Of a stretch of DNA of 64,000 bases, positions 1 to 64,000 are shown in pieces; within the stretch, counting starts at the first letter, position 1; each line of letters starts with the position of its first letter. Position numbers and translations under genes: made by a program. The notes beneath the pieces were generated by a model that had not been told where the DNA came from, did no database searches, and saw only the letters and a list, made by a program, of their open reading frames with translations. The stretch comes from Faecalibacterium longum CLA-AA-H243 (lineage in GTDB: Bacteria > Bacillota > Clostridia > Oscillospirales > Ruminococcaceae), in NCBI RefSeq assembly GCF_020687245.1, contig NZ_JAJEQG010000004.1:1-64000 (forward strand), read 5' to 3'.

Positions 1-2
1 CG

Positions 3-119
3 GATGGTGTAATAATAGAGGTTGAGAGTTCGTCACATTATTTGGGGTCATTTAGTGAGAAAAATGATTCTTCCACAAATTGGATAGAAAAGATCATGGA
101 GGGTGTCGGTATTCACTAG
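3..119 (+). CDS. 3' end of a truncated unknown protein
   Basis: An open frame enters from the left edge and stops at 117-119, giving 38 residues that end in an acidic/polar tail (WIEKIMEGVGIH). There is no recognisable domain. The base composition is AT-rich like the next 3.5 kb and unlike the GC-rich chromosome further right. By position it could be the tail of a toxin or immunity protein, but this is inference only. Confidence 0.45.
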   Translation, partial: DGVIIEVESSSHYLGSFSEKNDSSTNWIEKIMEGVGIH

Positions 120-348
120 ATGGATTCTCAAGAAGCATAAACAGCCCGCTATTTGCAGAGAATTCTGGAAGAAAATTGAAGAAAGCATCCTTCCGGCAAC
201 AGCACCCCGGACGTTTGTGAACTCTCACAACAGAGATCAAGAACCAATCCCTGCTTTGCGCTTACACCGTTTTGGTGACATTTTTTCTCCGTCTTGCTAC
301 AATATTGTGGATTTTTTCTATTTGTGCTTTGCTATTATCAACATCTAA

Positions 349-462
349 AATGGAAACCGTGATGGAGGTGATTCCAATGCAGATAATTTCCTTGAAAACA
401 AATTGAATGCTTTGGCAAACGGTGGCCAGTTCTCCATTTCCTACGACATCACGATTCCGTAA
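349..462 (+). pseudogene. orphan C-terminal fragment (toxin-tip-like)
   Basis: A stop-bounded frame reads NGNRDGGDSNADNFLENKLN and continues to a stop at 460-462. It has no plausible upstream start and follows a degenerate stretch (120-348) with no convincing gene. The nucleotides coding GDSNA are repeated exactly at 1762-1779, in the same reading frame relative to the repeat, where they lead into a different C-terminus. A shared short junction followed by divergent ends is the pattern of displaced polymorphic toxin tips. The function is unknown and the reading is moderately speculative. Confidence 0.4.
365..382 (+). repeat. 18-bp exact repeat, copy 1
   Basis: GAGGTGATTCCAATGCAG occurs here and again at 1762-1779. 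It codes GDSNA in both fragments and marks the point after which the two fragments differ. Confidence 0.7.
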
Positions 463-485
463 TAAAAGCATTAGATAATGGGTAT

Positions 486-530
486 AAAAGCCACGATTCT
501 TTAGAGTCGAAAGAAAAGAATCGTGGCTTT
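486..530. terminator. long hairpin, probable intrinsic terminator
   Basis: AAAGCCACGATTCTTT pairs with its near-perfect complement ending in GGCTTTG. The hairpin sits between the fragment ending at 462 and the next gene at 558. Confidence 0.6.
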
Positions 531-557
531 GTACGTTTGAATTATGGAGCAAGCCAA

Positions 558-998
558 ATGAATAAGAAATTGGAATTTTTTAGCAGTATGGCGGTTGCCT
601 TTATAGTTTTGATATTGGTCTTTCTTTGCATTCGTTTTTCAGGTCAGGGAAAATTTGCTACACATGGAGGAACCAATCCGTCTGATGTAAAATGTATTTA
701 TACTTCAGTTTGGCCGGATAATGAATACACTAGGCTTATTTGTGAGCCGGAAAGTGGAACGATAGAATATATATTGGATGGTTCTAATGCTGGGTATTAT
801 GCAATCTTTTATAATAATATCTCTGAAGAAGAAATACAAAAATATATTGACCAATTGAAAACCTTAGGATACGCTGAAGAGGCATCGGCTTCAGAAAGCG
901 TTTCGACAGGCGTTTTGCTAAGAAAAGATGAAACATGGATAAGCATTGCATACTCAGAGGGAGGATTTGGAATCCGGATTTCAGTAGAAAAATCCTGA
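558..998 (+). CDS. small membrane-anchored protein, unknown function
   Basis: The product is 146 residues. I chose the ATG at 558 because a GGAG box lies about 9 bases upstream, rather than the in-frame TTG at 537. One hydrophobic N-terminal segment (about residues 8-28) probably anchors a soluble extracytoplasmic domain of mixed beta/alpha character with many acidic residues (ISEEEIQKYIDQLKTLGY). I do not recognise the family. Small single-domain anchored proteins in such AT-rich toxin-fragment clusters are often immunity proteins; that role is inferred from context only. Confidence 0.6.
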   Translation: MNKKLEFFSSMAVAFIVLILVFLCIRFSGQGKFATHGGTNPSDVKCIYTSVWPDNEYTRLICEPESGTIEYILDGSNAGYYAIFYNNISEEEIQKYIDQLKTLGYAEEASASESVSTGVLLRKDETWISIAYSEGGFGIRISVEKS

Positions 999-1201
999 AT
1001 AAAAGAGATGCTGGGGAATCCCGGTTATCCCTATGATGCAGTGGAAAGAAAATGGATTGCTCAATATTGGAGGCTCCAACCACAGCTTCTTTGTTGAAAT
1101 GTTAATCAGTTAGATACCGCCAGACGGTTTATTTAGAACGAGGTTAAGTTGGAACAGCCGATGCCACACTCGGAACAAACAATAGCGGAGGCCGTACAAG
1201 A

Positions 1202-1297
1202 TATGTGCTAGTATGGGAGAAAGATGGCATATCACATACGATCATTGGAAAGATACCGCGTGAAGAGATTCTAAAAATTGCAGAGAGCATTTCCTAA
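1202..1297 (+). pseudogene. DUF4367-like C-terminal remnant
   Basis: The frame reads YVLVWEKDGISHTIIGKIPR and ends EEILKIAESIS. The pattern WEKDG followed by a short beta strand and EEILKIAESI resembles the end of DUF4367 domains, which usually sit at the C-terminus of membrane-anchored or anti-sigma-like proteins in Firmicutes. Everything upstream of this tail is missing or scrambled, so it is a gene relic. It is followed directly by a terminator hairpin, as a true gene end would be. Confidence 0.5.
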
Positions 1298-1313
1298 CTG
1301 GCTGAATTTTTGC

Positions 1314-1354
1314 CCACACGCTTGTAATTATTTACAAATGTGTGGACACTTTTT
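1314..1354 (+). terminator. intrinsic terminator after DUF4367 remnant
   Basis: CCACAC at 1314-1319 pairs with GTGTGG at 1340-1345, with an inner TTGTAA/TTTACAA stem, followed by CACTTTTTC. Confidence 0.6.
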
Positions 1355-1486
1355 CGTTGAAGCGTCCAAAGCTGACAAGATTTTGAACTTTTTTCAAAAA
1401 AGCTGTCACAAACGCAGTGTGAGCAACGTTGACTAAGCAAAAGCTCCTGGGGGAGTGTACAAAATGGAGGTTATTCATTAATCAAA

Positions 1487-1693
1487 ATGACGAAAGAAGA
1501 AATCATTTCCATGCTATCAAAGGAATTGAACAGTGAATGGACGAATGGAGTCACATGTTTGATGGTGGAAAATTCCGATAGCTATATTCCAGTAATAGTT
1601 CATCACAATAAAAATGAACTTATTGTTGAAGTAGGAGAACAAGACAAGAAGATTTACCGCATCGGACGAAATGAGCTAAATAAAACATCTTAG
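1487..1693 (+). CDS. small acidic protein, unknown function
   Basis: This is 68 residues starting MTKEEIISMLSKELNSEW. It has a short N-terminal helix followed by a beta-rich stretch (YIPVIVHHNKNELIVEVGEQ). A GGAGG lies about 20 bases upstream, rather far for a good ribosome site. No family is recognised. Its size, acidity and position among toxin-tip-like fragments fit a small immunity or inhibitor protein, but it could equally be a truncated gene. Confidence 0.45.
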   Translation: MTKEEIISMLSKELNSEWTNGVTCLMVENSDSYIPVIVHHNKNELIVEVGEQDKKIYRIGRNELNKTS

Positions 1694-1761
1694 TCATCAC
1701 CAAAAAAAACATTGAAATCAGTCACAATTTGACGCATAGAATATGAATTCAAACTTGATAT

Positions 1762-1779
1762 GAGGTGATTCCAATGCAG
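1762..1779 (+). repeat. 18-bp exact repeat, copy 2
   Basis: This is identical to 365-382. Here too it codes GDSNA and leads into a different downstream sequence. Confidence 0.7.
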
Positions 1780-1895
1780 AAAAAATAGAACACATATTTC
1801 GAAAATATTGCTACCATCAAACTGTCAAAGAATACAAGTCAAACGGTTCTTTGATTCGTTCTAAAACGGATTACTATCAGGCTATTGGTGGTTAA
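1764..1895 (+). pseudogene. orphan C-terminal fragment 2 (toxin-tip-like)
   Basis: The frame begins right after an in-frame stop (1761-1763) and reads GDSNAEKIEHIFRKYCYHQT, ending KTDYYQAIGG at a stop at 1893-1895. It lacks its own start. It shares the GDSNA junction with the fragment at 349-462 but has an unrelated basic, aromatic-rich end. This fits an orphan toxin tip left by recombination. The next genes (1926, 2322, 2952, 3339) are small proteins that could be cognate immunities. The catalytic activity of the tip cannot be told. Confidence 0.4.
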
Positions 1896-1925
1896 GTCAC
1901 TCCGTTTGTAAGGAAAGGGTTGAAA

Positions 1926-2312
1926 ATGGATTTTCTTAAACAAAAAGGGCCATTAGCAAGAGAATTCTGCAACACGTTGATTTACATTATTTCGTTAGTG
2001 TCATTAAAGCCTTCAAGCCTTCAGAGGGTGTTGACAGAACTTCAATGGAATGGGATGTGGTTCTTTTCTCTGGCATTTTTCGCTGTCATCTTTATGGAAA
2101 TGCTGTCCGATTTTTTGCTGGTTACAGATCGCTGCACTGCATGGAAAGTATTAAATGGAAATGTCAGCGAAGCCGAATTTCACAATCTTCAGCAGATTGT
2201 CCTATGCGAAAATCAGAAAGTTTCCATTGAGAAGAAACTTGCAAGTACGATACTACTGGTTCTGATGATATGTGCAACTGCTGCATTTGTGTGGTTTACC
2301 TTTTTGGTATAA
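1926..2312 (+). CDS. small integral membrane protein, unknown function
   Basis: This is 128 residues from the ATG at 1926, which is better spaced from the AAGGAAAGG site than the TTG at 1920. Two hydrophobic segments are visible, near residues 43-65 (MWFFSLAFFAVIFMEMLSDF) and 105-127 (near the C-terminus). The loop between carries a short polar helix. No family is recognised. It lies one gene upstream of the soluble protein at 2322 with only 9 bases between, so the two are probably co-transcribed. A membrane immunity protein is possible. Confidence 0.5.
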   Translation: MDFLKQKGPLAREFCNTLIYIISLVSLKPSSLQRVLTELQWNGMWFFSLAFFAVIFMEMLSDFLLVTDRCTAWKVLNGNVSEAEFHNLQQIVLCENQKVSIEKKLASTILLVLMICATAAFVWFTFLV

Positions 2313-2321
2313 GGTTTTGTT

Positions 2322-2861
2322 ATGAAAGAGATAATTATTATACCACATATTGGAATTGGACAATTAAAATTAGGTATGGCACCAGATGAGCTAGAAAATG
2401 CTCTTCTACAAATGAAGAAACAGTGGTCGAATTCTTCTGATGAAGCAATGCAAATGGAGCGTTGTGCTGAAACTGGTGATCCTAATTTGATAACAGGACG
2501 ATATATGGATAATGATTCGTTCTTTCTGGTGCAGTATCGGAACGGAAAAGCTACTGAAATCGGCATCCAGAGAGAGTTGTCTAAAGTGGCATCAATAAAA
2601 TTGTTCGGGCTGGATATGTTTAATACAACCGCCGAGTGTATTATTGATAGCTTAATGAAAAAGGACAACGTTGTTTGCAACGAAAAGGACTTGCAACTGG
2701 GAACGGAATATCTTTTCCCTGAAATTGGAGTCCGACTTTGGAGAGAGCGAGCATTTCATCTCAAACTGTTGAAAGACCCGTTATACATGGAAGAGATGCA
2801 GGCTGTATTAGAAGACGAATATCAGTATCAATACTTCCAGATGGTTACTGTGATGGGTTGA
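2322..2861 (+). CDS. soluble protein, unknown function (immunity-like)
   Basis: This is 179 residues with no signal or membrane segment. The N-terminus IGIGQLKLGMAPDELENALL resembles a repeated small-domain pattern (GIGxLKLGMsxxE) that I associate with immunity-type and lipoprotein-like domains in Firmicutes. A second, degenerate copy may lie near residues 120-135 (LQLGTEYLFPEIGVRLW). It is tightly linked to the membrane gene at 1926. The immunity role is inferred from context; no catalytic motif is visible. Confidence 0.55.
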   Translation: MKEIIIIPHIGIGQLKLGMAPDELENALLQMKKQWSNSSDEAMQMERCAETGDPNLITGRYMDNDSFFLVQYRNGKATEIGIQRELSKVASIKLFGLDMFNTTAECIIDSLMKKDNVVCNEKDLQLGTEYLFPEIGVRLWRERAFHLKLLKDPLYMEEMQAVLEDEYQYQYFQMVTVMG

Positions 2862-2951
2862 ATTGCTAACGATCAATGGGATTTGATATAACTTTTCCGC
2901 TTGTAGTACATAGCGATGACCACAGCTATCTGCTAATACGGGTGAACTAAT

Positions 2952-3290
2952 TTGAAGTATTTTATTGACGAAGATCAAAGAAAAGCCTCACACAGCAGCT
3001 GCTACTTGGAATTTCAACAAGGGCAGTATCATGACAAGTGCTGGCTTGACACATCTATTAGCATCAGTGATGAAGTATGGAATAGCCGCCATGTTTCAGA
3101 TCTGATTCTTGAAGTGATTCCAGAGTTTGACTTTTATGGAATAACAATCGTTACAAAAGTACAATGGGATAATATTTTAACAAAAAGTCAATCGGATGGA
3201 TGTACTTGCAAAGAGATTATTGCAGAAGCAGTTCCTTGGGCAGCAAAGTGTTTTGAAACGAATGATGTGTTCACTATCATAGGGATGTGA
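2952..3290 (+). CDS. small soluble protein, unknown function
   Basis: This is 112 residues starting at TTG (2952), with only a weak GGTGA site upstream, so the start is uncertain. The sequence is rich in aromatic and acidic residues (SDEVWNSRHVSDLILEVIPE) and contains two central cysteines (CTCKE). No family is recognised. It is followed 48 bases later by a small membrane protein. It sits in the immunity-like gene row. Confidence 0.45.
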   Translation: MKYFIDEDQRKASHSSCYLEFQQGQYHDKCWLDTSISISDEVWNSRHVSDLILEVIPEFDFYGITIVTKVQWDNILTKSQSDGCTCKEIIAEAVPWAAKCFETNDVFTIIGM

Positions 3291-3338
3291 GTCGAACTTT
3301 CTCGGAGAATAACAGTGATACACAAAGGAGAGTGTAAC

Positions 3339-3548
3339 ATGAAAAAAATTCTTACAGCAATCGTATCGGTAAGCATATTTATTGTTGGAATTTTGCTTAT
3401 ACTTTGTGCGGACACTAATTTTTTATGGTATGCCTTTAATCAAAATGTTCGCCTTACAGTAGTTGCAGGGATTCTCATTGCACTTGTTGGTGGCGTTGGT
3501 GTGATAATGAATCTTTGGTGTATTCTAAAAGAATTGTACAGTAAATAG
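3339..3548 (+). CDS. two-TM small membrane protein
   Basis: This is 69 residues from the ATG at 3339, which has AAAGGAG 9 bases upstream; the GTG at 3315 lacks a site. There are two hydrophobic helices (about residues 4-24 and 38-60) with a short loop carrying NTNFLWYAF-like polar/aromatic residues. It is of unknown function and the last gene of the AT-rich row. Confidence 0.55.
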   Translation: MKKILTAIVSVSIFIVGILLILCADTNFLWYAFNQNVRLTVVAGILIALVGGVGVIMNLWCILKELYSK

Positions 3549-3657
3549 TTTATTGAAGGTTAAACTTCCAGTCTGCCATGGTCGCAGCCAAGAGAGATAA
3601 TATTCAAACTTACTACTCAGCAAAAGCTAGGCACACTCCAAGAATTTATTATAGAGG

Positions 3658-3780
3658 GTGAATATCCCGCGCTTTGAACAATTTAACGATGAATATATTG
3701 TGCGATATGGAGAATTTCATTTGCGCGTTCACCTCGAATTGACTTGCAACGCAAAATACGTTACAATAAATCCGAGGTGA
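3658..3780 (+). pseudogene. short remnant ORF overlapping the toxin-antitoxin promoter
   Basis: A 40-residue frame from GTG at 3658 reads MNIPRFEQFNDEYIVRYGEF and runs through the relB promoter to a stop at 3778-3780. It looks protein-like but is short, has no convincing ribosome site, and overlaps a strong promoter. It is probably the tail of a lost gene. Confidence 0.3.
3731..3778 (+). promoter_or_regulatory. relBE promoter with flanking inverted repeat
   Basis: TTGACT (3739-3744), a 17-base spacer and TACAAT (3762-3767) form a near-consensus sigma-A promoter. ACCTCG at 3731-3736 and CGAGGT at 3773-3778 form an inverted repeat bracketing the promoter. The right arm overlaps the ribosome site (GAGGTGA). 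This is a likely operator for autoregulation by the antitoxin. Confidence 0.7.
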
Positions 3781-3785
3781 TAACC

Positions 3786-4091
3786 ATGGAAAAAACAATG
3801 ACGCTCAATCTCCGTGTGAACCCTACCGTCAAGCAGCAGGCCGAGGATGTGCTGAAGCAGCTCGGCATCCCGATGGCAACCGCCATTGATATGTACCTGC
3901 GCCAGATCACCCTGACTGGCGGCATCCCCTTTTCTCTGTCCCTGCCGAAAGCTCCTGCGGCTCTGAATGCTGACACCATGACCGATGATCAGCTTCATGC
4001 AGCCTTGCAGGTAGGCATTAAGGAAATTCAGAACGGTGATACCGTGGATGCGGCAAGCGCATTCGCACAGTTCAGGGAACAGCACAGATGA
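3786..4091 (+). CDS. relB: RelB/DinJ-type antitoxin
   Basis: This is 101 residues from the ATG at 3786, 7 bases after GAGGTGA. The N-terminus (TMTLNLRVNPTVKQQAEDVL) has the ribbon-helix-helix form of RelB/DinJ antitoxins, followed by the conserved GIPMATAIDMYLRQI and GGIPFSLSLP segments. The antitoxin should bind the promoter inverted repeat and neutralise the toxin through its C-terminal tail. Its stop overlaps the toxin start by four bases (ATGA), the usual coupling in these pairs. The family assignment is secure; the exact subgroup is not. Confidence 0.85.
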   Translation: MEKTMTLNLRVNPTVKQQAEDVLKQLGIPMATAIDMYLRQITLTGGIPFSLSLPKAPAALNADTMTDDQLHAALQVGIKEIQNGDTVDAASAFAQFREQHR

Positions 4092-4408
4092 AGCAGTATG
4101 ACGTGAAAATTTCTCGTGCAGCCCTCAGCGATATGGAGCAGATTTACAGCTATATTGCTGACCGTCTGTTGGAGCCTGATACGGCCATGGGGCAGTATAA
4201 CCGCATTGCAGAAGCCATCCAATCCCTGAACATCCTGCCAGAGCGCTGTGCGCTAGTGGAAAGTGAGCCGGAGCGCACTCAAGGGCTGCGGCAGATGCTG
4301 GTGGACAACTACTCGGTGTTCTACATTGTGGGCGGGGATGCTGTTTCGGTGGCTCGTGTGCTGTACAGCGCATCCGACCTTGTGCGCCGCCTGCGGAGAA
4401 TGAAGTGA
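4088..4408 (+). CDS. RelE/ParE-family toxin
   Basis: This is 106 residues, translationally coupled to the antitoxin. The fold pattern VKISRAALSDMEQIYSYIAD, then a helical pair, then RQMLVDNYSVFYIVGGDAV and VARVLYSASDLVRRL matches the RelE/ParE superfamily. Members cleave mRNA at the ribosome (RelE) or poison gyrase (ParE). The central DNYSVFY and C-terminal VLYSASD strands are conserved in both, so the target cannot be read from sequence. A serine recombinase follows 13 bases later, so the pair probably stabilises that mobile element. Confidence 0.82.
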   Translation: MKQYDVKISRAALSDMEQIYSYIADRLLEPDTAMGQYNRIAEAIQSLNILPERCALVESEPERTQGLRQMLVDNYSVFYIVGGDAVSVARVLYSASDLVRRLRRMK

Positions 4409-4421
4409 AAGGGGTGTTTGC

Positions 4422-6026
4422 ATGACCGCCGTGATTTACGCCCGCTATTCCAGCGATAACCAGCGCGAAGAATCCATCGAAGGGCAGATTCGTGAATGTA
4501 CGGCCTACGCCGAAAAGAACGGCATTACCGTGGTCAAACACTACATTGACCGTGCCCTTTCCGCCAAAACCGATAACCGCCCGGACTTCCAGCAGATGAT
4601 CAAGGACAGCGAAAAACGGCTGTTTGACATCGTGCTGGTCTGGAAACTCGACCGTTTTGCCCGGAACCGCTATGATTCAGCCCACTATGAGTACCAGTTG
4701 GAACGAAATCATGTCAAGCTGGTATCTGCCACGGAGCCTATCTCTGACAGCCCTGCGGGTATCATGGTCAAGAGTATGCTCACCGGCATGGCTGAATACT
4801 ACTCGGCAGAACTTTCTGAAAAAGTTGTGCGCGGCATGACCGAGAATGTTCTGAAGGGGAAGTACAACGGCGGCACGATTCCCATTGGTTTTAAGGTGGA
4901 TGAGGAGAAGTTCTTTCAAGTCGACCCGCTGAAAGCTCCCTTTGTGGTAGAAGCCTTTCAGCGGTACAACGATGGCGCAACTATGAAAGAACTGATGAAC
5001 TGGCTGAACGACAGCGGCGTGACCACTAACCGCAACCAGAAGTTCACCTACAACAGTGTTCAGAAGCTGCTGACAAATAAGCGGTACATCGGAGAAAACC
5101 ACTTCAAGGACATTGTGATGCCCGACAGTATCCCGGCCATCGTGGACAAGGATTTGTTTGAGGAAGTGCAGCTGAAAATCAAAAAGAACAGCCGCGCTCC
5201 TGCCCGCCACAAGGCCGAGGACGATTACTTGCTCACCACCAAGCTGTTCTGCGGAATGTGCGGCGCGATGATGTTCGGCGAGTGCGGTACGGGTAGAAAC
5301 AAGGTCGTTCATCATTATTATAAGTGCGCCACCGCGAAGCGTTTCAAGACCTGCAAGAAAAAGACCGTCCGTAAAGAGTGGCTGGAAGATTTGGTCATAG
5401 CTGAAACCATGAAGCTGATTCAGGACGATGCCGTGATTGATGCCATCGTTGCGGAAGTGATGGAGTTGCAGGATCAGGAAAACACCACTCTCCCTTTCCT
5501 GGAAAAGCAGATGCGCGAGGTAGAGAACGGCATTGAAAATATGCTGAACGCCATCCAAGCGGGTGTGCTGACCAATTCCACCAAGTCGCGTTTGGAAAAG
5601 CTGGAAGCCCAGCAGAAAGAACTTGAGGTTCGGATCGCCGAAGAAAAAATCGCTCGGCCTCGGTTAAGCGAAAATCAGGTTCGTTTCTGGCTGACCCGGT
5701 TCCGCAAGCTCGACCCGAACGTGAAAAGCCACCGGGAGACGCTTATCAATACGTTCGTGAACGCTGTTTATCTCTATGATGAAAAAGTTTTGATTACGTT
5801 CAACTACAAAGACGGCACAAAAACCATCACTTTCGATGAAATTGCCGCCAAGAATGCCCCAGAGGGCAATGGTTCGGATTTAGGTTGCTTCGCTCCACCA
5901 AGAACTCCAGTGTCTTTAAAGATGCTGGAGTTTCTGTTTTATCTGGAACTTTGCAAAGAAACTTCTAGGGTGGGTTCGAACAGCTGCGGCGCTGTCGCCG
6001 AAGACAGCGCAAAAACAGCCTGCTAG
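4422..6026 (+). CDS. large serine recombinase
   Basis: This is 534 residues. The N-terminal resolvase domain starts VIYARYSSDNQ with the nucleophile at about Ser10, and contains VWKLDRFARNRYD with the conserved arginines. The Recombinase domain (about 150-260) and zinc-ribbon domain (about 275-315: CGMCGAMM...YYKC...C) follow, then a coiled coil and a C-terminal strand region. It integrates or excises DNA between att sites. The last about 50 residues are unusual: they read through a strong terminator-like hairpin (5903-5932) and into the first copy of a 30-bp direct repeat, so the C-terminus may be a read-through or recombined end. It is linked to the toxin-antitoxin pair upstream. Confidence 0.9.
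   Translation: MTAVIYARYSSDNQREESIEGQIRECTAYAEKNGITVVKHYIDRALSAKTDNRPDFQQMIKDSEKRLFDIVLVWKLDRFARNRYDSAHYEYQLERNHVKLVSATEPISDSPAGIMVKSMLTGMAEYYSAELSEKVVRGMTENVLKGKYNGGTIPIGFKVDEEKFFQVDPLKAPFVVEAFQRYNDGATMKELMNWLNDSGVTTNRNQKFTYNSVQKLLTNKRYIGENHFKDIVMPDSIPAIVDKDLFEEVQLKIKKNSRAPARHKAEDDYLLTTKLFCGMCGAMMFGECGTGRNKVVHHYYKCATAKRFKTCKKKTVRKEWLEDLVIAETMKLIQDDAVIDAIVAEVMELQDQENTTLPFLEKQMREVENGIENMLNAIQAGVLTNSTKSRLEKLEAQQKELEVRIAEEKIARPRLSENQVRFWLTRFRKLDPNVKSHRETLINTFVNAVYLYDEKVLITFNYKDGTKTITFDEIAAKNAPEGNGSDLGCFAPPRTPVSLKMLEFLFYLELCKETSRVGSNSCGAVAEDSAKTAC
5903..5940 (+). terminator. hairpin inside the recombinase 3' end
   Basis: AACTCCAG (5903-5910) and CTGGAGTT (5925-5932) enclose a second palindrome TCTTTAAAGA and are followed by TCTGTTTTAT. 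It looks like an intrinsic terminator although the reading frame continues for about 90 more bases. Confidence 0.65.
5961..5990. repeat. 30-bp imperfect direct repeat, copy 1 (att-like)
   Basis: The core AGGGTGGGTTCGAACAGC extends to 30 bases that match 6132-6161 at 28 positions. It lies at the 3' end of a serine recombinase gene, where one attachment site is commonly found. The GGTTCGAA segment resembles a tRNA T-arm. Confidence 0.65.
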
Positions 6027-6051
6027 GCTGTTTTTAGCAGCGCGGCTTGCG

Positions 6052-6070
6052 TAATCCACCCGCGCCCACC
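6052..6070 (+). other. tRNA/tmRNA-like 3' end (AATCCACCC...CCACCA)
   Basis: AATCCACCCGCGCCCACCA ends in CCA and is followed immediately by a terminator, like the 3' end of an RNA gene. Its TCCACCC can pair with the GGGTGGA of the repeat at 6132-6161, rebuilding a T-arm-like GGGTGGATTCGAATCCACCC. The rest of the RNA gene is absent. I read it as a displaced attachment-site half; this is inference. Confidence 0.4.
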
Positions 6071-6107
6071 AAAAAAGCTCAGCGTACGAAAATACGCTGG
6101 GCTTTTT
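6071..6107 (+). terminator. intrinsic terminator
   Basis: AGCTCAGCGTA (6075-6085) pairs with TACGCTGGGCT (6092-6102), followed by TTTTTG. A smaller hairpin AACAGCC/GGCTGTT with a T-run lies at 6013-6034. Confidence 0.75.
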
Positions 6108-6131
6108 GTTTTATAAAAAACTAAAGTTTCA

Positions 6132-6161
6132 CTTTCTAGGGTGGATTCGAACAGCTGCGGC
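6132..6161. repeat. 30-bp imperfect direct repeat, copy 2 (att-like)
   Basis: This differs from copy 1 at two positions and reads AGGGTGGATTCGAACAGC in the core. The two copies flank 141 bases that contain the tRNA-like 3' end and a terminator. Confidence 0.65.
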
Positions 6162-6176
6162 CTGCCGGGTAAAAAG

Positions 6177-6386
6177 GGGCTGTTGCAAAATGGCGTAGAC
6201 AGCCCTAGTAGGATTCAAAAATAATCGTAAAATCGAATAACACAAAAAAGCAAGTGCATCACATCTCCATCAAAAATTTTTGATTTTTGAGAAAAAGTGT
6301 TGCACTTGCTTTAATTTTAGAAAAATACAGTCAAAATTCTTTCGTTGTACCGTTTGAAAATAGGGCGTTGTATTTTACAACAGCCC
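6177..6386. mobile_element. 210-bp MITE-like element
   Basis: The ends GGGCTGTTGCAAAAT (6177-6191) and its inverted complement (6372-6386) match at 14 of 15 positions. The ends resemble those of insertion sequences starting GGGCTGTTGCAAA. Inside there is a 12-bp inverted repeat, AAAGCAAGTGCA (6247-6258) with TGCACTTGCTTT (6301-6312), around the palindrome TCAAAAATTTTTGA. It has no coding capacity, so it is a non-autonomous element or an internally deleted IS. No obvious target duplication was seen. Confidence 0.6.
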
Positions 6387-6424
6387 TGTCTCTTAATTTT
6401 TATTACTGTGGCTCTTGTTTGCGC

Positions 6425-6631
<207 letters not shown>

Positions 6632-6655
6632 TCATCAAGTTGATGGAACAGGTAT

Positions 6656-6700
6656 AAGAAAGCGCAGGAACATTCTCAAAATGCTCCTGCGCTTTCTTTG
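6656..6700. terminator. strong hairpin, probable bidirectional terminator
   Basis: AAGAAAGCGCAGGA at 6656-6669 pairs with TCCTGCGCTTTCTT at 6685-6698, with A- and T-rich flanks. It sits next to the stop of the small pseudogene at 6702-6921, on the side where that gene's transcript would end. Confidence 0.75.
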
Positions 6701-6701
6701 C

Positions 6702-6921
6702 TTAATCTTCTAATCCATGGCTACCGGTCACATTCCCCAAATATTTCTCCGCATCACCGTTCAAAATCAAATCCACGTAGCCCAGCGGGTCGTTATAGAT
6801 AAGGTAGTCCAGTTCCGTCTGCTGCGCCATAGTCACATCCAGTACATCCTCGACCCCGGAGCTGCAGCTCCACGCAGCCGGTGTCCATGTTGAATTTGCA
6901 GGCTCTTTCCTCGTACTTCAT
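6702..6921 (-). pseudogene. small protein gene with a frameshift (DUF6061-like)
   Basis: The minus-strand start at 6921 reads MKYEERACKFNMDTGCVELQ. A one-base shift near CTCCGGGG then continues as VEDVLDVTMAQQTELDYLIY to LNGDAEKYL and a stop at 6702-6704. Joined, this gives about 72 residues, resembling the small DUF6061-type proteins found near clostridial integrative elements. That family name is from memory and is tentative. The frameshift means the gene is probably dead, unless the base call is wrong. There is a good terminator downstream. Confidence 0.55.
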
Positions 6922-7080
6922 GTTTGTGTTCCTTCTGCCTTACGGCACCTTTACAGTTGTGACCTTTGTGATACGTCTTTTTTGATAAGGTTTCGGACAC
7001 ACAGCCGTTTGGAACGAGCCGGAGCTTGTCGGGGGGAGCCCCCTCCATCTTGCTGGCGCAAGACCGCTCTGCCGCTTAAA

Positions 7081-7184
7081 AGCCCCACTGGGGCTTTCAT
7101 TGCTGCGCAACCGCGGCATTCTCATTTCCAAAGAAAACGAAAAATCCGAACCCTTCTCCTATCGAGAAAAGGTTCGGATTTCCA
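7081..7184. terminator. two hairpins in the gap before the ICE
   Basis: AGCCCC-ACT-GGGGCT with a T-run lies at 7081-7099. A long stem AAATCCGAACC (7142-7152) with GGTTCGGATTT (7171-7181) follows. The 6922-7350 interval otherwise shows no gene. Confidence 0.6.
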
Positions 7185-7351
7185 TTGTTTGGTGCGAGTA
7201 GTGATACAGAACTTTTCAAAAACCATCGTAGTACAATTCGTTTTTAAGGTCATCGGATAGCAACTTGCTTGTATTGCACCCCGATGGGCAGCCGTGTTTG
7301 AAATATAGTTGCCTTTTATATACCACACAACCTAAAAATTATCAAGTACGC

Positions 7352-7401
7352 GCAGCGTTCACTTCTCCCATCACCGGGAGCAAATGAACGCTGCTTTTTT
7401 T
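7352..7401 (+). terminator. terminator/attenuator upstream of the replication initiator
   Basis: GCAGCGTTCA (7352-7361) and TGAACGCTGC (7385-7394) enclose a second stem CTCCC/GGGAG and are followed by seven T. It sits only about 30 bases before the start at 7430, so it may act as an attenuator rather than a simple gene end. Confidence 0.65.
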
Positions 7402-7429
7402 GTTTACAACGAAAGGAGGCATCCGTGAA

Positions 7430-8344
7430 ATGGCAGTATTTCGGGTAGAAAAGAACAGCGGCTACACGGTCATGTCAAACCACCACCTGCGGAACCGGGC
7501 CTTGTCCCTGAAAGCCAAAGGTCTTTTATCCCAAATGCTCTCCCTGCCGGAAGATTGGGACTACACCCTGCAAGGGCTGGCCCGTATCAACCGGGAAAGC
7601 ATTGACGCGATACGGCAGGCCATCCGGGAACTGGAACAGGCGGGCTACATCCAGCGTTCCAGAGAACGGGACGAGAAAGGGCGGCTGCGCGGTGCAGACT
7701 ATGTGATTTTCGAGCTGCCGCAGCCTGTCCCTGCATCGGTTTCACCTACATTGGAAAATCCAACGTTGGAGAATCCCACGCAGGAAAACCCTACGTTGGA
7801 AAATCCAATGCAATTAAATAAAGATAAACTAATTACAGAAAAACAAAAGAAAGAGGGATTAAATACCGATTCCATTCCTATCCATTCCCCAAACCCCTTG
7901 CCTTTGGACGAGGACGAGGCAGAGGCACCGCCGCCGGAACGGACGGGAAGCCGAAAGGAAACGGCCTATCAAATCTACCGGGGCCTGATTTTGGAGAACA
8001 TCGAGTATGACACCCTCACCCAGAATCCCCGGATAGACCGGGAACAGCTGGACGAGATCGTGGACATCCTGCTGGAAACGGTCTGCACTTCCCGCAAGTC
8101 CATCCGGGTGGCCGGGGACGATTACCCGGCAGAACTGGTCAAGGCGAAATTCTTGAAGCTGGACAGCCATCACATTGAGTTCGTCATGGACTGCCTGCGG
8201 GACAACACCACCAAAGTCCGAAACATCAAGCAATACCTGCGGGCCATGCTGTTTAACGCCCCCAGCACCATCAACAGCTACTATGCGTCCCTTGTGGCGC
8301 ACGACATGGCACAGCCCGATTGGGGCCGCCCGCCCAACAACTGA
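7430..8344 (+). CDS. replication initiator-like protein (RepA-type HTH plus DUF6017)
   Basis: This is 304 residues from the ATG at 7430, 11 bases after AAAGGAGG; the upstream TTG/ATG frame has no site. The N-terminal about 100 residues (SNHHLRNRALSLKAKGLLSQ, SIDAIRQAIRELEQAGYIQR) form the winged-helix initiator-like domain found at the start of clostridial conjugative elements. Residues about 105-125 are a tandem PTLEN/PTQEN repeat linker. The C-terminal half (DREQLDEIVDILLETVCTSR onward) matches the DUF6017 type. It is expected to start rolling-circle or theta replication of the excised circle, or to regulate transfer. A direct role is inferred. Confidence 0.8.
   Translation: MAVFRVEKNSGYTVMSNHHLRNRALSLKAKGLLSQMLSLPEDWDYTLQGLARINRESIDAIRQAIRELEQAGYIQRSRERDEKGRLRGADYVIFELPQPVPASVSPTLENPTLENPTQENPTLENPMQLNKDKLITEKQKKEGLNTDSIPIHSPNPLPLDEDEAEAPPPERTGSRKETAYQIYRGLILENIEYDTLTQNPRIDREQLDEIVDILLETVCTSRKSIRVAGDDYPAELVKAKFLKLDSHHIEFVMDCLRDNTTKVRNIKQYLRAMLFNAPSTINSYYASLVAHDMAQPDWGRPPNN
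7745..7804 (+). repeat. four 15-bp tandem repeats inside the initiator gene
   Basis: Four units code P-T-(L/Q)-E-N in phase with the reading frame. They form a flexible, possibly length-variable linker between the DNA-binding and C-terminal domains. Confidence 0.75.
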
Positions 8345-8363
8345 CCGAAAGGAGCGTCCACCC

Positions 8364-8405
8364 ATGAGAACCCTTTACCTGCGGCGGCTGGTGGTTCCAC
8401 CCTAG
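8364..8405 (+). CDS. possible 13-residue leader peptide
   Basis: MRTLYLRRLVVPP follows GAAAGGAGCG with good spacing and lies between the initiator and pcfB. It is very short; it may be a translational relay or chance. Confidence is low. Confidence 0.25.
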   Translation: MRTLYLRRLVVPP

Positions 8406-8444
8406 CTGCTGTTTTTCCGACTACCTGCCAAGGAGGGATGCTGA

Positions 8445-8915
8445 ATGCAGGAAGAAGTCACCCAGAAAACTATTGCCCTGTCCATGAAAACGGGCAAGCT
8501 CACCGCCCAAGCGTTGCAAGCTGCCCTGAAAAAATATTTGCAGCACCGGGCCAAGGGGCCAAAGCTGCACCACGGCAAGCAAAGCCTGAAACAGCTGAAA
8601 GCCCATGGTGCGGCCCTGACCAACATTGAAGTCACGGAGGCGAACATCGGGGCGTTCAAGCCCTGCGCCAAGAAGTACGGCGTGGACTTTACCTTGCGCA
8701 AGGACAAGACCACCCAGCCGCCCCACTACATCGTGATCTTCAAGGCCAAGGATGCGGATAATCTGGAACAGGCGTTCCGGGAGTTCACGGCCAAAACGCT
8801 CACTAAGGAGCAGCGGCCCTCCATCCGCAAGGTGCTGACCGCAGCCAAGCAGAAAGCGGCCCAGCAGCCGAAACGCGCCAAAGAAAAAATCAAGCAAAGG
8901 GGGCTGGAACGATGA
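8445..8915 (+). CDS. pcfB: PcfB-family conjugation protein (DUF3801)
   Basis: This is 156 residues with an AAGGAGG site upstream. The sequence EEVTQKTIALSMKTGKLTAQ, then LKKYLQHR, then GKQSLKQLKAHGAALTNIEV matches PcfB/DUF3801 proteins. In pCF10 these are relaxosome or coupling accessory factors that help the coupling protein engage the relaxase-DNA complex. The C-terminus is basic (KQKAAQQPKRAKEKIKQRG), consistent with nucleic-acid contact. Its stop overlaps the VirD4 start by four bases, so the two are made together. Confidence 0.85.
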   Translation: MQEEVTQKTIALSMKTGKLTAQALQAALKKYLQHRAKGPKLHHGKQSLKQLKAHGAALTNIEVTEANIGAFKPCAKKYGVDFTLRKDKTTQPPHYIVIFKAKDADNLEQAFREFTAKTLTKEQRPSIRKVLTAAKQKAAQQPKRAKEKIKQRGLER

Positions 8916-10720
8916 AGCCTGAATGGAAAAAGCTGCTGGTGCTGAATCTACCGTATCTGCTGTTCGTGTACCTGTTCGCCAAATGCGGGCAGGCGTACCG
9001 TCTGGCGGCGGGCGTGGATGCTTCGGCAAAGCTGCTCCACCTGACGAACGGCATCTCTGTCGCCTTTGCAAGCCCGCTGCCCAGCCTGCATCTGTTTGAC
9101 CTGTGCGTGGGCGTTGCCGGGGCGGTGGCTGTCCGGCTCATCGTGTACAGCAAGGGCAAGAACGCCAAGAAGTACCGCAAGGGCGAGGAATACGGTTCTG
9201 CCCGGTGGGGCACCGCTAAAGACATTGCCCCGTACATCGACCTCAAGTTTGAAAACAACATCCTGCTGACCCAGACCGAACGCCTGACCATGACCGGGCG
9301 GCCCAAAGACCCTAAGACGGCCCGGAACAAGAATGTGCTGGTGATCGGCGGCTCCGGCAGCGGCAAGACCCGCTTCTATGTGAAGCCCAACCTCATGCAA
9401 TGTTTCCCCACTTCCGACTATCCCACCTCATTCGTGGTCACAGACCCAAAAGGCACACTGGTTCTGGAAACGGGCCAAATGTTCCAGCGGGCAGGCTACC
9501 GGGTGAAAATCCTGAACACGATAAACTTTTCCAAGTCCATGAAGTACAACCCCTTTGTCTACATCCACTCGGAAAAAGACGTGCTGAAGCTAGTGAATAC
9601 CCTTATCGCTAACACCAAAGGCGAGGGTGAAAAATCAGCAGAAGATTTTTGGGTGAAGTCGGAACGGCTGTTCTACACCGCACTCATTGGCTACATCTGG
9701 TACGAGGCCCCGGCAGAGGAAATGAACTTCACCACCCTGCTGGAAATGATAAACGCCAGTGAAGCCCGCGAGGATGACCCGGACTTTCAAAGCCCGGTGG
9801 ACCTCATGTTTGAACGGCTGGAACAGAAAGACCCGGACCACTTCGCCGTCCGGCAGTACAAAAAGTTTTTGCTGTCGGCCGGCAAGACCCGTTCCTCCAT
9901 CCTGATAAGCTGTGGTGCCCGTTTAGCCCCATTTGACATCCGGGAGGTGCGGGAGCTGATGGAGGACGATGAAATGGAACTGGACACCATCGGGGATGAA
10001 AAGACGGTATTGTTCCTGATTATGAGCGACACGGACACCACCTTCAACTTCATTCTTGCCATGCTTCAAAGCCAGCTTATCAACCTGCTGTGTGACCGTG
10101 CGGATGATAAATACGGTGGCCGACTGCCTGTCCATGTACGGCTGATTCTGGACGAGTTCGCCAACATTGGGAAGATTCCCAACTTCGACAAGCTGATCGC
10201 CACCATCCGCAGCCGGGAAATCTCGGCATCCATCATTTTGCAGAGCCAGTCGCAGCTAAAAGCCATCTACAAGGATGCGGCCGAAATCATTTCGGACAAC
10301 TGCGATTCTGTTCTCTTTTTGAGTGGGCGGGGTAAGAATGCCAAAGAGATCTCCGATGCGCTGGGGAAAGAGACCATCGACAGTTTCAACACCAGCGAGA
10401 ACCGGGGTTCTCAAACCTCCCACGGACTGAACTATCAAAAATTAGGAAAGGCGTTGATGTCAGAGGACGAAATCGCAATCATGGACGGCGGCAGGTGCAT
10501 TTTGCAGCTGCGGGGCGTGAGGCCGTTCTTCTCGGAGAAGTTCGACATTACAAAGCACCCGCACTACAAGTACCTTGCGGACGCGGACAAAAAGAATACC
10601 TTTGAGGTGGACAGGTTCTTATCCACCCTGCGCCGGAAACGGCAGCAGGTAGTCGCACAGGACGAAAGTTTTGACCTGTACGAAATCGACCTGTCGGATG
10701 AAGATGCAGCCGCCGAATGA
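8912..10720 (+). CDS. VirD4/TraG-type coupling ATPase
   Basis: This is 602 residues. Two N-terminal hydrophobic segments (about 8-25 and 45-75) anchor it in the membrane. Walker A is GGSGSGKTRFYVKPN near residues 147-160, and Walker B is LILDEFANIGKIPNF near 413-427. The segments SREISASIILQSQSQLKAIY and NCDSVLFLSGRG are typical of type IV coupling proteins. It links the relaxase-DNA complex to the transfer channel and powers DNA export. It is translationally coupled to pcfB and is full length for the clostridial ICE family. Confidence 0.93.
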   Translation: MKPEWKKLLVLNLPYLLFVYLFAKCGQAYRLAAGVDASAKLLHLTNGISVAFASPLPSLHLFDLCVGVAGAVAVRLIVYSKGKNAKKYRKGEEYGSARWGTAKDIAPYIDLKFENNILLTQTERLTMTGRPKDPKTARNKNVLVIGGSGSGKTRFYVKPNLMQCFPTSDYPTSFVVTDPKGTLVLETGQMFQRAGYRVKILNTINFSKSMKYNPFVYIHSEKDVLKLVNTLIANTKGEGEKSAEDFWVKSERLFYTALIGYIWYEAPAEEMNFTTLLEMINASEAREDDPDFQSPVDLMFERLEQKDPDHFAVRQYKKFLLSAGKTRSSILISCGARLAPFDIREVRELMEDDEMELDTIGDEKTVLFLIMSDTDTTFNFILAMLQSQLINLLCDRADDKYGGRLPVHVRLILDEFANIGKIPNFDKLIATIRSREISASIILQSQSQLKAIYKDAAEIISDNCDSVLFLSGRGKNAKEISDALGKETIDSFNTSENRGSQTSHGLNYQKLGKALMSEDEIAIMDGGRCILQLRGVRPFFSEKFDITKHPHYKYLADADKKNTFEVDRFLSTLRRKRQQVVAQDESFDLYEIDLSDEDAAAE

Positions 10721-10748
10721 GGCGGCCATAGAGAAAGGAGCGTGACCG

Positions 10749-10976
10749 ATGGGACACTCGGACGAATGGACATTTGCGGATTATTTCAGGTATGAGAAAG
10801 AAATCTACCGGGCGATCATTTCCGCTGCGGTGCTGTGCCAGTGGATCGCGGAACATGATACCCCGCCCACGGATGGGGAAGCCGAAGAACTGGCAAGGGA
10901 AATAGACCGCAGACTGTGTGAAGCATGGGGCGAGATTTTTTCGCTGGCTGTGCTGAAATGGCGGGACGGCCAGTAA
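10749..10976 (+). CDS. small ICE protein, unknown function
   Basis: This is 75 residues with GAAAGGAG nine bases before the ATG. It is acidic and helical (YFRYEKEIYRAIISAAVLCQ, EAEELAREIDRRLCEAW), with no membrane segment. It is regularly found between the coupling protein and the Maff2 gene in this ICE type; its function is not known to me. A hairpin with a T-run follows. Confidence 0.6.
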   Translation: MGHSDEWTFADYFRYEKEIYRAIISAAVLCQWIAEHDTPPTDGEAEELAREIDRRLCEAWGEIFSLAVLKWRDGQ

Positions 10977-11002
10977 CTCCGGGCCGTCTGCGGATTGTGA
11001 GG

Positions 11003-11030
11003 CTGCCGCTGTGTACGGCGGCTTTTTTTG
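11003..11030 (+). terminator. hairpin with T-run after the small ICE gene
   Basis: GCCGC (11005-11009) and GCGGC (11018-11022) are followed by seven T. It may reduce read-through into the pore genes. Confidence 0.55.
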
Positions 11031-11072
11031 CACCCAAACACCATCACAATCTGAATTTATGGAGGTAAATTT

Positions 11073-11288
11073 ATGGAATTTTTCAATAGTGCAGTTGATA
11101 CTTTGCAGACCATCGTTGTGGGCCTCGGCGGAGCGCTTTGCGTATGGGGCGGCGTCAATCTTTTGGAGGGATATGGGGCGGACAACCCGGCAAGCAAGAG
11201 CCAAGGAATCAAGCAGCTTGTCGCCGGAGGTGGCGTTGCCCTCATTGGCATGACCCTTGTCCCGCTGCTGTCCGGGCTGCTGGGCTAA
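11073..11288 (+). CDS. Maff2-family small membrane protein (pilin-like)
   Basis: This is 71 residues with GGAGG upstream. There are two hydrophobic helices (TIVVGLGGALCVWGGVNLLE and VAGGGVALIGMTLVPLLSGL) separated by a short polar loop with NPASKSQGIKQ. This is the Maff2 family, small proteins found before the VirB6-like gene in CTn elements. Their size and topology resemble VirB2/TrbC pilins, so a channel or pilus subunit is likely but unproven. Confidence 0.8.
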   Translation: MEFFNSAVDTLQTIVVGLGGALCVWGGVNLLEGYGADNPASKSQGIKQLVAGGGVALIGMTLVPLLSGLLG

Positions 11289-11324
11289 CCTCAACTTATC
11301 CGTACATCCACCTTTGAGACCCCA

Positions 11325-11356
11325 CCGCGCTCTCCCGCTCACATGGGAGGGCGCGG
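11325..11356 (+). promoter_or_regulatory. leader hairpin before the VirB6-like gene
   Basis: CCGCGCTCTCCC (11325-11336) pairs with GGGAGGGCGCGG (11345-11356), leaving one bulge. It ends two bases before the ribosome site of the next gene and has no T-run. It is more likely an mRNA stability or translation element than a terminator. Confidence 0.5.
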
Positions 11357-11374
11357 GAAAGGAGGTATCTTTGC

Positions 11375-12238
11375 TTGATTAGTGAGATCATCGAGAAATG
11401 GATAAAAGGCATTTTGATAGATGGCATCACGGGCAACCTCTCCGGCCTGTTCGACAACGTGAACGCCAAGGTGGGCGAAATCGCTTCGGACGTTGGTTCT
11501 ACCCCGCAGGCATGGAACAGCGGCATTTTCAATATGCTGCGCAGTCTTTCCGAAACGGTGGTGCTGCCCATTGCAGCGGCCATCCTTGCCCTTGTGATGT
11601 GCCATGAGCTTATCCAGATGATTACCGAAAAGAACAATATGCACGACTTCGATACTTCCATGTTCTTCCGCTGGATTTTCAAGTCTGCCTTTGCCATCCT
11701 CATAGTCAGCAACACATGGAATATCGTTATGGGTGTGTTCGATGCCACCCAGAGCGTTGTCAACCAAAGTTCCGGCGTTATCATTGGCGAAACATCCATC
11801 CACTTTGACCGCCTGATACCCGGACTGGAATTTCAACTGGAAAGCATGACCATCGGCAGTCTGCTCAGCCTGTGGTTCCAGACCCTTGTGGTGGGCCTGA
11901 CCATGAACATCCTGTCCATCTGCATCTTCCTTGTGACCTACGGCCGCATGATTGAGATTTACGTTGTGACCGCACTGGGGCCTATCCCGCTGGCGACCAT
12001 GGGCAGCAGCGAGTGGCGCAGCACCGGGCAGAACTATTTGAAATCGCTTTTGGCGTTAGGCTTCCAAGCGTTCCTGATTATGATTGTCGTGGGCATCTAT
12101 GCGGTGCTGATACGCAACATTTCAGGTGCAGCGGACATTGCCGGGGCCATCTGGGGCTGCATGGGCTACACCGTGCTACTCTGTTTCTGTCTGTTCAAGA
12201 CCGGCAGCATCAGCAAGTCGGTGTTTGGTGCCCACTAA
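11375..12238 (+). CDS. VirB6/TrsL-like conjugation membrane protein
   Basis: This is 287 residues starting at TTG (11375), nine bases after AAAGGAGG. At least five to six hydrophobic segments are visible, including LPIAAAILALVMCHELIQMI, FLVTYGRMIEIYVVTALGPI and FLIMIVVGIYAVLI. The MIEIYVVTALGPIPLATMGS segment is characteristic of the polytopic channel protein of Gram-positive type IV systems (VirB6 analogue, CD0411 type). It probably forms the inner channel with PrgI and VirB4, whose genes follow. Confidence 0.85.
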   Translation: MISEIIEKWIKGILIDGITGNLSGLFDNVNAKVGEIASDVGSTPQAWNSGIFNMLRSLSETVVLPIAAAILALVMCHELIQMITEKNNMHDFDTSMFFRWIFKSAFAILIVSNTWNIVMGVFDATQSVVNQSSGVIIGETSIHFDRLIPGLEFQLESMTIGSLLSLWFQTLVVGLTMNILSICIFLVTYGRMIEIYVVTALGPIPLATMGSSEWRSTGQNYLKSLLALGFQAFLIMIVVGIYAVLIRNISGAADIAGAIWGCMGYTVLLCFCLFKTGSISKSVFGAH

Positions 12239-12258
12239 GGCCGAGAAAGGAAAAACGT

Positions 12259-12708
12259 ATGGCGTATGTGACCGTTCCCAAAGATTTGACCCATGTAAAA
12301 TCCAAAGTCTTATTCGGGCTGACCAAGCGGCAGCTGGTCTGCTTCGGCGGCGCGCTCCTCACGGGCGGGCCGCTTTATTTTTTGACCCGGGACTATCTTT
12401 CCAACAGCGCGGCGGCCCTGCTGATGATTTTTGCCATGCTGCCGGGGCTGCTGTTCGCTCTGTTTGAGCGGCACGGCCAGCCCCTTGAAGTGGTGATTCA
12501 GCAAATGATTCAGTGCTGCTTTATTCGTCCCAAGGAAAGGCCCTATCAGACCAACAATGCTTACGCCGCCCTTGTGCGGCAATACCAAATGGAACAGGAG
12601 GTAAAGGCCATTGTCCAAAAAGCAAAAGAACGAAACGAGCGCAAAAGCGCCGGTCAAGCTCACCCGCGCCGAAAAGAAAGAGATTCAGGCCGTCATCCGA
12701 AAGTATAA
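12259..12708 (+). CDS. PrgI-family conjugation protein
   Basis: This is 149 residues from the ATG at 12259 (GAAAGGAAAAACGT upstream); the longer upstream frame overlaps the previous gene and is not used. MAYVTVPKDLTHVKSKVLFG, LTKRQLVCFGGALLTGGPLY and two membrane helices define the PrgI family, a small membrane component encoded immediately before VirB4. Its 3' end overlaps the VirB4 start by 98 bases in another frame, so the polar C-terminus (about residue 115 onward) may be a by-product of the overlap. Confidence 0.85.
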   Translation: MAYVTVPKDLTHVKSKVLFGLTKRQLVCFGGALLTGGPLYFLTRDYLSNSAAALLMIFAMLPGLLFALFERHGQPLEVVIQQMIQCCFIRPKERPYQTNNAYAALVRQYQMEQEVKAIVQKAKERNERKSAGQAHPRRKERDSGRHPKV

Positions 12709-15016
12709 GGGCGACGGCAAGCCCCATTCGGCGCAGGCCAGTATTCCCTATGAGGCCATGTATCAGGACGGCGTGTGCCGGGTGACGCCCCGCACCTTTT
12801 CCAAGTGCATTGAGTTTACGGACATCAGCTATCAGCTGGCCCAGCCGGAAACGAGGACCGCCATCTTTGAACACCTGTGCGACCTGTACAACTATGTGGA
12901 TGCCTCCATCCATGTGCAGCTTTCGTTTCTCAATCGCAAGGTTGACCCGGTGCAGTACGCAAAAAGTTTTGAGATCGCACCGCAGGGGGATGATTTTGAC
13001 GACATCCGCGCCGAGTACACCGCCATCCTGCAAAAGCAGCTTGCCAGCGGAAACAACGGCATTGTCAAAACCAAGTACCTGACCTTCACCATCGAGGCAG
13101 ACAATCTAAAAACCGCACGGGCGCGGCTGACCCGCATTGGTCTTGACCTGCTGGGCTATTTCAAGACCATGGGCTGCGTGGCGCACGTCATGGACGGACA
13201 GGCGCGTTTGGAGGTGCTGCACGGCATCTTCCACCCGGACGGGGAACCGTTCCGCTTTGACTGGGACTGGCTGGCGCCCTCCGGCCTGTCCACCAAGGAC
13301 TTTGTGGCCCCGTCCTCCCTCTGCTTCGGTACGGCCAAGACTTTTGGTCTGGGCGGCAAATATGGAGCTGTGAGCTTTTTACAAATCCTTGCGCCGGAAC
13401 TTTCGGATGAAATGCTGGCCGATTTTCTCAAAACGGAAAGCGGCATTCTCGTCAATCTCCATGTGCAGGCCATCGACCAGACCGAGGCCATCAAAACCAT
13501 CAAGCGGAAGATCACAGACCTTGACGCCATGAAGATTCAGGAGCAGAAAAAGGCTGTCCGTTCCGGGTACGACATGGACATCCTGCCCAGCGACCTCGCC
13601 ACTTACGGCGAGGACGCCAAAAAGCTGCTGAACAAATTGCAGACCCGGAACGAACGGCTTTTCATGCTGACCTTTCTTGTGCTGAATGTGGCCGACACCA
13701 AGCAAAAGCTGGGCAACGATGTGTTCCAAGCCGCAGGTGTGGCACAGAAGTATAACTGCTCGCTTGTCCGGCTGGACTACCAGCAGGAACAGGGCCTTGT
13801 GTCCAGCCTGCCGCTGGGCATCAACCAGATAAAGATTCAGCGCAGCCTTACCACCTCCAACGTGGCGGTGTTTGTGCCCTTTGTCACGCAGGAGCTTTTT
13901 CAGGGCGGCGACGCCATGTATTACGGGATCAACGCCAAGACCGGCAACATGATTATGCTCGACCGCAAACGGGCGAGGTGTCCCAACGGGCTAAAGCTGG
14001 GGACACCGGGAAGCGGCAAAAGTATGAGCTGTAAATCGGAGATTGTGAGCGTGTTCCTCTGCACCCCGGACGATGTATATATCTGTGACCCAGAGGCCGA
14101 GTATTACCCCCTTGTGAAGCGGCTGCATGGGCAGGTCATCAAACTTTCGCCCACCAGCAAGGACTATGTAAACCCGCTGGACATCAACCTCAACTACTCC
14201 GAGGATGATAGTCCGCTTGCCCTGAAATCGGATTTTGTGCTGTCGTTCTGTGAGCTGGTCATGGGCGGTAAAACAGGTCTGGAAGCGATTGAGCGCACCG
14301 TGATAGACCGGGCGGTACAGGTGATCTACCGGCCTTATCTGGCAGACCCCAAGCCGGAAAATATGCCCATCCTTGCAGACCTGCACAAAGCCCTGTTAGA
14401 CCAGCATATCCCGGAGGCCGACCGGGTGGCGCAGGCCCTTGACCTGTATGTGTCCGGCAGCCTAAATGTGTTCAACCACAGAACCAACATTGACATTCAA
14501 AACCGCATTGTGGCCTTTGACATCAAGGAGCTGGGCAAGCAGCTAAAGAAAATCGGTATGCTCATTGTCCAAGACCAGATTTGGGGGCGCGTCACCCAAA
14601 ACCGCAGCAAGGGCAAGGCGACATGGTATTTCTGTGATGAGTTCCACCTGCTTTTGCGTGAGGAACAGACGGCGGCCTTTTCCTGTGAGATTTGGAAGCG
14701 CTTCCGCAAATGGGGCGGCGTGCCCACAGGTGCCACCCAAAATGTGAAGGACCTTCTTTCTTCCCCGGAGATTGAGAACATTCTGGAAAACAGCGACTTC
14801 ATCACGCTGCTGAATCAGGCATCCGGCGACCGCAAAATCCTTTCGGAACGGCTGAACCTCTCCGCAGACCAGCAGAAGTACATCGACAATTCGGAACCGG
14901 GCGAAGGACTGCTGATTTTTGAAAACGTGGTGCTTCCGTTTTCCAACCCCATCCCGAAAAACACACAGCTCTATAAGATCATGACCACTCGGCTCAGCGA
15001 GGTGGTGGAGCTATGA
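12611..15016 (+). CDS. VirB4-like conjugation ATPase
   Basis: This is 801 residues from TTG at 12611, seven bases after GGAGGTAAAGG. Walker A is GTPGSGKSMSCKSE near residues 462-475. The segments VYICDPEAEYYPLVKRLHGQ and WYFCDEFHLLLREEQTA (Walker B region near 675-690) and the GATQNVKDLL segment are typical of VirB4/TraE ATPases. It energises assembly of the transfer channel. It overlaps PrgI upstream and the methyltransferase start by four bases downstream, so it sits in one long transfer operon. Confidence 0.93.
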   Translation: MSKKQKNETSAKAPVKLTRAEKKEIQAVIRKYKGDGKPHSAQASIPYEAMYQDGVCRVTPRTFSKCIEFTDISYQLAQPETRTAIFEHLCDLYNYVDASIHVQLSFLNRKVDPVQYAKSFEIAPQGDDFDDIRAEYTAILQKQLASGNNGIVKTKYLTFTIEADNLKTARARLTRIGLDLLGYFKTMGCVAHVMDGQARLEVLHGIFHPDGEPFRFDWDWLAPSGLSTKDFVAPSSLCFGTAKTFGLGGKYGAVSFLQILAPELSDEMLADFLKTESGILVNLHVQAIDQTEAIKTIKRKITDLDAMKIQEQKKAVRSGYDMDILPSDLATYGEDAKKLLNKLQTRNERLFMLTFLVLNVADTKQKLGNDVFQAAGVAQKYNCSLVRLDYQQEQGLVSSLPLGINQIKIQRSLTTSNVAVFVPFVTQELFQGGDAMYYGINAKTGNMIMLDRKRARCPNGLKLGTPGSGKSMSCKSEIVSVFLCTPDDVYICDPEAEYYPLVKRLHGQVIKLSPTSKDYVNPLDINLNYSEDDSPLALKSDFVLSFCELVMGGKTGLEAIERTVIDRAVQVIYRPYLADPKPENMPILADLHKALLDQHIPEADRVAQALDLYVSGSLNVFNHRTNIDIQNRIVAFDIKELGKQLKKIGMLIVQDQIWGRVTQNRSKGKATWYFCDEFHLLLREEQTAAFSCEIWKRFRKWGGVPTGATQNVKDLLSSPEIENILENSDFITLLNQASGDRKILSERLNLSADQQKYIDNSEPGEGLLIFENVVLPFSNPIPKNTQLYKIMTTRLSEVVEL

Positions 15017-15909
15017 GCTTAACACATTTCAGCTTGTTTTCCGGCATCGGCGGCATCGACCTTGCCGCGGAAGCAGCGGGGTTTACCTCTGTCTGTCAAT
15101 GCGAGTGGGCGGCATTTCCCGCCGCTGTGCTGGCAAGCCACTGGCCGGAAGTGCCCCGTTTTCAGGACATCACCACTGTAACAAAGGAGGCTTTCTTTGA
15201 AAAAACAGGACTTCGCACCGTCACCCTCATTTCAGGTGGCTTCCCGTGCCAGCCGTTCTCCACCGCAGGGCGGCAGCGCGGCTTCCACGATGAACGCTAC
15301 CTGTGGCCCGAAATGCTGCGGGTCATCCGGGAATTGCAGCCCCGTTGGGTGCTTGGAGAAAATGTTGCTGGCTTCCTCCGTATGGGGCTCGACAAAACGC
15401 TCATTGACTTGGAGCTGGCAGGTTACGATGTTCGGGTTTTCGTATTACCTGCTGCTGCCGTTGGCGCGTGGCACGAACGGAAACGGGTATTCATCATCGG
15501 CTCCGCTGCTTCCCACACCCCTTGCCAGCGACACCGGGGATGTGGGCAAGGGGCTGGACATCCAAATCTCTGCGAATGGCAGTTACCGCAAGATGAACAA
15601 GGATGGCAAGGCGTGGACGGCGCGGCTTTCCCATGTGGTCTACCGGATGACCCCCACCACGCTGGAAAAGCCCTACCTCAACCCGGACTGGGTAGAGTGG
15701 CTGATGGGTTTCCCGCGCAAATGGACGGACATTCCCTTTGGGCCGAAGAACCCGCCGACATCCCGCGTCTGACCGAGGATGTGCCGAACCGCAGCAAGCG
15801 GATGAAAACACTGGGCAATGCAGTTTCGCCGCCGCAGGTGTTCCCGATTCTCAAATACATTGCGGACATTGAAACGGGCCGCTGTCCGATGGGAGGTGAA
15901 GAACTTTGA
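15013..15909 (+). CDS. C5 cytosine DNA methyltransferase
   Basis: This is 298 residues. Motif I is FSGIGGIDLAAEAAGF, motif IV is GGFPCQPFSTAGRQRG with the catalytic Cys79, motif VI is GENVAGF (about 115-121), motif VIII is ERKRVFIIG, and motif X is KTLGNAVSPPQVFPIL. It methylates cytosine in host or ICE DNA, probably to protect incoming ICE DNA from restriction. Oddity: between motifs VIII and X the reading frame gives a low-complexity-like stretch, while another frame over 15495-15772 gives the canonical LLPTPLASD and LNPDWVEWLMGFPRKWTD. See findings. It is coupled at both ends by short overlaps. Confidence 0.85.
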   Translation: MSLTHFSLFSGIGGIDLAAEAAGFTSVCQCEWAAFPAAVLASHWPEVPRFQDITTVTKEAFFEKTGLRTVTLISGGFPCQPFSTAGRQRGFHDERYLWPEMLRVIRELQPRWVLGENVAGFLRMGLDKTLIDLELAGYDVRVFVLPAAAVGAWHERKRVFIIGSAASHTPCQRHRGCGQGAGHPNLCEWQLPQDEQGWQGVDGAAFPCGLPDDPHHAGKALPQPGLGRVADGFPAQMDGHSLWAEEPADIPRLTEDVPNRSKRMKTLGNAVSPPQVFPILKYIADIETGRCPMGGEEL

Positions 15910-17882
15910 AAGAATTGCAGGCAAAAGCCAAAGTCACCCAGACCATGACCCGTGACGGTCTGGTGGTGGAAAATCAGGCGGACGGTACTGTGGAGAACAT
16001 TTCCAGCCGGGAGGCGGAACAGGACTACTCCACGGATGCCGAGGGCAAGGCTGAAAAAATCTTAGAACGGGTCGAGGACATCAAGGACAAGCACAAGGCA
16101 AAGAAAAAGGCCAAGCAAGCTGCGGAAACTGCCGAAAGCGAAGATGGCCTGCACCGCTCTGCTTCCCGTCTGGAACTGACCGAGGAAGAACGGGCAGACC
16201 CGGAATTACAGCCGTATATCCACAAAGCGGGGGCAAAAGCCGACAAGCTGGATGCGGCCCGCGCTGCTTTGCCGAAAAAACGTGTCCCGGTCAAGGAAAA
16301 AATCTACGATGCCGCCAGCGGCAAGGCAAAATCCACCCTGCGCTTTGAGCAGCAGGACAAAGGCCCGCCCAGCCTGAAACCAAACCCGGCCAGCCGCCCG
16401 CTATCGGAAGCGTTGCTGTTCGCTCACGGAAAAATCCATGAAGTCGAACACGAAAATGTGGGTGTGGAGGGTGGCCACAAGGGTGAAGAACTTGTGGAGC
16501 ATCAGACCGCCAAGGTCATCCGCAGCGGCATCCGGCACCACAAGATGAAGTCCTACAAGGCCGTGGAAAAGGCAGAGCGGGAATTGCGTTCGGCTAACGC
16601 CGAGTATTTCTATCAGAAGTCTTTGCGGGACAATCCGCAAATTGCACAGGCGGCCAGCAACCCCATTTCCCGGATGTGGCAGAAACGGCGTATCAAACAG
16701 CAGTATGCCAAAGCTGCACGGCAGGCCGGCCAAGCCGCCGCGCAGGGTGCAGCCGCCACCGTGGAGAACGGTTTCCGGGTAACAAAGCTGGCGGCCGAGG
16801 GCGGCGAACGGGTAGCCGAATTTGCGGCCCGGAATTGGAAAACCATTCTGATCGTGGCGGTGTTCAGTCTGCTGGCTCTGCTCCTGATAACAGGGTTGCA
16901 GTCCTGCACCGTGATGGCGGGCACCGCTGGAACCGGCGTGACGGCATCCTCTTACTTTTCCAAGGACAAGGATATGCTGGGTGCAGAGAAAGCCTACGCC
17001 AAGCTGGAACAAAAACTGCAACGGTATCTCGACACCTACGAGGCCACCCACAACTACGATGAATACCATTTTTATCTGGACGAAATCGAGCATGACCCCT
17101 ATGTGCTGATCTCGATTTTGTCCGCGCTCCATGACGGCGTTTTTACATTGGCCGAGGTGCAGGGCGAACTTGAAATGCTCTTTGAAAAGCAGTACATCCT
17201 GACCGAGACCGTGACCATGCAGATACGTTACCGTACAAAAATGATGGTCATTATTGGCCCGTATGGTGTGCCGCAGGTTATCACCTATCAAGAACCGTAT
17301 GAATACTACATCTGCACGGTCAAGCTGAAGAACAAAGATTTGTCCCACCTACCCGTGGAAGTGCTGACCGAAGAACAGCTCAGTGCCTATTCGCTCTATA
17401 TGCGCACACTGGGCAACCGGCCGGATTTGTTCGGCAAAGCGCAATACCCCAATGCGTCTACCATCAAGCAGCCCACCTACTACGATATTCCCCCGGAAGC
17501 ACTAAAGGATGATAGGTTTGCCGCCATGATGGAGGAAGCCACGAAGTACATCGGCTACCCGTATGTGTGGGGCGGCAGTTCGCCCAGCACCAGCTTTGAT
17601 TGCAGCGGCTACATTTCGTGGGTGCTGAATCACTCCGGCTGGAACGTGGGCCGCCAGACCGCACAGGGCCTTTACAACCTCTGTACTCCTGTTTCGACGG
17701 CGCAGGTCAAACCGGGCGACCTTGTGTTTTTCAAGGGAACCTACGATACCCCCGGCGTGAGCCATTGCGGTATCTATGTAGGCAATTCCATCATGCTGCA
17801 CTGCGGCGACCCTATCTCTTACACAAACCTCAACTCAAAATATTGGCAGGAACATTTTTACAGCTATGGGCGTTTACCGTGA
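15906..17882 (+). CDS. conjugation cell-wall hydrolase (NlpC/P60)
   Basis: This is 658 residues from a TTG that overlaps the methyltransferase stop. The first about 300 residues are charged and partly coiled coil (EKILERVEDIKDKHKAKKKA). One membrane helix lies near 311-333 (ILIVAVFSLLALLLITGLQS). The C-terminal NlpC/P60 domain contains YVWGGSSP, FDCSGYISWVL with Cys about 566, and VSHCGIYVG with His about 620. The protein should stay membrane-anchored and open peptidoglycan for the transfer channel. This is the expected domain order of the CD1107/CD1108-type ICE hydrolases. Confidence 0.9.
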   Translation: MKELQAKAKVTQTMTRDGLVVENQADGTVENISSREAEQDYSTDAEGKAEKILERVEDIKDKHKAKKKAKQAAETAESEDGLHRSASRLELTEEERADPELQPYIHKAGAKADKLDAARAALPKKRVPVKEKIYDAASGKAKSTLRFEQQDKGPPSLKPNPASRPLSEALLFAHGKIHEVEHENVGVEGGHKGEELVEHQTAKVIRSGIRHHKMKSYKAVEKAERELRSANAEYFYQKSLRDNPQIAQAASNPISRMWQKRRIKQQYAKAARQAGQAAAQGAAATVENGFRVTKLAAEGGERVAEFAARNWKTILIVAVFSLLALLLITGLQSCTVMAGTAGTGVTASSYFSKDKDMLGAEKAYAKLEQKLQRYLDTYEATHNYDEYHFYLDEIEHDPYVLISILSALHDGVFTLAEVQGELEMLFEKQYILTETVTMQIRYRTKMMVIIGPYGVPQVITYQEPYEYYICTVKLKNKDLSHLPVEVLTEEQLSAYSLYMRTLGNRPDLFGKAQYPNASTIKQPTYYDIPPEALKDDRFAAMMEEATKYIGYPYVWGGSSPSTSFDCSGYISWVLNHSGWNVGRQTAQGLYNLCTPVSTAQVKPGDLVFFKGTYDTPGVSHCGIYVGNSIMLHCGDPISYTNLNSKYWQEHFYSYGRLP

Positions 17883-17900
17883 CGCCAGAAAGGATTTTGT

Positions 17901-18152
17901 ATGGCAAAAAGACTTTCCCGCATTGAGCGCGACATCGAACGGCTCAAAGAAAAAATCAGCGAATACCAGCAGCAGTTGAAAGAACTGGAATCTGCAAAGA
18001 CTGAACAGGAAAACCTGCAGATCATTCAGCTGGTGCGCAGCATGAACATGAAGCCGGACGAGTTCGCGGCCTTCCTGCGCAGCGGTGCGTTGAATGCTGC
18101 ACCCACCGCCACCCCGTACCACAAACAGGAGGATGCCGCCGATGAAACCTGA
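17901..18152 (+). CDS. DUF4315 coiled-coil protein
   Basis: This is 83 residues. The N-terminal coiled coil (RIERDIERLKEKISEYQQQL) and the NMKPDEFAAFLRSG segment match DUF4315, which is regularly found between the NlpC/P60 and DUF4366 genes of clostridial ICEs. The function is unknown; a structural role beside the channel is plausible. Its 3' end overlaps the next start by 11 bases. Confidence 0.8.
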   Translation: MAKRLSRIERDIERLKEKISEYQQQLKELESAKTEQENLQIIQLVRSMNMKPDEFAAFLRSGALNAAPTATPYHKQEDAADET

Positions 18153-18864
18153 CAACTGGAACCGCTTCGCTGCCGGACTGCTGGCTATCCTGCTCTGCCT
18201 CTGTTCGTTCTCCATGCCTGTTTTTGCAAGCGGCACTGACCCTGCCCCGGAACCTCTGCCAGAAATTGCCGAGGAAGAACCGACTACGGGCGGCATGGAG
18301 CCGGAGGGCGTGTCCATCACGCCCAAAGGCAACGCAACACTGGTGGATGATTTTTACGGCGACAAGCAGCTTATCACCGTGACCACCAAGGCCGGGAATT
18401 ATTTTTACATCCTGATTGACCGCGCCAACGAGGACAAGGAAACTTCTGTCCACTTTCTGAACCAAGTGGACGATGCCGACTTGCTGGCTCTGCTGGATGA
18501 AGAACCGCAGACCGCCGAGGTCTGCACCTGCACCGTGAAATGTGAGGCCGGAAACGTCAACGAAAACTGCCCCTTGTGTGAAAAGAGCCTGCGCAACTGC
18601 ACGGCCCCGGAAGCGGTGAAAACCGACACCGAAACGCCGCAGGAAAAGCCCAAGTCCAACATGGGCAGTCTGATGATCCTGCTGGTGCTGGCTCTGGCGG
18701 GCGGCGGCGCGGCCCTCTATTATTTCAAGTTCCGCAAGCCCAAGGCCGATACCACCGGGCACGATGATCTGGACGAATACGATTTTGGCGAGGACGAGGA
18801 TGCAGACGAGGAACCGGCTGAAATCGAGATTCATTCGGAGGACGGACAGGAGGACGAAACATGA
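18142..18864 (+). CDS. DUF4366 membrane protein with signal peptide
   Basis: This is 240 residues from the ATG at 18142, after AGGAGG inside the DUF4315 gene. There is a signal peptide (about residues 9-29, ending in SMPVFA), an extracytoplasmic domain with a cysteine cluster (CTCTVKCEAG, CPLCEKSLRNC), then a membrane helix (MILLVLALAGGGAALYYF) and an acidic cytoplasmic tail. This is the DUF4366 layout of Tn1549-like transfer regions. A surface adhesion or channel-scaffold role is inferred. Its stop overlaps topB by four bases. Confidence 0.82.
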   Translation: MKPDNWNRFAAGLLAILLCLCSFSMPVFASGTDPAPEPLPEIAEEEPTTGGMEPEGVSITPKGNATLVDDFYGDKQLITVTTKAGNYFYILIDRANEDKETSVHFLNQVDDADLLALLDEEPQTAEVCTCTVKCEAGNVNENCPLCEKSLRNCTAPEAVKTDTETPQEKPKSNMGSLMILLVLALAGGGAALYYFKFRKPKADTTGHDDLDEYDFGEDEDADEEPAEIEIHSEDGQEDET

Positions 18865-20978
18865 GCTTTCAGCTGGTGATCGCCGAAAAACCCAGTGTGG
18901 CCCGCAGCATTGCCGCCGTGATCGGGGCCACTGAAAAGCAAACCGGCTATTGGCAGGGCGGTGGTTATTTGGTCAGCTGGTGCATCGGGCATCTGGTGTC
19001 CTTTGCCGAGGCGGGCCAGTACGATGAAAAATACTGCAAGTGGAAGTATGAAGATTTGCCCATCCTGCCCCAGCCGTGGCAGTTCATTGTCCCGGACGAA
19101 AAGAAACAGCAGTTTGAAGTTCTGCGTGCCCTGCTCAACCGCCCGGATGTGGACAGTGTGACCGCCGCAACCGACGCAGGCCGGGAGGGAGAACTTATCT
19201 TCCGCTTTGTCTACCAAATGGCCGGCTGCACGAAACCTGTGAAGCGGCTCTGGGTTTCCAGCATGGAGGATGCCGCCATCCGGGAGGGCTTTGCAAACCT
19301 GCGCCCGGATTCGGATTACGATGCGCTGTACCAATCGGCCCTCTGCCGTGCAAAAGCAGATTGGCTGGTGGGCATCAATGCAACGCGACTGTTTTCGGTG
19401 CTGTATCACAAAACCCTGACGGTAGGCCGGGTGCAGACCCCGACACTGAAAATGTTGGTGGATCGGGACGCAAAAATCCTGCGCTTCCAGAAAGAAAAGT
19501 ATTACACGGTCGGCATCCATTCCGGCAGCCTGAAAGCAGACAGTGGGTGCATTGCGGATGCAGAAACCGCAAATTCTCTCAAAGAAAAATGCACGAGTGC
19601 AGTTGCCGTCTGTACTTCTGTCAAACGGGAGAAAAAGACAGAACAGCCGCCCAAGCTCTATGACCTGACCACCTTGCAGCGGGAGGCAAACCGCCTGTTC
19701 GGTTTCACGGCAAAGCAGACCCTTGATTATGCCCAGCAACTTTACGAAAAGAAACTGCTGACCTATCCCCGCACCGACAGCCAATATCTGACCGAGGATA
19801 TGGGCCAGACAGCACAACATCTTGTGTCTGACCTGCTGGGGCTGCTGCCCTTTGCCCAAGGGCTTGGCTTGACCCCGGAAGTGGGCCGGATTCTGAACAG
19901 CAAAAAGGTATCGGACCACCACGCCATCATCCCCACGTCCGAATTTGTAAAGCAGGGGTTCACTGGTCTTGCGGAAAGTGAGAGCAAGCTGATGAACCTT
20001 GTCTGCTCCAAGCTGCTCTGCGCCGTGGCTGCGCCCCATGAGTACGAAACGGTGACTGCTGTGTTCTCCTGCGCCGGGAACGAGTTCACCGCCAAGGGAA
20101 AGACGGTGCTTGTTCCCGGTTGGAAAGAAATCGACCAGCGGTTCCGCTCCAACCTGAAAGCGGATACCGAGGAAGAAGTGCTGAACACCCTGCCGGAACT
20201 GGCCGAGGGACAGAGTTTTTCCGTGATGGCTAACGTTTCGGAACACTTCACGTCCCCGCCGAAAGCCTACACCGAAGATACGCTCCTGTCGGCAATGGAG
20301 CGGGCCGGGGCCGAAGATATGCCGGAGGACAAGGTGAATTGCTCCGCAGGAGCAAGAGAGGGTGGCCTGGGCCAAGCGGAACGTAAGGGGCTGGGCACTC
20401 CGGCCACCCGTGCCGCGATTCTGGAAAAACTGGTGCAAATGGGCTTTGTGCAGCGCAAGGGTAAGCAGCTTGTCCCCACCAAGGACGGCATCAATCTGGC
20501 GGTGGTTCTGCCGGAAAGCCTGACCTCTCCCGCTCTGACTGCTGAATGGGAAAACCGTCTGACCGAGATTGCCAAAGGCAGCGCAGACCCGGACGAGTTT
20601 ATGGCCGAAATTGAAGCGCAGGTGCGTCAGCTGGTCAAGACCTATTCCTGCATCAGCGCGGACAAACAAAACCTGTTCCAGTCGGAACGGGTTATCATCG
20701 GCAAGTGTCCCCGGTGTGGTGAAAACGTCTATGAGGGCAAAAAGAATTTCTACTGCGGGAATCGTAGCTGTCAGTTCGTGATGTGGAAGAATGACCGCTT
20801 CTTTGAGCAGCGCAAAAAGGCGTTCACCCCAAAGATCGCCGCCGCTCTGCTCAAAAACGGTAAGGCAAAGGTCAAGGGCCTCTACTCCGAGAAAACAGGC
20901 AAAACCTATGATGCAACAGTACTTCTAGCAGATACGGGAGGCAAGTACGTCAATTACCGGGTAGAGCGTAAGGGATAA
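18861..20978 (+). CDS. topB: DNA topoisomerase III (type IA)
   Basis: This is 705 residues. The TOPRIM domain (LVIAEKPSVARSIAAVIG, ATDAGREGELIFR with the acidic triad) is followed by the type IA core with TYPRTDSQYL, catalytic Tyr about 301, and the KVSDHHAIIPT motif. The C-terminus holds a zinc-ribbon (CPRCG...CGNRSCQF). It relaxes or decatenates ICE DNA during replication and transfer. It is full length for the ICE-encoded TraE/TopB type and coupled to the DUF4366 gene. Confidence 0.93.
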   Translation: MSFQLVIAEKPSVARSIAAVIGATEKQTGYWQGGGYLVSWCIGHLVSFAEAGQYDEKYCKWKYEDLPILPQPWQFIVPDEKKQQFEVLRALLNRPDVDSVTAATDAGREGELIFRFVYQMAGCTKPVKRLWVSSMEDAAIREGFANLRPDSDYDALYQSALCRAKADWLVGINATRLFSVLYHKTLTVGRVQTPTLKMLVDRDAKILRFQKEKYYTVGIHSGSLKADSGCIADAETANSLKEKCTSAVAVCTSVKREKKTEQPPKLYDLTTLQREANRLFGFTAKQTLDYAQQLYEKKLLTYPRTDSQYLTEDMGQTAQHLVSDLLGLLPFAQGLGLTPEVGRILNSKKVSDHHAIIPTSEFVKQGFTGLAESESKLMNLVCSKLLCAVAAPHEYETVTAVFSCAGNEFTAKGKTVLVPGWKEIDQRFRSNLKADTEEEVLNTLPELAEGQSFSVMANVSEHFTSPPKAYTEDTLLSAMERAGAEDMPEDKVNCSAGAREGGLGQAERKGLGTPATRAAILEKLVQMGFVQRKGKQLVPTKDGINLAVVLPESLTSPALTAEWENRLTEIAKGSADPDEFMAEIEAQVRQLVKTYSCISADKQNLFQSERVIIGKCPRCGENVYEGKKNFYCGNRSCQFVMWKNDRFFEQRKKAFTPKIAAALLKNGKAKVKGLYSEKTGKTYDATVLLADTGGKYVNYRVERKG

Positions 20979-20991
20979 AGAAAACGAGGGC

Positions 20992-21030
20992 CGGTTATGG
21001 TAAGGTGAAGCATTCATTTTGCCATAACCG
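20992..21030 (+). promoter_or_regulatory. intergenic hairpin between topB and the ArdC/YodL gene
   Basis: CGGTTATGG (20992-21000) pairs with CCATAACCG (21022-21030), followed by a small stem CTATCC/GGATAG and the ribosome site of the next gene. It lacks a T-run on the plus strand, so it is probably a processing or translation element. Confidence 0.5.
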
Positions 21031-21072
21031 ACTCTCTCTATCCGTAGGATAGCAAAAAAGGAGTGTGACCAA

Positions 21073-24000
21073 ATGAGCGAACTATTTTCCATCCAGCTGC
21101 AAAATCGACAGCAACAAGGCGGAGATGGCGTCTGGCTGGACCTGCCCACCACAACCGAACAGGTACAAGTGGCCCTGCGGCAAATCGGCATTTCGTCCGA
21201 TAATCCGCAGGGCCTTTTCATTTCTGGCTACTTTGCCGAGGAAGAAAAACGCTTTGCAATTTCTTATAACATGGTGCTGGCATCCAATGTGGACGAACTG
21301 AACTTTCTGGCATCACGACTGGAAACCCTCTCTACCGGGGAACGCGCAGAGCTGAACGCCGCCCTGCAAGCCCCGCAGAGTGAGCTTTTCAGCATCGGGA
21401 GAATCACCGACTTTCCCGAAAACGTGGACTACTATGTGCATCTGCCGGATGTGCACGGGCCTGCCCAGCTAGGAGATTACTACCTGAATCGCTCCGGCAT
21501 GGTGAATATGCCGGAAGAATGGAAAGGCGGCATCGACACGGCACAGTTTGGCCGGTATGTGGCTCAGCAGGAACAGGGTGCGTTCACCCAGTACGGCTAC
21601 CTTGTCAAAAGCGGGGACGAGTGGCAGAAAGTCCACGAGGGCCAGCCTGTGCCGGAGGAATACCGGGTACTGTCCTTTCCTGCGCCGGAAGTTTTGCGAG
21701 ATTCGGCCAACATCCCGCCACCTGTTCAGCCTGAAACGGAACCGCAGAAAGTTATTCCCATTATCCTAAACGGCAAGGACAGCGCGGAACGCATGAAAGA
21801 AATCACGGACCGGCTGGAAACAGGCATTCAAGAATTATTCGACAGTGACCGCTACAAGGCCTACCTCACCACGATGGCGAAATTCCACAATTACAGCTTC
21901 AACAACACCTTGCTGATCGCCATGCAGGGCGGGCAGCTGGTGGCGGGCTTCAACAAGTGGAAAGACACGTTCCACCGCACCGTAAAGAAAGGCGAAAAAG
22001 GCATCAAGATTCTGGCTCCTGCGCCGTACAAGGTCAAGCAGAAGATGGAAAAGCTGGACGAACAGGGCAAGCCGATTCTGGACAAGGACGGCAAGCCGCT
22101 GACCGAGGAAAAAACGGTACAGATTCCGGCGTTCAAGGTGGTGTCCGTGTTCGATGTCAGCCAGACCGAGGGCGCACCTCTGCCCTCTATCGCGGTGAAT
22201 GAACTGTCCGGCAGCGTGCAGGACTACCAAGATTTTTTCAAGGCATTGGAGCAGGCATCCCCGGTACCCATCGGGTTTGAGGACATCGAGGGCGGGGCGC
22301 ATGGTTACTTTCATCTTCTCGACAACCGCATTGCCATCCAAGAGGGCATGAGCCAGTTACAGACCATCAAGACGGCCATCCACGAGATTGCCCATGCCAA
22401 GCTCCACGCCATCGACCCCAACGACCCGGAACAGACCAACCGCCCGGACAGCCGCACCCGCGAGGTGCAGGCCGAAAGCGTGGCCTATACTGTCTGCCAG
22501 CACTATGGGCTGGACACGTCTGAGTATTCGTTTGGCTATGTGGCTGGGTGGAGTTCGGGCCGGGAACTGGCGGAACTGAAAGCCTCTCTGGAAGTTATCC
22601 GCAGCACAGCCCATGAGCTGATCTCTGCACTGGACGAACATCTGGCAGAGCTGCGCCAGCAGCGGGAAGCAGACCTTTCTGCTGCACAGGAGACTGCATT
22701 TGTGCTGGACAGTGGCAACACCCTGTTCATCCAGACCTGCGATTCCGGCTATGACTACACTCTGTATGGCCCGGACCACACGGCTCTGGACGGTGGGCAG
22801 CTGGACGCGCCCGGTCTGACCCTGCCAGATGCCGGGCAGGAAGCACTTAATCTGCTGGGGCAGACAGCCGCAGTGTCGGAAGTCCTGTTGGGCGACAAGC
22901 TGGCGGCGTTCCAAGAGGCGGCGGAAAAGGCAAACGAAATTCCCACGCCCATTAAAATTCCAGACCCCGCCGCAGAGCCTACGGTCACGGTTCTGTGGAG
23001 TGAAAGCGACAAGCTGCAGGACGGCGAAATCATGCCGCTGTCCGTGGCAAACCGAGTTTTTGAAAAACTGGACACCGCCCAGCACACGGACCGGGAAAAG
23101 GACGGCTACACGGGCGGCTGGTACGACAAGACCGCATTCCGTATTGATTTTACCCTGAACGGCCAGCCCGACAACTACGAGGGACGGCAAGATTTTGGTG
23201 ACGGAGAGGGTTCTTTGGTTCAGCATATCCAGAACTACCACGAATACTACGCCAAGGACGAGAACTGGAAAAATTTTGTTCTGCACAACAAAGGCCCGGA
23301 AGCGTGGGAACAAGACAAGGCAGAGCGGGAAATGGTGCTGACCGAGTTTATCCCGTACCTCAAACAACATTGCAATCTTTCCGCTATGGAGCAGACCGCC
23401 GCCACCGCTTTGCAGGAGGGGCAGAACATTTCGCCGGAACAGGCGGCCTATTACAACGCTGTTGTGGCCTATGTGCAGGACTGCCGCCCGCTGCTCAACC
23501 AAGGCCAGTATGACTTGCCGGAACCGCCCAAGCTGGCCGACTTTGACCAGACCTTGCAGGACTATAAGGCACAGGTACAGGCCGAGATCGCGCAGGAAGC
23601 TGCCGATGCTGGAATGACCGTAGAGGAATACGCAGCGGCAGGCTTTGAAGCACCGCAGCAGGACAGCTTTTCCATCTACCAGCTGCGCAATGAAGATTCC
23701 ACCCGCGATTACCGTTTTGAGCCCTACGACCGCCTGCAGGCCGCTGGTTTGTCCGTGGACAAGGCCAACTATACGGAGGTTTACGCCGCGCCGCTGGCTG
23801 CTGGCACCACGTTGGAGGACCTCTACCGCACGTTCAACGTGGACCATCCGGCAGATTTCAAGGGACACTCACTGTCTGTTTCGGATGTGGTGGTACTGCA
23901 CCAGAATGGGCAGGACACCGCCCACTACTGCGACAGTGTGGGCTTCCAGCAGGTGCCGGAGTTCTTGCGGGAAAATCCGCTGCGTACCGCAGAACTTTCC

Positions 24001-24267
24001 ACCGAACAAAACGAAAATATGATTGATGGCGTGCTGAACAATACGCCCTCTCTGGGCGAATTGGAGGCCAAAGCAAAAGCCGGAGAACAAATCTCTCTGA
24101 CGGACCTTGCCGCCGCAGTCAAGGCCGAAGAAAAGGCACCAAAAGCCAAGAAGTCCCACACGGCCAAGCCGAAAAAGCCATCCATCCGGGCACAGCTGGA
24201 TGCCGCAAAAAAGGAGCAGAGCAAGCAAACACCGCCACGGGAAAAGACAAAGGAATTGGAGGTATAA
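21073..24267 (+). CDS. large antirestriction-type protein (ArdA-like, ArdC, YodL domains)
   Basis: This is 1064 residues. The N-terminus (residues about 1-210) has ArdA-like features (ISGYFAEEEKRFAISYNMVL, YYVHLPDVHGPAQLGDYYLN). Residues about 235-330 match the ArdC N-terminal DNA-binding domain (AKFHNYSFNNTLLIAMQGG, FNKWKDTFHRTVKKGEKGIK). A zinc-peptidase motif HEIAHAKLH starts near residue 437. Middle segments resemble LPD-type modules. Residues about 860-970 match a YodL domain (SFSIYQLRNEDSTRDYRFEP). It ends in a basic tail. It probably enters the recipient early or acts there to counter restriction. A natural fusion of several anti-defence domains. Confidence 0.8.
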   Translation: MSELFSIQLQNRQQQGGDGVWLDLPTTTEQVQVALRQIGISSDNPQGLFISGYFAEEEKRFAISYNMVLASNVDELNFLASRLETLSTGERAELNAALQAPQSELFSIGRITDFPENVDYYVHLPDVHGPAQLGDYYLNRSGMVNMPEEWKGGIDTAQFGRYVAQQEQGAFTQYGYLVKSGDEWQKVHEGQPVPEEYRVLSFPAPEVLRDSANIPPPVQPETEPQKVIPIILNGKDSAERMKEITDRLETGIQELFDSDRYKAYLTTMAKFHNYSFNNTLLIAMQGGQLVAGFNKWKDTFHRTVKKGEKGIKILAPAPYKVKQKMEKLDEQGKPILDKDGKPLTEEKTVQIPAFKVVSVFDVSQTEGAPLPSIAVNELSGSVQDYQDFFKALEQASPVPIGFEDIEGGAHGYFHLLDNRIAIQEGMSQLQTIKTAIHEIAHAKLHAIDPNDPEQTNRPDSRTREVQAESVAYTVCQHYGLDTSEYSFGYVAGWSSGRELAELKASLEVIRSTAHELISALDEHLAELRQQREADLSAAQETAFVLDSGNTLFIQTCDSGYDYTLYGPDHTALDGGQLDAPGLTLPDAGQEALNLLGQTAAVSEVLLGDKLAAFQEAAEKANEIPTPIKIPDPAAEPTVTVLWSESDKLQDGEIMPLSVANRVFEKLDTAQHTDREKDGYTGGWYDKTAFRIDFTLNGQPDNYEGRQDFGDGEGSLVQHIQNYHEYYAKDENWKNFVLHNKGPEAWEQDKAEREMVLTEFIPYLKQHCNLSAMEQTAATALQEGQNISPEQAAYYNAVVAYVQDCRPLLNQGQYDLPEPPKLADFDQTLQDYKAQVQAEIAQEAADAGMTVEEYAAAGFEAPQQDSFSIYQLRNEDSTRDYRFEPYDRLQAAGLSVDKANYTEVYAAPLAAGTTLEDLYRTFNVDHPADFKGHSLSVSDVVVLHQNGQDTAHYCDSVGFQQVPEFLRENPLRTAELSTEQNENMIDGVLNNTPSLGELEAKAKAGEQISLTDLAAAVKAEEKAPKAKKSHTAKPKKPSIRAQLDAAKKEQSKQTPPREKTKELEV

Positions 24268-24270
24268 GCC

Positions 24271-25215
24271 GTGCAAAAATTTGAAAATATGGATGTGATC
24301 GCTGCGCTGGAAGCCATTATGCACCAGAACACCGCATACTATCAGGGCGATTTTGCCTATGACATCAAGATGCTGCGGGAGGCCGCCCGCAGCGACCAGC
24401 CGGAAGATAAGCTGCTGTTGTGGCTGTCCCGGCCTTCTGGAACATTCTGCTTCCGGGAACGGGACGTGCTGCTCAAAGACACGCAAGCCTACAACACATG
24501 GAAATTCTGCGGCGAACAGACCCATGACAGGATTCTTGCCTATGCGGTGGAGCTGACCGGCGCGGCCAACGGAACCGTGCAAGGCAATCTGTATGAACTG
24601 GACTATCAGCAGCACTTCCAGCACATCCGGGAAGTCGCCCTGCCCGTGGGTGCCAATCGTCTGATCTACGAAAGCGGGATGCGGGAGATTGGCCCGAAAA
24701 AGCATTTCGACAGCCGCCCGGACAAATATTTCGGGGAGTTCGTGCGGTATGAAATGCAGCCCCGTGACCCGGAACTTCTGCAAGCGGCCATCCGGCAGGA
24801 GCAGCGCAGCCGGGAACCGGCACGGCCCGGTGATTTCAAAGAACATCTTGCGGCACTGCACACCGGGCTGATTGAGGCCGAGGCCCAGCGCATTGCGGCA
24901 GACATGAAACGGCTGGCTGCTCCCAACAGCCCGGACAAGAATCATTTTATGGTGGAGGTATCGCCCTATTTTACCAAACTGGCATCCAGCCGGGACACGG
25001 ACCAGCTGCTTGCCATGCTGCCGTACAAATCCATGCACCTTTCCAGCGTGAAAGACCGTTTCGGCATCTATGCGCTGGTTGACAAAAAGGAGAACCGGGA
25101 CAGGGGCATCCGCAAGCCCCGTGCTTCCGTCCGCAAGCAGCTTTCCGAAACAAAACAGGCCGCCAGCCCGAAAAAGGCAGCGGCCCGCAGCAAACAACAT
25201 GAAATGGAGGTCTGA
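24271..25215 (+). CDS. ICE protein of unknown function
   Basis: This is 314 residues from GTG at 24271, 3 bases after the previous stop and preceded by GGAGG. It is soluble, with a globular first part (LLLWLSRPSGTFCFRERDVL, TWKFCGEQTHDRILAYAVEL), a helical middle and a basic C-terminal tail (KPRASVRKQLSETK...KKAAARSKQHEMEV) like the tail of the upstream protein. It accompanies the YodL gene in this ICE type. I do not recognise a domain with known function. Confidence 0.65.
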   Translation: MQKFENMDVIAALEAIMHQNTAYYQGDFAYDIKMLREAARSDQPEDKLLLWLSRPSGTFCFRERDVLLKDTQAYNTWKFCGEQTHDRILAYAVELTGAANGTVQGNLYELDYQQHFQHIREVALPVGANRLIYESGMREIGPKKHFDSRPDKYFGEFVRYEMQPRDPELLQAAIRQEQRSREPARPGDFKEHLAALHTGLIEAEAQRIAADMKRLAAPNSPDKNHFMVEVSPYFTKLASSRDTDQLLAMLPYKSMHLSSVKDRFGIYALVDKKENRDRGIRKPRASVRKQLSETKQAASPKKAAARSKQHEMEV

Positions 25216-25217
25216 CC

Positions 25218-25418
25218 ATGAATTTCAGCGTGGAAGAAGAAAATTTGATCTGTATGTACCACACCTCTGACCGCCGCCGAACGATGGCGCGGATGCTGAC
25301 CGCCCTGCCGGACATGGACACGGAAATGCGGCGGCTGGCAAACGGCACCATTGCAAAGTTGGAGCACATGACCGATGCTGACTTTGACGGACAGAGGTTT
25401 GATTTTACGGGTGAATAA
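25218..25418 (+). CDS. TTRAP-family transposon-transfer assisting protein
   Basis: This is 66 residues with GGAGG upstream and a 2-base gap from the previous gene. MNFSVEEENLICMYHTSDRR, then ALPDMDTEMRRLANGTIAKL and MTDADFDG match the small TTRAP family associated with clostridial conjugative transposons. Their biochemical role is not established. It is the last gene of the long rightward transfer operon. Confidence 0.78.
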   Translation: MNFSVEEENLICMYHTSDRRRTMARMLTALPDMDTEMRRLANGTIAKLEHMTDADFDGQRFDFTGE

Positions 25419-25431
25419 TACCGCCAGCTTA

Positions 25432-25526
25432 ACAATGGCACATTATTTTCAGTGAAAGTAATGTGCCATTGTCAACACAGAAATAGCCGGACACGGTGGC
25501 CTTGTGGCTGCTGTGTCCGGCTATTT
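25432..25526. terminator. two adjacent long hairpins (operon end)
   Basis: ACAATGGCACATTA (25432-25445) pairs perfectly with 25459-25472. AAATAGCCGGACAC (25481-25494) pairs perfectly with 25513-25526. They separate the convergent ends of the transfer operon and the BRO gene. Confidence 0.75.
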
Positions 25527-25533
25527 TCATGTA

Positions 25534-26430
25534 TCAGTCTTTATCTTTTTTCTCGGTGGGATTTTCTGGCAGTTCGGCGGCATCTTCTACAATGTCGGTC
25601 ACAAGCTGCTGGAAGTCAAACGCATTCTTTTCTGTGATAACGGGCTTGCCGGTTTCCGCTTCAAGAGCCTGCCGCGCAATGCCGGCCACTTTGCCGCCGC
25701 GTTTAGCAACCTGCTTGTTTTCTTCAAAGGTCTGCGGCTTTGCAGTCTTGGAAATATCCGTGGTAGATGCTTCCGCCAGCATGGTCAGCACAAGTTCCAA
25801 ATCGGTCATGTTGTCCCGGAGATTTTCTTTTGTCAGACCTTTCAGCCGCTTGTACTGCCCCGTGGTCATGCCGGACCATGCGCGGGAGATTTCATCGGTC
25901 AGGATGGCGTACTCCTTGCCCTTTTGCACTCCGCGCTTCTTCCATTCGTCCGTTAGTTCGTTGCGGATGCGGATTGCCAAAAGCCGCTGGTGAATCCATT
26001 CTTCGGAGTAGCTTTTCTTCAAATAGGTATCAAGCGCACGGTCAATAGCTTGCTCCGGGTCGATGGTTTCTTCGATGCGTTCCTTGCCCACCATTGCCAG
26101 CCATGCCTTGAACGGTTCAGCTTTCGGGGACGGGATGGACTGGATGATACGCAAAAGCTGTTCGGTGTTGGCGACATCTGTCTTGTACCGTTTTCCATCA
26201 GAGGACAACATTTTCAGTTGTACGATTTTTTCGTACAACTCATTTGCCCCCTCAGCTTTCAGCTTACGCTTCAGGTCACTCCAATATCGCCGTGGATTGG
26301 CTGTTCCAGTTAAAACAGAAATAACATCAATAATCGAAAAATACCATTCTTCCTTTTCTGCATCCCATGCAGTACGGATTTTCTGATCTTCAAAAAGCTG
26401 GATAGAGCCGTTATCGTTCACTTCTGCCAT
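25534..26430 (-). CDS. BRO-family (Bro-N) phage antirepressor-like protein
   Basis: This is 298 residues. The N-terminal Bro-N domain reads IRTAWDAEKEEWYFSIIDVI, SVLTGTANPRRYWSDLKRKL and LLRIIQSIPSPKAEPFKAWL. The C-terminal part (about 115-298) is helical with a DinD-like element (LRDNMTDLELVLTMLAEAST, QVAKRGGKVAGIARQALE). Such proteins are phage antirepressors or damage-induced regulators. It is transcribed against the transfer operon and flanked by hairpins, so it looks like an inserted cassette. Its target is not apparent; regulation of ICE genes is inferred. Confidence 0.85.
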   Translation of the reverse strand: MAEVNDNGSIQLFEDQKIRTAWDAEKEEWYFSIIDVISVLTGTANPRRYWSDLKRKLKAEGANELYEKIVQLKMLSSDGKRYKTDVANTEQLLRIIQSIPSPKAEPFKAWLAMVGKERIEETIDPEQAIDRALDTYLKKSYSEEWIHQRLLAIRIRNELTDEWKKRGVQKGKEYAILTDEISRAWSGMTTGQYKRLKGLTKENLRDNMTDLELVLTMLAEASTTDISKTAKPQTFEENKQVAKRGGKVAGIARQALEAETGKPVITEKNAFDFQQLVTDIVEDAAELPENPTEKKDKD

Positions 26431-26541
26431 AGAGGGTTCCTCGCTTTCGTTGTCTAAGTCTATTTTACATGATTTCGGGCGGAAACGCCACCCGGTCTAA
26501 GCGTTTGGGATTCAAAAATCCGAACAATATTTTGTGCAGAT

Positions 26542-27870
26542 TTACCGTTCCTGCATCTGCTCCTTTCCCGGTGCTGTCCGCAGAATGCCGTCCACATTCT
26601 GCTTTATGATGCCATACTCCTGCATCTGGCGTTTGGCATCATTGTACTGCCGCTGCATCTGGTCTTTCTGCTCGGCCAGTTGCTTATACTCGTTTTTCAG
26701 GGCGTAGAGGTCGGGCAGCTTTTGAAAGCCCTGCTCTTTTAGAGCTTTCGCCGCTGCTTCATAGAGAATCAAGGTTCCTTCATGCTTACGTCGGAACTGC
26801 TTTTTGTCAGCAGCCCGCTGATACTCCTGCAACAGTGGGCGCAGTTCTTTACAGGTGGTGACATCCTTTATCAGCACGGCCATTTCAGCAAGCCGGCGCT
26901 CTGCTGCTTTCAATGCGGCGGCAGCTTCGGTGCTGGCGGCGGTGATCTCGGCCACCCGGCTTTCCAAATCCGGGTAACTATCAATTTCATGCTCCGTCAG
27001 AAAGTTCAGCGTCCGGGCAGCCTGTTTCAGATTGTGGAGTTTTGCCCACTTCTCATACCCTGCGGACTGCTGGGCCTTGATGCTGTTCTCCAAATCAATC
27101 CGCAGCGAAATTTTATGGTTTTCTTTGGGCTTCCGTTCCACGGACCGTCCTTTAATGCGCTCGGTAATAGCTTCCTCGGTATAGGCTTCTCCCAGTGTTT
27201 TGCAGCGGGTGAACCGTTCCTGTCCGGGCGCACGGAACGAAACATACTTGCCACGCTTTACCTCGTAGCCCTGCTCCTGCAGGAGCCGCAGAAAATCGTC
27301 AAAATCCTTGGCCTGCGGAATGGCTGCATCTATGGCGGCTTTCAGCTTCGCCTTCCAACTCGTGCCCTTGCGGTGCGCGTCCCACTCGGCATAGCTCTTG
27401 CCCCTGTCTTGGCCGGGCATTACCACGGACAGGCCATGTTCCTTGCACAGCCGGTCGCTGATGCGCCGGATGTAGGCATAGCTTTGTCGGTTGGAAACAT
27501 ACTTTCGCTGATTCACCATGTCCACAGCACAGAAGATGATGTGATTATGGACGTGCCCTTTGTCAATGTGCGTGGTCAGCACATACGGGTATTTGCCTTG
27601 CAGGACTTCATCTGCAAGCTGCCGGCCAATCTCGTGGGCCCGCTCCGGCGTGGTTTCGCCCGGCGCAAAAGACTGTATCAGGTGGTGGGCCAGATTGTTG
27701 CCTTTCTGCATGGCTTGTGATAGCAGCAGTTCAAATTCGATGTCGGCGGTTTCATAGGAGCAGGCAAAGGAGGACACCAGCATTTTTTCATCCGTCTTGG
27801 CTGGATTCTCGATGTAGTCCAGTGCCTTTTTCAGCGTTGACTTGATAGGATGTATCTTTGTAACTGCCAT
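26542..27870 (-). CDS. relaxase (MOBP type)
   Basis: This is 442 residues. The relaxase domain occupies about 1-250, with the metal-binding HIDKGHVHNH (His101, His106, His108, His110) and the upstream NNLAHHLIQSFAPGETTPER segment. A candidate nucleophilic tyrosine lies in the first 40 residues (Tyr19 or Tyr39). The C-terminus is a long coiled coil (AAALKAAERRLAEMAVLIKD, LAEQKDQMQRQYNDAKRQMQ). It nicks oriT and pilots the strand into the recipient. It overlaps mobC by 40 bases, so the two are co-expressed from the minus-strand promoter. Confidence 0.92.
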   Translation of the reverse strand: MAVTKIHPIKSTLKKALDYIENPAKTDEKMLVSSFACSYETADIEFELLLSQAMQKGNNLAHHLIQSFAPGETTPERAHEIGRQLADEVLQGKYPYVLTTHIDKGHVHNHIIFCAVDMVNQRKYVSNRQSYAYIRRISDRLCKEHGLSVVMPGQDRGKSYAEWDAHRKGTSWKAKLKAAIDAAIPQAKDFDDFLRLLQEQGYEVKRGKYVSFRAPGQERFTRCKTLGEAYTEEAITERIKGRSVERKPKENHKISLRIDLENSIKAQQSAGYEKWAKLHNLKQAARTLNFLTEHEIDSYPDLESRVAEITAASTEAAAALKAAERRLAEMAVLIKDVTTCKELRPLLQEYQRAADKKQFRRKHEGTLILYEAAAKALKEQGFQKLPDLYALKNEYKQLAEQKDQMQRQYNDAKRQMQEYGIIKQNVDGILRTAPGKEQMQER

Positions 27871-28160
27871 ATCTGTGCCAGCGCTCCCTTGATGTCCGCA
27901 ACGTCTTGTGTGTACAGCGGCCCCATGCTGTTCAGCCGCCGCGCGATCTGATTGACGTTGACACCAATCTTTTGCAGTTCGGCGGTTTGCGCCCGGATGT
28001 CGGTGGTGTCGATGTGGACAACATAACCGTCTATCAGCATCTTCCGGGCGTATGCAGAAAAGTTCCGGGTATGCAGCAGAGCCATCTTCTGCCGGATAAG
28101 TTCCCGTTCCTCCGGCGTCACGGGAACACGCAGAACAATTTTTCGGGTTCGGTTCGTCAT
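27831..28160 (-). CDS. mobC: MobC-family relaxosome protein
   Basis: This is 109 residues from the ATG at 28160, preceded by GAGGTGA; the longer frame to 28295 has no site. TNRTRKIVLRVPVTPEEREL gives a ribbon-helix-helix start, and NFSAYARKMLIDGYVV plus IGVNVNQIARRLNS are MobC hallmarks. MobC binds next to oriT and helps the relaxase open the nic site. A candidate oriT lies directly upstream. Confidence 0.88.
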   Translation of the reverse strand: MTNRTRKIVLRVPVTPEERELIRQKMALLHTRNFSAYARKMLIDGYVVHIDTTDIRAQTAELQKIGVNVNQIARRLNSMGPLYTQDVADIKGALAQIWQLQRYILSSQR

Positions 28161-28184
28161 AGTTTCACCTCGTTTCTTGGGGGT

Positions 28185-28242
28185 CTGGGGTACTCCCCAG
28201 CAAGCATTTCTGCCGGGAGTGGCTACACTCCCTATGCTTGCT
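28185..28242. other. candidate oriT with nested inverted repeats
   Basis: Just upstream of mobC there are three inverted repeats: CTGGGG-TACT-CCCCAG (28185-28200), AGCAAGCAT (28199-28207) with ATGCTTGCT (28234-28242), and inside it GGGAGTG-GCTA-CACTCCC (28215-28232). Position and structure are what is expected of an origin of transfer; the nic site cannot be assigned from sequence alone. Confidence 0.5.
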
Positions 28243-28300
28243 ACGTTACCTTTCCCCACTACTATGACACCACAACACCCCCGTTCTGCTCGCAAAATGC

Positions 28301-28332
28301 AAAAAAATAAGAGGACGCTTTTTGCATCCTCT
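28301..28332 (-). terminator. terminator of the XRE regulator gene
   Basis: On the minus strand GAGGA (28331-28327) pairs with TCCTC (28315-28311), followed by TTATTTTTTT. It isolates the regulator from the mob operon. Confidence 0.7.
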
Positions 28333-28351
28333 CAATGACCATGCGTGGCAA

Positions 28352-28720
28352 TCAGACACACGCATGTTCTTTTTCCTGTTCATGGATTCGCAGGGCACCG
28401 TCAATGGCACCTTCTACGATGGGCAAGTATTCTTCCGGGCAAAGCTGCAGCTTGTGGCTGACCCGCTGACGCTCTGCACTTTCTTCCCGCATAAGTTCCG
28501 GGTTGAAGTACCGTTCCACCGGCAGACCACATATTTTTATCAGCTGAATCACCACCGGCAAGCTGGGCAACGTGCCTTCGTTTTCGATGTTCGCAAGATA
28601 CCGGCTGTCACAATGTATCATGTCGGCCAGCGCACTGCGGGAAAGCTGTTTTGCCTTTCGTGCTGCCTTGACATCCGCTCCGAACGTTTCAAAGCCGGGA
28701 CAGTCCTCAATTTTTGCCAT
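28352..28720 (-). CDS. XRE-family transcriptional regulator
   Basis: This is 122 residues. The helix-turn-helix spans about 12-65: FGADVKAARKAKQLSRSALA, then DMIHCDSRYLANIENEGTLP and LPVVIQLIKICGL. The C-terminal half is a short helical region with charged residues. It likely represses an ICE promoter nearby (mob, cargo or itself). It is transcribed away from the two-component cargo, whose promoter begins about 200 bases upstream. The target operator was not identified. Confidence 0.85.
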   Translation of the reverse strand: MAKIEDCPGFETFGADVKAARKAKQLSRSALADMIHCDSRYLANIENEGTLPSLPVVIQLIKICGLPVERYFNPELMREESAERQRVSHKLQLCPEEYLPIVEGAIDGALRIHEQEKEHACV

Positions 28721-28750
28721 TCTGCATCACCCATATACATTTTATAGTTC

Positions 28751-28891
28751 ATGGACGACACATGGAATGTTGTAAAAGCTATTCTGATTACACTTTATAT
28801 TTCATCCTTCTGCGTTGCTATTATTAGTGCAGCCATATATAATGAGGCTGGACCGTTCTTTGCAAGAGAAAAGGCACGTTTCCCGTTTTAA
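28751..28891 (+). CDS. possible 46-residue membrane peptide
   Basis: A frame from ATG 28751 has one hydrophobic stretch (AILITLYISSFCVAIISAAI) and a charged tail. There is no clear ribosome site. It lies between the XRE gene and the cargo promoter and could be a remnant. Confidence is low. Confidence 0.25.
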   Translation: MDDTWNVVKAILITLYISSFCVAIISAAIYNEAGPFFAREKARFPF

Positions 28892-28914
28892 TTATCAGAG
28901 AAAATCACTCCATC

Positions 28915-28946
28915 GTGAGGTTTCTGTGACATTTGGGCGCTACACT
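28915..28946 (+). promoter_or_regulatory. operator/promoter A of the two-component operon
   Basis: GTGAGGTTTCTGTGACATTT (28915-28934) contains two direct half-sites, GTGAGGTTT and GTGACATTT, 11 bases apart. TACACT follows at 28941-28946 as a -10. The distance from the first half-site to the -10 start is 26 bases, exactly as in promoters B and C. Confidence 0.65.
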
Positions 28947-28968
28947 GAAAATGAAGGAGTGTTATACC

Positions 28969-29652
28969 ATGCGAATTTTAGTAGTCGAGGATGATCGACT
29001 TTTGAATAATACTTTATGCTATAACTTGAATACTGCGGGCTATGCGGTTGATTCTGCACTGACAAAATCAGCGGCCAGTAGTTTCTTGACGAAGCAGGAC
29101 TATGACCTGATTGTGCTGGATGTAAATTTGCCGGACGGGAACGGTTTTGACTTCTGTCGGGAGGTAAAAGAACGCCGCCCCGATACCGCTATTATTTTTC
29201 TGACCGCAAATGATATGGAAAGCGATATGCTCAAAGGGTATGAACTGGGCGCAGAGGATTATGTGACAAAGCCTTTCCCTATGAGCGTCTTTCAAAAGAA
29301 ACTGGCGGTGGTGCTGGGGCGGCTGACAAAACAATATGGTGGTGATACTTATGAGGATGGCACACTGACCATCAATTTTTCAGAGATGAGTGCTGCCCTG
29401 TCAGGAAAGCCACTTACATTCACCCCACTGGAATATCGACTTTTGAAAATCCTGATGAAAAATCCACAGATCGTTTTGACGCGGCAAGTCTTGTTGGAAA
29501 AACTGTGGGACGCAGACGGAAATTTTGTGGATGAACACGCTCTGACTGCGGCTATCAGCCGGGTACGAAACAAAATCGAAACACCCGACCGTCAGTACAT
29601 CAAAACGGTATATGGTATGGGCTATATGTGGATCGGAGGGGCGCTGAAATGA
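28969..29652 (+). CDS. OmpR/PhoB-type response regulator
   Basis: This is 227 residues from the ATG at 28969, with GAAGGAG upstream. The receiver domain has the acidic pair (VVEDDR), phospho-acceptor Asp51 (IVLDVNLPDG) and Lys101 (DYVTKPF). The winged-helix DNA-binding domain contains LTFTPLEYRLLKILMKNPQI and ISRVRNKIETPDRQYIKTVY. It is the best candidate for binding the GTGA direct repeats upstream of its own operon, the ABC operon and the ICE regulatory module. It overlaps the kinase start by four bases. Confidence 0.92.
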   Translation: MRILVVEDDRLLNNTLCYNLNTAGYAVDSALTKSAASSFLTKQDYDLIVLDVNLPDGNGFDFCREVKERRPDTAIIFLTANDMESDMLKGYELGAEDYVTKPFPMSVFQKKLAVVLGRLTKQYGGDTYEDGTLTINFSEMSAALSGKPLTFTPLEYRLLKILMKNPQIVLTRQVLLEKLWDADGNFVDEHALTAAISRVRNKIETPDRQYIKTVYGMGYMWIGGALK

Positions 29653-30680
29653 ATGTGCGAAAGCTTTCCGTCAACAAAGCCTGTATCTTTTTAGCTGTTC
29701 TCCTGCTGGCGGCAATGGTGACGGTTTCAGTGGCTTTATATGCGTTGACCCAAGATATAACCGCTGTTTGGTATGTACTATTGTTCGGCATCTTTGTGCT
29801 GTTTTGCTCTATTTGTTTTATGGTGCTGGTTCGCCGCAAATTGGCGATGTTCTCCGATGCTTTTTGCAGTTTGATGGATGATATGTTGTCCGGGAATATG
29901 CAGCCGAAACAGACTGTGGAAGAAGAAAGTCTTTTCTATAAAATTGAATATCGGTTGAACCGTTTGTATGAAATCATGCAGGAAAACAAGAACAGCATTG
30001 CACAAGAGCGGGCTGACTTGCAAGAACTTATTTCCGATATTTCTCATCAGGTCAAGACCCCGATTGCGAACTTGAAAGTGATTAACAGCACCCTGCTTGA
30101 AAATGAAATCCCTGTGCAAAAGCAAAAAGAGTTTCTTACAGCACAGGCCACCCAACTTGATAAACTGGATTTTCTCATGCAGGCTATGATTAAAACCTCG
30201 CGTCTGGAAACAGGTGTCATTTCTCTGGAAAAGAAAAGCCAGCCGCTTTATGACACGCTTGCCGCCGCATTGGGAGGTATCCTTCTGAACGCCGAGAAAA
30301 AACAGATCAATGTTCAAGTGGACTGCCCGGAGAGCTTGATCGTTTCTCATGACAGAAAATGGACAGGTGAAGCGCTGTTCAACATTTTGGATAATGCGGT
30401 GAAATATACGCCGGAGGGCGGTCAAATCCGGGTTTCGGTTGAAAGTTGGGAAATGTATGTGAAAATTGACATTACTGATACAGGCATTGGCATCTCAGAA
30501 CAGCATCAGGGGGCAATTTTCAAGCGGTTCTATCGGGAGGACATCGTACATGATGTAGATGGAATTGGTATTGGTCTATATCTGGCTCGTGAGATCGTAA
30601 CCTTGCAAGGCGGTTATATCCGGGTAATATCCGAGGTTGGGAGGGGTTCAACTTTTTCCGTCTTTCTGCCTCGACAATAA
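29649..30680 (+). CDS. membrane sensor histidine kinase
   Basis: This is 343 residues from the ATG at 29649. Two membrane helices (about 12-32 and 40-62) are joined by a very short outer loop, as in intramembrane-sensing kinases of the BceS type that sense flux through a partner ABC transporter. The H-box is SDISHQVKTPIANLK with His133. The N box is EALFNILDNAVKYTPEGG, with DTGIGISEQHQG and GIGLYLAREIV in the ATP lid. It should phosphorylate the regulator encoded just upstream. The inducer is unknown. Confidence 0.9.
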   Translation: MNVRKLSVNKACIFLAVLLLAAMVTVSVALYALTQDITAVWYVLLFGIFVLFCSICFMVLVRRKLAMFSDAFCSLMDDMLSGNMQPKQTVEEESLFYKIEYRLNRLYEIMQENKNSIAQERADLQELISDISHQVKTPIANLKVINSTLLENEIPVQKQKEFLTAQATQLDKLDFLMQAMIKTSRLETGVISLEKKSQPLYDTLAAALGGILLNAEKKQINVQVDCPESLIVSHDRKWTGEALFNILDNAVKYTPEGGQIRVSVESWEMYVKIDITDTGIGISEQHQGAIFKRFYREDIVHDVDGIGIGLYLAREIVTLQGGYIRVISEVGRGSTFSVFLPRQ

Positions 30681-30700
30681 AATAAGTACGCTAAAAAACA

Positions 30701-30789
30701 AAATGTCACAGGCCTATGACATTTGAGATTTAATTAAACAGAGGTATTTTGTTTCCCGTGACATTTCTGTGAGGTTTACCTTTTATGAT
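30701..30789 (+). promoter_or_regulatory. operator/promoter B of the ABC transporter operon
   Basis: An inverted repeat AAATGTCA-N8-TGACATTT (30701-30724) is followed 33 bases later by the direct repeat GTGACATTTCTGTGAGGTTT (30758-30777) and a -10 TATGAT (30784-30789). Promoter C at 34056-34144 has the same three parts with identical spacings. Confidence 0.7.
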
Positions 30790-30821
30790 AGAGCCATCAA
30801 AAAGAAAGGGTGGTGTTCTAT

Positions 30822-31484
30822 ATGAACATATTACAAACGACAGATTTGAAGAAATATTACGGCACCGAACCGAACATTACAAAAGCATTGGATGGCGTGA
30901 CCCTATCCATTGAGGAAGGTGAATTTGTTGCCATTGTTGGTACTTCCGGCAGCGGTAAGTCTACTTTGCTGAACATGATGGGCGGGTTAGATACGCCAAC
31001 TTCCGGCAGTATTAAAGTAAAAGGGAAAGAATTATCGAAACTCAAGGATGAACAGCTTACCATCTTCCGCAGACGTAACATCGGGTTTATCTTTCAGAAT
31101 TACAATCTTGTTCCTGTGCTAAATGTCTATGAAAATATTGTCCTGCCGGTGGAGCTGGATGGTGATACCGTGGACAAGCGGTTTATGGATGAAGTCGTGA
31201 AAATGTTGGCTCTCGATGGGAAGCTGAACAGTATGCCTAACAATCTGTCCGGCGGCCAGCAGCAGCGTGTAGCGATTGCCCGCGCCCTTGTTTCCAAACC
31301 AGCTATTATACTTGCAGATGAACCGACAGGCAATTTGGATAGCCGGACAAGTAGTGATGTTCTTGGTTTGCTGAAAGTTACAAGTCAGAAGTTCCATCAA
31401 ACGCTTGTAATGATTACCCATAACAATGAAATTGCCCAGCTTGCCGACCGAATTATCCGTATTGAGGACGGAAAAATCGCATAG
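30822..31484 (+). CDS. ABC transporter ATP-binding protein (MacB/BceA type)
   Basis: This is 220 residues from the ATG at 30822. Walker A is [11 protein letters not shown], the Q-loop is [13 protein letters not shown], the signature is [15 protein letters not shown], Walker B is [12 protein letters not shown], and the H-loop is VMITHN. The [17 protein letters not shown] pattern is that of the FtsX-partner ATPase group (LolD/MacB/BceA) used for peptide-antibiotic resistance or removal. It pairs with the permease 9 bases downstream and is preceded by operator B. Confidence 0.92.
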
Positions 31485-31502
31485 TGACAGGGGGTGACAT
31501 TG

Positions 31503-34013
31503 ATGGATGATATTTTATTTGGGAACAATAATCAGGCAACAATCAATCGTCTTGCCAAAAGAAGCTACCGCGCTAATAAGCAGAGAAATGTTTTCGTTAC
31601 CATCGCATTATTCTTGACCGCCTTTATGATTACATCTGTGTTTAGTTTGGGGTGCAGTTATTTTGAAACCTATCAAATGCAGCAAATTCGTGCGATGGGC
31701 ACGACTGCGGATGTGGCAATTACAAGCCTCTCAGAAGAACAATATGTAGAATTGAGCCAATCCGGCTTGGTATCCGTAGTTGGTGTCAGTCAGAGATTGG
31801 GCAGCATTGATACATCTGGAATGGACGATGCCCTGCTGAGTATTACTTGGATAGACGAAACAGAATGGCAAGAACACCGTGTACCAACAATTTCGGATAT
31901 ACACGGAGATTATCCGCAAGCAAAAAATGAAATTATGCTCCCTACATGGGCTTTGCGTGCAATGGGGATTGATGATCCACAGATAGGGATGAATATTTCC
32001 CTTTCCTATCAGCTCGGAACAGATTATCAATACAGCTCCGATGAATTTGTTTTGTCAGGCTATTACACAGATTATTCGGCTTCGCGTGCAGGCAACCGTG
32101 GTGCTGCTTATGTTTCGGAGCTTTTTGCAACACAAACAGGGCTTCCCTTTGATAGTGTGTCTACCGCCATGATTTCTTTTTCTGATGACAGTAATGCCCT
32201 GCGATCCTGTGAAAAACTAAAACGGAAGATTTCGTTTACAGAAAGCCAGTCCTTTGAAATTGTACCTATTGCTCAGAGTAATTCCACCACCATTGTTCTT
32301 CCACTGGCTGCTATTATCGTCTTTATCATTATCAGCGGCTATTTGCTGATTTATAACATTCTGTATATCTCAATTTCAAGAGATACACAATTCTATGGAC
32401 AGCTTAAAACGATAGGCACGACAAAAAGACAAATCAAGCGAATCGTGCGTTCTCAAATATTCAGAACGGCGGTGATCGGTATTCCCAGCGGCCTGATTGT
32501 CGGTGGTATTGTTTCGCTTGGACTTGTTCCGTTTGCCATGAATATAATGTACTCAGGCGATACAGACCTTGGGGAGATAGTGTCCTTTTCCCCCATTATT
32601 TTTGCGGGTGCCGCAATCTTCACATTTTTTACCGCAATCATCGGCAGCATGAAACCAGCGAAAATAGCTGCAAGTATTTCTCCTGTTGCGGCTTTACGCT
32701 ATACGGAGGCAAATACAAGGAGTTACCGAGATCATAAGAGCCATAGAACAAAATTATCCCGGATGGCACGAGATAATATTTTTAGAAACCCTAAAAGCGC
32801 TGTCCTTACTTTTGCGTCCTTATTTTTAGGCTTAATATTGTTTTTGGTTTCTGCTGGTTTACTATCAAGCCTAAGTCCAGACAATTTTGTAAATCAATGG
32901 GGAGAAAGTGATTTCGCATTGACTTACAGCATTTTCGAAGAAGGAAACCTGCTCTCTGATGAAATGTTGCAGCAAGTTGCAACAATGCAGGGAATTGAAA
33001 ATCTGCGCGTCACTTATTCCGCTTCACCGTGGCCCACTATGGATGTCATTTACAGCGAAAATGTATTCGGGAAATATATTGATTCCTTGGATGGCGTATC
33101 GGGTCTTGATTTTTCAAATGCGGAAACACGGAAAAACTATACAGATAATTTTTGGAGCGGCGTTTACGGAATAGATTCCAGATATATCGAAGAACTTAAT
33201 AAAACGCTTGATAAGCCTATTGACTTAACAGCCTTTGAAAAGGGAGAGTTGGTGGTTTTGTCCGCTATGACGGATGCTGAGGGAAACCCATTGATTCAGC
33301 CAGGGCAAGCAATCACCGTTGTCGGTGAGTCCGGAGAACTGGCCTTTACAGTGGCAACTGGCTTTCTGGACGCTGATTTTCAAAGTGGTCGAGGAAATGA
33401 GAGAGGTACTGCCCCTGATTTGTATATCAGTGAGCAGGCATTAGAGAAGTTGTCTGGAGAAACTAAAATCTTTCGGATTGCTTTTGATACTATTGATAGC
33501 AGTTATGATAAAGGGATTATGGAGCAGCTTCAATCCATTACTGCTTCGTCACCGGGCATTACGATTCTGTCACGATATGAAAAGCAGCAAGAAATGGCCG
33601 GATATTTGCTGACCTCAAGGATTATAGCCGCAGGGTTGTCCACTGTATTTTTGCTGATAGGAATTATGAATTTCATTAACACAATGGTTGTTAGTGTAAA
33701 TACTCGGAAACATGAATTTGCCACACTTGAAAGTATAGGAATGACGAAAAAGCAAATTAGAAATGTATTGCTTTGGGAAGGCGGGTATTATTGGAGTATT
33801 TCTTTCCTACTGCTTGCCACACTGGGAACAGCGATATATATTCCGATATACTCAGCCTTTAGAAAAATGGTTCCTTATGCAGCTTTTCACTATCCTGTAT
33901 TTTCTCTGTTGGTTGTCGCAGCTATTGTTTTACTGGTCTGCTTGGCAACTCCCGTCATAACTTTCATGCAAAATGTTAAGCAAAGCGTTGTAGAGAGACT
34001 GCGGCAGAATTAA
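31503..34013 (+). CDS. FtsX-type ABC transporter permease
   Basis: This is 836 residues from the ATG at 31503 (GGGGGTG upstream); the GTG at 31494 is an alternative. An N-terminal membrane helix is followed by an extracytoplasmic domain (about 60-255), the first FtsX block of three helices (about 258-400), another helix and large outer domain (about 440-690), and a final three-helix FtsX block (about 700-830). This duplicated layout is found in permeases of lantibiotic or bacitracin resistance systems. The substrate cannot be read from sequence. Less GC-rich than the ICE core, so probably acquired cargo. Confidence 0.88.
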   Translation: MDDILFGNNNQATINRLAKRSYRANKQRNVFVTIALFLTAFMITSVFSLGCSYFETYQMQQIRAMGTTADVAITSLSEEQYVELSQSGLVSVVGVSQRLGSIDTSGMDDALLSITWIDETEWQEHRVPTISDIHGDYPQAKNEIMLPTWALRAMGIDDPQIGMNISLSYQLGTDYQYSSDEFVLSGYYTDYSASRAGNRGAAYVSELFATQTGLPFDSVSTAMISFSDDSNALRSCEKLKRKISFTESQSFEIVPIAQSNSTTIVLPLAAIIVFIIISGYLLIYNILYISISRDTQFYGQLKTIGTTKRQIKRIVRSQIFRTAVIGIPSGLIVGGIVSLGLVPFAMNIMYSGDTDLGEIVSFSPIIFAGAAIFTFFTAIIGSMKPAKIAASISPVAALRYTEANTRSYRDHKSHRTKLSRMARDNIFRNPKSAVLTFASLFLGLILFLVSAGLLSSLSPDNFVNQWGESDFALTYSIFEEGNLLSDEMLQQVATMQGIENLRVTYSASPWPTMDVIYSENVFGKYIDSLDGVSGLDFSNAETRKNYTDNFWSGVYGIDSRYIEELNKTLDKPIDLTAFEKGELVVLSAMTDAEGNPLIQPGQAITVVGESGELAFTVATGFLDADFQSGRGNERGTAPDLYISEQALEKLSGETKIFRIAFDTIDSSYDKGIMEQLQSITASSPGITILSRYEKQQEMAGYLLTSRIIAAGLSTVFLLIGIMNFINTMVVSVNTRKHEFATLESIGMTKKQIRNVLLWEGGYYWSISFLLLATLGTAIYIPIYSAFRKMVPYAAFHYPVFSLLVVAAIVLLVCLATPVITFMQNVKQSVVERLRQN

Positions 34014-34027
34014 ATATTTGCGATGAA

Positions 34028-34055
34028 AACCGGGAGATTATTCTCCCGGTTTTTC
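34028..34055 (+). terminator. intrinsic terminator of the ABC operon
   Basis: AACCGGGAGA (34028-34037) pairs with TCTCCCGGTT (34042-34051), followed by TTTC. Confidence 0.85.
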
Positions 34056-34144
34056 AAATCTCACAGGTTCGTGAGATTTCAGCCCATTATTCTGTCGAAA
34101 CAGCGTGTGTCGGTGACATTTCTGTGAGGATTGCTTGTTAAGAT
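34056..34144 (+). promoter_or_regulatory. operator/promoter C upstream of the ICE regulatory module
   Basis: The inverted repeat AAATCTCA-N8-TGAGATTT (34056-34079), a 33-base gap, the direct repeat GTGACATTTCTGTGAGGATT (34113-34132) and the -10 TAAGAT (34139-34144) copy the layout of promoter B. It lies after the ABC operon terminator and points toward the leader region and sigma factor gene. Confidence 0.65.
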
Positions 34145-34621
34145 AAACGCAAAAGGAACAAGCTGCCGCACGACGGCAAAAGAAAAAAGCCGTCGTACAG
34201 CAGCCTATCAACACGCCCATTTGAAGCGGCGGCTTTTGAGAAAATCAAGGCCGCCGGTTCTTTTTGCGTATCAGAGCGTTTCATCGTCTGTATGGCGGCC
34301 ATAGGAGGATGCCGCCATGCGCCTGATATTCTATCGACCGTTCAATCTTGACCTATCAAAAAAAGCCTTGCTCCCGCACAGGGTCAGCAGGGCTTTTACT
34401 ATGTACTATACAATGTAGCTGCTACGCGTTTAATACTGCCATTATGCCCGGTTGGCCGTTTTCGGTTTGCTGGGCTTTTCTGTTGCCACCTGAAAAGCTG
34501 CCTGCTTCAAAAAATATTTTTGGAAATTTTCAAAAAAGCGGGCAGAATCGGGTGTTTCAGGTGTCATATTAGCGGAAAGGGAAAAATCCACCCGACATCC
34601 CCACGGAAAGGGGGTGAGAAG
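34145..34621 (+). promoter_or_regulatory. structured leader before the ICE sigma factor
   Basis: This 470-base stretch has no large gene but several hairpins: ACGACGGC/GCCGTCGT (34170-34196), CGGCGGC/GCCGCCG with TTCTTTTT (34227-34263), and AAAGCC...GGCTTT with a following TTT (34362-34397), which overlaps a 33-codon reading frame. Such an array of terminator-like hairpins and a short translated frame suggests attenuation of the downstream sigma-factor operon. This is inference from structure only. Confidence 0.5.
34317..34418 (+). CDS. 33-residue leader peptide
   Basis: The ATG at 34317 follows AGGAGG with ideal spacing, and the frame reads MRLIFYRPFNLDLSKKALLP before ending at 34416-34418. 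The terminator-like hairpin AAAGCC/GGCTTT lies within the coding region, as in leader-peptide attenuators. It contains a run of charged and arginine codons. It could sense ribosome stalling. Confidence 0.45.
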   Translation: MRLIFYRPFNLDLSKKALLPHRVSRAFTMYYTM

Positions 34622-35053
34622 ATGGAAGCTATCCCTCGCAACGATGGCGAACAGTACCGATTCGATGCGTTCTGCAAAGCGGTACTGCGAAATGAGGCCC
34701 GGAACTATCACCGAAATAAGAAACGCTTACTTGACCGTGAAAAGTCATTCAGCGTTCTTTCATTGGAAGAACTGGGGCAGCTCACGAGTGTAGACCATTA
34801 TCCGAGCGAAGAATTTATATTTTCGTCCTACGGCTGTGATCTGCACCTCGACAATGAGCTTGTTGCCAATGCGTTTGCCGCCCTGCCAAAGCAAGAACAA
34901 AGCATTCTGATTCTGTTTTGCGTTCTGGAACTGGGCGATGGCGAGATTGGCGACCTCATGGGAATGTCCCGGAGTGCTGTACAGCGCCACCGGACAAAAA
35001 CGCTGAACGAGCTGCAAAAAAAGCTAAAGGCGCACTTGCCGGAGGGAGGTTAG
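34622..35053 (+). CDS. sigma-70 family (region 4) ICE regulator
   Basis: This is 143 residues from the ATG at 34622 (AAAGGGGGTGAG upstream). The C-terminal region 4 helix-turn-helix reads FAALPKQEQSILILFCVLEL, GDGEIGDLMGMSRSAVQRHR and TKTLNELQKKL. The N-terminal half is a partial sigma region 2-like segment (FDAFCKAVLRNEARNYHRNK). It is the usual small sigma-like gene preceding the integration genes of CTn elements, expected to switch on transfer or excision promoters. The HTH gene follows after 6 bases. Confidence 0.85.
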   Translation: MEAIPRNDGEQYRFDAFCKAVLRNEARNYHRNKKRLLDREKSFSVLSLEELGQLTSVDHYPSEEFIFSSYGCDLHLDNELVANAFAALPKQEQSILILFCVLELGDGEIGDLMGMSRSAVQRHRTKTLNELQKKLKAHLPEGG

Positions 35054-35059
35054 GCGTAA

Positions 35060-35305
35060 ATGAACTCCTATGAACACGCGAGCAGAGAGTTTTTACCGCT
35101 CTCGGTGATTCGCTCTGCCTGCGCTGGGGACCCCGATGCAGTTGAACAGGTTTTGCGACATTACAGAGGCTATATCATCAAGCTCTGTACAGGCATTTTC
35201 TATGACAAGCACGGTCAGCCTCATGTGTGCATAGACGAGTACATGAAACGCCATCTGGAAATCAAACTGATTTCTTCTATTGTAACCAAAGCCGAAACGG
35301 GCTGA
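35060..35305 (+). CDS. HTH_16-type small regulator of the ICE
   Basis: This is 81 residues with GGAGG upstream. LPLSVIRSACAGDPDAVEQV, then LRHYRGYIIKLCTG and DEYMKRHLEIKLISSIV is the pattern of the small helix-turn-helix proteins that follow the sigma-like gene in Tn916/Tn1549-type elements. It probably acts with the sigma-like protein in a regulatory switch; direct evidence is lacking. Confidence 0.8.
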   Translation: MNSYEHASREFLPLSVIRSACAGDPDAVEQVLRHYRGYIIKLCTGIFYDKHGQPHVCIDEYMKRHLEIKLISSIVTKAETG

Positions 35306-35354
35306 CCCTTTCCACGTTTCGGGACTGCACCTTGAAAAATATGCCCGCAGGACA

Positions 35355-35510
35355 ATGGCGGTGCATTATAGGGCAAACGGATACGTTGCTGTCTGTATCG
35401 AGCCGGACGGCGGGTGCGCCACGATGCTTTTCTTTGAAAAGTGGAGCGATCACCACCCCGCCGCAATGCAAGCGCGGCTGCTTGCGGGCCATGACATACA
35501 GACAGGCTGA
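35355..35510 (+). CDS. small conserved-looking protein, unknown function
   Basis: The ATG at 35355 opens 51 residues: MAVHYRANGYVAVCIEPDGG, then ATMLFFEKWSDHHPAAMQAR and a polar tail. The same frame is open for about 70 bases upstream (HVSGLHLEKYARRT), so the start is uncertain or the gene is truncated. The sequence looks protein-like and lies between the HTH gene and a structured RNA. No family is recognised. Confidence 0.45.
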   Translation: MAVHYRANGYVAVCIEPDGGCATMLFFEKWSDHHPAAMQARLLAGHDIQTG

Positions 35511-35554
35511 TACTCCCTTACCGTCAAGGTCCGAGCGTTCAGAGCGTCGCAGGC

Positions 35555-35634
35555 AATGAGTAGGGCTGCATGAGGAATGCAGGGGTGAGATTCCCGTGGG
35601 TTGCTGCCAGCAGCCGTCCGTTGGCTCATTTTTT
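35555..35634 (+). ncRNA. nested-hairpin structured RNA candidate upstream of tnpW
   Basis: Three nested stems are visible: AATGAG (35555-35560) with CTCATT (35625-35630), GGCTGC (35564-35569) with GCAGCC (35610-35615), and GGAAT (35574-35578) with ATTCC (35590-35594). TTTT follows. An alternative hairpin, CTGCAT-GAGGA-ATGCAG (35566-35582), competes with the inner stems. The form fits a regulatory RNA ending in a terminator. No known class was recognised. Confidence 0.45.
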
Positions 35635-35660
35635 GATTTTTAAGAAAGGGGATTTTTACG

Positions 35661-35840
35661 ATGCAAGCGAAAAAGACAAACCCTGAAAAAACAAAAAATC
35701 CAGAGATGCTTACTCTGGATTCGACTTATCGTATTGGCAATCGTTCCTTTATCGTTGAGCCGGTGTTCAAAGAAGAAAGCTCCCAGACCTTAGGAGAAGT
35801 TCTTCTCCGGCTGATGAAATCCGAAAGCGAAAAATTATAA
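35661..35840 (+). CDS. TnpW-family transposon protein
   Basis: This is 59 residues with AGAAAGGGG upstream. A basic N-terminus (MQAKKTNPEKTKNPEMLTLD) is followed by TYRIGNRSFIVEPVFKEESS and TLGEVLLRLMKSE. This matches the small TnpW family encoded directly before the recombinase of clostridial transposons. The role is unknown; an excision-directionality or accessory factor is plausible. Confidence 0.78.
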   Translation: MQAKKTNPEKTKNPEMLTLDSTYRIGNRSFIVEPVFKEESSQTLGEVLLRLMKSESEKL

Positions 35841-35858
35841 TGACCTTTCGGGAGGCAG

Positions 35859-35888
35859 CGGACAGAGAAAGCGGATTGTGTTATAATA
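35859..35888 (+). promoter_or_regulatory. candidate promoter of the recombinase
   Basis: TATAAT at 35882-35887 is preceded by a weak -35-like element near 35859. It lies between tnpW and the start at 35939. Confidence 0.4.
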
Positions 35889-35938
35889 TAGGTGTACAAG
35901 TGAATTTGCTATTCGACTGTCCCAAGAAAGGAGCGAGT

Positions 35939-37648
35939 ATGAAACAGTCGAGTAACAAGAAATCCCGTGAAGCAACCGCTTTTCTCTATGAGCGTCTTTC
36001 CCGTGATGATAATTTGGAGGGCGAGAGTTACAGCATCGGCAACCAAAAGAAGCTACTCACCAAAGTTGCAAAAGAAAAAGGCTATACCAATCTGGTTCAC
36101 TTTCTGGATGATGGCATTTCCGGCGTGACCATGAACCGTCCCGGTTTCGTTGAAATGATGCAGCAGCTTGAACAAGGGAAAGCCTCCGCTGTGTTCGTCA
36201 AAGACCTTTCCCGTCTGGGCCGAAACTATATCGAGGTCGGGCGGCTGACAGAAGAATTTTTCCCAGACCATGACATCCGACTTGTTGCCGTTTCGGACAA
36301 CATCGACACGGCCGAGGGAGAAAATGAACTGGCACCCATCCGAAACCTGTTCAATGAGTGGTATGCCCGTGACATCAGCAAGAAACGCCGTATCAGTAAT
36401 AAAATCAAAGGCAACTCCGGCGAACCGATGGGACTTCCTCCCTATGGATATATCAAGGACCCGAACAATCCCAAGCATTGGGTCATTGATGAAGAAGCTG
36501 CACAAGTTGTCCGGCGCATTTTTGATATGACGTTGGAGGGCTTTGGTACGGAACAGATTGCCACCCAGTTTGAAAAGGAAGGCATCCTGACGCCGCAGGC
36601 CTACTGGATTCAGAAAGGCATCGGCCGTCCCGGAAAGACCAAGACGCGCCCCGCCACCAAGTGGAATGGCTCCACGATTACCCATCTTCTGTACCAGCAG
36701 GAGTATTGTGGTGATGTTCTGAACTTCAAAACCTACTCCAAGTCCTACAAGAACAAGAAGCGGATTCATAACGACCCGGAAAATTGGGTAGTGTTCCAAG
36801 ATGTTCACGAGCCCATTATTGAACGTGCCGTATTTGAACAGGTACAGCAGAAACGCGGAAAGATGCGCAAACGTCGTACCAGCAACGGAGAACACAATAT
36901 GTTCTCCGGCCTGCTTGTCTGCGCAGACTGCGGCTGCAATCTGCACTTCCACTTCAATCAGGGCAACCCGGAAATCAAGTATTTCAACTGCTCCAACTAC
37001 AAGGGCAACCGTGGCACCTGCCAATCCACCCACTACATCAGGGTAGACTTTCTGGAAGAAGTGGTGCTGGGCGAGATTCGGCGGCTGACCAAGTTTGCCA
37101 GCCTCTATGAGGACGACTTTTTGAAGGCTGTTATCGGGCACTCCCAGCAGGCGGACGAAGCCGACCGCAAGCTGAAAGAGAAAGAGTTGAAAGCACTCCT
37201 TGCCCGTGATGAAGAACTGGACGGCCTCTTTGAGCGCATCTATGAGGACAATGTTTCCGGCAAAATCTCTGACGAACGCTTTTCCAGAATGTCCCGGAGA
37301 TACGAGGACGAGCAAAAGGAGCTGACCGAGAAAATCAAACAGCTCCGCTCCGAAATCGAAAAGCAGAGCAGCCGCACCATGACAACGGATATGTTCATCA
37401 GTCTGGTTCGCAAGTACACCAGAGCAAAAAAGCTGACACCCCGGATGCTGAATGAACTGGTGGAAAAAATCGAAGTGTTCAATGCAGAAAAGGTCAACGG
37501 TGTATGGGAGCAGCGGCTCCGCATTCACTACAACTGCGTGGGCACCATCGAGATTCCAAGCGCACTTCCTTTGCCGACACCTGATGTGTCGGTGAATACA
37601 AGAAAAGGCGTAGTTGTGAACTACGCCCCCTGTGATGTCGCTATTTAG
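35939..37648 (+). CDS. TndX/TnpX-like large serine recombinase (ICE integrase)
   Basis: This is 569 residues from the ATG at 35939 (AAGAAAGGAG upstream); the longer frame from 35840 has no site. The resolvase domain has TAFLYERLSRDD with nucleophile about Ser21 and KDLSRLGRNYIEVGRL. The Recombinase domain (about 190-300), a zinc-ribbon with CADCGCNLHF...CSNYK...C, a coiled coil and a DUF4368-type C-terminus (VRKYTRAKKLTPRMLNELVE) follow. It excises and integrates the ICE. It is the last ICE gene, with its end at the junction with tRNA-Leu. Confidence 0.93.
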   Translation: MKQSSNKKSREATAFLYERLSRDDNLEGESYSIGNQKKLLTKVAKEKGYTNLVHFLDDGISGVTMNRPGFVEMMQQLEQGKASAVFVKDLSRLGRNYIEVGRLTEEFFPDHDIRLVAVSDNIDTAEGENELAPIRNLFNEWYARDISKKRRISNKIKGNSGEPMGLPPYGYIKDPNNPKHWVIDEEAAQVVRRIFDMTLEGFGTEQIATQFEKEGILTPQAYWIQKGIGRPGKTKTRPATKWNGSTITHLLYQQEYCGDVLNFKTYSKSYKNKKRIHNDPENWVVFQDVHEPIIERAVFEQVQQKRGKMRKRRTSNGEHNMFSGLLVCADCGCNLHFHFNQGNPEIKYFNCSNYKGNRGTCQSTHYIRVDFLEEVVLGEIRRLTKFASLYEDDFLKAVIGHSQQADEADRKLKEKELKALLARDEELDGLFERIYEDNVSGKISDERFSRMSRRYEDEQKELTEKIKQLRSEIEKQSSRTMTTDMFISLVRKYTRAKKLTPRMLNELVEKIEVFNAEKVNGVWEQRLRIHYNCVGTIEIPSALPLPTPDVSVNTRKGVVVNYAPCDVAI

Positions 37649-37652
37649 CAAA

Positions 37653-37705
37653 TAAAAAATGACGAATGTTCTTTGACAGCTAAATGCTGTAAGAACATTC
37701 GTCAT
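37653..37705 (-). terminator. terminator of tRNA-Leu at the ICE right end
   Basis: A perfect 15-bp stem, 37659-37673 with 37691-37705, is followed on the minus strand by six T (37658-37653). It begins right after the tRNA CCA end. Confidence 0.85.
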
Positions 37706-37791
37706 GGTGCGGATAAGAGGACTTGAACCTCCACCGAGTTGCCCCGATTAGAACCTGAATCTAACGCGTCTGCCAATTCCGCCATATCCGC
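37705..37791 (-). tRNA. tRNA-Leu(CAG)
   Basis: The minus strand reads GCGGATATGGCGGAATTGGC from the 5' end, with D-loop, an anticodon loop TTCAGGT (anticodon CAG), a long variable arm, T-loop GGTTCAAGTCC, and acceptor TCCGCACCA. The CCA is encoded. The long variable arm identifies a class II tRNA. The anticodon decodes CUG leucine. The ICE recombinase gene ends 56 bases away, so the locus is a plausible integration neighbourhood, but the tRNA itself appears intact. Confidence 0.97.
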
Positions 37792-37834
37792 ATATTCTGT
37801 TTTGTTCGCTGCCATTCGGCTCGGAACGATAGTT

Positions 37835-37862
37835 ATTATACCACGGAAAGCGGGAAAGTCAA
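37835..37862 (-). promoter_or_regulatory. promoter of tRNA-Leu
   Basis: On the minus strand TTGACT (37862-37857), a 16-base spacer and TATAAT (37840-37835). Confidence 0.85.
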
Positions 37863-37935
37863 GCGTTTTTTCAAAAAAGTTTTTGCATTCTTTTCCGCAT
37901 ATTTTATCTTGCGTCCCTGCGCGCAAAAACACAGG

Positions 37936-37971
37936 CATCTGCCCCGGTGATGCCTACTGCCGGGGCAGATG
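37936..37971 (-). terminator. terminator of the transporter operon
   Basis: CATCTGCCCCGG (37936-37947) pairs with CCGGGGCAGATG (37960-37971). On the minus strand it is followed by TGTGTTTTTG. Confidence 0.8.
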
Positions 37972-38016
37972 TCTGCCAGACCACGCTTCTTATTTTGCAG
38001 TTTTTCCTGAATTTTC

Positions 38017-39336
38017 TCAGATGCCCCAGAACAGCCAGAGGCTCCCCGCCCCCACGAGGACCGCTGCCAACGTGAACGGCACACCGATGCGCAGGAAGTC
38101 CCGGGTACGAACAGTCTCACCGTTCTTGCGGAGAATACCGATGGCCGCGATGTTGGCTGACGCGCCGATGGGGGTCAGGTTGCCGCCCAGCGTCGCGCCG
38201 GTAAGCAGACCGAAGTAGAACAGCTCCGGCTCAATGCCCGCGCCGCCGTTCATGAGGGCGGCGACGCCCTGCACCACCGGCAGCATAGCCGCCACATAGG
38301 GGATGTTGTCGATGAAGGCCGACAGCCCCACCGACGCAGCCACCAGCAGCAGATAAAGATGCAGCGGCTCGTCTCCGGCTGCGGAGTGGAACAGCTGCGC
38401 CGCCGCGTCGATGACTCCCGCCCTGCTCACTCCTTCCAGCAGAATAAAGAGGCTGAAGAGCAGCAGCAGGGTGTCATAGTCCAGCGCCCGGAACGTCTCG
38501 GCCAGCGGCTTCAGGGAGCGGCTGCGCCAGCAGGCGCGGGCGGCACCGAAGAGGCACAGCCCCATGCAGACGAGCCCGCTGCGCAAGGTATAGAGCAGAT
38601 GCAGCACGCCGCCAGAAGGCTCAGGCAGGAAGGACGCCGCGATGAGCAAACCTACCGTCAGCAGGAGAAGCGCCGTGGGGACGTCGTCCTCCACCTCCGT
38701 TTCCACCGTGACATGGACGGGCTGGCGCTGGTCCCGGAACAGCCAGAACAGCACCCCCAGCGAGGCCAGCGCTCCCAGTTCCACGCTCCAAAAGATGCCG
38801 GGCCGACCCTCCATCCAGAAGAAATCGAAGAAATTCATCCCCGCAAAGCCGCCCAGCAGGATGCTCGTGGTGTCCCCCACCAGCGTTGCCGCGCCCTGTA
38901 AATTGGACGACACCGCAATGGCGATGAGCACCGGCACCGGCGACAGTTTCAGCCGCCGGGCGATGGCAAGCCCTACCGGAGCCACCATCAGCACGGTGGC
39001 CACATTGTCCACAAAGGCACTGATGAACCCCGCCAGCAAAGCCAGCACCGACACAGCCCACCGGACATCCGGCACATGGGCAATGAGCTCTTCGGCCAGC
39101 CGGGCGGGCATCTTGCTCTGGATAAAAAGAAAGACCGTACCCATCATTCCCGCCATCATCAGCAGGACATTGAAGTCTACGGCCCGGGCGGCGTCCGCCA
39201 GCGTGAAATCATACACGCCCAGCTTTCCCAGCAGCAGGAACGCCCCGGCCCCGCCCAGCGCGACCCAGGGGCGGTACTGCTGCACCGCCAGCATCAAAAT
39301 ATAAAACAGGACAAACAGGCTCAGCGCCAGTGTCAT
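38017..39336 (-). CDS. ArsB/NhaD-type ion transporter
   Basis: This is 439 residues with about eleven hydrophobic segments. The repeated family elements are FVDNVATVLMVAPVGLAIAR and SAFIDNIPYVAAMLPVVQGV, each with an Asp-Asn pair in a re-entrant hairpin, and LTGATLGGNLTPIGASANIA. This is the ion-transporter superfamily of ArsB, NhaD and SLC13-like permeases; the transported ion (arsenite, Na+/H+ or an organic anion) is not decidable. Its start overlaps the response regulator stop by four bases, so it is the third gene of a kinase-regulator-transporter operon. Confidence 0.85.
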   Translation of the reverse strand: MTLALSLFVLFYILMLAVQQYRPWVALGGAGAFLLLGKLGVYDFTLADAARAVDFNVLLMMAGMMGTVFLFIQSKMPARLAEELIAHVPDVRWAVSVLALLAGFISAFVDNVATVLMVAPVGLAIARRLKLSPVPVLIAIAVSSNLQGAATLVGDTTSILLGGFAGMNFFDFFWMEGRPGIFWSVELGALASLGVLFWLFRDQRQPVHVTVETEVEDDVPTALLLLTVGLLIAASFLPEPSGGVLHLLYTLRSGLVCMGLCLFGAARACWRSRSLKPLAETFRALDYDTLLLLFSLFILLEGVSRAGVIDAAAQLFHSAAGDEPLHLYLLLVAASVGLSAFIDNIPYVAAMLPVVQGVAALMNGGAGIEPELFYFGLLTGATLGGNLTPIGASANIAAIGILRKNGETVRTRDFLRIGVPFTLAAVLVGAGSLWLFWGI

Positions 39337-40067
39337 TTCGTCTCCTCCGCAGGTTCCAGAGGCTTTGCGTCTTCTTCTATCATCCGATAGCCGACGCCAA
39401 GCTCGTTGAGGATATAAGTATTGCTGCCCGGGCGGCTGCCCAGCTTTTTGCGGATATTGGCCATATTCACCTGCAGCTTCTTGGTGCTGCTGGCGTCCGT
39501 GTCGCCCCAGATGGCCCGGACGATGGCCGCATAGGTCATCACGCGCCCGGCGTGCTCGGACAGGAAAGCCACGATGTTGTATTCCGTCTGGGTCAGGCGC
39601 ACCTCCTGCCCGTCCACGAACACCTTGCGGCGCTCGTAGTTGATGGTGAGGCCCTGTGCGCTGAACACCCCGCCGGGCAGACTCCCGCCGCCATAGCGGT
39701 TCACCCGCAGCGCAGCCCGCACCCGGGCCAGCAGCTCACCGGTGCCGAAGGGCTTGGTGATATAGTCGTTGGCACCGAGGTCGAGGGCCTCGATCTTATC
39801 CTGCTCGGTGGTGCGTGCCGACAGGACGATGATGGGAGTCAGATACTTCTGCCGAATGGAGCGGATCGCGTCCAGACCGTCCCGGTCGGGCAGGCCGAGG
39901 TCCAGGATGACGAGGTCCGGGTTATAGGAGATGAACATGGTCATGCCCATCACGCAGGTCTGGGCTACCAGCGCCTGATAGCCGTTGGTCTCCAGCAGGG
40001 TCTGGATGAAGCTGCAGATGTTCGCCTCATCCTCGATGATAAGTACCTTGAATTTATTATTGCTCAT
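39333..40067 (-). CDS. KdpE-like response regulator
   Basis: This is 244 residues. The receiver has IIEDEANICSF, phospho-acceptor Asp56 (VILDLGLPDRDGLD) and NDYITKPFGTGELLARVRAA. The C-terminal winged helix includes VRLTQTEYNIVAFLSEHAGR and LQVNMANIRKKLGSRPGSNT. The sequence is KdpE-like, but no kdpFABC potassium pump is present nearby. It overlaps the kinase by 11 bases and the transporter by 4. It may control that transporter. Confidence 0.88.
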   Translation of the reverse strand: MSNNKFKVLIIEDEANICSFIQTLLETNGYQALVAQTCVMGMTMFISYNPDLVILDLGLPDRDGLDAIRSIRQKYLTPIIVLSARTTEQDKIEALDLGANDYITKPFGTGELLARVRAALRVNRYGGGSLPGGVFSAQGLTINYERRKVFVDGQEVRLTQTEYNIVAFLSEHAGRVMTYAAIVRAIWGDTDASSTKKLQVNMANIRKKLGSRPGSNTYILNELGVGYRMIEEDAKPLEPAEETK

Positions 40068-41133
40068 CCTCTGTTTCCTCCGTATCCACTTCTTCGGTCT
40101 CCAGCCAGAACCGGATGGTCGTACCCTCGCCGGGCGTGCTCTCGGCCTTTATCTCGCCGCCGTGGGCTTTGATGATGGCCGCGCATACCGACAGCCCGAT
40201 GCCCATGCCGTGCTTGCCGCCCGACGAGGTATCCTGCGTCAGGGTCGTGCCGGTGAAGAGGGTCTTGAGCCGCTCTTTCGGGATGCCGCAGCCGTTGTCA
40301 ATGACTTCAAACACTGCCCGCTGCCCCAGCGTGAACACCCGCAGCGTCAGGCAGGTCATCCCCTTGGCGTGGAGCACCGCGTTTTCCAAAAGGTTCGTCA
40401 GCACCTGCTGGATGAGCATGGAGTCCATCGGGATAACGATGAAGTCATCCGGAAGCTTTACTTCCACCGGTACGCCGGGGTGGAGCTTCTGGAACCGCAC
40501 CAGCACCGTATCCACCAGCTCTTCCAGCACGGTGGGCGTCTTCTGGATGGCGACGCCGTCGGCGTCGATGCGGGTGACGGAGAGCAGATTCTCCACCATC
40601 CGGTTGAGCCACTGGGCGTCGGCACAGGCCTCGGAAAGGAGCTTTATCTTCTGCTCCCGGCCCAGCGAGTCGTAGTTGTCGATGACCGTAGAGCAGGCCC
40701 CGTAGATGGACGTCAGCGGAGTGCGCAGGTCGTGGGAGACAGCCCGCAGGAGGTTGGCCCGCATCTTCTCTGTCTCGCTCTCCATCCGCAGCTGCTCCTG
40801 CTTTTTGATGCGGGTGGTCAGGGTACTCGTCATAAAGGAGACCACCAGCATCACCACGCCGGAAAAGATGTTCTCCGGGATGGTGAAGTTGAAGGCAAAG
40901 TAGGGCGTGCGGAACGCGAAGTTGACCGCCAGCACGCTGATGACAGAACCGGCCACGCCCCACCAGTAGCCGTCGGTGTACATGGAAACAAAAAACACCG
41001 CCAGCAGGAACACCATCGAGGCCACACCGTCGATGCGGCCGCTGATGAACTGGATGAGCGTCACACAGGCGAACGCCCCGATGAGCGCCGCCAAAAGTAC
41101 CCAGACGTCCTTTTTCCGGAGCATCTGCTTCAT
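40057..41133 (-). CDS. KdpD-C-terminal-like sensor kinase
   Basis: This is 358 residues. Four membrane segments in the first about 105 residues form a DUF4118-type domain (SMYTDGYWWGVAGSVISVLA). The H-box is AVSHDLRTPLTSIYGA with His134, the N box is LTNLLENAVLHAKGM, and GMGIGLSVCAAIIKAHGG marks the ATP site. The cytoplasmic KdpD and Usp sensor domains of classic KdpD are absent. The kinase therefore cannot sense exactly as full-length KdpD does. First gene of a three-gene operon. Confidence 0.88.
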   Translation of the reverse strand: MKQMLRKKDVWVLLAALIGAFACVTLIQFISGRIDGVASMVFLLAVFFVSMYTDGYWWGVAGSVISVLAVNFAFRTPYFAFNFTIPENIFSGVVMLVVSFMTSTLTTRIKKQEQLRMESETEKMRANLLRAVSHDLRTPLTSIYGACSTVIDNYDSLGREQKIKLLSEACADAQWLNRMVENLLSVTRIDADGVAIQKTPTVLEELVDTVLVRFQKLHPGVPVEVKLPDDFIVIPMDSMLIQQVLTNLLENAVLHAKGMTCLTLRVFTLGQRAVFEVIDNGCGIPKERLKTLFTGTTLTQDTSSGGKHGMGIGLSVCAAIIKAHGGEIKAESTPGEGTTIRFWLETEEVDTEETEDEQ

Positions 41134-41235
41134 TTGCTGTCCCTCCCGATCTATATTCGGTTATACTGTAAAAGTATACCACAAATAAATTAAAGATACA
41201 GCAAAGGGTGGACATTTTTCCGTGGTTCCAAAGGG

Positions 41236-41264
41236 TTGACAAAAGTGCGTTTCTGGCTCACAAT
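41236..41264 (+). promoter_or_regulatory. promoter of threonine aldolase
   Basis: TTGACA (41236-41241), a 17-base spacer and CACAAT (41259-41264). Confidence 0.65.
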
Positions 41265-41305
41265 AGAATCATCTTCTTTATCGTAATAAAGGAAAGGGAA
41301 AGAAT

Positions 41306-42328
41306 ATGCTGTATTTTGAGAACGACTACTGCGAGGGTGCGCATCCCGCCATCCTGCAGAAGCTGACGGAAACGAACTTCGAGAAGGTGTCCGGCTACGG
41401 CACCGACCCCTACTGCGCCAGCGCAAAAGAGAAGATACGCGCCGCCTGCGCCTGCCCCGAGGCAGACGTCTTCTTCATCTCCGGCGGCACCCAGGCCAAC
41501 TCCATCGTCATCGCCTCCATGCTCCGCCGCTGGGAGGGCGTCATCGCCGCCGCCACCGGCCATGTGGCCGGTCATGAGGCGGGTGCCATCGAGTTCACCG
41601 GCCACAAGGTCATCGGCCTGCCCCAGAAGAACGGCAAGCTGGATGCCGCCACGGTGGAGGATTTCTGCAAGACCTTCTACGCCGACTCGAACCACGACCA
41701 CATGGTCTTCCCCGGCATGGTGTATATCTCCCACCCCACCGAGTACGGCACCCTGTACAGCAAGGCTGAGCTCGAGGCCCTGTCCGCCGTCTGCCACACC
41801 TACCATATGCCCCTCTTCGTGGACGGCGCACGTCTGGGTTATGCGCTGGTGAGCGAAGGCACCGATGTGACCCTGGCCGACCTCGCCAGGCTCACCGACG
41901 TCTTTTACATCGGCGGCACCAAGGTGGGCGCACTCTGCGGCGAGGCCGTGGTTTTCCCCCACGGCGCACCGGCCCACTTCATGACCATGGTCAAGCAGCA
42001 GGGCGCTCTGCTGGCCAAGGGCCGCCTGATGGGCATCCAGTTCGACGTTCTCTTCACCGACGACCTCTACACCCGCATCAGCCGCAATGCCATCGAGACG
42101 GCCAACGCCCTCAAGAAGGGCCTCGCCGCCAAGGGCTACCGCTTCTTTATGGACTCCCCCACCAACCAGCTCTTCGTCGTGCTGGAAAACACCCAGCTGG
42201 CCGCGCTGGAAGGCAAGGCAAAGTTCGGCTTCTGGGAGAAGTTCGACGACAGCCACACCGTCGTCCGCATCGCCACCAGCTGGGCCACTAAGATGGAAGA
42301 GATCGAGCAGCTCATCGCTCTGATGTAA
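41306..42328 (+). CDS. ltaE: low-specificity L-threonine aldolase
   Basis: This is 340 residues with AAAGGAAAGGG upstream. It is a fold-type I PLP enzyme: GGTQANSIVI near 60-70 binds the cofactor phosphate region, FVDGARLGYAL near 171-181 carries the aspartate that pairs with the pyridine N, and YIGGTKVGAL has the Schiff-base Lys206. It cleaves L-threonine or allo-threonine to glycine and acetaldehyde. It has its own promoter and is divergent from the KdpDE-like operon. Confidence 0.9.
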   Translation: MLYFENDYCEGAHPAILQKLTETNFEKVSGYGTDPYCASAKEKIRAACACPEADVFFISGGTQANSIVIASMLRRWEGVIAAATGHVAGHEAGAIEFTGHKVIGLPQKNGKLDAATVEDFCKTFYADSNHDHMVFPGMVYISHPTEYGTLYSKAELEALSAVCHTYHMPLFVDGARLGYALVSEGTDVTLADLARLTDVFYIGGTKVGALCGEAVVFPHGAPAHFMTMVKQQGALLAKGRLMGIQFDVLFTDDLYTRISRNAIETANALKKGLAAKGYRFFMDSPTNQLFVVLENTQLAALEGKAKFGFWEKFDDSHTVVRIATSWATKMEEIEQLIALM

Positions 42329-42367
42329 CTGCCAAAACTTTTCCCTCCATTTTATGCGAAACGCCGG

Positions 42368-42396
42368 TTGCTTTTGGGGCGTCAGTATGCTATCTT
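42368..42396 (+). promoter_or_regulatory. promoter of PTS IIA gene
   Basis: TTGCTT (42368-42373), a 17-base spacer and TATCTT (42391-42396). Confidence 0.55.
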
Positions 42397-42430
42397 TGAA
42401 AGAAACATGAGTGGAAGGAAGGTTTTCTCT

Positions 42431-42949
42431 ATGGGCTTTTTGGACAGGCTCTTCGGCGGCAGGGCAAAGACTGCGGAAGAGACGCGGTTCTCCGGTGAAA
42501 AGATGGTCGTCAAAGCCCCCATGGACGGCATCGTTCTCCCGCTGGAACAGCTCCCGGACGAGACGTTCGCCGCAGCCATCCTCGGCCCGGGCTGCGGCAT
42601 CGAACCCACCGGCGGCACGGTCTACGCTCCCTTCGACGGGAAGGTCACTTCCATCGTCCCCACCCTCCACGCTATGGGGCTGGAAAGCACCGAGGGCATC
42701 GAGCTGCTCATCCACATCGGGATGGACACCATCGCCCTGCGGGGCAGCAGCTTCACCCCGCTGGTCAGGGAAGGACAGGCCGTCAAAGCCGGAACGCCCC
42801 TGCTGAACGTGGACCTCGACGCCATCCGCGCCGCCGGGCTCTCCACCGAGAGCGCCGTCATCGTGACCAACGCCGACGACCTGCCAAAGCTCCATATCAT
42901 CGCGGGCGGCATCGTCTCCACCGGCACGCCGCTGTTCAAATTCGAGTAA
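42431..42949 (+). CDS. PTS EIIA glucose-type protein
   Basis: This is 172 residues from the ATG at 42431 with GGAAGG upstream; an in-frame ATG at 42407 is less well placed. The EIIA-Glc fold is evident: KAPMDGIVLPLEQLPDETFA, then GTVYAPFDGKVTSIVPTLHA and ELLIHIGMDTIAL, with active-site His95 and the paired His80. It receives phosphate from HPr and passes it to a membrane EIIBC. No EIIBC gene is adjacent, so it is a stand-alone component that may serve several permeases. Confidence 0.9.
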   Translation: MGFLDRLFGGRAKTAEETRFSGEKMVVKAPMDGIVLPLEQLPDETFAAAILGPGCGIEPTGGTVYAPFDGKVTSIVPTLHAMGLESTEGIELLIHIGMDTIALRGSSFTPLVREGQAVKAGTPLLNVDLDAIRAAGLSTESAVIVTNADDLPKLHIIAGGIVSTGTPLFKFE

Positions 42950-42954
42950 GATAC

Positions 42955-42987
42955 AAAAAAGACATCTGCCGCCGGCAGATGTCTTTT
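42955..42987. terminator. bidirectional terminator
   Basis: GACATCTGCC (42961-42970) pairs with GGCAGATGTC (42973-42982) between runs of A and T. It serves the converging IIA and YczE-like genes. Confidence 0.85.
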
Positions 42988-42996
42988 TCGTTATGC

Positions 42997-43638
42997 TCAT
43001 GCTTTTTCGGGCTTATACTGCAGAACCCGCTCGGAGACGAGGCCGTTGAAGAACTGGATGAAGGGTCCGAGGCAGAACGCGCAGATGAGGGTGCCCAGAC
43101 CCACGAGACCGCCCAGGAGCCAGCAGAGCAGGGCGCAGAAGGCGTCGGTGAAGACGCGGCATCCGAAGTACTGGAAGTGCGTGTAGTCCCGCAGACCCAG
43201 CGAGAGGTAATCGTAGGGCGCGATGCCGAGGTCAGCCGTCTGGTAGAGGGACGCGCCCAGCGCCGTCACAAGGACGGCCAGCACCACCCACACCAGCTGT
43301 TCCGGCAGGGACGCTGCCGGGCCGAAGGCCGCGGCAATGGGGTCGTAGAAGAAGGTTATGATGAACCCCATGCCGATGCCGTTGACGAAGGTGCCAAGGC
43401 CGATGTACTTGCGCCCGAACCAGAATTCCAGCGCAAAGAAGAGGATGTTGGTGGCGACGTTCTGCACGCCCAGCGAGATGCCCAGCAGCTCGGCGAGGCG
43501 CATATTCAGCGCGCTGATGGAGTCGTTGCCAAGATGGGACTGCTTGAAGAGGGCGATGCCCAGACCAATAATGACAATACCCACCACCATACCCACGATG
43601 CGGCGGGTGGTCGGCTTTTGGGTGGTCGAAATGCTCAT
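42997..43638 (-). CDS. YczE/YitT-family membrane protein
   Basis: This is 213 residues from the ATG at 43638 (AGGAGG upstream). It has five to six membrane segments, including GMVVGIVIIGLGIALFKQSH, VWVVLAVLVTALGASLYQTA and a conserved LGIAPYDYLSLGL. This is the YczE/YyaS/YitT membrane family of unknown substrate. It has its own promoter and shares a bidirectional terminator with the IIA gene. Confidence 0.8.
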   Translation of the reverse strand: MSISTTQKPTTRRIVGMVVGIVIIGLGIALFKQSHLGNDSISALNMRLAELLGISLGVQNVATNILFFALEFWFGRKYIGLGTFVNGIGMGFIITFFYDPIAAAFGPAASLPEQLVWVVLAVLVTALGASLYQTADLGIAPYDYLSLGLRDYTHFQYFGCRVFTDAFCALLCWLLGGLVGLGTLICAFCLGPFIQFFNGLVSERVLQYKPEKA

Positions 43639-43666
43639 GAAACGGCCTCCTGATTTATTTTTCTCT

Positions 43667-43695
43667 ATTATAACGCTGCAGGAGGGTCGGCGCAA
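43667..43695 (-). promoter_or_regulatory. promoter of the YczE-like gene
   Basis: On the minus strand TTGCGC (43695-43690), a 17-base spacer and TATAAT (43672-43667). Confidence 0.75.
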
Positions 43696-43732
43696 TCAAT
43701 ATTGCACAATTATCTGTTCCATTGTGGAAAAC

Positions 43733-44668
43733 TCATTGTCTCAAGTCTTCTTCCAGCCGGGCCTTGTCCAGCCCCTCGCCGATGACGATGAGCACCTGCT
43801 GTCCCTGCGGGATGGGGGCTGCCGTCAGACCGGCGGCGGCAGCATTCAGCTCATACCACTGGCCATCATCCTCCACGAAGCCTTTCACACGGAGGACATT
43901 TCCGCAGGCTGGGTCGGTGAAGAGGGACGGGATGTTCTTTTCCAGCTGAGCACGGGGCAGACCCAGCTCGAGGAAGTAGGCCGAGGTGAAAGCATCATGC
44001 GCGTCGAAGTGGAGCTTTTCGCAGCTGGCCTGCCGGCAGCCGCACTTTGCGATGCGGGCCATATCGTCGCCGGTCAAATCGGCCCAGTCCTTTGCAATGA
44101 TCTCCTCCGGGCCGAACTTCCGGGAGCACTTGCAGGCTTCCAGCGCACAGGCCAGATGGGCTTCTGCCCCCTGCTTCTGCGCGTCAGAGGCCAGCTGACA
44201 GCGGCTCAGGAGGACACTGCCCGCCCATGCACTCTCGGAAGCGAGGATATATTCTGCCTGCGGGGAAAGTTCTTCCGGCAGAAGAGCATCCACGATGGCG
44301 ATGACATTGCCCAGCTGATACCAGCGGTCCAGAGGCTCGTCCCGCAGCACGTCGAAGAACTCGTCCACGTCAAAGATGCCGCTGGGCTCCACGATGACCC
44401 GCTCAAAGCCCCGCATGGCCATGGAGATGAGCTTTGTCCGCATCCGGCGCTGGTGGGTGTCGCAGTCGCAGCCGCCGCTGATGGTCTCCAGCTCCACGCC
44501 CTGCGCCTCGAGGTCCTGCAGGAGCATGGCGTCCACGTTCACCGCGCCGAAGTCGTTTTCCAGCACACAGACTTTGACGCCCTGCCCGGCCCACCATGCC
44601 GCGTATCTGCGCAGGAAGGTGGTCTTCCCTGCCCCGAGAAATCCTGTGATAAGGTCTACCTGAACCAT
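43733..44668 (-). CDS. CobW/COG0523 G3E-family GTPase
   Basis: This is 311 residues from the ATG at 44668 (AGGAGG upstream). Walker A is GFLGAGKTTFL (residues 9-19), with VEPSGIFDVDEFFDVL as the switch region and a C-terminal domain (NVLRVKGFVEDDGQWYELNA). The metal-site motif after the G1 box reads SGGCDCDTH rather than the usual CxCC. It also has a CGCRQASC cluster near 210-220. COG0523 proteins deliver or allocate zinc or cobalt. A zinc enzyme (carbonic anhydrase) is encoded next to it. Confidence 0.85.
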   Translation of the reverse strand: MVQVDLITGFLGAGKTTFLRRYAAWWAGQGVKVCVLENDFGAVNVDAMLLQDLEAQGVELETISGGCDCDTHQRRMRTKLISMAMRGFERVIVEPSGIFDVDEFFDVLRDEPLDRWYQLGNVIAIVDALLPEELSPQAEYILASESAWAGSVLLSRCQLASDAQKQGAEAHLACALEACKCSRKFGPEEIIAKDWADLTGDDMARIAKCGCRQASCEKLHFDAHDAFTSAYFLELGLPRAQLEKNIPSLFTDPACGNVLRVKGFVEDDGQWYELNAAAAGLTAAPIPQGQQVLIVIGEGLDKARLEEDLRQ

Positions 44669-44742
44669 TGTCCTGTCCTCCTGTTGTATCAGCTTTTTCA
44701 GCGTTAGTATAAACTGACAGCCGTCGATTGTCAAACACAGGA

Positions 44743-44775
44743 AACGGCCCTTTCCCGGTCTGGGAAAGGGCCGTT
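44743..44775. terminator. long hairpin between carbonic anhydrase and GTPase genes
   Basis: A perfect 14-bp stem (44743-44756 with 44762-44775). It lacks a long T-run, so termination is likely partial. Confidence 0.6.
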
Positions 44776-44797
44776 CCGCCGCAATGCTGGGAGTTCC

Positions 44798-45370
44798 TTA
44801 CAGGAATTCGACGCTGCCGTCCTCGATGTGGTACATCGCACCGACGACCCGCAGGCCCGTTTCCTCCTCGATGTTATGGATGCACAGGCTCTTTTCGATC
44901 TCCTGCACACTGTGCCGGACATTGAGACAGCTGGCCTTGTAGGGGTCCGTTTCATCCCCGATGGCCTTCTTTATCTCGTCTGTGATGTAGCGGATATAGC
45001 CGGAGGACTCGTGGTTGATGGCGGCATCCACTGCACCGCAGTGGGTGTGGCCCAGCACCACCACCAGCCGACAGCCCAGATGGCCGGCCGCGTACTCGAT
45101 GCTGCCCAGCTGGTGGTCGTCGATGACGTTGCCCGCCAGCCGGATGACGAACAGCTCACCGATGCCCGCCGAGAAGATGTTCTCCGGGATGACCCGGGAA
45201 TCCGAACAGGTGACGATGATGGCGTAGGGCGACTGGCCCTTCGCCCAGGTGGACATCCGGATACGGCGGGAAATATCGCCGCTCCCGTTTTCCGCGTTCA
45301 GATATTTCAGATTGCCCGCCGCCAGCTTGTAGATGGCATCGGCCGCGGTGCAGACTGGGGTCTCACGCAT
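44798..45370 (-). CDS. beta-class carbonic anhydrase
   Basis: This is 190 residues. The zinc ligands are Cys55 (VTCSDSRV), His108 and Cys111 (LGHTHCGAVDAA). The Asp57-Arg59 dyad is in the same CSDSR motif. It hydrates CO2 to bicarbonate, which supports carboxylation and pH control. The length is normal for the short beta type, with no signal peptide, so it is cytoplasmic. The next gene on the same strand is the COG0523 GTPase, which may supply metal. Confidence 0.93.
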   Translation of the reverse strand: MRETPVCTAADAIYKLAAGNLKYLNAENGSGDISRRIRMSTWAKGQSPYAIIVTCSDSRVIPENIFSAGIGELFVIRLAGNVIDDHQLGSIEYAAGHLGCRLVVVLGHTHCGAVDAAINHESSGYIRYITDEIKKAIGDETDPYKASCLNVRHSVQEIEKSLCIHNIEEETGLRVVGAMYHIEDGSVEFL

Positions 45371-45462
45371 TGCAGCAGCCTCCTTGGAAAAAAGTGGTAA
45401 AAAGTATCCTGCAAAAATGCCCGACCGTCCAACGAAGGGCAGCCGGGCGGGAGCTCAGTTTA

Positions 45463-46800
45463 TCAGAAGTGGATGACGCCGAGGATCAGACCAGCGACGA
45501 GGCAGACGATGGAAACACCCCACTGCCAGCCGAAGCAGTACTTGATGTGGTCCTTGATCTCGACACCGGCCAGACCGATGCCCAGATAGGTAGCGGGAGC
45601 CACCGGGCTGATGAAGGTAGCGCAGTTGCGGCAGACGACCATTGCGATGGCGATGTGAGCCGGGTTGACGCCGAACTGGTTGCCAACGCTGACCAGAACG
45701 GGCAGCAGGCCGTAGAAGTAGGAGTCGGTATCGAACAGCAGAGCCAGAGGCACACTCAGGATGCCGATGATGATGGGCAGGAAACGGCCCAGAGAGGTCG
45801 GGATGAAGCTTGCCATGACGACTGCCATCTTCTCCATGATGCCGCTCTTGCTCAGGACACCGAGGAAGACACCGGCGCACAGGATGGTGGAAGCCATGCT
45901 CAGGCCAGCGGAAGCGTGGCTCTTGATGATGGAGCTGTGCAGCTTCTTGCCGCGGTAGTTGACCAGAATGCCCAGAGCGCAGCCGACCATGAAGACGTAG
46001 TAAGAGGGGAAGATGTCCAGAACCAGCACGATGATGACGGCCAGAGTCAGGATGACGTTGAAGATGAAGTTCTGGGGACGAGCCAGAGCCTCATCCTTCT
46101 TGCCGTCGTCGGAGTCGTCGTACTTGCCGGCGTCCTCAGCAACGATGGCATCGCCGAGCTTTGCGATGCGCTTCTTCTCCTGCAGGCCCCAGAAGATGGC
46201 GGTGCCGACAGCCAGCACCAGGCCGACGATCTGCATGGGCATGAGCTGGAACCACAGGTCGTTGGGTTCCATCTCGATGACGCTTGCAGCGCGCATGGTG
46301 GGGCCGCCCCAGGGCATTAGGTTCATGACGCCCATTGCGGTGACGCAGATGAGCAGCAGGGTCTCACGGCGCATGTGCAGGCGCTTGTAGACGGGCAGCA
46401 TGGCGGGGATGGTGATGAGGAAGGTGGAAGCGCCGCCGCCGTCCAGATGGCCGATGATGGCGATGAGGCAGGTCATCAGAGCAACGCCGACGACGTTGTT
46501 GCCGACCTTCTTCATCAGCGCACCGATGATCTTGTCGAACATGCCTGCATCGGTCATGACGCCGAAGAACAGGACGGAGAAGATGAACAGGACAGCCGTA
46601 CCGTGGACGCCCTTGACGCCCTCCTTGATAAAGCCAGCCATTTCATCCAGGGTGAAAGCACCGGTAGCCACCAGAATGGCTGCGGTGATGGTCGAGACGC
46701 TGACGAATGCCAGTGCAGGGACCGTGACATTGCGCAGCAGCAGGACGATGACCGCAATCACCGTTGCAAAGCCGAGCAGAGCGAGGATCGTATCACTCAT
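45463..46800 (-). CDS. CitMHS-family citrate transporter
   Basis: This is 445 residues with about twelve membrane segments. MPWGGPTMRAASVIEMEPND, SPVAPATYLGIGLAGVEIKD and GHLDGGGASTFLITIPAMLP are typical of CitMHS proteins, which import citrate as a metal complex with protons. The substrate is inferred from family and from citDEF 3.4 kb away. Its promoter shares a 17-bp motif and spacing with the citDEF promoter. The hybrid kinase gene lies immediately upstream on the same strand. Confidence 0.88.
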   Translation of the reverse strand: MSDTILALLGFATVIAVIVLLLRNVTVPALAFVSVSTITAAILVATGAFTLDEMAGFIKEGVKGVHGTAVLFIFSVLFFGVMTDAGMFDKIIGALMKKVGNNVVGVALMTCLIAIIGHLDGGGASTFLITIPAMLPVYKRLHMRRETLLLICVTAMGVMNLMPWGGPTMRAASVIEMEPNDLWFQLMPMQIVGLVLAVGTAIFWGLQEKKRIAKLGDAIVAEDAGKYDDSDDGKKDEALARPQNFIFNVILTLAVIIVLVLDIFPSYYVFMVGCALGILVNYRGKKLHSSIIKSHASAGLSMASTILCAGVFLGVLSKSGIMEKMAVVMASFIPTSLGRFLPIIIGILSVPLALLFDTDSYFYGLLPVLVSVGNQFGVNPAHIAIAMVVCRNCATFISPVAPATYLGIGLAGVEIKDHIKYCFGWQWGVSIVCLVAGLILGVIHF

Positions 46801-46885
46801 GGGTTTGTACTTCCTTTCCTTTTTTCATTTGCCGGGGATGCATTCCGTTTTATCCTCCGGAATCATTCCCGTTCGTTATGGTTCC

Positions 46886-46962
46886 AGTATACAGACTCAA
46901 ACTTACAGCCCAAAGCCCTTCTCGTTACGGTTTGTTAAGAAATTCCTTAATATCCTGTAAGA
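46886..46962 (-). promoter_or_regulatory. citrate transporter promoter with shared operator
   Basis: On the minus strand the -10 TATACT (46891-46886) is preceded by TGTAAG (46907-46902) with 10 bases between. Further upstream TCTTACAGGATATTAAG (46962-46946) matches the citDEF site at 14 of 17 positions. A palindrome TTAAGAAATTCCTTAA lies at 46935-46950. Confidence 0.6.
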
Positions 46963-46999
46963 TTGTGTATGGAAGGTTGGATACAATAGAGTGCAACAC

Positions 47000-47027
47000 A
47001 AAAGGCGTCCTTTCGGACGCCTTTTGC
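47000..47027. terminator. bidirectional terminator after the sensor kinase
   Basis: AAAAGGCGTCC (47000-47010) pairs with GGACGCCTTTT (47015-47025). It ends the kinase gene on the minus strand. Confidence 0.85.
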
Positions 47028-47032
47028 GTTGT

Positions 47033-49186
47033 TTATTCTTTCCGGCTGTTCCGTATCTGGGCCAGCAGCGTAGACGCCGACACCGGTTTTACCACATAGC
47101 CGTCGATGACGCCGTGGCTGCGGGCGTCCACGATCTCCCTTGTGGGGGCATTGGTCATCACGATGCGGGTCATGCCCGGGTAGCGGCCCCGGATTGCCAT
47201 GCAGAAATCCACGCCGCTGCTGCTCATCAGGCTCTCGTCGATGGCAAGGACGTCGAAGGGCTGCTGCTCCAGCAGCTGGCGCAGCTCGCCCCGGCGGGAG
47301 CAGGTGGACACGCTCAGGCCCAGCGCACTGAGGTCTTTGTCCAGCAGGTCGAGGACCTTGTTGTTGTCGTCCGCCGCAAGAATGCGCAGCTTGCTGTCCA
47401 CGCCCCACTGCAGCTGTTCGCGCTCCTGCTGCTGTTCCAGCACTGGCAGATAGACATAGAAGGTCGTGCCTCTGCCGATGGTGCTCTCCGCCCGGATACG
47501 GCCCCGGTGGGTGCGGATGATCTGGTCAGCCAGGGCAAGGCCGAGGCCGGTGCCTTCGCCGGTCTTCTTTGTGGTGAAGAAGGGCTCGAAGATGTGCTGC
47601 ATCGTCTCCTTGTCCATGCCGCAGCCGGTGTCGGTGACGCTCAGGCAGACGTAGCTCGACCATTCCTCGGAAATCTTCTCTTCCGGGAAGAGCGCCGCCA
47701 GCTCACTGCGCGGCACGACACTGCCCCGGATGGTCAGCTTTCCGCCCTCGGTGCCGATGGCGTGGATGGCGTTGATGCTGATGTTCAGCAGCACCTGCTG
47801 CAGCTGGGTCGCATTGCCCAGAACGCATTCGCCGCTGAGCTCATTTTCTTCCTTCAGCTCCACGTTCTTCGGGCAGTTCGTCTCCACCAGCTTCCGGGTT
47901 CGATGGAGCAGTCCCTCCACCGACACGGCGTCGTAGACCGTCTCCACGTTTTTCCGGTTCATGGAGGAAATTTGTTTCACGACCTCCTGTGCCTTCTGCG
48001 CTGCCTCGCTGATCTCCATCGCGTTGTCATAGATCTCGCTGCCCGGGTCGGCGTCGGCCATAATGAGGTCGGCATAGCCGGTGATGGGGGTCAGGAAGTT
48101 ATTGAACTCATGGGCGATGCCGCCGGTGAGGGTCCCCATCATCTGCAGCCGCTGGCCGTGGGCCAGCGACTCTTCGCTGCGGTGGAGCTCTTCGAGGGTC
48201 TGGTTCAGGGTCTTCAGATTGCTGATCTCGGTCGCGCTGCGGCGGTCACGCTCCTGCAGCCGGAACATCTGGAACATGAAGAGCACCAGCACCAGCGCCA
48301 CGCCGCCGAAGATGAGGACCACCTTCACGAAGCTCTGCTGTACCGGCTCGTAGAAATCGTCGTAGTCCACCACGGCGCTGACGATCCAGAAGCTACCCCC
48401 CACGTCCAGATGACGAAAGGCGCTTATCTTATGCACCCGGGGCAGATCCGGGTCGGCCCACCAGTAGGAGTAGTAGTCCAGTGTGCCGAATTCCTCTTTC
48501 TGCTGAGCGCGCAGCAGCTCACTCAGACTGCTCATGTCCAGTTCCTTCCCCTGATAGATGCGCTGGCGGCCCTCCACGACTTTGATGCCCCACTGAACGG
48601 CTTCGGGGTGCATGACCACAAGGTTATCGTCATTCTTTATCATGATGTAGCCGTTCCTGCCGACATGGATCTCCGAGATGAGCTGCTGATACATGACCGT
48701 GGAGTCCACCACGAGGCAGGCTGTCTCATTCCCGACCTTCTTCTTCATCACAAGATAGTGCTCGCCGCCGCTGTGGTACTGCCAGTAGGAGATGTCCTCC
48801 GTCCGGGTGATGAGGACATCGCAGACGGCGCTGAGGCCGTAGCAGCTGTAGATGACCTCGCCGCTGCTGTTTTCCAGCCAGACGTCCCGGATGGTATCGC
48901 TCCGGGCCACCGTGGGGCGGAACGCTTTGCTGGCCTCCGCTTTTCCGGCGATGGAGTCCAGCCGGTCGGCGTATTCTTCCAGCAGAACGCGGATGCTGTC
49001 GGCGGTGCTCTGCACCACCAGCTCCATCTGCTGGGTCTGGCTGTCCATCATGGCGGTGCGGTAGTCCTTCCACACCATACCCACCACGACAGCCAGTGCG
49101 GCTACCGTGACGACGCCGATGGCCAGCGGCGCCCACAGGGTGCGCAGCGTCTGGAACCATGTCTTTTTCGGGGCGTTCTCCTTCAT
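47033..49186 (-). CDS. hybrid sensor histidine kinase with C-terminal receiver
   Basis: This is 717 residues. A membrane helix (about 19-41), an extracytoplasmic Cache-like sensor (about 42-285) and a second helix (about 290-312) are followed by a coiled coil. The H-box is LTGGIAHEFNNFLTPITGYA (His near 365), the N box is LLNISINAIHAIG, and EPFFTTKKTGEGTGLGLALA marks the ATP site. A C-terminal receiver has LAIDESLMSSSGVDF and VVKPV. It probably senses an external ligand, perhaps citrate by context, and signals to the divergent regulator. This is not the usual CitA architecture. Confidence 0.9.
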   Translation of the reverse strand: MKENAPKKTWFQTLRTLWAPLAIGVVTVAALAVVVGMVWKDYRTAMMDSQTQQMELVVQSTADSIRVLLEEYADRLDSIAGKAEASKAFRPTVARSDTIRDVWLENSSGEVIYSCYGLSAVCDVLITRTEDISYWQYHSGGEHYLVMKKKVGNETACLVVDSTVMYQQLISEIHVGRNGYIMIKNDDNLVVMHPEAVQWGIKVVEGRQRIYQGKELDMSSLSELLRAQQKEEFGTLDYYSYWWADPDLPRVHKISAFRHLDVGGSFWIVSAVVDYDDFYEPVQQSFVKVVLIFGGVALVLVLFMFQMFRLQERDRRSATEISNLKTLNQTLEELHRSEESLAHGQRLQMMGTLTGGIAHEFNNFLTPITGYADLIMADADPGSEIYDNAMEISEAAQKAQEVVKQISSMNRKNVETVYDAVSVEGLLHRTRKLVETNCPKNVELKEENELSGECVLGNATQLQQVLLNISINAIHAIGTEGGKLTIRGSVVPRSELAALFPEEKISEEWSSYVCLSVTDTGCGMDKETMQHIFEPFFTTKKTGEGTGLGLALADQIIRTHRGRIRAESTIGRGTTFYVYLPVLEQQQEREQLQWGVDSKLRILAADDNNKVLDLLDKDLSALGLSVSTCSRRGELRQLLEQQPFDVLAIDESLMSSSGVDFCMAIRGRYPGMTRIVMTNAPTREIVDARSHGVIDGYVVKPVSASTLLAQIRNSRKE

Positions 49187-49294
49187 ATCGAGTCCTCCTT
49201 TGGGGCGGTCTTGCTCTTCCTGTCTAAAAATGTTATAATTTTATTTATCATAATTGAAACAAATTTTCCGGTCAGAAAAGTGCAGGGAGTTATC

Positions 49295-49987
49295 ATGTCG
49301 TATCATGTTCTTATTGTAGACGACGATCCAGCAATTTGCAAACTTTTATCGAAAGTTATGATAAGCAATGAGATGGACCCTCTCGTCGTCAACAGCGGCG
49401 CGGCGGCGCTGGACCTCATCGCGCGGCAGAGCAGCACGCTGGATATGATCCTGATGGACATCACGCTGGGCGACATGGAGGGATTCGATGTCATCCAGAC
49501 CATCCGGCGCAACGGCGTCACTACACCGGTCATCATCATCAGCGGCCGCAACGAGGACTACGATTTCATGTACGGCCTCTCGCTGGGCGCCGACGACTAT
49601 GTCACCAAGCCCTTCCGTCCCCAGATTCTGGGCGCAAAGGTCAAGGCCCTCATCCGCCGCAGCAAGAGCTTCTCGCAGGAGAACAACCAGCAGATCAGCT
49701 GCGGGCCTTTCCTCTGCGACACCACCACCATGCGCTTTTATAAAAACAATGTAGAGCTGAACCTCTCCGAGAAAGAGCGCAGCCTGCTGCTGCTCTTCGT
49801 GCGCCACCCGCAGCAGGTGTTCACCAAGGACATGATCTACGAGCAGATATGGGGCAACCTCATCGCTGTGGACGACAACGCCATCATGGTCTACATCAAC
49901 CGCCTGCGCAGCAAGATCGAGGACAACGCCCGCACGCCCCAGCACATCATCACCATCCGCGGCGTCGGCTATCGGTTCGTGCCGTAA
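49295..49987 (+). CDS. OmpR-type response regulator, divergent from the hybrid kinase
   Basis: This is 230 residues from the ATG at 49295 (GCAGGGAG upstream). The long open frame upstream belongs to the antisense of the kinase and is not coding. The receiver has VDDDPAICK, MDITLGDMEGF with the phospho-Asp, and DYVTKPFRPQILGAKVKALI. The winged helix includes LSEKERSLLLLFVRHPQQVF and VDDNAIMVYINRLRSKIEDN. It is the likely partner of the hybrid kinase and the candidate activator of the citrate promoters. A strong terminator follows. Confidence 0.9.
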   Translation: MSYHVLIVDDDPAICKLLSKVMISNEMDPLVVNSGAAALDLIARQSSTLDMILMDITLGDMEGFDVIQTIRRNGVTTPVIIISGRNEDYDFMYGLSLGADDYVTKPFRPQILGAKVKALIRRSKSFSQENNQQISCGPFLCDTTTMRFYKNNVELNLSEKERSLLLLFVRHPQQVFTKDMIYEQIWGNLIAVDDNAIMVYINRLRSKIEDNARTPQHIITIRGVGYRFVP

Positions 49988-50016
49988 ATAAGCGTTTCGC
50001 TTCCCCACAACAAAAG

Positions 50017-50057
50017 AAGGTCCGCTTCCTGCGCGCGGTGCAGGGAGCGGACCTTTG
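50017..50057 (+). terminator. terminator of the response regulator gene
   Basis: AAGGTCCGCT (50017-50026) pairs with AGCGGACCTT (50046-50055), with an inner TCCTGC/GCAGGG stem. Confidence 0.8.
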
Positions 50058-50103
50058 GTTTTATGCCGGTATAAAACACAAAACCTTGAAAAAGGAGAAT
50101 CGC

Positions 50104-50250
50104 ATGAAGTTTGTGTGCATATTTAGCCGCAAAAGCGGGGGTGAGAAGAGCGAAGGAATCTCCGTGAATCCATTCCGAAGCGTGGTTGGCAAGCCACATT
50201 CCCGCTTTTACGCTATATCACTCAATCTTCGCGGAAAGAGAAAGGCTTGA
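50104..50250 (+). CDS. possible 48-residue protein overlapping the citF 3' end
   Basis: The ATG at 50104 follows AAAAGGAGAATCGC, an excellent ribosome site. The frame gives MKFVCIFSRKSGGEKSEGIS and ends in a basic tail, antisense to the last 29 bases of citF. The same DNA can fold: AAAAGCGGG (50131-50139) pairs with CCCGCTTTT (50201-50209) around smaller stems, so it may instead be a structured RNA or a citF terminator. Low confidence as a protein. Confidence 0.3.
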   Translation: MKFVCIFSRKSGGEKSEGISVNPFRSVVGKPHSRFYAISLNLRGKRKA

Positions 50251-51790
50251 CTTCGCGGACGACGTCCATGACAGTGCCGTCGCGGGCCTCGATGATGCCC
50301 ACGATGCGGTCACCGAACTGGACCTTCTCAGGCTCGCCGACGATGGAGTAGGCGATGTCGCGCAGCTCCTCGATGGTCTTCAGAGGCACGCAGTCAGCGT
50401 CCTGCAGGGCCTTCAGCAGGTCAGGACGCTTGGGGTTGACGGCCACGCCGTAGTCGGTAACGACGATGTCTACGCTCTCGCCCGGGGTAGTGACGGTGGT
50501 CACGTCGGTGCAGATGGCCGGGATGCGGCCCTGCAGCAGAGGAGCGATGACGATGGTGCACTTTGCACCCTGTGCGGTATCGGGATGGCCGCCCTGTGCG
50601 CCGGTGATGATGCCATCGGAGCCGACGACGACGTTGCAGTTGAAGTGGGTATCCACTTCCAGAGAGGCCAGGATGACGTAATCCAGCTTGTTGACGAAAG
50701 CGCCCTTGTTCATCGGGCTTGCGTACTCGCCAGCAGAGATGGGGAAGTGGTTGGGGTTGGAAGTGACGTTGTTGACAGCGTCCAGGTCGAAGTCCTGCGT
50801 ATCGACCAGCTTGCGGGCCAGACCGCGGTCAAGCAGCTCGCACATGGGCTTGGTCAGACCACCGACGCCCAGACCCATATGGATGTTCTTCTCCTCCATG
50901 ATCTTGCTCAGGGAGATGGTGGAGGCGATGGATGCGCCGCCGACACCGGTCTGATAAGAGAAGCCGTCCTTGAAGTAGGGGGTGTTTGCAACGACCTGAG
51001 TGCAGTACTCTGCCATCAGGATCTTGCGCTGGTCGGTAGTGGGCTTTGCAGCGCCGGTAGCGATCTTCTCGGGGATGCCGATCTGGTCCACGACGCAGAC
51101 GTAATCCACCTTGGTCTGGTTGATCTCTGCGGGGTAGTTGGGGTAGTCCACGAGGCAATCGGTGACAGCGACGACATAGTCAGCCATCTCAGCGTCCACG
51201 TAAGCATAGCTCAGGACACCGCAGTTGGTCTTGCCGCCCATACCGGAGCAGTTGCCGTACTCGTCGCAGGAGGGTGCGCCGATGAAGGCGATGTCCACAT
51301 GGGTCTCGCCGGTCTCAATGGCGCGGACACGGCCGCCGTGGCTGCGCATGGTAGCCAGACCCTTCAGCTTGCCGTGGGAGATGGCATCGCCGATCTTGCC
51401 GCGGACGCCGGAGGACTCGATGTTGACGATGGTGCCGTCCTCGATCATGGGGACGAGGGCGTCATGAGCCTTGCCCAGAGAGCTTGCGCTCAGGGTGATG
51501 TTCTTGAAGCCCATCTTGTGGATCTCTTCCATGACCATGCAAACCACGAGGTCGCCCTCGCGGAAGTGGTGGTGGAAGGAGACGGTCATGCCGTCGTGGG
51601 CATTGCACTTGACGAGGGCCTCGTGGATGTCCTTGACCATCTTGTCGTGGTCATTGCGCATCACGGGAGTGACCTTCGGGCTGGCCTTCTGGAAAGCCTT
51701 GCCGTCTTTATAATTGTTGCCCTGGAAGACCTCTTTGCCGGTGCGCTCGAGGATCTCTTCGGGAATTTCTCTGCCGACTGCGTTCAACAT
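50222..51790 (-). CDS. citF: citrate lyase alpha subunit (citrate:acetyl-ACP transferase)
   Basis: This is 522 residues. It follows citE with a two-base gap and aligns with CitF throughout: ALVKCNAHDGMTVSFHHHFR, SSGVRGKIGDAISHGKLKGL, FIGAPSCDEYGNCSGMGGKT, SAGEYASPMNKGAFVNKLDY and GAQGGHPDTAQGAKCTIVIA. The alpha subunit moves citrate onto the acyl-carrier protein CitD, releasing acetate. With CitE, citrate is split to oxaloacetate and acetate, the entry step of anaerobic citrate use. No CitC, CitX or CitG maturation gene is in the window. Confidence 0.95.
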   Translation of the reverse strand: MLNAVGREIPEEILERTGKEVFQGNNYKDGKAFQKASPKVTPVMRNDHDKMVKDIHEALVKCNAHDGMTVSFHHHFREGDLVVCMVMEEIHKMGFKNITLSASSLGKAHDALVPMIEDGTIVNIESSGVRGKIGDAISHGKLKGLATMRSHGGRVRAIETGETHVDIAFIGAPSCDEYGNCSGMGGKTNCGVLSYAYVDAEMADYVVAVTDCLVDYPNYPAEINQTKVDYVCVVDQIGIPEKIATGAAKPTTDQRKILMAEYCTQVVANTPYFKDGFSYQTGVGGASIASTISLSKIMEEKNIHMGLGVGGLTKPMCELLDRGLARKLVDTQDFDLDAVNNVTSNPNHFPISAGEYASPMNKGAFVNKLDYVILASLEVDTHFNCNVVVGSDGIITGAQGGHPDTAQGAKCTIVIAPLLQGRIPAICTDVTTVTTPGESVDIVVTDYGVAVNPKRPDLLKALQDADCVPLKTIEELRDIAYSIVGEPEKVQFGDRIVGIIEARDGTVMDVVREVKPFSFRED

Positions 51791-51792
51791 AA

Positions 51793-52695
51793 TTACAAAT
51801 CCCCCTTATACACGCCGGATGCCTTTGCCAGATCGATGGTGCGCTTTGCACCGTCGTAGAAGGCGATGTCGATCATCTTGCCGTCAACGGTGAAGACGCC
51901 GATGCCCAGTGCCTTCTTGGAGTCGATCTCCTTGACGACCTTCTCAGCGAAGATGATGTCCTTCTGGGTGGGAGTAAAGATCTCGTGGACGATGGGGATC
52001 TGACGGGGGTTGATGATGGACTTGCCGTCAAAGCCCATCAGGTGGATGTTCTCGACGTCCTTGCGGAAGCCGTCCATATCCTTCAGGTCGGTGAAGACGG
52101 TGTCGAAGCACTGCACGCCTGCTGCGCGGGCTGCAATGATCATCTGCTGGCGGGCACCCATCAGCTCAATGCCGGTGCCGGTGATGTGGGTCTGCAGGTC
52201 CTTGGTGTAGTCGCCGCCGGACAGTGCGATGCCGAACAGGCGCTCATCGCTCTCGCAGATCTCCAGAGCGTTCATGACGCCGCGGGCAGACTCCAGAGCG
52301 GCGATGATGAGGACTTCGCCCTCAGGACGGCCATAGGTCTTCTCGTCCTCGGCGATGGCAGCAGCCACGCGGTGGACATCCTCGGCGTGCTCGGTCTTGG
52401 GGATGCGGATGGAATCGCAGCCGCCGGCCACGCAGGCACGGATGTCTTCACGCCAGTAGGGAGTGTCCAGACCGTTGATACGGACGACCCGCTCTGCGCC
52501 GCGGTAATCCACGGTCTTCAGGGCGTGATACAGGCTGAAACGGGCGACATCCTTCTGGTTCTCGGCGACAGCGTCCTCCAGGTCCAGCATCAGGGAGTCA
52601 GCCTTATAGATGTAAGGGTCCTTGATGAGGCCGGGCTTCTGCGCATTCAGGAACATCATCGTGCGGCGCAGGCGCTTCTTGTTCGGATTATTCAT
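51793..52695 (-). CDS. citE: citrate lyase beta subunit (citryl-ACP lyase)
   Basis: This is 300 residues from the ATG at 52695, overlapping the citD stop by four bases and preceded by GGGGAGGTG. It belongs to the HpcH/HpaI aldolase family, with KADSLMLDLEDAVAENQKD, VVRINGLDTPYWREDI, IAALESARGVMNALEI and FDGKSIINPRQIPIVHEIF. It cleaves citryl-ACP to oxaloacetate and acetyl-ACP using Mg2+. The citDEF order and tight coupling match classic citrate lyase operons. Confidence 0.95.
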   Translation of the reverse strand: MNNPNKKRLRRTMMFLNAQKPGLIKDPYIYKADSLMLDLEDAVAENQKDVARFSLYHALKTVDYRGAERVVRINGLDTPYWREDIRACVAGGCDSIRIPKTEHAEDVHRVAAAIAEDEKTYGRPEGEVLIIAALESARGVMNALEICESDERLFGIALSGGDYTKDLQTHITGTGIELMGARQQMIIAARAAGVQCFDTVFTDLKDMDGFRKDVENIHLMGFDGKSIINPRQIPIVHEIFTPTQKDIIFAEKVVKEIDSKKALGIGVFTVDGKMIDIAFYDGAKRTIDLAKASGVYKGDL

Positions 52696-52991
52696 CGAAT
52701 GGCACCTCCCCAAGGCAGATTCTCATACTGGTCAACAGAGCGGAACACCGCGCCCTCGATGCGGGCCTTCAGGGTACAGTCCAGTGCGCCCTTGTCCACG
52801 ATGGTGATGCGGACGTTGTCGATGTCCAGATTCTTCAGGGTCTCCAGTGCGACCTTGCGCAGCTGGTTGCCGTACTGATGGATGACGGAGCTTTCGAGGG
52901 AGAAATCGATCTTACCCTCACCCGGCTCGACGGTCACCATGCAGTCGCTGGATTCCAGAGTGCCAGCCGTGGCTGCTTTCTTGATCTCCAT
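52692..52991 (-). CDS. citD: citrate lyase acyl-carrier protein (gamma subunit)
   Basis: This is 99 residues from the ATG at 52991 (AAGGAGG upstream). MEIKKAATAGTLESSDCMVT contains the serine (Ser14) that carries the phosphoribosyl-dephospho-CoA arm, and VRITIVDKGALDCTLKARIE is conserved in CitD. Loading of the arm needs CitG and CitX, which are not encoded nearby. First gene of citDEF, about 90-140 bases downstream of a promoter that shares elements with the citrate transporter promoter. Confidence 0.94.
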   Translation of the reverse strand: MEIKKAATAGTLESSDCMVTVEPGEGKIDFSLESSVIHQYGNQLRKVALETLKNLDIDNVRITIVDKGALDCTLKARIEGAVFRSVDQYENLPWGGAIR

Positions 52992-53078
52992 GCTTTTTTC
53001 CTCCTTGGCAGGTGGTTTCTTCAATCGTTATACCGTACTTGCGGGGCAGCGCCTCACTGCGCCGCTCCTGATGGTTCT

Positions 53079-53134
53079 ATCATAATCGGACAATCTTACA
53101 AAAGGCATAGCGTCAGTCTTAATATTCGTTAAGA
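53079..53134 (-). promoter_or_regulatory. citDEF promoter with shared operator
   Basis: On the minus strand the -10 TATGAT (53084-53079) is preceded by TGTAAG (53100-53095) with 10 bases between, as in the citrate transporter promoter. Further upstream TCTTAACGAATATTAAG (53134-53118) matches the other site at 14 of 17 positions. Confidence 0.62.
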
Positions 53135-53178
53135 ATCGCCAAAAATTTCTCTTGTACACAAGACATATTCCATTTTGG

Positions 53179-53255
53179 CATAGTTTCCGAGCCACCACAA
53201 TGCCGATCCACCGTTCCCCGGTTTCGGAGAGCAGCAGACCGACTCTGAAACTATG
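53179..53255. repeat. long-range inverted repeat between citDEF and the hydratase
   Basis: CATAGTTTC (53179-53187) and GAAACTATG (53247-53255) are perfect inverted copies 59 bases apart. The 334-base interval 52992-53325 holds this, the citDEF promoter and the hydratase terminator, but no gene. Confidence 0.5.
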
Positions 53256-53300
53256 ATACCTTAAGACCAGACGTTTGTAAAATCGTCAGATCCAATCTTG

Positions 53301-53323
53301 AACCATTCTCTGGGAGAATGGTT
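53301..53323 (-). terminator. hairpin at the end of the hydratase gene
   Basis: AACCATTCTC (53301-53310) pairs with GAGAATGGTT (53314-53323), directly after the stop. There is no strong T-run. Confidence 0.65.
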
Positions 53324-53325
53324 GC

Positions 53326-55596
53326 TTACTGGTTGTTCCGATAGTAGTTGATGAGGCAGCCGTCGGCGATGATCTGACGCTCCGGCTCGGTGAGGGCACC
53401 GGTGGAGACCGGGAAGGCGGTCACGGTGCCGTCCGGTTTGACGGCGTAAGCAGTAAAGCTGGCCTTGTTCTCGAGAACGGCCTCACGGATACCGGGCACA
53501 AAGATGTAATCGCCCAGTTCAAACACCTCGGGGTTCTCTACGAGGAAGGGCGTCATGCCCCAGTTGATGCAGTTGGAGCGGTAACGCTTGGTGGCGTACT
53601 GCTTGGCAAAGTTCGCGGATGCACCCATGACACGCTGGCAGGAAGCGGCCTGCTCACGGGCGGAACCGTCGCCGGGCATATTGGCGAAGATGGTGGAGCC
53701 GATGTCGGTGTGGGCGGGATCGTTCTTCACACCAGCCTTAGTCAGGGCAGCATAGACGTTCAGGACTTCCTCGGGCAGGGCCTTGCCCGCCTCGCGGTCG
53801 CGCTCGATCTGGCGCATGACCTTGCTACGAGAGACGTACTGGGGATCGCGGCGGCTCAGAGCGAACTCCGACAGACGTTCGGGGTTGGAGCGATAGGAAG
53901 AAGTCTCACCGGAGGGGATCAGCTCGTCGGTGGTGGTGACGGGGTCGGTGATGTAGGAGCAGACCTTGACCAGCAGATCGTCGGTCAGGGCAGGCATCTC
54001 GGGCCAGTCCTTGATGTTCGGGCCGAAGCGCAGCTCGGCATCCGGTTCGGCATGGCCCCAGCCGTTGTAAACGCGCTTCTCGTACAGGGAGGCGTTGTAG
54101 TGGTACTCAGGGTTCGTATACTCCACGTCCAGATCGGTGGCAGCGGTCAGCTTGCCGCCGTTGGCTGCGGTGGCGGCGATGGAACGTGCGTCCATCAGTG
54201 CCACGCTGGACATCTGACCCTCGCCCGGCTTGGAACCCTCGCGGTTCGGGAAGTTGCGGGTGGTGTGGCGGATGGAGAACTCGCCGTTGGCCGGGCAGTC
54301 GCCTGCACCGAAGCAGGGGCCGCAGAAGCACTCGCGCATGATGGCACCGGCGTTGACCAGGTCGCTTGCGCGGCCATTCTTGAGCAGTTCGCTCAGGGCG
54401 GGCATAGAACCCGGATAGATGCTCAGGGTGAAGGCACCGTTGCCGCAGCTCTGACCCCGCAGGATGTCGGCAGCGGCGCAGATGTTGTCGAAGGTGCCGC
54501 CGGCGCAGCCAGCGATCTCGCCCTGATCGACCCAGATGGCACCATCGTGAAACTTGCTGTCCAGATTCATCTTGGCACCCTTGATCTGCTTGTTGGCCTC
54601 TTCCTGTACAGCGTGCAGGATGTCGGCAGCGTTGGCCTGCAGCTCGTGGATGGTGTAGGTGTTGGAGGGGTGCATCGGCATAGCGATGGTGGACTCAATG
54701 GTGCTCAGGTCGATGTAGACGCAGCCATCGTAGTAGGCCACCTCCGCAGGCTGTAGCTTCTTGAAGTCCTGCGGACGGCCGTGGATAGTGTAGTAACGCT
54801 GGGTCTCCTCATCTGTGACCCAGATGGAGGACCAGCAGGTGGTCTCGGTGGTCATGACGTCGATGGCGTTGCGATACTCGATGGGCAGGCCGGCAATGCC
54901 GGGGCCGACGAACTCCATGACCTTGTTCTTGACATAGCCCTTCTTATAGACGGCACCGCAGATGCTCAGAGCCACGTCGTGGGGACCGATGCCCGGGCGG
55001 GGCTTGCCGGTCAGGTAGATGGCGATGACCTGCGGACGAGCGAAGTCATAGGTGCGGCCCAGAAGCTGCTTGGCCAGCTCGCCGCCGCCCTCGCCGACCG
55101 CCATGGTACCCAGTGCACCGTAGCGGGTGTGGGAGTCGGAGCCGAGGATCATCTTTCCGCCGCCGGCCATGGTCTCACGGTTGTAGCTGTGGATGTTGGC
55201 CATGTTGGTAGGGACGTAGATGCCGCCGTATTTATGAGCGGCGGACAGGGCGAATTTGTGGTCGTCCTCGTTGATGGTGCCGCCGACAGCGCAGAGGCTG
55301 TTGTGGCAGTTGGTCAGGACGTATGGCAGCGGGAACTGCTTCATGCCGGAAGCGCGGGCCGTCTGGATGATGCCGACATAGGTAATGTCGTGGCTGGTCA
55401 TCGAGTCGAACTTCAGTTGCAGCTGGTCGGGGTCACCGCTCTTGTTGTGGGCCTGCAGGATACCGTAGGCCATAGTGCCTTTCTCAGCTTCCTTTGCGTC
55501 TACGGTGCGGCCGGTCTTCTGGGCCACTTCCTCAGGACAGGAGCAGATGGTCTCGCCGTTTACGAGGTAGATCCCGTTATCGTATAATTTCAGCAT
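53326..55596 (-). CDS. aconitase-superfamily hydratase (YbhJ-like)
   Basis: This is 756 residues. Hydratase features include SMTSHDITYVGIIQTARASG, ILGSDSHTRYGALGTMAVGE (aconitase SDSH motif), and the iron-sulfur cysteines in GAIMRECFCGPCFGAGDC. The C-terminal swivelling domain has YRSNCINWGMTPFLVENPEV. The length and C-terminal domain resemble the YbhJ-type paralogue rather than housekeeping AcnA/AcnB. It probably isomerises or hydrates a tricarboxylic or related acid. Transporter and citrate lyase neighbours point to citrate, isocitrate or a methyl- or homo-derivative. Confidence 0.85.
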   Translation of the reverse strand: MLKLYDNGIYLVNGETICSCPEEVAQKTGRTVDAKEAEKGTMAYGILQAHNKSGDPDQLQLKFDSMTSHDITYVGIIQTARASGMKQFPLPYVLTNCHNSLCAVGGTINEDDHKFALSAAHKYGGIYVPTNMANIHSYNRETMAGGGKMILGSDSHTRYGALGTMAVGEGGGELAKQLLGRTYDFARPQVIAIYLTGKPRPGIGPHDVALSICGAVYKKGYVKNKVMEFVGPGIAGLPIEYRNAIDVMTTETTCWSSIWVTDEETQRYYTIHGRPQDFKKLQPAEVAYYDGCVYIDLSTIESTIAMPMHPSNTYTIHELQANAADILHAVQEEANKQIKGAKMNLDSKFHDGAIWVDQGEIAGCAGGTFDNICAAADILRGQSCGNGAFTLSIYPGSMPALSELLKNGRASDLVNAGAIMRECFCGPCFGAGDCPANGEFSIRHTTRNFPNREGSKPGEGQMSSVALMDARSIAATAANGGKLTAATDLDVEYTNPEYHYNASLYEKRVYNGWGHAEPDAELRFGPNIKDWPEMPALTDDLLVKVCSYITDPVTTTDELIPSGETSSYRSNPERLSEFALSRRDPQYVSRSKVMRQIERDREAGKALPEEVLNVYAALTKAGVKNDPAHTDIGSTIFANMPGDGSAREQAASCQRVMGASANFAKQYATKRYRSNCINWGMTPFLVENPEVFELGDYIFVPGIREAVLENKASFTAYAVKPDGTVTAFPVSTGALTEPERQIIADGCLINYYRNNQ

Positions 55597-55646
55597 GGTG
55601 CTCTCCTTTTTTCACACATTTGCGTTCTTATACTCTCTCAAAAAGG

Positions 55647-55682
55647 CACTCCGGAAAAGGGGAGCCTCCCCTCCCCGGAGTG
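55647..55682 (-). terminator. terminator of the MatC-like carrier gene
   Basis: CACTCCGG (55647-55654) pairs with CCGGAGTG (55675-55682). On the minus strand CCTTTTTGAG follows. The hydratase start lies 50 bases further on, so expression of the hydratase may depend on read-through or another promoter. Confidence 0.75.
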
Positions 55683-55692
55683 AATCAGACTT

Positions 55693-57006
55693 TTACAGAA
55701 CCATAGAAACGATGAGGTTGAATATAGCTGCAACACCGATGCTGATAGGCGTTGCGACGAACAGCAGACGGTTGAACAGGCTGCTGCGCTCTTCCTCATT
55801 GCCACAGGAACCCAGAATCAGGGAACCGCCGGAAGAGAAGGGGCTGATTGCACTGCTCTGCGCGCCGAGAACCGTGCAGGTGAACAGATTGACCGCGCCC
55901 AGACCCGTCGTTGCGGACAGACCGGGGATCAGCGGGAACAGAGCCGGGCAGACAACACCGGTGGTAGAGCTGAAGAAGCTCATGACTGCGCCGACCAGAC
56001 TGAATGCGATCGGAACCAGGAAGGTCGGAACGTTGCTGCCGATCCAGTTGGACAGCAGGTCAATGGTTCCAGCCTCAACTGCAACGGCGATCAGCATACC
56101 AGCTCCGGCGATCATCAGGATAGTATTCCAAGGAACACGAGCGATGATCTCCTTCTGCGGAGCAAGCTTCATCAGCAGCGCAATGACAGCGAAGACGAAT
56201 GCGACCAAGCCGACGTCGATCTTTCCTGCAACCAGCTTGATGACCGCATTGCCGGGGATCAGCAGCTTGAGCAGCGGGAAAACCAGAACGACTGCCATCA
56301 TCGCGACCATGAGATAGAGCGTCTGCTTCTGTGCGGTGGTGTATGCTTCCGGTTTTTCAAACTTGACATCTTTGCCGATGTTGCGGTTTGCAGGCAGTGC
56401 AAAACGGAAAATCGTAATGAGGATCAGAGAGAACAGGACTGCCAGACCGAACATTTTCAGGCAGGTCACGAAAGAATCAATGGCTTCCAGTTCGGGAGCT
56501 GCCTCATAGGAGCTGTCCATCAGACCACGGAAGATAACGCCAAGCGCAGCCGTCGGGAAATCACCGCCCGCCAATGCGCCGCAGTTGATGGCGACTGCAC
56601 CGGTCAGCTTGTCCATCTTGGACTCTTCGCAGATGAGCAGCGTGATGGGAGCGAGGAATGCCAGAACCGTGAAGTACGCTGCACCCATGACCGACAGGAT
56701 GACAGCAACGGCGAACAGTGCATATGGCAGCATTCCCGGGAATTTACGGCAGGCATACAGCAGCGAGCGGGAAATCTTTTCCAGTGTGCCATTGGCTGCT
56801 GCAACATTATAGAACAACGAAACGGAGATGATGACGAACATCGTGTTCGTCGGCCAGAATGCAATCAGAGCTTTCGGCTTGAGATCCAGCCAGAAACAGC
56901 CGATAAAATATGCAAATACAATGCAGAAGAAACCCGTATTGATCTTGGTTTTATAGCCAAGAAAGACTGCCAGTGCGATGGCAGCGATAATAACAGCACT
57001 TTGCAT
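55693..57006 (-). CDS. MatC/SLC13-like dicarboxylate carrier
   Basis: This is 437 residues with about eleven to twelve membrane segments. WPTNTMFVIISVSLFYNVAA, ITLLICEESKMDKLTGAVAI and STTGVVCPALFPLIPGLSAT resemble the MatC N-terminal family and wider ion-transporter superfamily. It likely imports a di- or tricarboxylate used by the hydratase and citrate lyase. It is followed by a terminator and lies 31 bases from the DUF6282 gene on the same strand. Confidence 0.8.
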   Translation of the reverse strand: MQSAVIIAAIALAVFLGYKTKINTGFFCIVFAYFIGCFWLDLKPKALIAFWPTNTMFVIISVSLFYNVAAANGTLEKISRSLLYACRKFPGMLPYALFAVAVILSVMGAAYFTVLAFLAPITLLICEESKMDKLTGAVAINCGALAGGDFPTAALGVIFRGLMDSSYEAAPELEAIDSFVTCLKMFGLAVLFSLILITIFRFALPANRNIGKDVKFEKPEAYTTAQKQTLYLMVAMMAVVLVFPLLKLLIPGNAVIKLVAGKIDVGLVAFVFAVIALLMKLAPQKEIIARVPWNTILMIAGAGMLIAVAVEAGTIDLLSNWIGSNVPTFLVPIAFSLVGAVMSFFSSTTGVVCPALFPLIPGLSATTGLGAVNLFTCTVLGAQSSAISPFSSGGSLILGSCGNEEERSSLFNRLLFVATPISIGVAAIFNLIVSMVL

Positions 57007-57037
57007 GGAACATCCTCCTTATTCCACTTCTTCGGCG

Positions 57038-57895
57038 TTACTCGATGCCGAGCAAGCCTGCCGCAATGGTATGCGACATGTAGTAAATCTGGTCGTCCGG
57101 CACACCATGATCCGACAGATATTGGAGATACTGCTGCATTGCGATCTCCCAGTGAGGATTCTCGGTCTGACCGCCGTCTGTGCTGATGAGCACGTTCTTA
57201 TAGCCGACCTCACGGATGACCTCGAGGTTTTCGGGCAGATTGCTCTTGTACTTGCCGCCGCCCATGTTCTGTGCATAGCAGCGTTCCAGCAGAACATCGT
57301 AATCCTTGACGATCCGTTTCTGGTCTTCGATGCTCATGTCGACGACCCACCATTCCGGATGGGTGACGACCAGCTTCTTGACACCGGCAGCGCGGGCTGC
57401 ATCGCAGACGATGAAGCTCTCTTCGGGGGAAATATGCGCCGTGCCGAGTACTGCGTCATAATCCTTGACCAGCTGGAAGATGTCCTTCATCTCGGGAACA
57501 ATTTTTCCATTCTCGGTCACCTTCACGCCATCGTCCGGGTTCTTGCCGAACTTTGCCAGATGGTTCTGGGCGTGCTGGGTCGGCAGCCAGACCACTTTGG
57601 CTCCCAGCTTCAGCGCGACCTCGACCGCCGCCGGATTCAGGCCGCCGACCGGATGGTTCAGGGTGATGCTGCCGAACATGGTAAAGTCGTTGTCGCCATG
57701 GACGATCTTGTTATAACGGTTGCACAGATAAGCCCGATCCATCGTTGTACCCTGATGGGTCTTGATGACAATGGCTCTTGCGCCCACCTTGACCGCGGCA
57801 TCCGTCAGCTCCAGATCGTCATACGCTCTCAGTCGAAGATCCGGATTGGTGTGGACGTGCATATCAATAACGCCCTTCATTGGATATACGCTCAT
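57038..57895 (-). CDS. DUF6282-type metal-dependent hydrolase-like protein
   Basis: This is 285 residues. The N-terminal VIDMHVHTNPDLRLRAYDDL carries an amidohydrolase-type HxH pair. TLNHPVGGLNPAAVEVALKL, VVTHPEWWVVDMS and VLISTDGGQTENPHWEIAMQ supply further histidines and an aspartate typical of TIM-barrel hydrolases. DUF6282 proteins have no established substrate known to me. First gene of the operon with MatC-like carrier; divergent from the LysR gene, so probably LysR-controlled. It could open a lactone or hydrolyse an amide derived from the carried acid. Confidence 0.72.
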   Translation of the reverse strand: MSVYPMKGVIDMHVHTNPDLRLRAYDDLELTDAAVKVGARAIVIKTHQGTTMDRAYLCNRYNKIVHGDNDFTMFGSITLNHPVGGLNPAAVEVALKLGAKVVWLPTQHAQNHLAKFGKNPDDGVKVTENGKIVPEMKDIFQLVKDYDAVLGTAHISPEESFIVCDAARAAGVKKLVVTHPEWWVVDMSIEDQKRIVKDYDVLLERCYAQNMGGGKYKSNLPENLEVIREVGYKNVLISTDGGQTENPHWEIAMQQYLQYLSDHGVPDDQIYYMSHTIAAGLLGIE

Positions 57896-57946
57896 GTTTT
57901 ACCTCTTTTCCATCATGATCCTGTACAAAAGAATCCTCATCTGCAG

Positions 57947-57975
57947 TTGAAGTTCTGGTGATTTTAGTATATAAT
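57947..57975 (+). promoter_or_regulatory. LysR gene promoter in the divergent intergenic region
   Basis: TTGAAG (57947-57952), a 17-base spacer and TATAAT (57970-57975). The minus-strand promoter of the DUF6282 operon must lie in the same interval, as is usual for LysR regulators. Confidence 0.65.
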
Positions 57976-58071
57976 CATTTCTGTGATTGGAAAAGTCCTG
58001 TTTTTATAATAGCCCCTATAGGCAAAACCGATAGAAAAAAAGAAATTTCTGTCGTTTTTGGAGGAATTGTC

Positions 58072-59034
58072 ATGGATCTCCGCGAACTATACTATCTGAA
58101 CGCCCTTGCCGAAGAGCAAAGCATCTCGAAAGCCGCCGAGCGGCTGTACATCGCGCAGGCCAGCCTGAGCCAATTCCTGCGCCAGTTCGAGGCGCAGCTT
58201 GGCTCCCCCATCTTCGTGCGCACCAACAAGGGTATCCGCCCCACCCCTTCCGGCAAGGTTTTTCTGAGTCACGCTAAGCACATCTTAAAAGAGTACCAGC
58301 AGGCCCAGCAGGAGTTCTGGGACAACGAGAACACCGTCGGCGGCACCGTGTTCTTCGGGGTCAGCTCCTTCCGCGGCAGCTATGTCATCCCGCCCATCCT
58401 GAAAAAATTCTACGACCAGAACCCTCGGGCTACCATCAACATCTACGAGGGCAACAGCATGAATCTGGTGGAGAAGATCCGGGAGGGCGAGCTGGACCTT
58501 GCGCTCTCCGCCTACCCCATCGTCAGCACCGAGGGCATCCAGATGGAATACCTCTACCGGGACGAGGTGCTGCTGGTCGCCACCAAAGACCACCCGATCT
58601 TACAGCAGGCCCACATGGACGAGACCGGGCGGCTCCGCGTCTCGATGGAGGAAGTCACCCGCCATGAGTGCATCCTCAGCGGCAAGGATACCATGCTGGG
58701 TCACCTGATCCGAAGTGCGTTCGAAGCCTACGGCCTGCGACTGAAATCGAAGCACGACAACATCACCGCCGCATTTGCCGCATCCATGGCACGGGTTGGC
58801 CTTGCTCTGGCTTTCACCTACCGCTCCTGCATCGTCGAAGAGCCGGATGTCGTCTATCTCTCGCTGGGATCGCAGGGGCTTTACCTCCGGCTGGCCCTGC
58901 TCTCCCCCACCACCGACTACCGCTCCAAGGCGACGCTGGCCCTGACCAAGCTGCTCCGCGAAGAGCTGAGTGGCAAAAACGCAGATAAAAAGACACCCTC
59001 GCCGTCCAATCAGATCAACGAAGGTGCCCTGTAA
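58072..59034 (+). CDS. LysR-family transcriptional regulator
   Basis: This is 320 residues from the ATG at 58072 (TTGGAGGAATTGTC upstream). The helix-turn-helix is at the N-terminus: QSISKAAERLYIAQASLSQF, LRQFEAQLGSPIFVRTNKG. The effector domain (about 90-300) has VFFGVSSFRGSYVIPPILKK and REGELDLALSAYP. It likely activates the divergent DUF6282-MatC-hydratase genes in response to a pathway intermediate. The C-terminal tail is charged. Confidence 0.9.
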   Translation: MDLRELYYLNALAEEQSISKAAERLYIAQASLSQFLRQFEAQLGSPIFVRTNKGIRPTPSGKVFLSHAKHILKEYQQAQQEFWDNENTVGGTVFFGVSSFRGSYVIPPILKKFYDQNPRATINIYEGNSMNLVEKIREGELDLALSAYPIVSTEGIQMEYLYRDEVLLVATKDHPILQQAHMDETGRLRVSMEEVTRHECILSGKDTMLGHLIRSAFEAYGLRLKSKHDNITAAFAASMARVGLALAFTYRSCIVEEPDVVYLSLGSQGLYLRLALLSPTTDYRSKATLALTKLLREELSGKNADKKTPSPSNQINEGAL

Positions 59035-59047
59035 GGTTCGATTCTGT

Positions 59048-59917
59048 TTATGCGTGATTGAAGCCCTTGCCGAACACCTCGGTGGTGCTGAGCATCGAGA
59101 TAAAGGCGTTGAGGTTTTCCTTATGGATAAATGCCTGCAACTGCAATGCCTCGCGGTGGGTGAGGGTCGTATAGATCATGTAGTGGGGCCGGTCGGTGTA
59201 GGCACCGTAGCAGGGCGTATAGGTCGCACCGCGCACCAGCTTGCGCATGACGAAGTCGCAGATGGGGTCTTTGTCGTCGCAGATGATGAGAATGGCCTTG
59301 CACATCTTCATCTGCTCGAGGACGGCATCGACGACGAGGCTCTTGACCGTCAGACCCACGAAAGAGTAGAGAGCGGTGTAGAGGTCGAAGACGAAGCAGG
59401 CTGCCAGCACCATGGCGAGGTCGGTGATAAAAAGCGCCTCGCCGGTGTTCTTCATATGGGCGTATTTTTTCAGGATGAGGGCGACGACATCGGTGCCGCC
59501 GGAAGACGCGCCCACGTTGAAGAGCAGAGCCGACGCAATGGCGGGCAGGGCGATGGCGAAGACCAGGTCCAGCATGGGCTGGTCGGACAGGGGGCCGCTG
59601 AGGGGAACATATTTTTCAAAAAGGGCCAGCTCTGCCGTCATGACGACGGTAGCCCATCCGGTGCTGATGGCAAAATCCTTGCCGAGGAATATCCAGCCCA
59701 GAATGAGCAGGAGGATATTGGCGCAGGATGAAAAAGCTGAGGCCGACAGAGGCGTAAGCTTTGCCACAAGGGCCGCGCCGCCGGTCACGCCGCCGAAGAC
59801 GAAGTTGTTGGGGAATTTGAAGAAGTATACGCCGATGGTCATGATGCTGATACTCAGGGTGATGATAACGTATCGACTGACGATCTGCAAGGTCTTTTCC
59901 CGCGTGCTGATCTCCAT
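59048..59917 (-). CDS. YitT-family membrane protein with DUF2179
   Basis: This is 289 residues. Five membrane segments (IITLSISIMTIGVYFFKFPN, LAMVLAACFVFDLYTALYSF) precede a C-terminal cytoplasmic DUF2179 domain (ICDDKDPICDFVMRKLVRGA, IYTTLTHREALQLQAFIHKE). The GGTDVVALILKKY motif is typical of YitT. Function unknown. It converges with the LysR gene 13 bases away. Confidence 0.86.
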   Translation of the reverse strand: MEISTREKTLQIVSRYVIITLSISIMTIGVYFFKFPNNFVFGGVTGGAALVAKLTPLSASAFSSCANILLLILGWIFLGKDFAISTGWATVVMTAELALFEKYVPLSGPLSDQPMLDLVFAIALPAIASALLFNVGASSGGTDVVALILKKYAHMKNTGEALFITDLAMVLAACFVFDLYTALYSFVGLTVKSLVVDAVLEQMKMCKAILIICDDKDPICDFVMRKLVRGATYTPCYGAYTDRPHYMIYTTLTHREALQLQAFIHKENLNAFISMLSTTEVFGKGFNHA

Positions 59918-60048
59918 TTGACTGTTTCCTTTCGCCGTCCGCGCGGCACTCTCTTCTCACACAAAGGGCCGTTTCTCTGCCCATTACTTGTGTTATTGTA
60001 ACACTGCCCACTGCGCCGTTCAAGAGGAAAAACTTTTCCGCACAAAAA

Positions 60049-60079
60049 CCGCCCGCTTCGTTTTCCACAAAGCGGGCGG
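60049..60079 (-). terminator. purC terminator
   Basis: CCGCCCGCTT (60049-60058) pairs with AAGCGGGCGG (60070-60079). The minus strand continues TTTTTGTG. Confidence 0.85.
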
Positions 60080-60103
60080 CAGCTGTTGAATTTATGGAAG
60101 TGC

Positions 60104-60973
60104 TTACAGCTTCTTGCCGGTCAGCATCTCGTAGGCTTCCTCATACTTGGCGATGGTCTTGTCGATGACGTCCTGCGGCAGGTCATAATCACTGTCGGGG
60201 TTGGCCAGCAGCCAGTTGCGGACGAACTGCTTATCAAAGGAGGGCTGACCGTGGCCGGCCTCGTAGCCCTCCAGCGGCCAGAAGCGGGAAGAATCGGGGG
60301 TCAGCATCTCGTCGCCGAGGATGACGTTGCCCTCCTCATCCAGACCGAACTCAAACTTGGTGTCGGCGATGATGATGCCGCGGGAGAGGGCATACTCAGC
60401 GCACTTCTTATACAGAGCGATGGTGTAGTCACGCAGCTTGGTGGCGTACTCCTCACCCTTGCCGGGGAACAGCTTTTCCAGCACGTCGATGCTCTGCTCG
60501 TAGGAGATGTTCTCGTCGTGGTCGCCGATCTCAGCCTTGGTGGAGGGGGTGTAGATGGGCTCGGGCAGCTTCTCGGACTCCTTCAGGCCCTCGGGCAGCT
60601 GGATGCCGCAGACCTTGCCGGTCTTCTGGTAGCTGGCCCAGCCGCTTCCGGTGATGTAGCCGCGGACGATGCACTCGACGGGCAGCATGGTCAGCTTGCG
60701 GCACATCATGCTGCGGCCCTCGTACTGGGGCTGCTGGAAGAACTCGGGCATCTCCTTCACGTCCACGCTCAGCATATGGTTGGGCAGCAGGTCGCGAGTG
60801 TAGTCGAACCAGAACTTGCTCATCTGGGTCAGCACTTTGCCCTTGTTGGTGACTTTATTCTTTAAGATAACATCGAATGCAGAGATGCGGTCGGTGGCGA
60901 CCATGATGAGGCTGTCGCCGTTGTCGTAGATCTCGCGGACCTTGCCTTCCTTGATGGGCTTGAACTCAGTCAT
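60104..60973 (-). CDS. purC: SAICAR synthase
   Basis: This is 289 residues from the ATG at 60973, with GGAGAG about 8 bases upstream; the ATG at 60988 is an alternative. KEGKVREIYDNGDSLIMVAT, DRISAFDVILKNKVTNKGKV, VRGYITGSGWASYQKTGKVC and ADTKFEFGLDEEGNVILGDE are hallmark segments. It joins CAIR and aspartate with ATP in purine biosynthesis. It stands alone here rather than in a pur operon. Confidence 0.95.
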   Translation of the reverse strand: MTEFKPIKEGKVREIYDNGDSLIMVATDRISAFDVILKNKVTNKGKVLTQMSKFWFDYTRDLLPNHMLSVDVKEMPEFFQQPQYEGRSMMCRKLTMLPVECIVRGYITGSGWASYQKTGKVCGIQLPEGLKESEKLPEPIYTPSTKAEIGDHDENISYEQSIDVLEKLFPGKGEEYATKLRDYTIALYKKCAEYALSRGIIIADTKFEFGLDEEGNVILGDEMLTPDSSRFWPLEGYEAGHGQPSFDKQFVRNWLLANPDSDYDLPQDVIDKTIAKYEEAYEMLTGKKL

Positions 60974-61024
60974 AGCAAAACTCTCCATTTCCCTTATTCC
61001 GTAGGTATCTTTCAGCGTAGGAAC

Positions 61025-61158
61025 AACCTCTCAGTCTCGCTATCGCTCGACAGCTCCCCTAGCGAGGGGAGCCTCTGGCGAAGAGATAAAGCTTTACGGA
61101 ATGCCAAAGCCTCCCCTCGATAGGGGAGGTGGCACGCCGTAGGCGTGACGGAGAGGTT
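61025..61158. repeat. inverted pair of about 50-bp intergenic repeats
   Basis: The left unit (61025-61073) starts AACCTCTC and ends CTCCCCTAGCGAGGGGAGCC. The right unit (61109-61158) is the same sequence inverted with a variable middle. Each has its own stem-loop. The 60989-61427 interval otherwise holds only promoter sequences. It resembles dispersed REP-like repeats of this bacterial group. Confidence 0.7.
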
Positions 61159-61427
61159 TCACCGTTTACACTATAATCTTATCACAGGAATTGTCCGTTG
61201 GGAAGAAACAGATGGGAGAGAAATGAGCCGATTTTTGGTTTTTTCTCGTGAAAAGTGCTAAAATCCAGCTTAAATTTTCGTCGTTTTGACGGTAAAAGTC
61301 GTACTTTCGCCCCATTTTTGCCTGCCTTGCTGACCGAAACGCCGTCATTGACGAAATTTGTGAAAACGTGTATCATGGGTAACGGCATCGCATTTTTCAA
61401 CTTTTGTCTTTTAAGGAGGTCCATGCC

Positions 61428-62444
61428 ATGCGTCCTCTCATCATCGCCCATCGCGGCGCGTCCCATCTGGCCCCCGAAAACACGCTGACCGCGTTCCGTC
61501 TGGCAAAGACGCTGGGTGCGGACGGCTTCGAGTGTGACGTTCAAATCACCAGGGACCGTCATCTCGTGGTGGCCCACGACTACCTCACCGACCTCAAGAC
61601 CGGCGTCCACGGCAACATCCCGGATATGGACTTCGACGACCTGCGCCAGCTGGATTTCGGAAAATGGAAAAGCCCGGAGTTCGCGGGCGAAAAGATCCCC
61701 ACCCTCGAAGAGGTTCTGGAAGTCGCACAGGACTTCAGGATGATACATATTGAGTTAAAGCCCTACTTGGACCGGGACGAAGAGATCGTGGACCGGATCA
61801 TCGACGCCGTCCTTGACGCCGGGCTGGAAGAAAAGGCCGTGCTCACCTCCTTCGAGTACGGCGCCCTCCGCCGGGTGAAGGAGCGGATGCCCCAGATGGC
61901 CACCTGCGCCATGACCCTCAGCCCCGAATCCCAGCTCAGCCAGCCGGCCACCTTCTGGGAGAAACTGGGCCTCAAGAAGACCGACCCTCTCGTGGAGAAG
62001 CTTTCCAGCCCCCAGGCCCTCAGCGAAGCGGCCGCTCTGCTGGAAGACCCCAGCAGTCTGGACGAAGAGAACAGCGTCCTCATCTACTACCTGAAAGACC
62101 GTCTCGATTTTCTCTACTCCATCTTCCCCGGCATGAACCTGGCCGAAATTTTGCAGCAGTATTATTATCAGACGGATTTTGTGAACTATGTGGCCCAGTT
62201 CGGCTTCCCGGTGGATTACGTCGGGCCGGAGTACCACGCCTTTTTCCGGGACAAAGACCTTATCCCCAATGCCCACGCCCGCGGCTTCAAGGTCGCGCCC
62301 TGGCCGGTGGGCGTGGAGAGCCGGGACGACCTGCGCCAGCTGTTCCGGCTGGACCCGGAGCTTGTGGTCACGAATAAGCCCGAGGTGGCTGTTTCCATCC
62401 TCACCGGGCTGGGCCAGTGGGACGAATCATCCAAAGAGGGTTGA
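61428..62444 (+). CDS. glycerophosphodiester phosphodiesterase
   Basis: This is 338 residues from the ATG at 61428 (AAGGAGG upstream). The GDPD TIM barrel has IIAHRGASHLAPENTLTAF with catalytic His8 and the metal-ligand glutamate, ECDVQITRDRHLVVAHD, and LEEVLEVAQDFRMIHIELKP. An insertion of about 90 residues (about 160-260, LVEKLSSPQALSEAAALLED) is unusual. It hydrolyses glycerophosphodiesters to glycerol 3-phosphate and an alcohol. No signal peptide, so cytoplasmic. It ends in a terminator overlapping the stop. Confidence 0.9.
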   Translation: MRPLIIAHRGASHLAPENTLTAFRLAKTLGADGFECDVQITRDRHLVVAHDYLTDLKTGVHGNIPDMDFDDLRQLDFGKWKSPEFAGEKIPTLEEVLEVAQDFRMIHIELKPYLDRDEEIVDRIIDAVLDAGLEEKAVLTSFEYGALRRVKERMPQMATCAMTLSPESQLSQPATFWEKLGLKKTDPLVEKLSSPQALSEAAALLEDPSSLDEENSVLIYYLKDRLDFLYSIFPGMNLAEILQQYYYQTDFVNYVAQFGFPVDYVGPEYHAFFRDKDLIPNAHARGFKVAPWPVGVESRDDLRQLFRLDPELVVTNKPEVAVSILTGLGQWDESSKEG

Positions 62445-62459
62445 CAGCCCTCTTTTTTT
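62433..62459 (+). terminator. glycerophosphodiesterase gene terminator
   Basis: AAAGAGGG (62433-62440) pairs with CCCTCTTT (62448-62455), followed by TTTT. It overlaps the stop codon. Confidence 0.85.
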
Positions 62460-62473
62460 GGAGCATAATAGTC

Positions 62474-62486
62474 CTGTATCGAACAG
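62474..62486 (+). promoter_or_regulatory. candidate MarR operator upstream of its own gene
   Basis: CTGTATCGAACAG is a palindrome with CTGT/ACAG arms. A second inverted repeat GTTCG-GCGTT-CGAAC lies at 62500-62514. Both are in the region where the MarR promoter should be. Confidence 0.4.
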
Positions 62487-62550
62487 TTTTATGTGAAACA
62501 GTTCGGCGTTCGAACATTCACATCAAAAGTCAAACCAGAAGGATGATACT

Positions 62551-63030
62551 ATGAACCAAGCCTTTGAACCCGCCTGCACCCCCATCGCGCCGCCGTGGGA
62601 GGCGCCGCAGGTCATCCCGGCCCAGCTGCGCCGGGTGAACAACCTTATTTTCCGCAAGATAGGCCAGATTGCCCGCACCAATGGCGTGGAGGCCGTGACC
62701 CCCATGCACGGCTGGATCATGGAGTATCTTTACCGGCACTCCGAGACCCCGGTGTTCCAGCGGGACATCGAGCGGGAGTTCTCCATCACTCGTTCCACTG
62801 TCACCAACATCCTGCAGCTCATGGAGCGCAAAGGCTACATCACCCGTCAGAGCGTGGAGCAGGACGCCCGCCTCAAGCAGCTGGTCCTCACCGAAAAAGG
62901 CCGCCAGTTCCACGAGGACACCATGCGGGCCTTCCACCAGACCGATGAATATGTGGCCGGCCTGCTCACCGAAGAAGAAAACACCGAGCTGCTGCGGCTG
63001 CTGAATAAACTGTATCTGGGACTAAAGTGA
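62551..63030 (+). CDS. MarR-family transcriptional regulator
   Basis: This is 159 residues. The winged helix reads TPVFQRDIEREFSITRSTVT, NILQLMERKGYITRQSVEQD and ARLKQLVLTEKGR. Helices at both ends form the dimer interface. It lies just upstream of an ABC exporter gene and likely represses it through the inverted repeat at 63094-63115 until an effector binds. Confidence 0.9.
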   Translation: MNQAFEPACTPIAPPWEAPQVIPAQLRRVNNLIFRKIGQIARTNGVEAVTPMHGWIMEYLYRHSETPVFQRDIEREFSITRSTVTNILQLMERKGYITRQSVEQDARLKQLVLTEKGRQFHEDTMRAFHQTDEYVAGLLTEEENTELLRLLNKLYLGLK

Positions 63031-63068
63031 AACAAATATGAACTTTTTCCGAAACTTTGGAAAAAGCA

Positions 63069-63115
63069 TTGACTTTAATATTGTTTTGTATAAAATTGTT
63101 CCGTACCAAACAATT
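63069..63115 (+). promoter_or_regulatory. ABC exporter promoter with overlapping operator
   Basis: TTGACT (63069-63074), a 16-base spacer and TAAAAT (63091-63096). AATTGTT-N8-AACAATT (63094-63115) overlaps the -10 and would block initiation if bound. Confidence 0.6.
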
Positions 63116-63135
63116 TATCAAAGGAGGCTCAAAGT

Positions 63136-64000
63136 ATGATAAAGAAGCTTGCTTCCCATCTGGGCGAATACAAACGCGCCGCTATCCTGACGCCGATGTT
63201 TTCCGCACTGGAAGCAGTCATGGACATCCTGCTGCCCACCATCATGGCGTTCATCATCGACCTTGGCATTGAAAAGGGCGATATGAACGCCATCGTCAAA
63301 TACGGCCTGCTCACCTTCGCAGTGGCGGCCATCGCCCTGCTGCTGGGCGTTCTGGCCGGCAAGTACGCCGCCGAGGCGTCCACCGGCTTTGCCGGCAACC
63401 TGCGCGATGCGATGTATGAGAATATCCAGCATTACTCCTTCTCCAACATCGACAAATTCTCCACCGCCGGCCTCGTCACCCGTATGACCACCGACGTGAC
63501 CAACCTGCAGAACGCTTTCCAGATGATGGAGCGTATGTGTGTGCGCGCCCCGGTCCATCTGGTGTTCGCACTCATCATGGCGTTCAGCATCGGCGGCCCT
63601 CTGACCCTCATCTTCGTGGTGGCCATCGCCTTTCTGCTGGCCGTGCTGGCAAGCATCATGGTCCCCACCTTCAAAATTTTTGACCGTGTTTTCAAGAATT
63701 ACGACAACCTGAACTCCTCCGTGCAGGAGAACGTGTCCGCTATCCGCGTGGTCAAGAGCTTCGTCCGCGAGGGCTTCGAGAACGAGAAGTACACCAAAGC
63801 CTGCGAGGGTCTGTATCAGCAGTTCGTCAACGCAGAGAGCCGTCTGAGCTTCAACAACCCCGCCATGCTGACGGCTATTTACGGCTGCAACATTGCCCTG
63901 AGCTGGTTCGGCGCAAAGTACATCCTGCACGGCGCGATGACCACCGGCCAGCTGAACGCTCTGTTCGGCTACATCATGAACATCCTGATGGCTCTGATGA
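63136..64000 (+). CDS. ABC exporter half-transporter (5' part)
   Basis: This gene runs off the right edge after 288 codons. AAAGGAGG lies before the ATG at 63136. The visible part is the type I exporter membrane domain: EAVMDILLPTIMAFIIDLGI, FAGNLRDAMYENIQHYSFSN, STAGLVTRMTTDVTNLQNAF and SSVQENVSAIRVVKSFVREG. The nucleotide-binding domain lies outside. With the MarR gene upstream it looks like a regulated multidrug-type pair, often followed by a second half-transporter. Confidence 0.9.
   Translation, partial: MIKKLASHLGEYKRAAILTPMFSALEAVMDILLPTIMAFIIDLGIEKGDMNAIVKYGLLTFAVAAIALLLGVLAGKYAAEASTGFAGNLRDAMYENIQHYSFSNIDKFSTAGLVTRMTTDVTNLQNAFQMMERMCVRAPVHLVFALIMAFSIGGPLTLIFVVAIAFLLAVLASIMVPTFKIFDRVFKNYDNLNSSVQENVSAIRVVKSFVREGFENEKYTKACEGLYQQFVNAESRLSFNNPAMLTAIYGCNIALSWFGAKYILHGAMTTGQLNALFGYIMNILMALM

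Follow-up and report, generated by a model that had tools for sequence, protein, structure and literature searches.

The citrate transporter gene and the citrate lyase operon of Faecalibacterium longum CLA-AA-H243 share a promoter architecture, which is conserved in orthologous loci and tracks the gene for an OmpR-type response regulator encoded between the two operons. We consider it likely that this regulator belongs to a citrate two-component system and activates both transporter and lyase from phased operators.

Gene organization of the citrate locus

In the window (the whole 64,000-nucleotide stretch of DNA analysed), we identified the CitMHS citrate:proton symporter gene (45463..46800, minus strand), the first proposed target, from its match to TIGR00784 (281.3 bits; cut-off, 259.7). 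The adjacent gene encodes a hybrid sensor kinase (47033..49186, minus strand), in which the HATPase and C-terminal receiver (D650) domains scored over the cut-off, and dCache and HisKA (H359) matches scored below it. The proposed binder is a response regulator (49295..49987, plus strand), placed in the OmpR/PhoB family by a receiver domain (PF00072, 88.5 bits) and a Trans_reg_C winged helix (PF00486, 88.0 bits), both over the cut-off. Its aspartate at position 55 (D55) is found where expected, and the segment VDDNAIMVYINRLR, which by reference to PhoB we take to be the recognition helix, is nearly invariant among close regulators. The lyase operon citDEF lies on the minus strand and comprises citD (acyl carrier; 52692..52991), its first gene and the second proposed target, citE (beta; 51793..52695), and citF (alpha; 50222..51790). 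Matches to TIGR01608 (citD) and TIGR01584 (citF) were over the cut-off, and citE matched TIGR01588 with 350.9 bits, below the cut-off of 443.4; the ATG starts of citD and citE were assigned by eye. A LysR gene (58072-59034) is located beside the neighbouring hydratase operon.

Architecture of the two promoters

The preliminary description of this DNA had reported a 17-mer common to both promoters, and the comparison of TCTTACAGGATATTAAG (46946-46962, minus strand) ahead of CitMHS with TCTTAACGAATATTAAG (53118-53134, minus strand) ahead of citD confirmed identity at 14 of 17 positions. Its placement of TGTAAG exactly 10 nt ahead of a -10-like hexamer was likewise correct at both promoters, with TGTAAG at 46902..46907 and TATACT at 46886..46891 for CitMHS, and TGTAAG at 53095..53100 and TATGAT at 53079..53084 for citD (all minus strand). 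The 17-mer contains an inverted repeat, CTTAM-N6-KTAAG, with half-sites 11 bp apart. The conserved sites are composed of inverted repeats and one further KTAAG, unlike the direct repeats that OmpR-type regulators often bind, as dimers.

The citD promoter carries a single inverted repeat, CTTAACGAATATTAAG (53118..53133, minus strand). In the CitMHS promoter, we observed two in tandem: the distal repeat CTTACAGGATATTAAG (46946..46961, minus strand), corresponding to the reported 17-mer minus its first T, and, 22 bp downstream, the proximal repeat CTTAACAAACCGTAAC (46924..46939, minus strand), which has one mismatch to CTTAM-N6-KTAAG. The distal repeat is identical in the three same-genus genomes whose CitMHS is at least 91% identical. 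The distances from motif to TGTAAG had been given as 44 and 23 bp, start to start; these values fit the TTAAG half of the motif, and the true ones are 55 and 34 bp, so that the difference of 21 stands. This difference had been read as one site displaced by two helical turns, in a comparison that paired the distal CitMHS repeat with the single citD repeat. The positional equivalent of the citD repeat is the proximal one, and because its CTTAA sits 33 bp before GTAAG, versus 34 bp in citD, there is no real two-turn offset. On the basis of the orthologous loci, we replaced the displaced single site with tandem repeats, the nearer of which is placed as in citD.

Within the 2.96-Mb genome, TCTTANNNNATATTAAG has two matches, both at these promoters (reversed control, 0), and the fuller pattern CTTAM-N6-KTAAN-N16..18-KTAAG is likewise confined to the two (control, 0). 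The exact 17-mer was rejected as a family-wide marker, as its matches among 148 family genomes (6 genomes, the present one included) did not exceed those of the reversed control (18 genomes). The conserved feature is the general inverted repeat, not the exact 17-mer.

Conservation in orthologous promoters

We collected 61 CitMHS and 46 citD promoters, which were thinned by shared 8-mers to 46 and 35 non-redundant sequences. The sets exclude L001-L005 and L007 (same-genus duplicates), matches with an alignment start beyond residue 8, and short flanks; two CitMHS paralogues (L014:14162 and L024:15653) were retained and counted as misses. De novo motif finding, with no motif supplied, recovered the same inverted repeat in both sets; as a control, a single mononucleotide shuffle was searched for each set and width, using fewer starts than for the real sequences.

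Spacing was measured from the anchor KTAAG-N10-TANNNT, and in promoters with several anchors we used the one that gave the best repeat at 33/34. KTAAG stands 10 nt before the -10 in 40 of the 46 CitMHS and 28 of the 35 citD promoters. Absence of the motif ahead of orthologous genes, which would have spoken against the preliminary description, was not observed: a repeat stood 33 or 34 bp before the anchor in 40/46 CitMHS promoters (no more than one mismatch in 35, two in five) and, free of mismatches, in 27/35 citD promoters. A scan of offsets of 17-79 bp upstream of the anchor placed every repeat with at most one mismatch at 33, 34, or 55 in the 40 anchored CitMHS promoters, and at 33 or 34 in the 28 anchored citD promoters (27 promoters). 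The sequence of the spacers between the elements is little conserved, and the regulators of the compared loci are mostly 56-73% identical. The earlier suggestion of helical phasing is consistent with these fixed spacings of 33, 34, and 55 bp in orthologous promoters, and the 22-bp pitch would correspond to roughly one helix face.

The strict site was found in 61 of the 75 regulator loci (L014-L088); among the 14 loci without it, some are contigs that end early or that lack citrate genes. Two Treponema loci (L073 and L074) have repeats ahead of CitMHS and no KTAAG at 33, and two others (L030 and L053) have degenerate site forms only. The half-site is degenerate in the L021 CitMHS promoter, the L072 CitMHS promoter has a gap of 11 nt, and citD lacks the half-site in L025 and the site in L056. 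The gene-order count comprises 34 loci, with the rearranged L041 not included.

The conservation profile also bears on how the half-sites would be read. A head-to-tail arrangement, in which the regulator binds KTAAG boxes on one strand with a 22-bp pitch and the CTTAA halves play a subordinate part, appears unlikely. KTAAG does occur at 11, 33, and 55 on one strand, and Clostridioides difficile RR_1586 is described as binding direct TTAAG repeats with an 11-bp pitch (PMC6222199). However, the left half, CTTAA, and the right half are conserved to about the same degree, and the pitch here is 22, not 11.

Co-occurrence of site and regulator

The main locus set was fetched with the regulator itself, and the evidence for co-occurrence therefore rests on independent genome samples. 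In 299 Lachnospiraceae genomes, the site and the regulator were detected in seven and eight genomes, respectively, with six in common (p=2e-10), and all eight sites in this sample are located upstream of citD (five) or a CitMHS-family gene (three). Considering citD promoters, one per genome, the site was present in 6/8 regulator-bearing versus 2/22 other genomes (p=0.001), so that 20 of the 22 regulator-less genomes examined have citD without the site. This test covered 30 of the 32 citD-bearing genomes; G667 and G736 lie outside it, as do further citD matches in G418, G594, G598, and G670. Two genomes (G808 and G727) possess the regulator, but their unlinked citD has no site, and one (G786) has the site with regulator and kinase missing. 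A looser pattern matched 29 places in 24 of 391 genomes class-wide (reversed control, two genomes), and the regulator was found at 1e-70 in only 2/391 genomes of this sample. As its matches mix citrate sites with BceRS-like sites, this pattern was left out of the co-occurrence test.

Sites were also associated with more distant regulators (41-54% identity), where they precede a citrate operon or transporter (L077 and L150-L154), and transporters other than CitMHS, namely a 2HCT carrier and a TctCBA operon, are preceded by the site as well. Two loci with distant regulators (L078 and L079, 53%) showed no strict site and no citrate genes nearby. In L082 (46% regulator), the site precedes an FMN/FAD flavoprotein gene (Pfam), not a citrate gene.

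Together, retention of the repeat in orthologous promoters and its tracking of the regulator gene suggest a regulator site shared by the CitMHS and citDEF promoters, as the preliminary description had supposed, and point to the product of 49295-49987, its candidate, as the likely binder. It is very unlikely that a different regulator binds the repeat, such as the LysR protein encoded in the same window. LysR sites are often palindromic, as is CTTAA-N6-TTAAG; however, a close homologue (at least 150 bits) was found in only 3/75 regulator loci (L015, L064, and L087), versus a strict site in 61/75, and the sites follow the response regulator in the independent samples. Some loci do contain further LysR-type genes with weaker matches.

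A functionless similarity of two AT-rich promoters in one cluster, arising by chance or inheritance, is scarcely credible. Short, AT-rich elements in neighbouring operons might suggest it, but the two matches in 2.96 Mb with none in controls, the strict spacing across loci with mostly 56-73% identical regulators and little-conserved spacers, and the site ahead of non-homologous transporters all speak against it; the spacer, fixed-spacing, and regulator-tracking results already contradict it.

Proposed mechanism

We propose that the elements serve as operators for the two-component system whose genes lie between the two operons. Its sensor kinase would respond to external citrate, or to a related tricarboxylate, by phosphorylating the OmpR-type regulator, whose dimers would bind CTTAM-N6-KTAAG. 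A further protomer or dimer may contact the KTAAG that follows at 33-34 bp and precedes the -10 by 10 bp, where it would stand in for a poor -35 and recruit RNA polymerase. The lyase promoter presents one repeat, and the transporter promoter two in tandem.

The position of the sites and the poor -35 would favour activation of both promoters, not repression. The scan gave six sigma-70 matches, none of which corresponds to either promoter or includes either -10-like hexamer, and the mean -35 match is 2.9/6, versus 2.6 in shuffles. It is quite improbable that the same regulator binds these sites but represses both operons without citrate or when unphosphorylated. A protein bound at the promoter-proximal half-site, which is situated between the -35 and -10 positions, could also obstruct polymerase, and RR_1586, which binds TTAAG repeats, is reported to have repressed reporter expression (PMC6222199). 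However, with neither promoter among the sigma-70 matches, a repressor would find little to block. The fixed 10-nt distance from KTAAG to the -10 (40/46 CitMHS and 28/35 citD) also fits PhoB-type activator geometry.

In the gut, citrate occurs as a metabolite of both diet and host. As a single combined reading, we suggest tentatively that citrate fermentation across gut Bacillota and Spirochaetota might be governed by one operator code that a single clade of OmpR-type regulators reads, and that this code was kept while unrelated transporters (CitMHS, distant CitMHS, 2HCT, and TctCBA) replaced one another under its control. The extra tandem repeat might let uptake set in at lower citrate, or sooner, than the lyase operon, and the clade may have side branches (L082) that turned to other organic acids. 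If the proposed mechanism is right, a simple sequence rule would predict which gut anaerobes switch on citrate use and would name the regulator; moreover, the layout of inverted repeat and half-site, beside BceRS-like modules in the same class, would serve a metabolic regulator from a different clade. In the portion of the open-licence literature consulted, neither a citrate lyase regulator in Faecalibacterium nor an operator of this system in Lachnospiraceae came to light.

Comparison with known systems

In Corynebacterium glutamicum, CitAB is reported to control a CitMHS-family transporter and tctCBA, and Klebsiella CitAB is named as a further citrate system (PMC3353115). CitA/CitB is likewise a two-component system that adjoins a citrate transporter and controls citrate transport genes; here, candidate operators are located at both the transporter and the lyase promoters and track the regulator gene across genomes. 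CitB is described as having a CitB-type output domain and CitA as an HPK5 kinase (PMC3353115), whereas the output domain of the window regulator is Trans_reg_C (PF00486), and its partner is a hybrid kinase with a C-terminal receiver. Pseudomonas TctD, of the OmpR/PhoB subfamily, is reported to activate a tricarboxylate uptake gene on citrate (PMC4513871). The window regulator scored 119 bits against the TctD model NF012023, below the cut-off of 337, and its proposed targets include citDEF, unlike those of TctD.

The citrate cluster of Clostridium indolis DSM 755 matches the present one in its genes and includes a putative two-component system, whose similarity to citrate regulatory systems its authors note; the portion of that description available to us reports no operator, motif, promoter, or regulation test (PMC4149025). 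The C. difficile regulators RR_1586/CD1688, likened here by description alone, share with the window system the OmpR type, the TTAAG half-site, and the 11-bp pitch (PMC6222199, PMC9380558). RR_1586 is described as binding direct repeats (DRTTAAGNWWW twice) and inverted ones little or not at all (PMC6222199), whereas the repeats here are inverted. The targets given for the C. difficile regulator concern sporulation and transport (PMC6222199, PMC9380558).

The site layout also resembles that of BceR/PsdR-type regulators of antimicrobial-peptide modules, which have sites of the same register with the published consensus AnnTTACnAnnnnGTnAG (PMC10858260), which in our own reading can be taken as an inverted repeat. 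In the BceRS-like loci examined, GTAAG precedes the -10 by 10 bp and the offset from main repeat to half-site is 33, both as here, and the recognition helix of BceR-like regulators, VDDNTLAVY(V/I)SRLR, is comparable with VDDNAIMVYINRLR. The B. subtilis BceR site comprises an inverted-repeat main site and a downstream half-site, and the window sites have the same layout, at fixed distance. The two differ in the site core (TTAA instead of TTACA) and in the neighbours (citrate genes instead of an ABC transporter, none of which was found among ten neighbouring proteins scanned). In a midpoint-rooted tree of 44 rows, seven BceR-like rows are set apart by one branch (97/84) and 26 citrate-type rows by another (100/99); a length filter removed the regulators of the window and L014, for which orthologues up to 73% identical stand in. 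The separate clade and the gene context rule out BceR family membership, and the window system works like the BceR type without being one.

Organization of the Citrate Genes

The window encodes a CitMHS citrate:proton symporter (45463–46800, minus strand), a hybrid sensor kinase (47033–49186, minus), an OmpR/PhoB-type response regulator (49295–49987, plus), and the citrate lyase genes. CitMHS, citF, and citD passed their NCBIfam cut-offs, and citE scored 350.9, below its cut-off of 443.4. The regulator combines a receiver domain with an OmpR-type winged helix. In the kinase, the HATPase domain and the C-terminal receiver (with D650) exceeded the cut-offs, and the HisKA and dCache matches fell below them; the kinase of locus L108, which adjoins a more distant regulator, passed both of the latter cut-offs. 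No HPt domain was detected in the ten neighbouring proteins scanned, and the kinase receiver could act in a phosphorelay or as a phosphate sink. The window contains two further OmpR-type response regulators (28972–29634, plus; 39378–40052, minus; approximately 28% identical). The stretch at 53326–59034, with hydratase (PRK11413), MatC, and DUF6282 genes and a divergent LysR gene, resembles a further organic-acid module; its homologues occur near the citrate cluster in two related loci (L064 and L087) and partly in a third (L015).

A Shared Site at Two Promoters

The preliminary description had placed a shared 17-mer, a TGTAAG element, and a −10-like hexamer on the minus strand upstream of both CitMHS and citD. 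We located all of these elements at the claimed positions: the two 17-mers share 14 of their 17 bases, and exactly 10 nt separate TGTAAG from TATACT (CitMHS) or TATGAT (citD). Measured start to start, TGTAAG lies 55 bp (CitMHS) and 34 bp (citD) from the 17-mer, instead of the 44 and 23 bp first given, and the reported difference of 21 bp is correct. Both TCTTANNNNATATTAAG and the fuller pattern CTTAM-N6-KTAAN-N16..18-KTAAG matched the 2.96-Mb host genome, which is near Faecalibacterium, only at these two promoters (two matches each; reversed controls, 0). Another CitMHS gene of this genome, a 35% identical paralogue, had no pattern match nearby. A TTTACA-17-TATCAT sigma-70-like match with CTTAAG inside its spacer lies approximately 260 bp upstream of citD (53253–53281, minus) and is a possible basal second promoter.

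A single scan of a species-genome collection with the regulator yielded at least 79 loci, including F. prausnitzii APC923/61-1, whose regulator is 98% identical to that of the window. Among the matches listed, CitMHS, kinase, regulator, and citF follow one another in 34 of 75 loci (L014–L088), the rearranged L041 being left out of the 34, and another 21 have CitMHS–kinase–regulator but lack citF on that side; 61 of the 75 carry at least one strict site and 14 none. Supplied with 46 non-redundant CitMHS promoters and no motif, expectation-maximisation recovered tCTTAAcaAatTgTAA (log-likelihood 388, versus 53 in shuffled sequence); the 35 citD promoters gave CTTAAtaAaTwTTAAG (294 versus 51). Because such a repeat emerged from both promoter sets, the originally described motif is a variant of the inverted repeat CTTAM-N6-KTAAG, whose half-sites are spaced by 11 bp.

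A motif search upstream of orthologous CitMHS and citD genes, suggested in the preliminary description, found the repeat there at fixed spacing. Promoters were anchored on KTAAG-N10-TANNNT (40 of 46 CitMHS and 28 of 35 citD promoters), and the repeat was sought at each offset 17–79 bp upstream; where one promoter held several anchors, that with the best repeat at 33/34 was taken, a choice that favours 33/34 but not 55. With at most one mismatch, the repeat occurred in CitMHS promoters only at 33 (33 promoters), 34 (2), and 55 (28), the remaining five having it at 33 with two mismatches, and in citD promoters only at 33 (14) and 34 (13). As the sequence information between the elements is low, the shared spacing is not a matter of ordinary sequence similarity.

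The transporter promoter carries two repeats, 22 bp apart, and the lyase promoter one. The nearer CitMHS repeat of the window is slightly degraded (CTTAACAAACCGTAAC), so only the upstream repeat resembles that of citD by eye. CitMHS at ≥91% identity was found in three of 31 same-genus genomes, all three of which keep the tandem pair. Half-sites at relative positions 0, 11, 22, 33, and 55 fall roughly on one helix face, in line with the earlier proposal of helical phasing; the two-turn offset given as its reason did not hold, since two tandem repeats are being compared with one.

Co-Occurrence with the Regulator

Apart from the centre genome G418, the genomes used for co-occurrence were not picked by regulator. 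Among 299 Lachnospiraceae genomes, the strict site was present in seven, the regulator (E ≤ 1e-70) in eight, and both in six (Fisher p = 2e-10); in the seventh site-bearing genome, G783, a regulator 48% identical adjoins the site. Of the eight sites, five precede citD and three a CitMHS-family gene. CitD was found in 32 of the 299 genomes, and in the 30 of these that were counted, at one citD per genome, the site preceded citD in 6/8 with the regulator versus 2/22 without it (p = 0.001). All four exceptions were inspected. In G808 and G727, citD and the regulator are on different contigs, and the site is instead at the regulator-linked operon. G670 has a truncated regulator within the same cluster, with regulator residues 111–230 directly against kinase residue 207 (locus L186), and G786 (L185) lacks regulator and kinase between a shortened citF and CitMHS; these losses are either recent deletions or assembly faults. 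In two regulator-less genomes, the site was absent upstream of citD 81–82% identical. On these observations, the site follows the regulator gene.

Regulators 41–54% identical group with the citrate regulators in a single clade (support 100/99, 26 rows). Among these more distant members, the site precedes kinase–citC–citD–citE–citF (L150, L151), kinase and citEF (L152), a CitMHS-family gene (L153), kinase–CitMHS (L154), or TctC–TctB–TctA followed by lyase genes (L077, Spirochaetaceae). In other loci, it precedes a 2HCT carrier (L045) or a CitMHS-family gene 32% identical (L036 and four relatives). In L069 (10886, minus) and L085 (10773, minus), which have no adjacent citDEF, a lone full site beside the 3′ end of the regulator appears to be a relic of a citD promoter that moved or was lost. 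Exceptions to the rule are L021, L025, L030, L053, L056, L072, L073, and L074, and the distant L078, L079, and L082. L078 and L079 showed no strict site and, by tblastn, no citrate genes. In L082 (877, minus), where the same-clade regulator is 46% identical, a site with spacing 32 precedes an FMN/FAD flavoprotein gene, perhaps of fumarate-reductase type as judged by eye, hinting at another organic-acid signal.

Proposed Mechanism

Based on these genomic patterns, we consider the site a real, strongly supported candidate operator of a little-studied citrate two-component system. We infer citrate as the signal, as well as the direction of control and what the second repeat does. The kinase would sense extracellular citrate and activate the regulator by phosphoryl transfer, either directly or via its own receiver. 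Regulator dimers would then sit on the repeat or repeats, and KTAAG, 10 bp ahead of the −10, would provide an extra contact that substitutes for the −35. This 10-bp distance is PhoB-like. Activation seems more likely than repression, because the region promoter scan listed no sigma-70 type promoter at the −10 place of CitMHS or citD, and the −35 position matches TTGACA only slightly better than shuffled sequence does (2.9/6 versus 2.6/6).

Comparison with Known Systems

The available text of earlier reports describes citrate systems with CitB-type regulators (PMC3353115) or TctD (PMC4513871); in domain and model searches, the regulator of the window matched neither type. The same cluster, including the two-component system, has been described in C. 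indolis, and the accessible part of that paper gives no operator (PMC4149025). According to the accessible text on C. difficile RR_1586, this regulator binds direct repeats (PMC6222199); it has a TTAAG half-site in common with the citrate site. The consensus AnnTTACnAnnnnGTnAG, as given in the available part of a report on BceR/PsdR-type sites (PMC10858260), is in the same register as the citrate site, and the layouts resemble each other. The recognition helices of BceR-type and citrate regulators are alike, but their clades are separate. Repeats resembling CTTACA-N4-TGTAAG, accompanied by GTAAG at +33, also turned up downstream of kinase genes in a class-wide Clostridia search. ORF order places regulator, kinase, and ABC-transporter genes in nine regions of this kind (L141–L149), where GTAAG at +33 falls 10 bp before the −10; the ABC ATPase was tested by Pfam in four of them (L115 = L147, L142, L144, and L148). 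Since regions L141–L149 carry both elements, it may be possible to predict BceR-type operators from sequence throughout Clostridia. Judged against prior reports sought in open-licence papers, the candidate citrate operator is ordinary in kind and new in detail.
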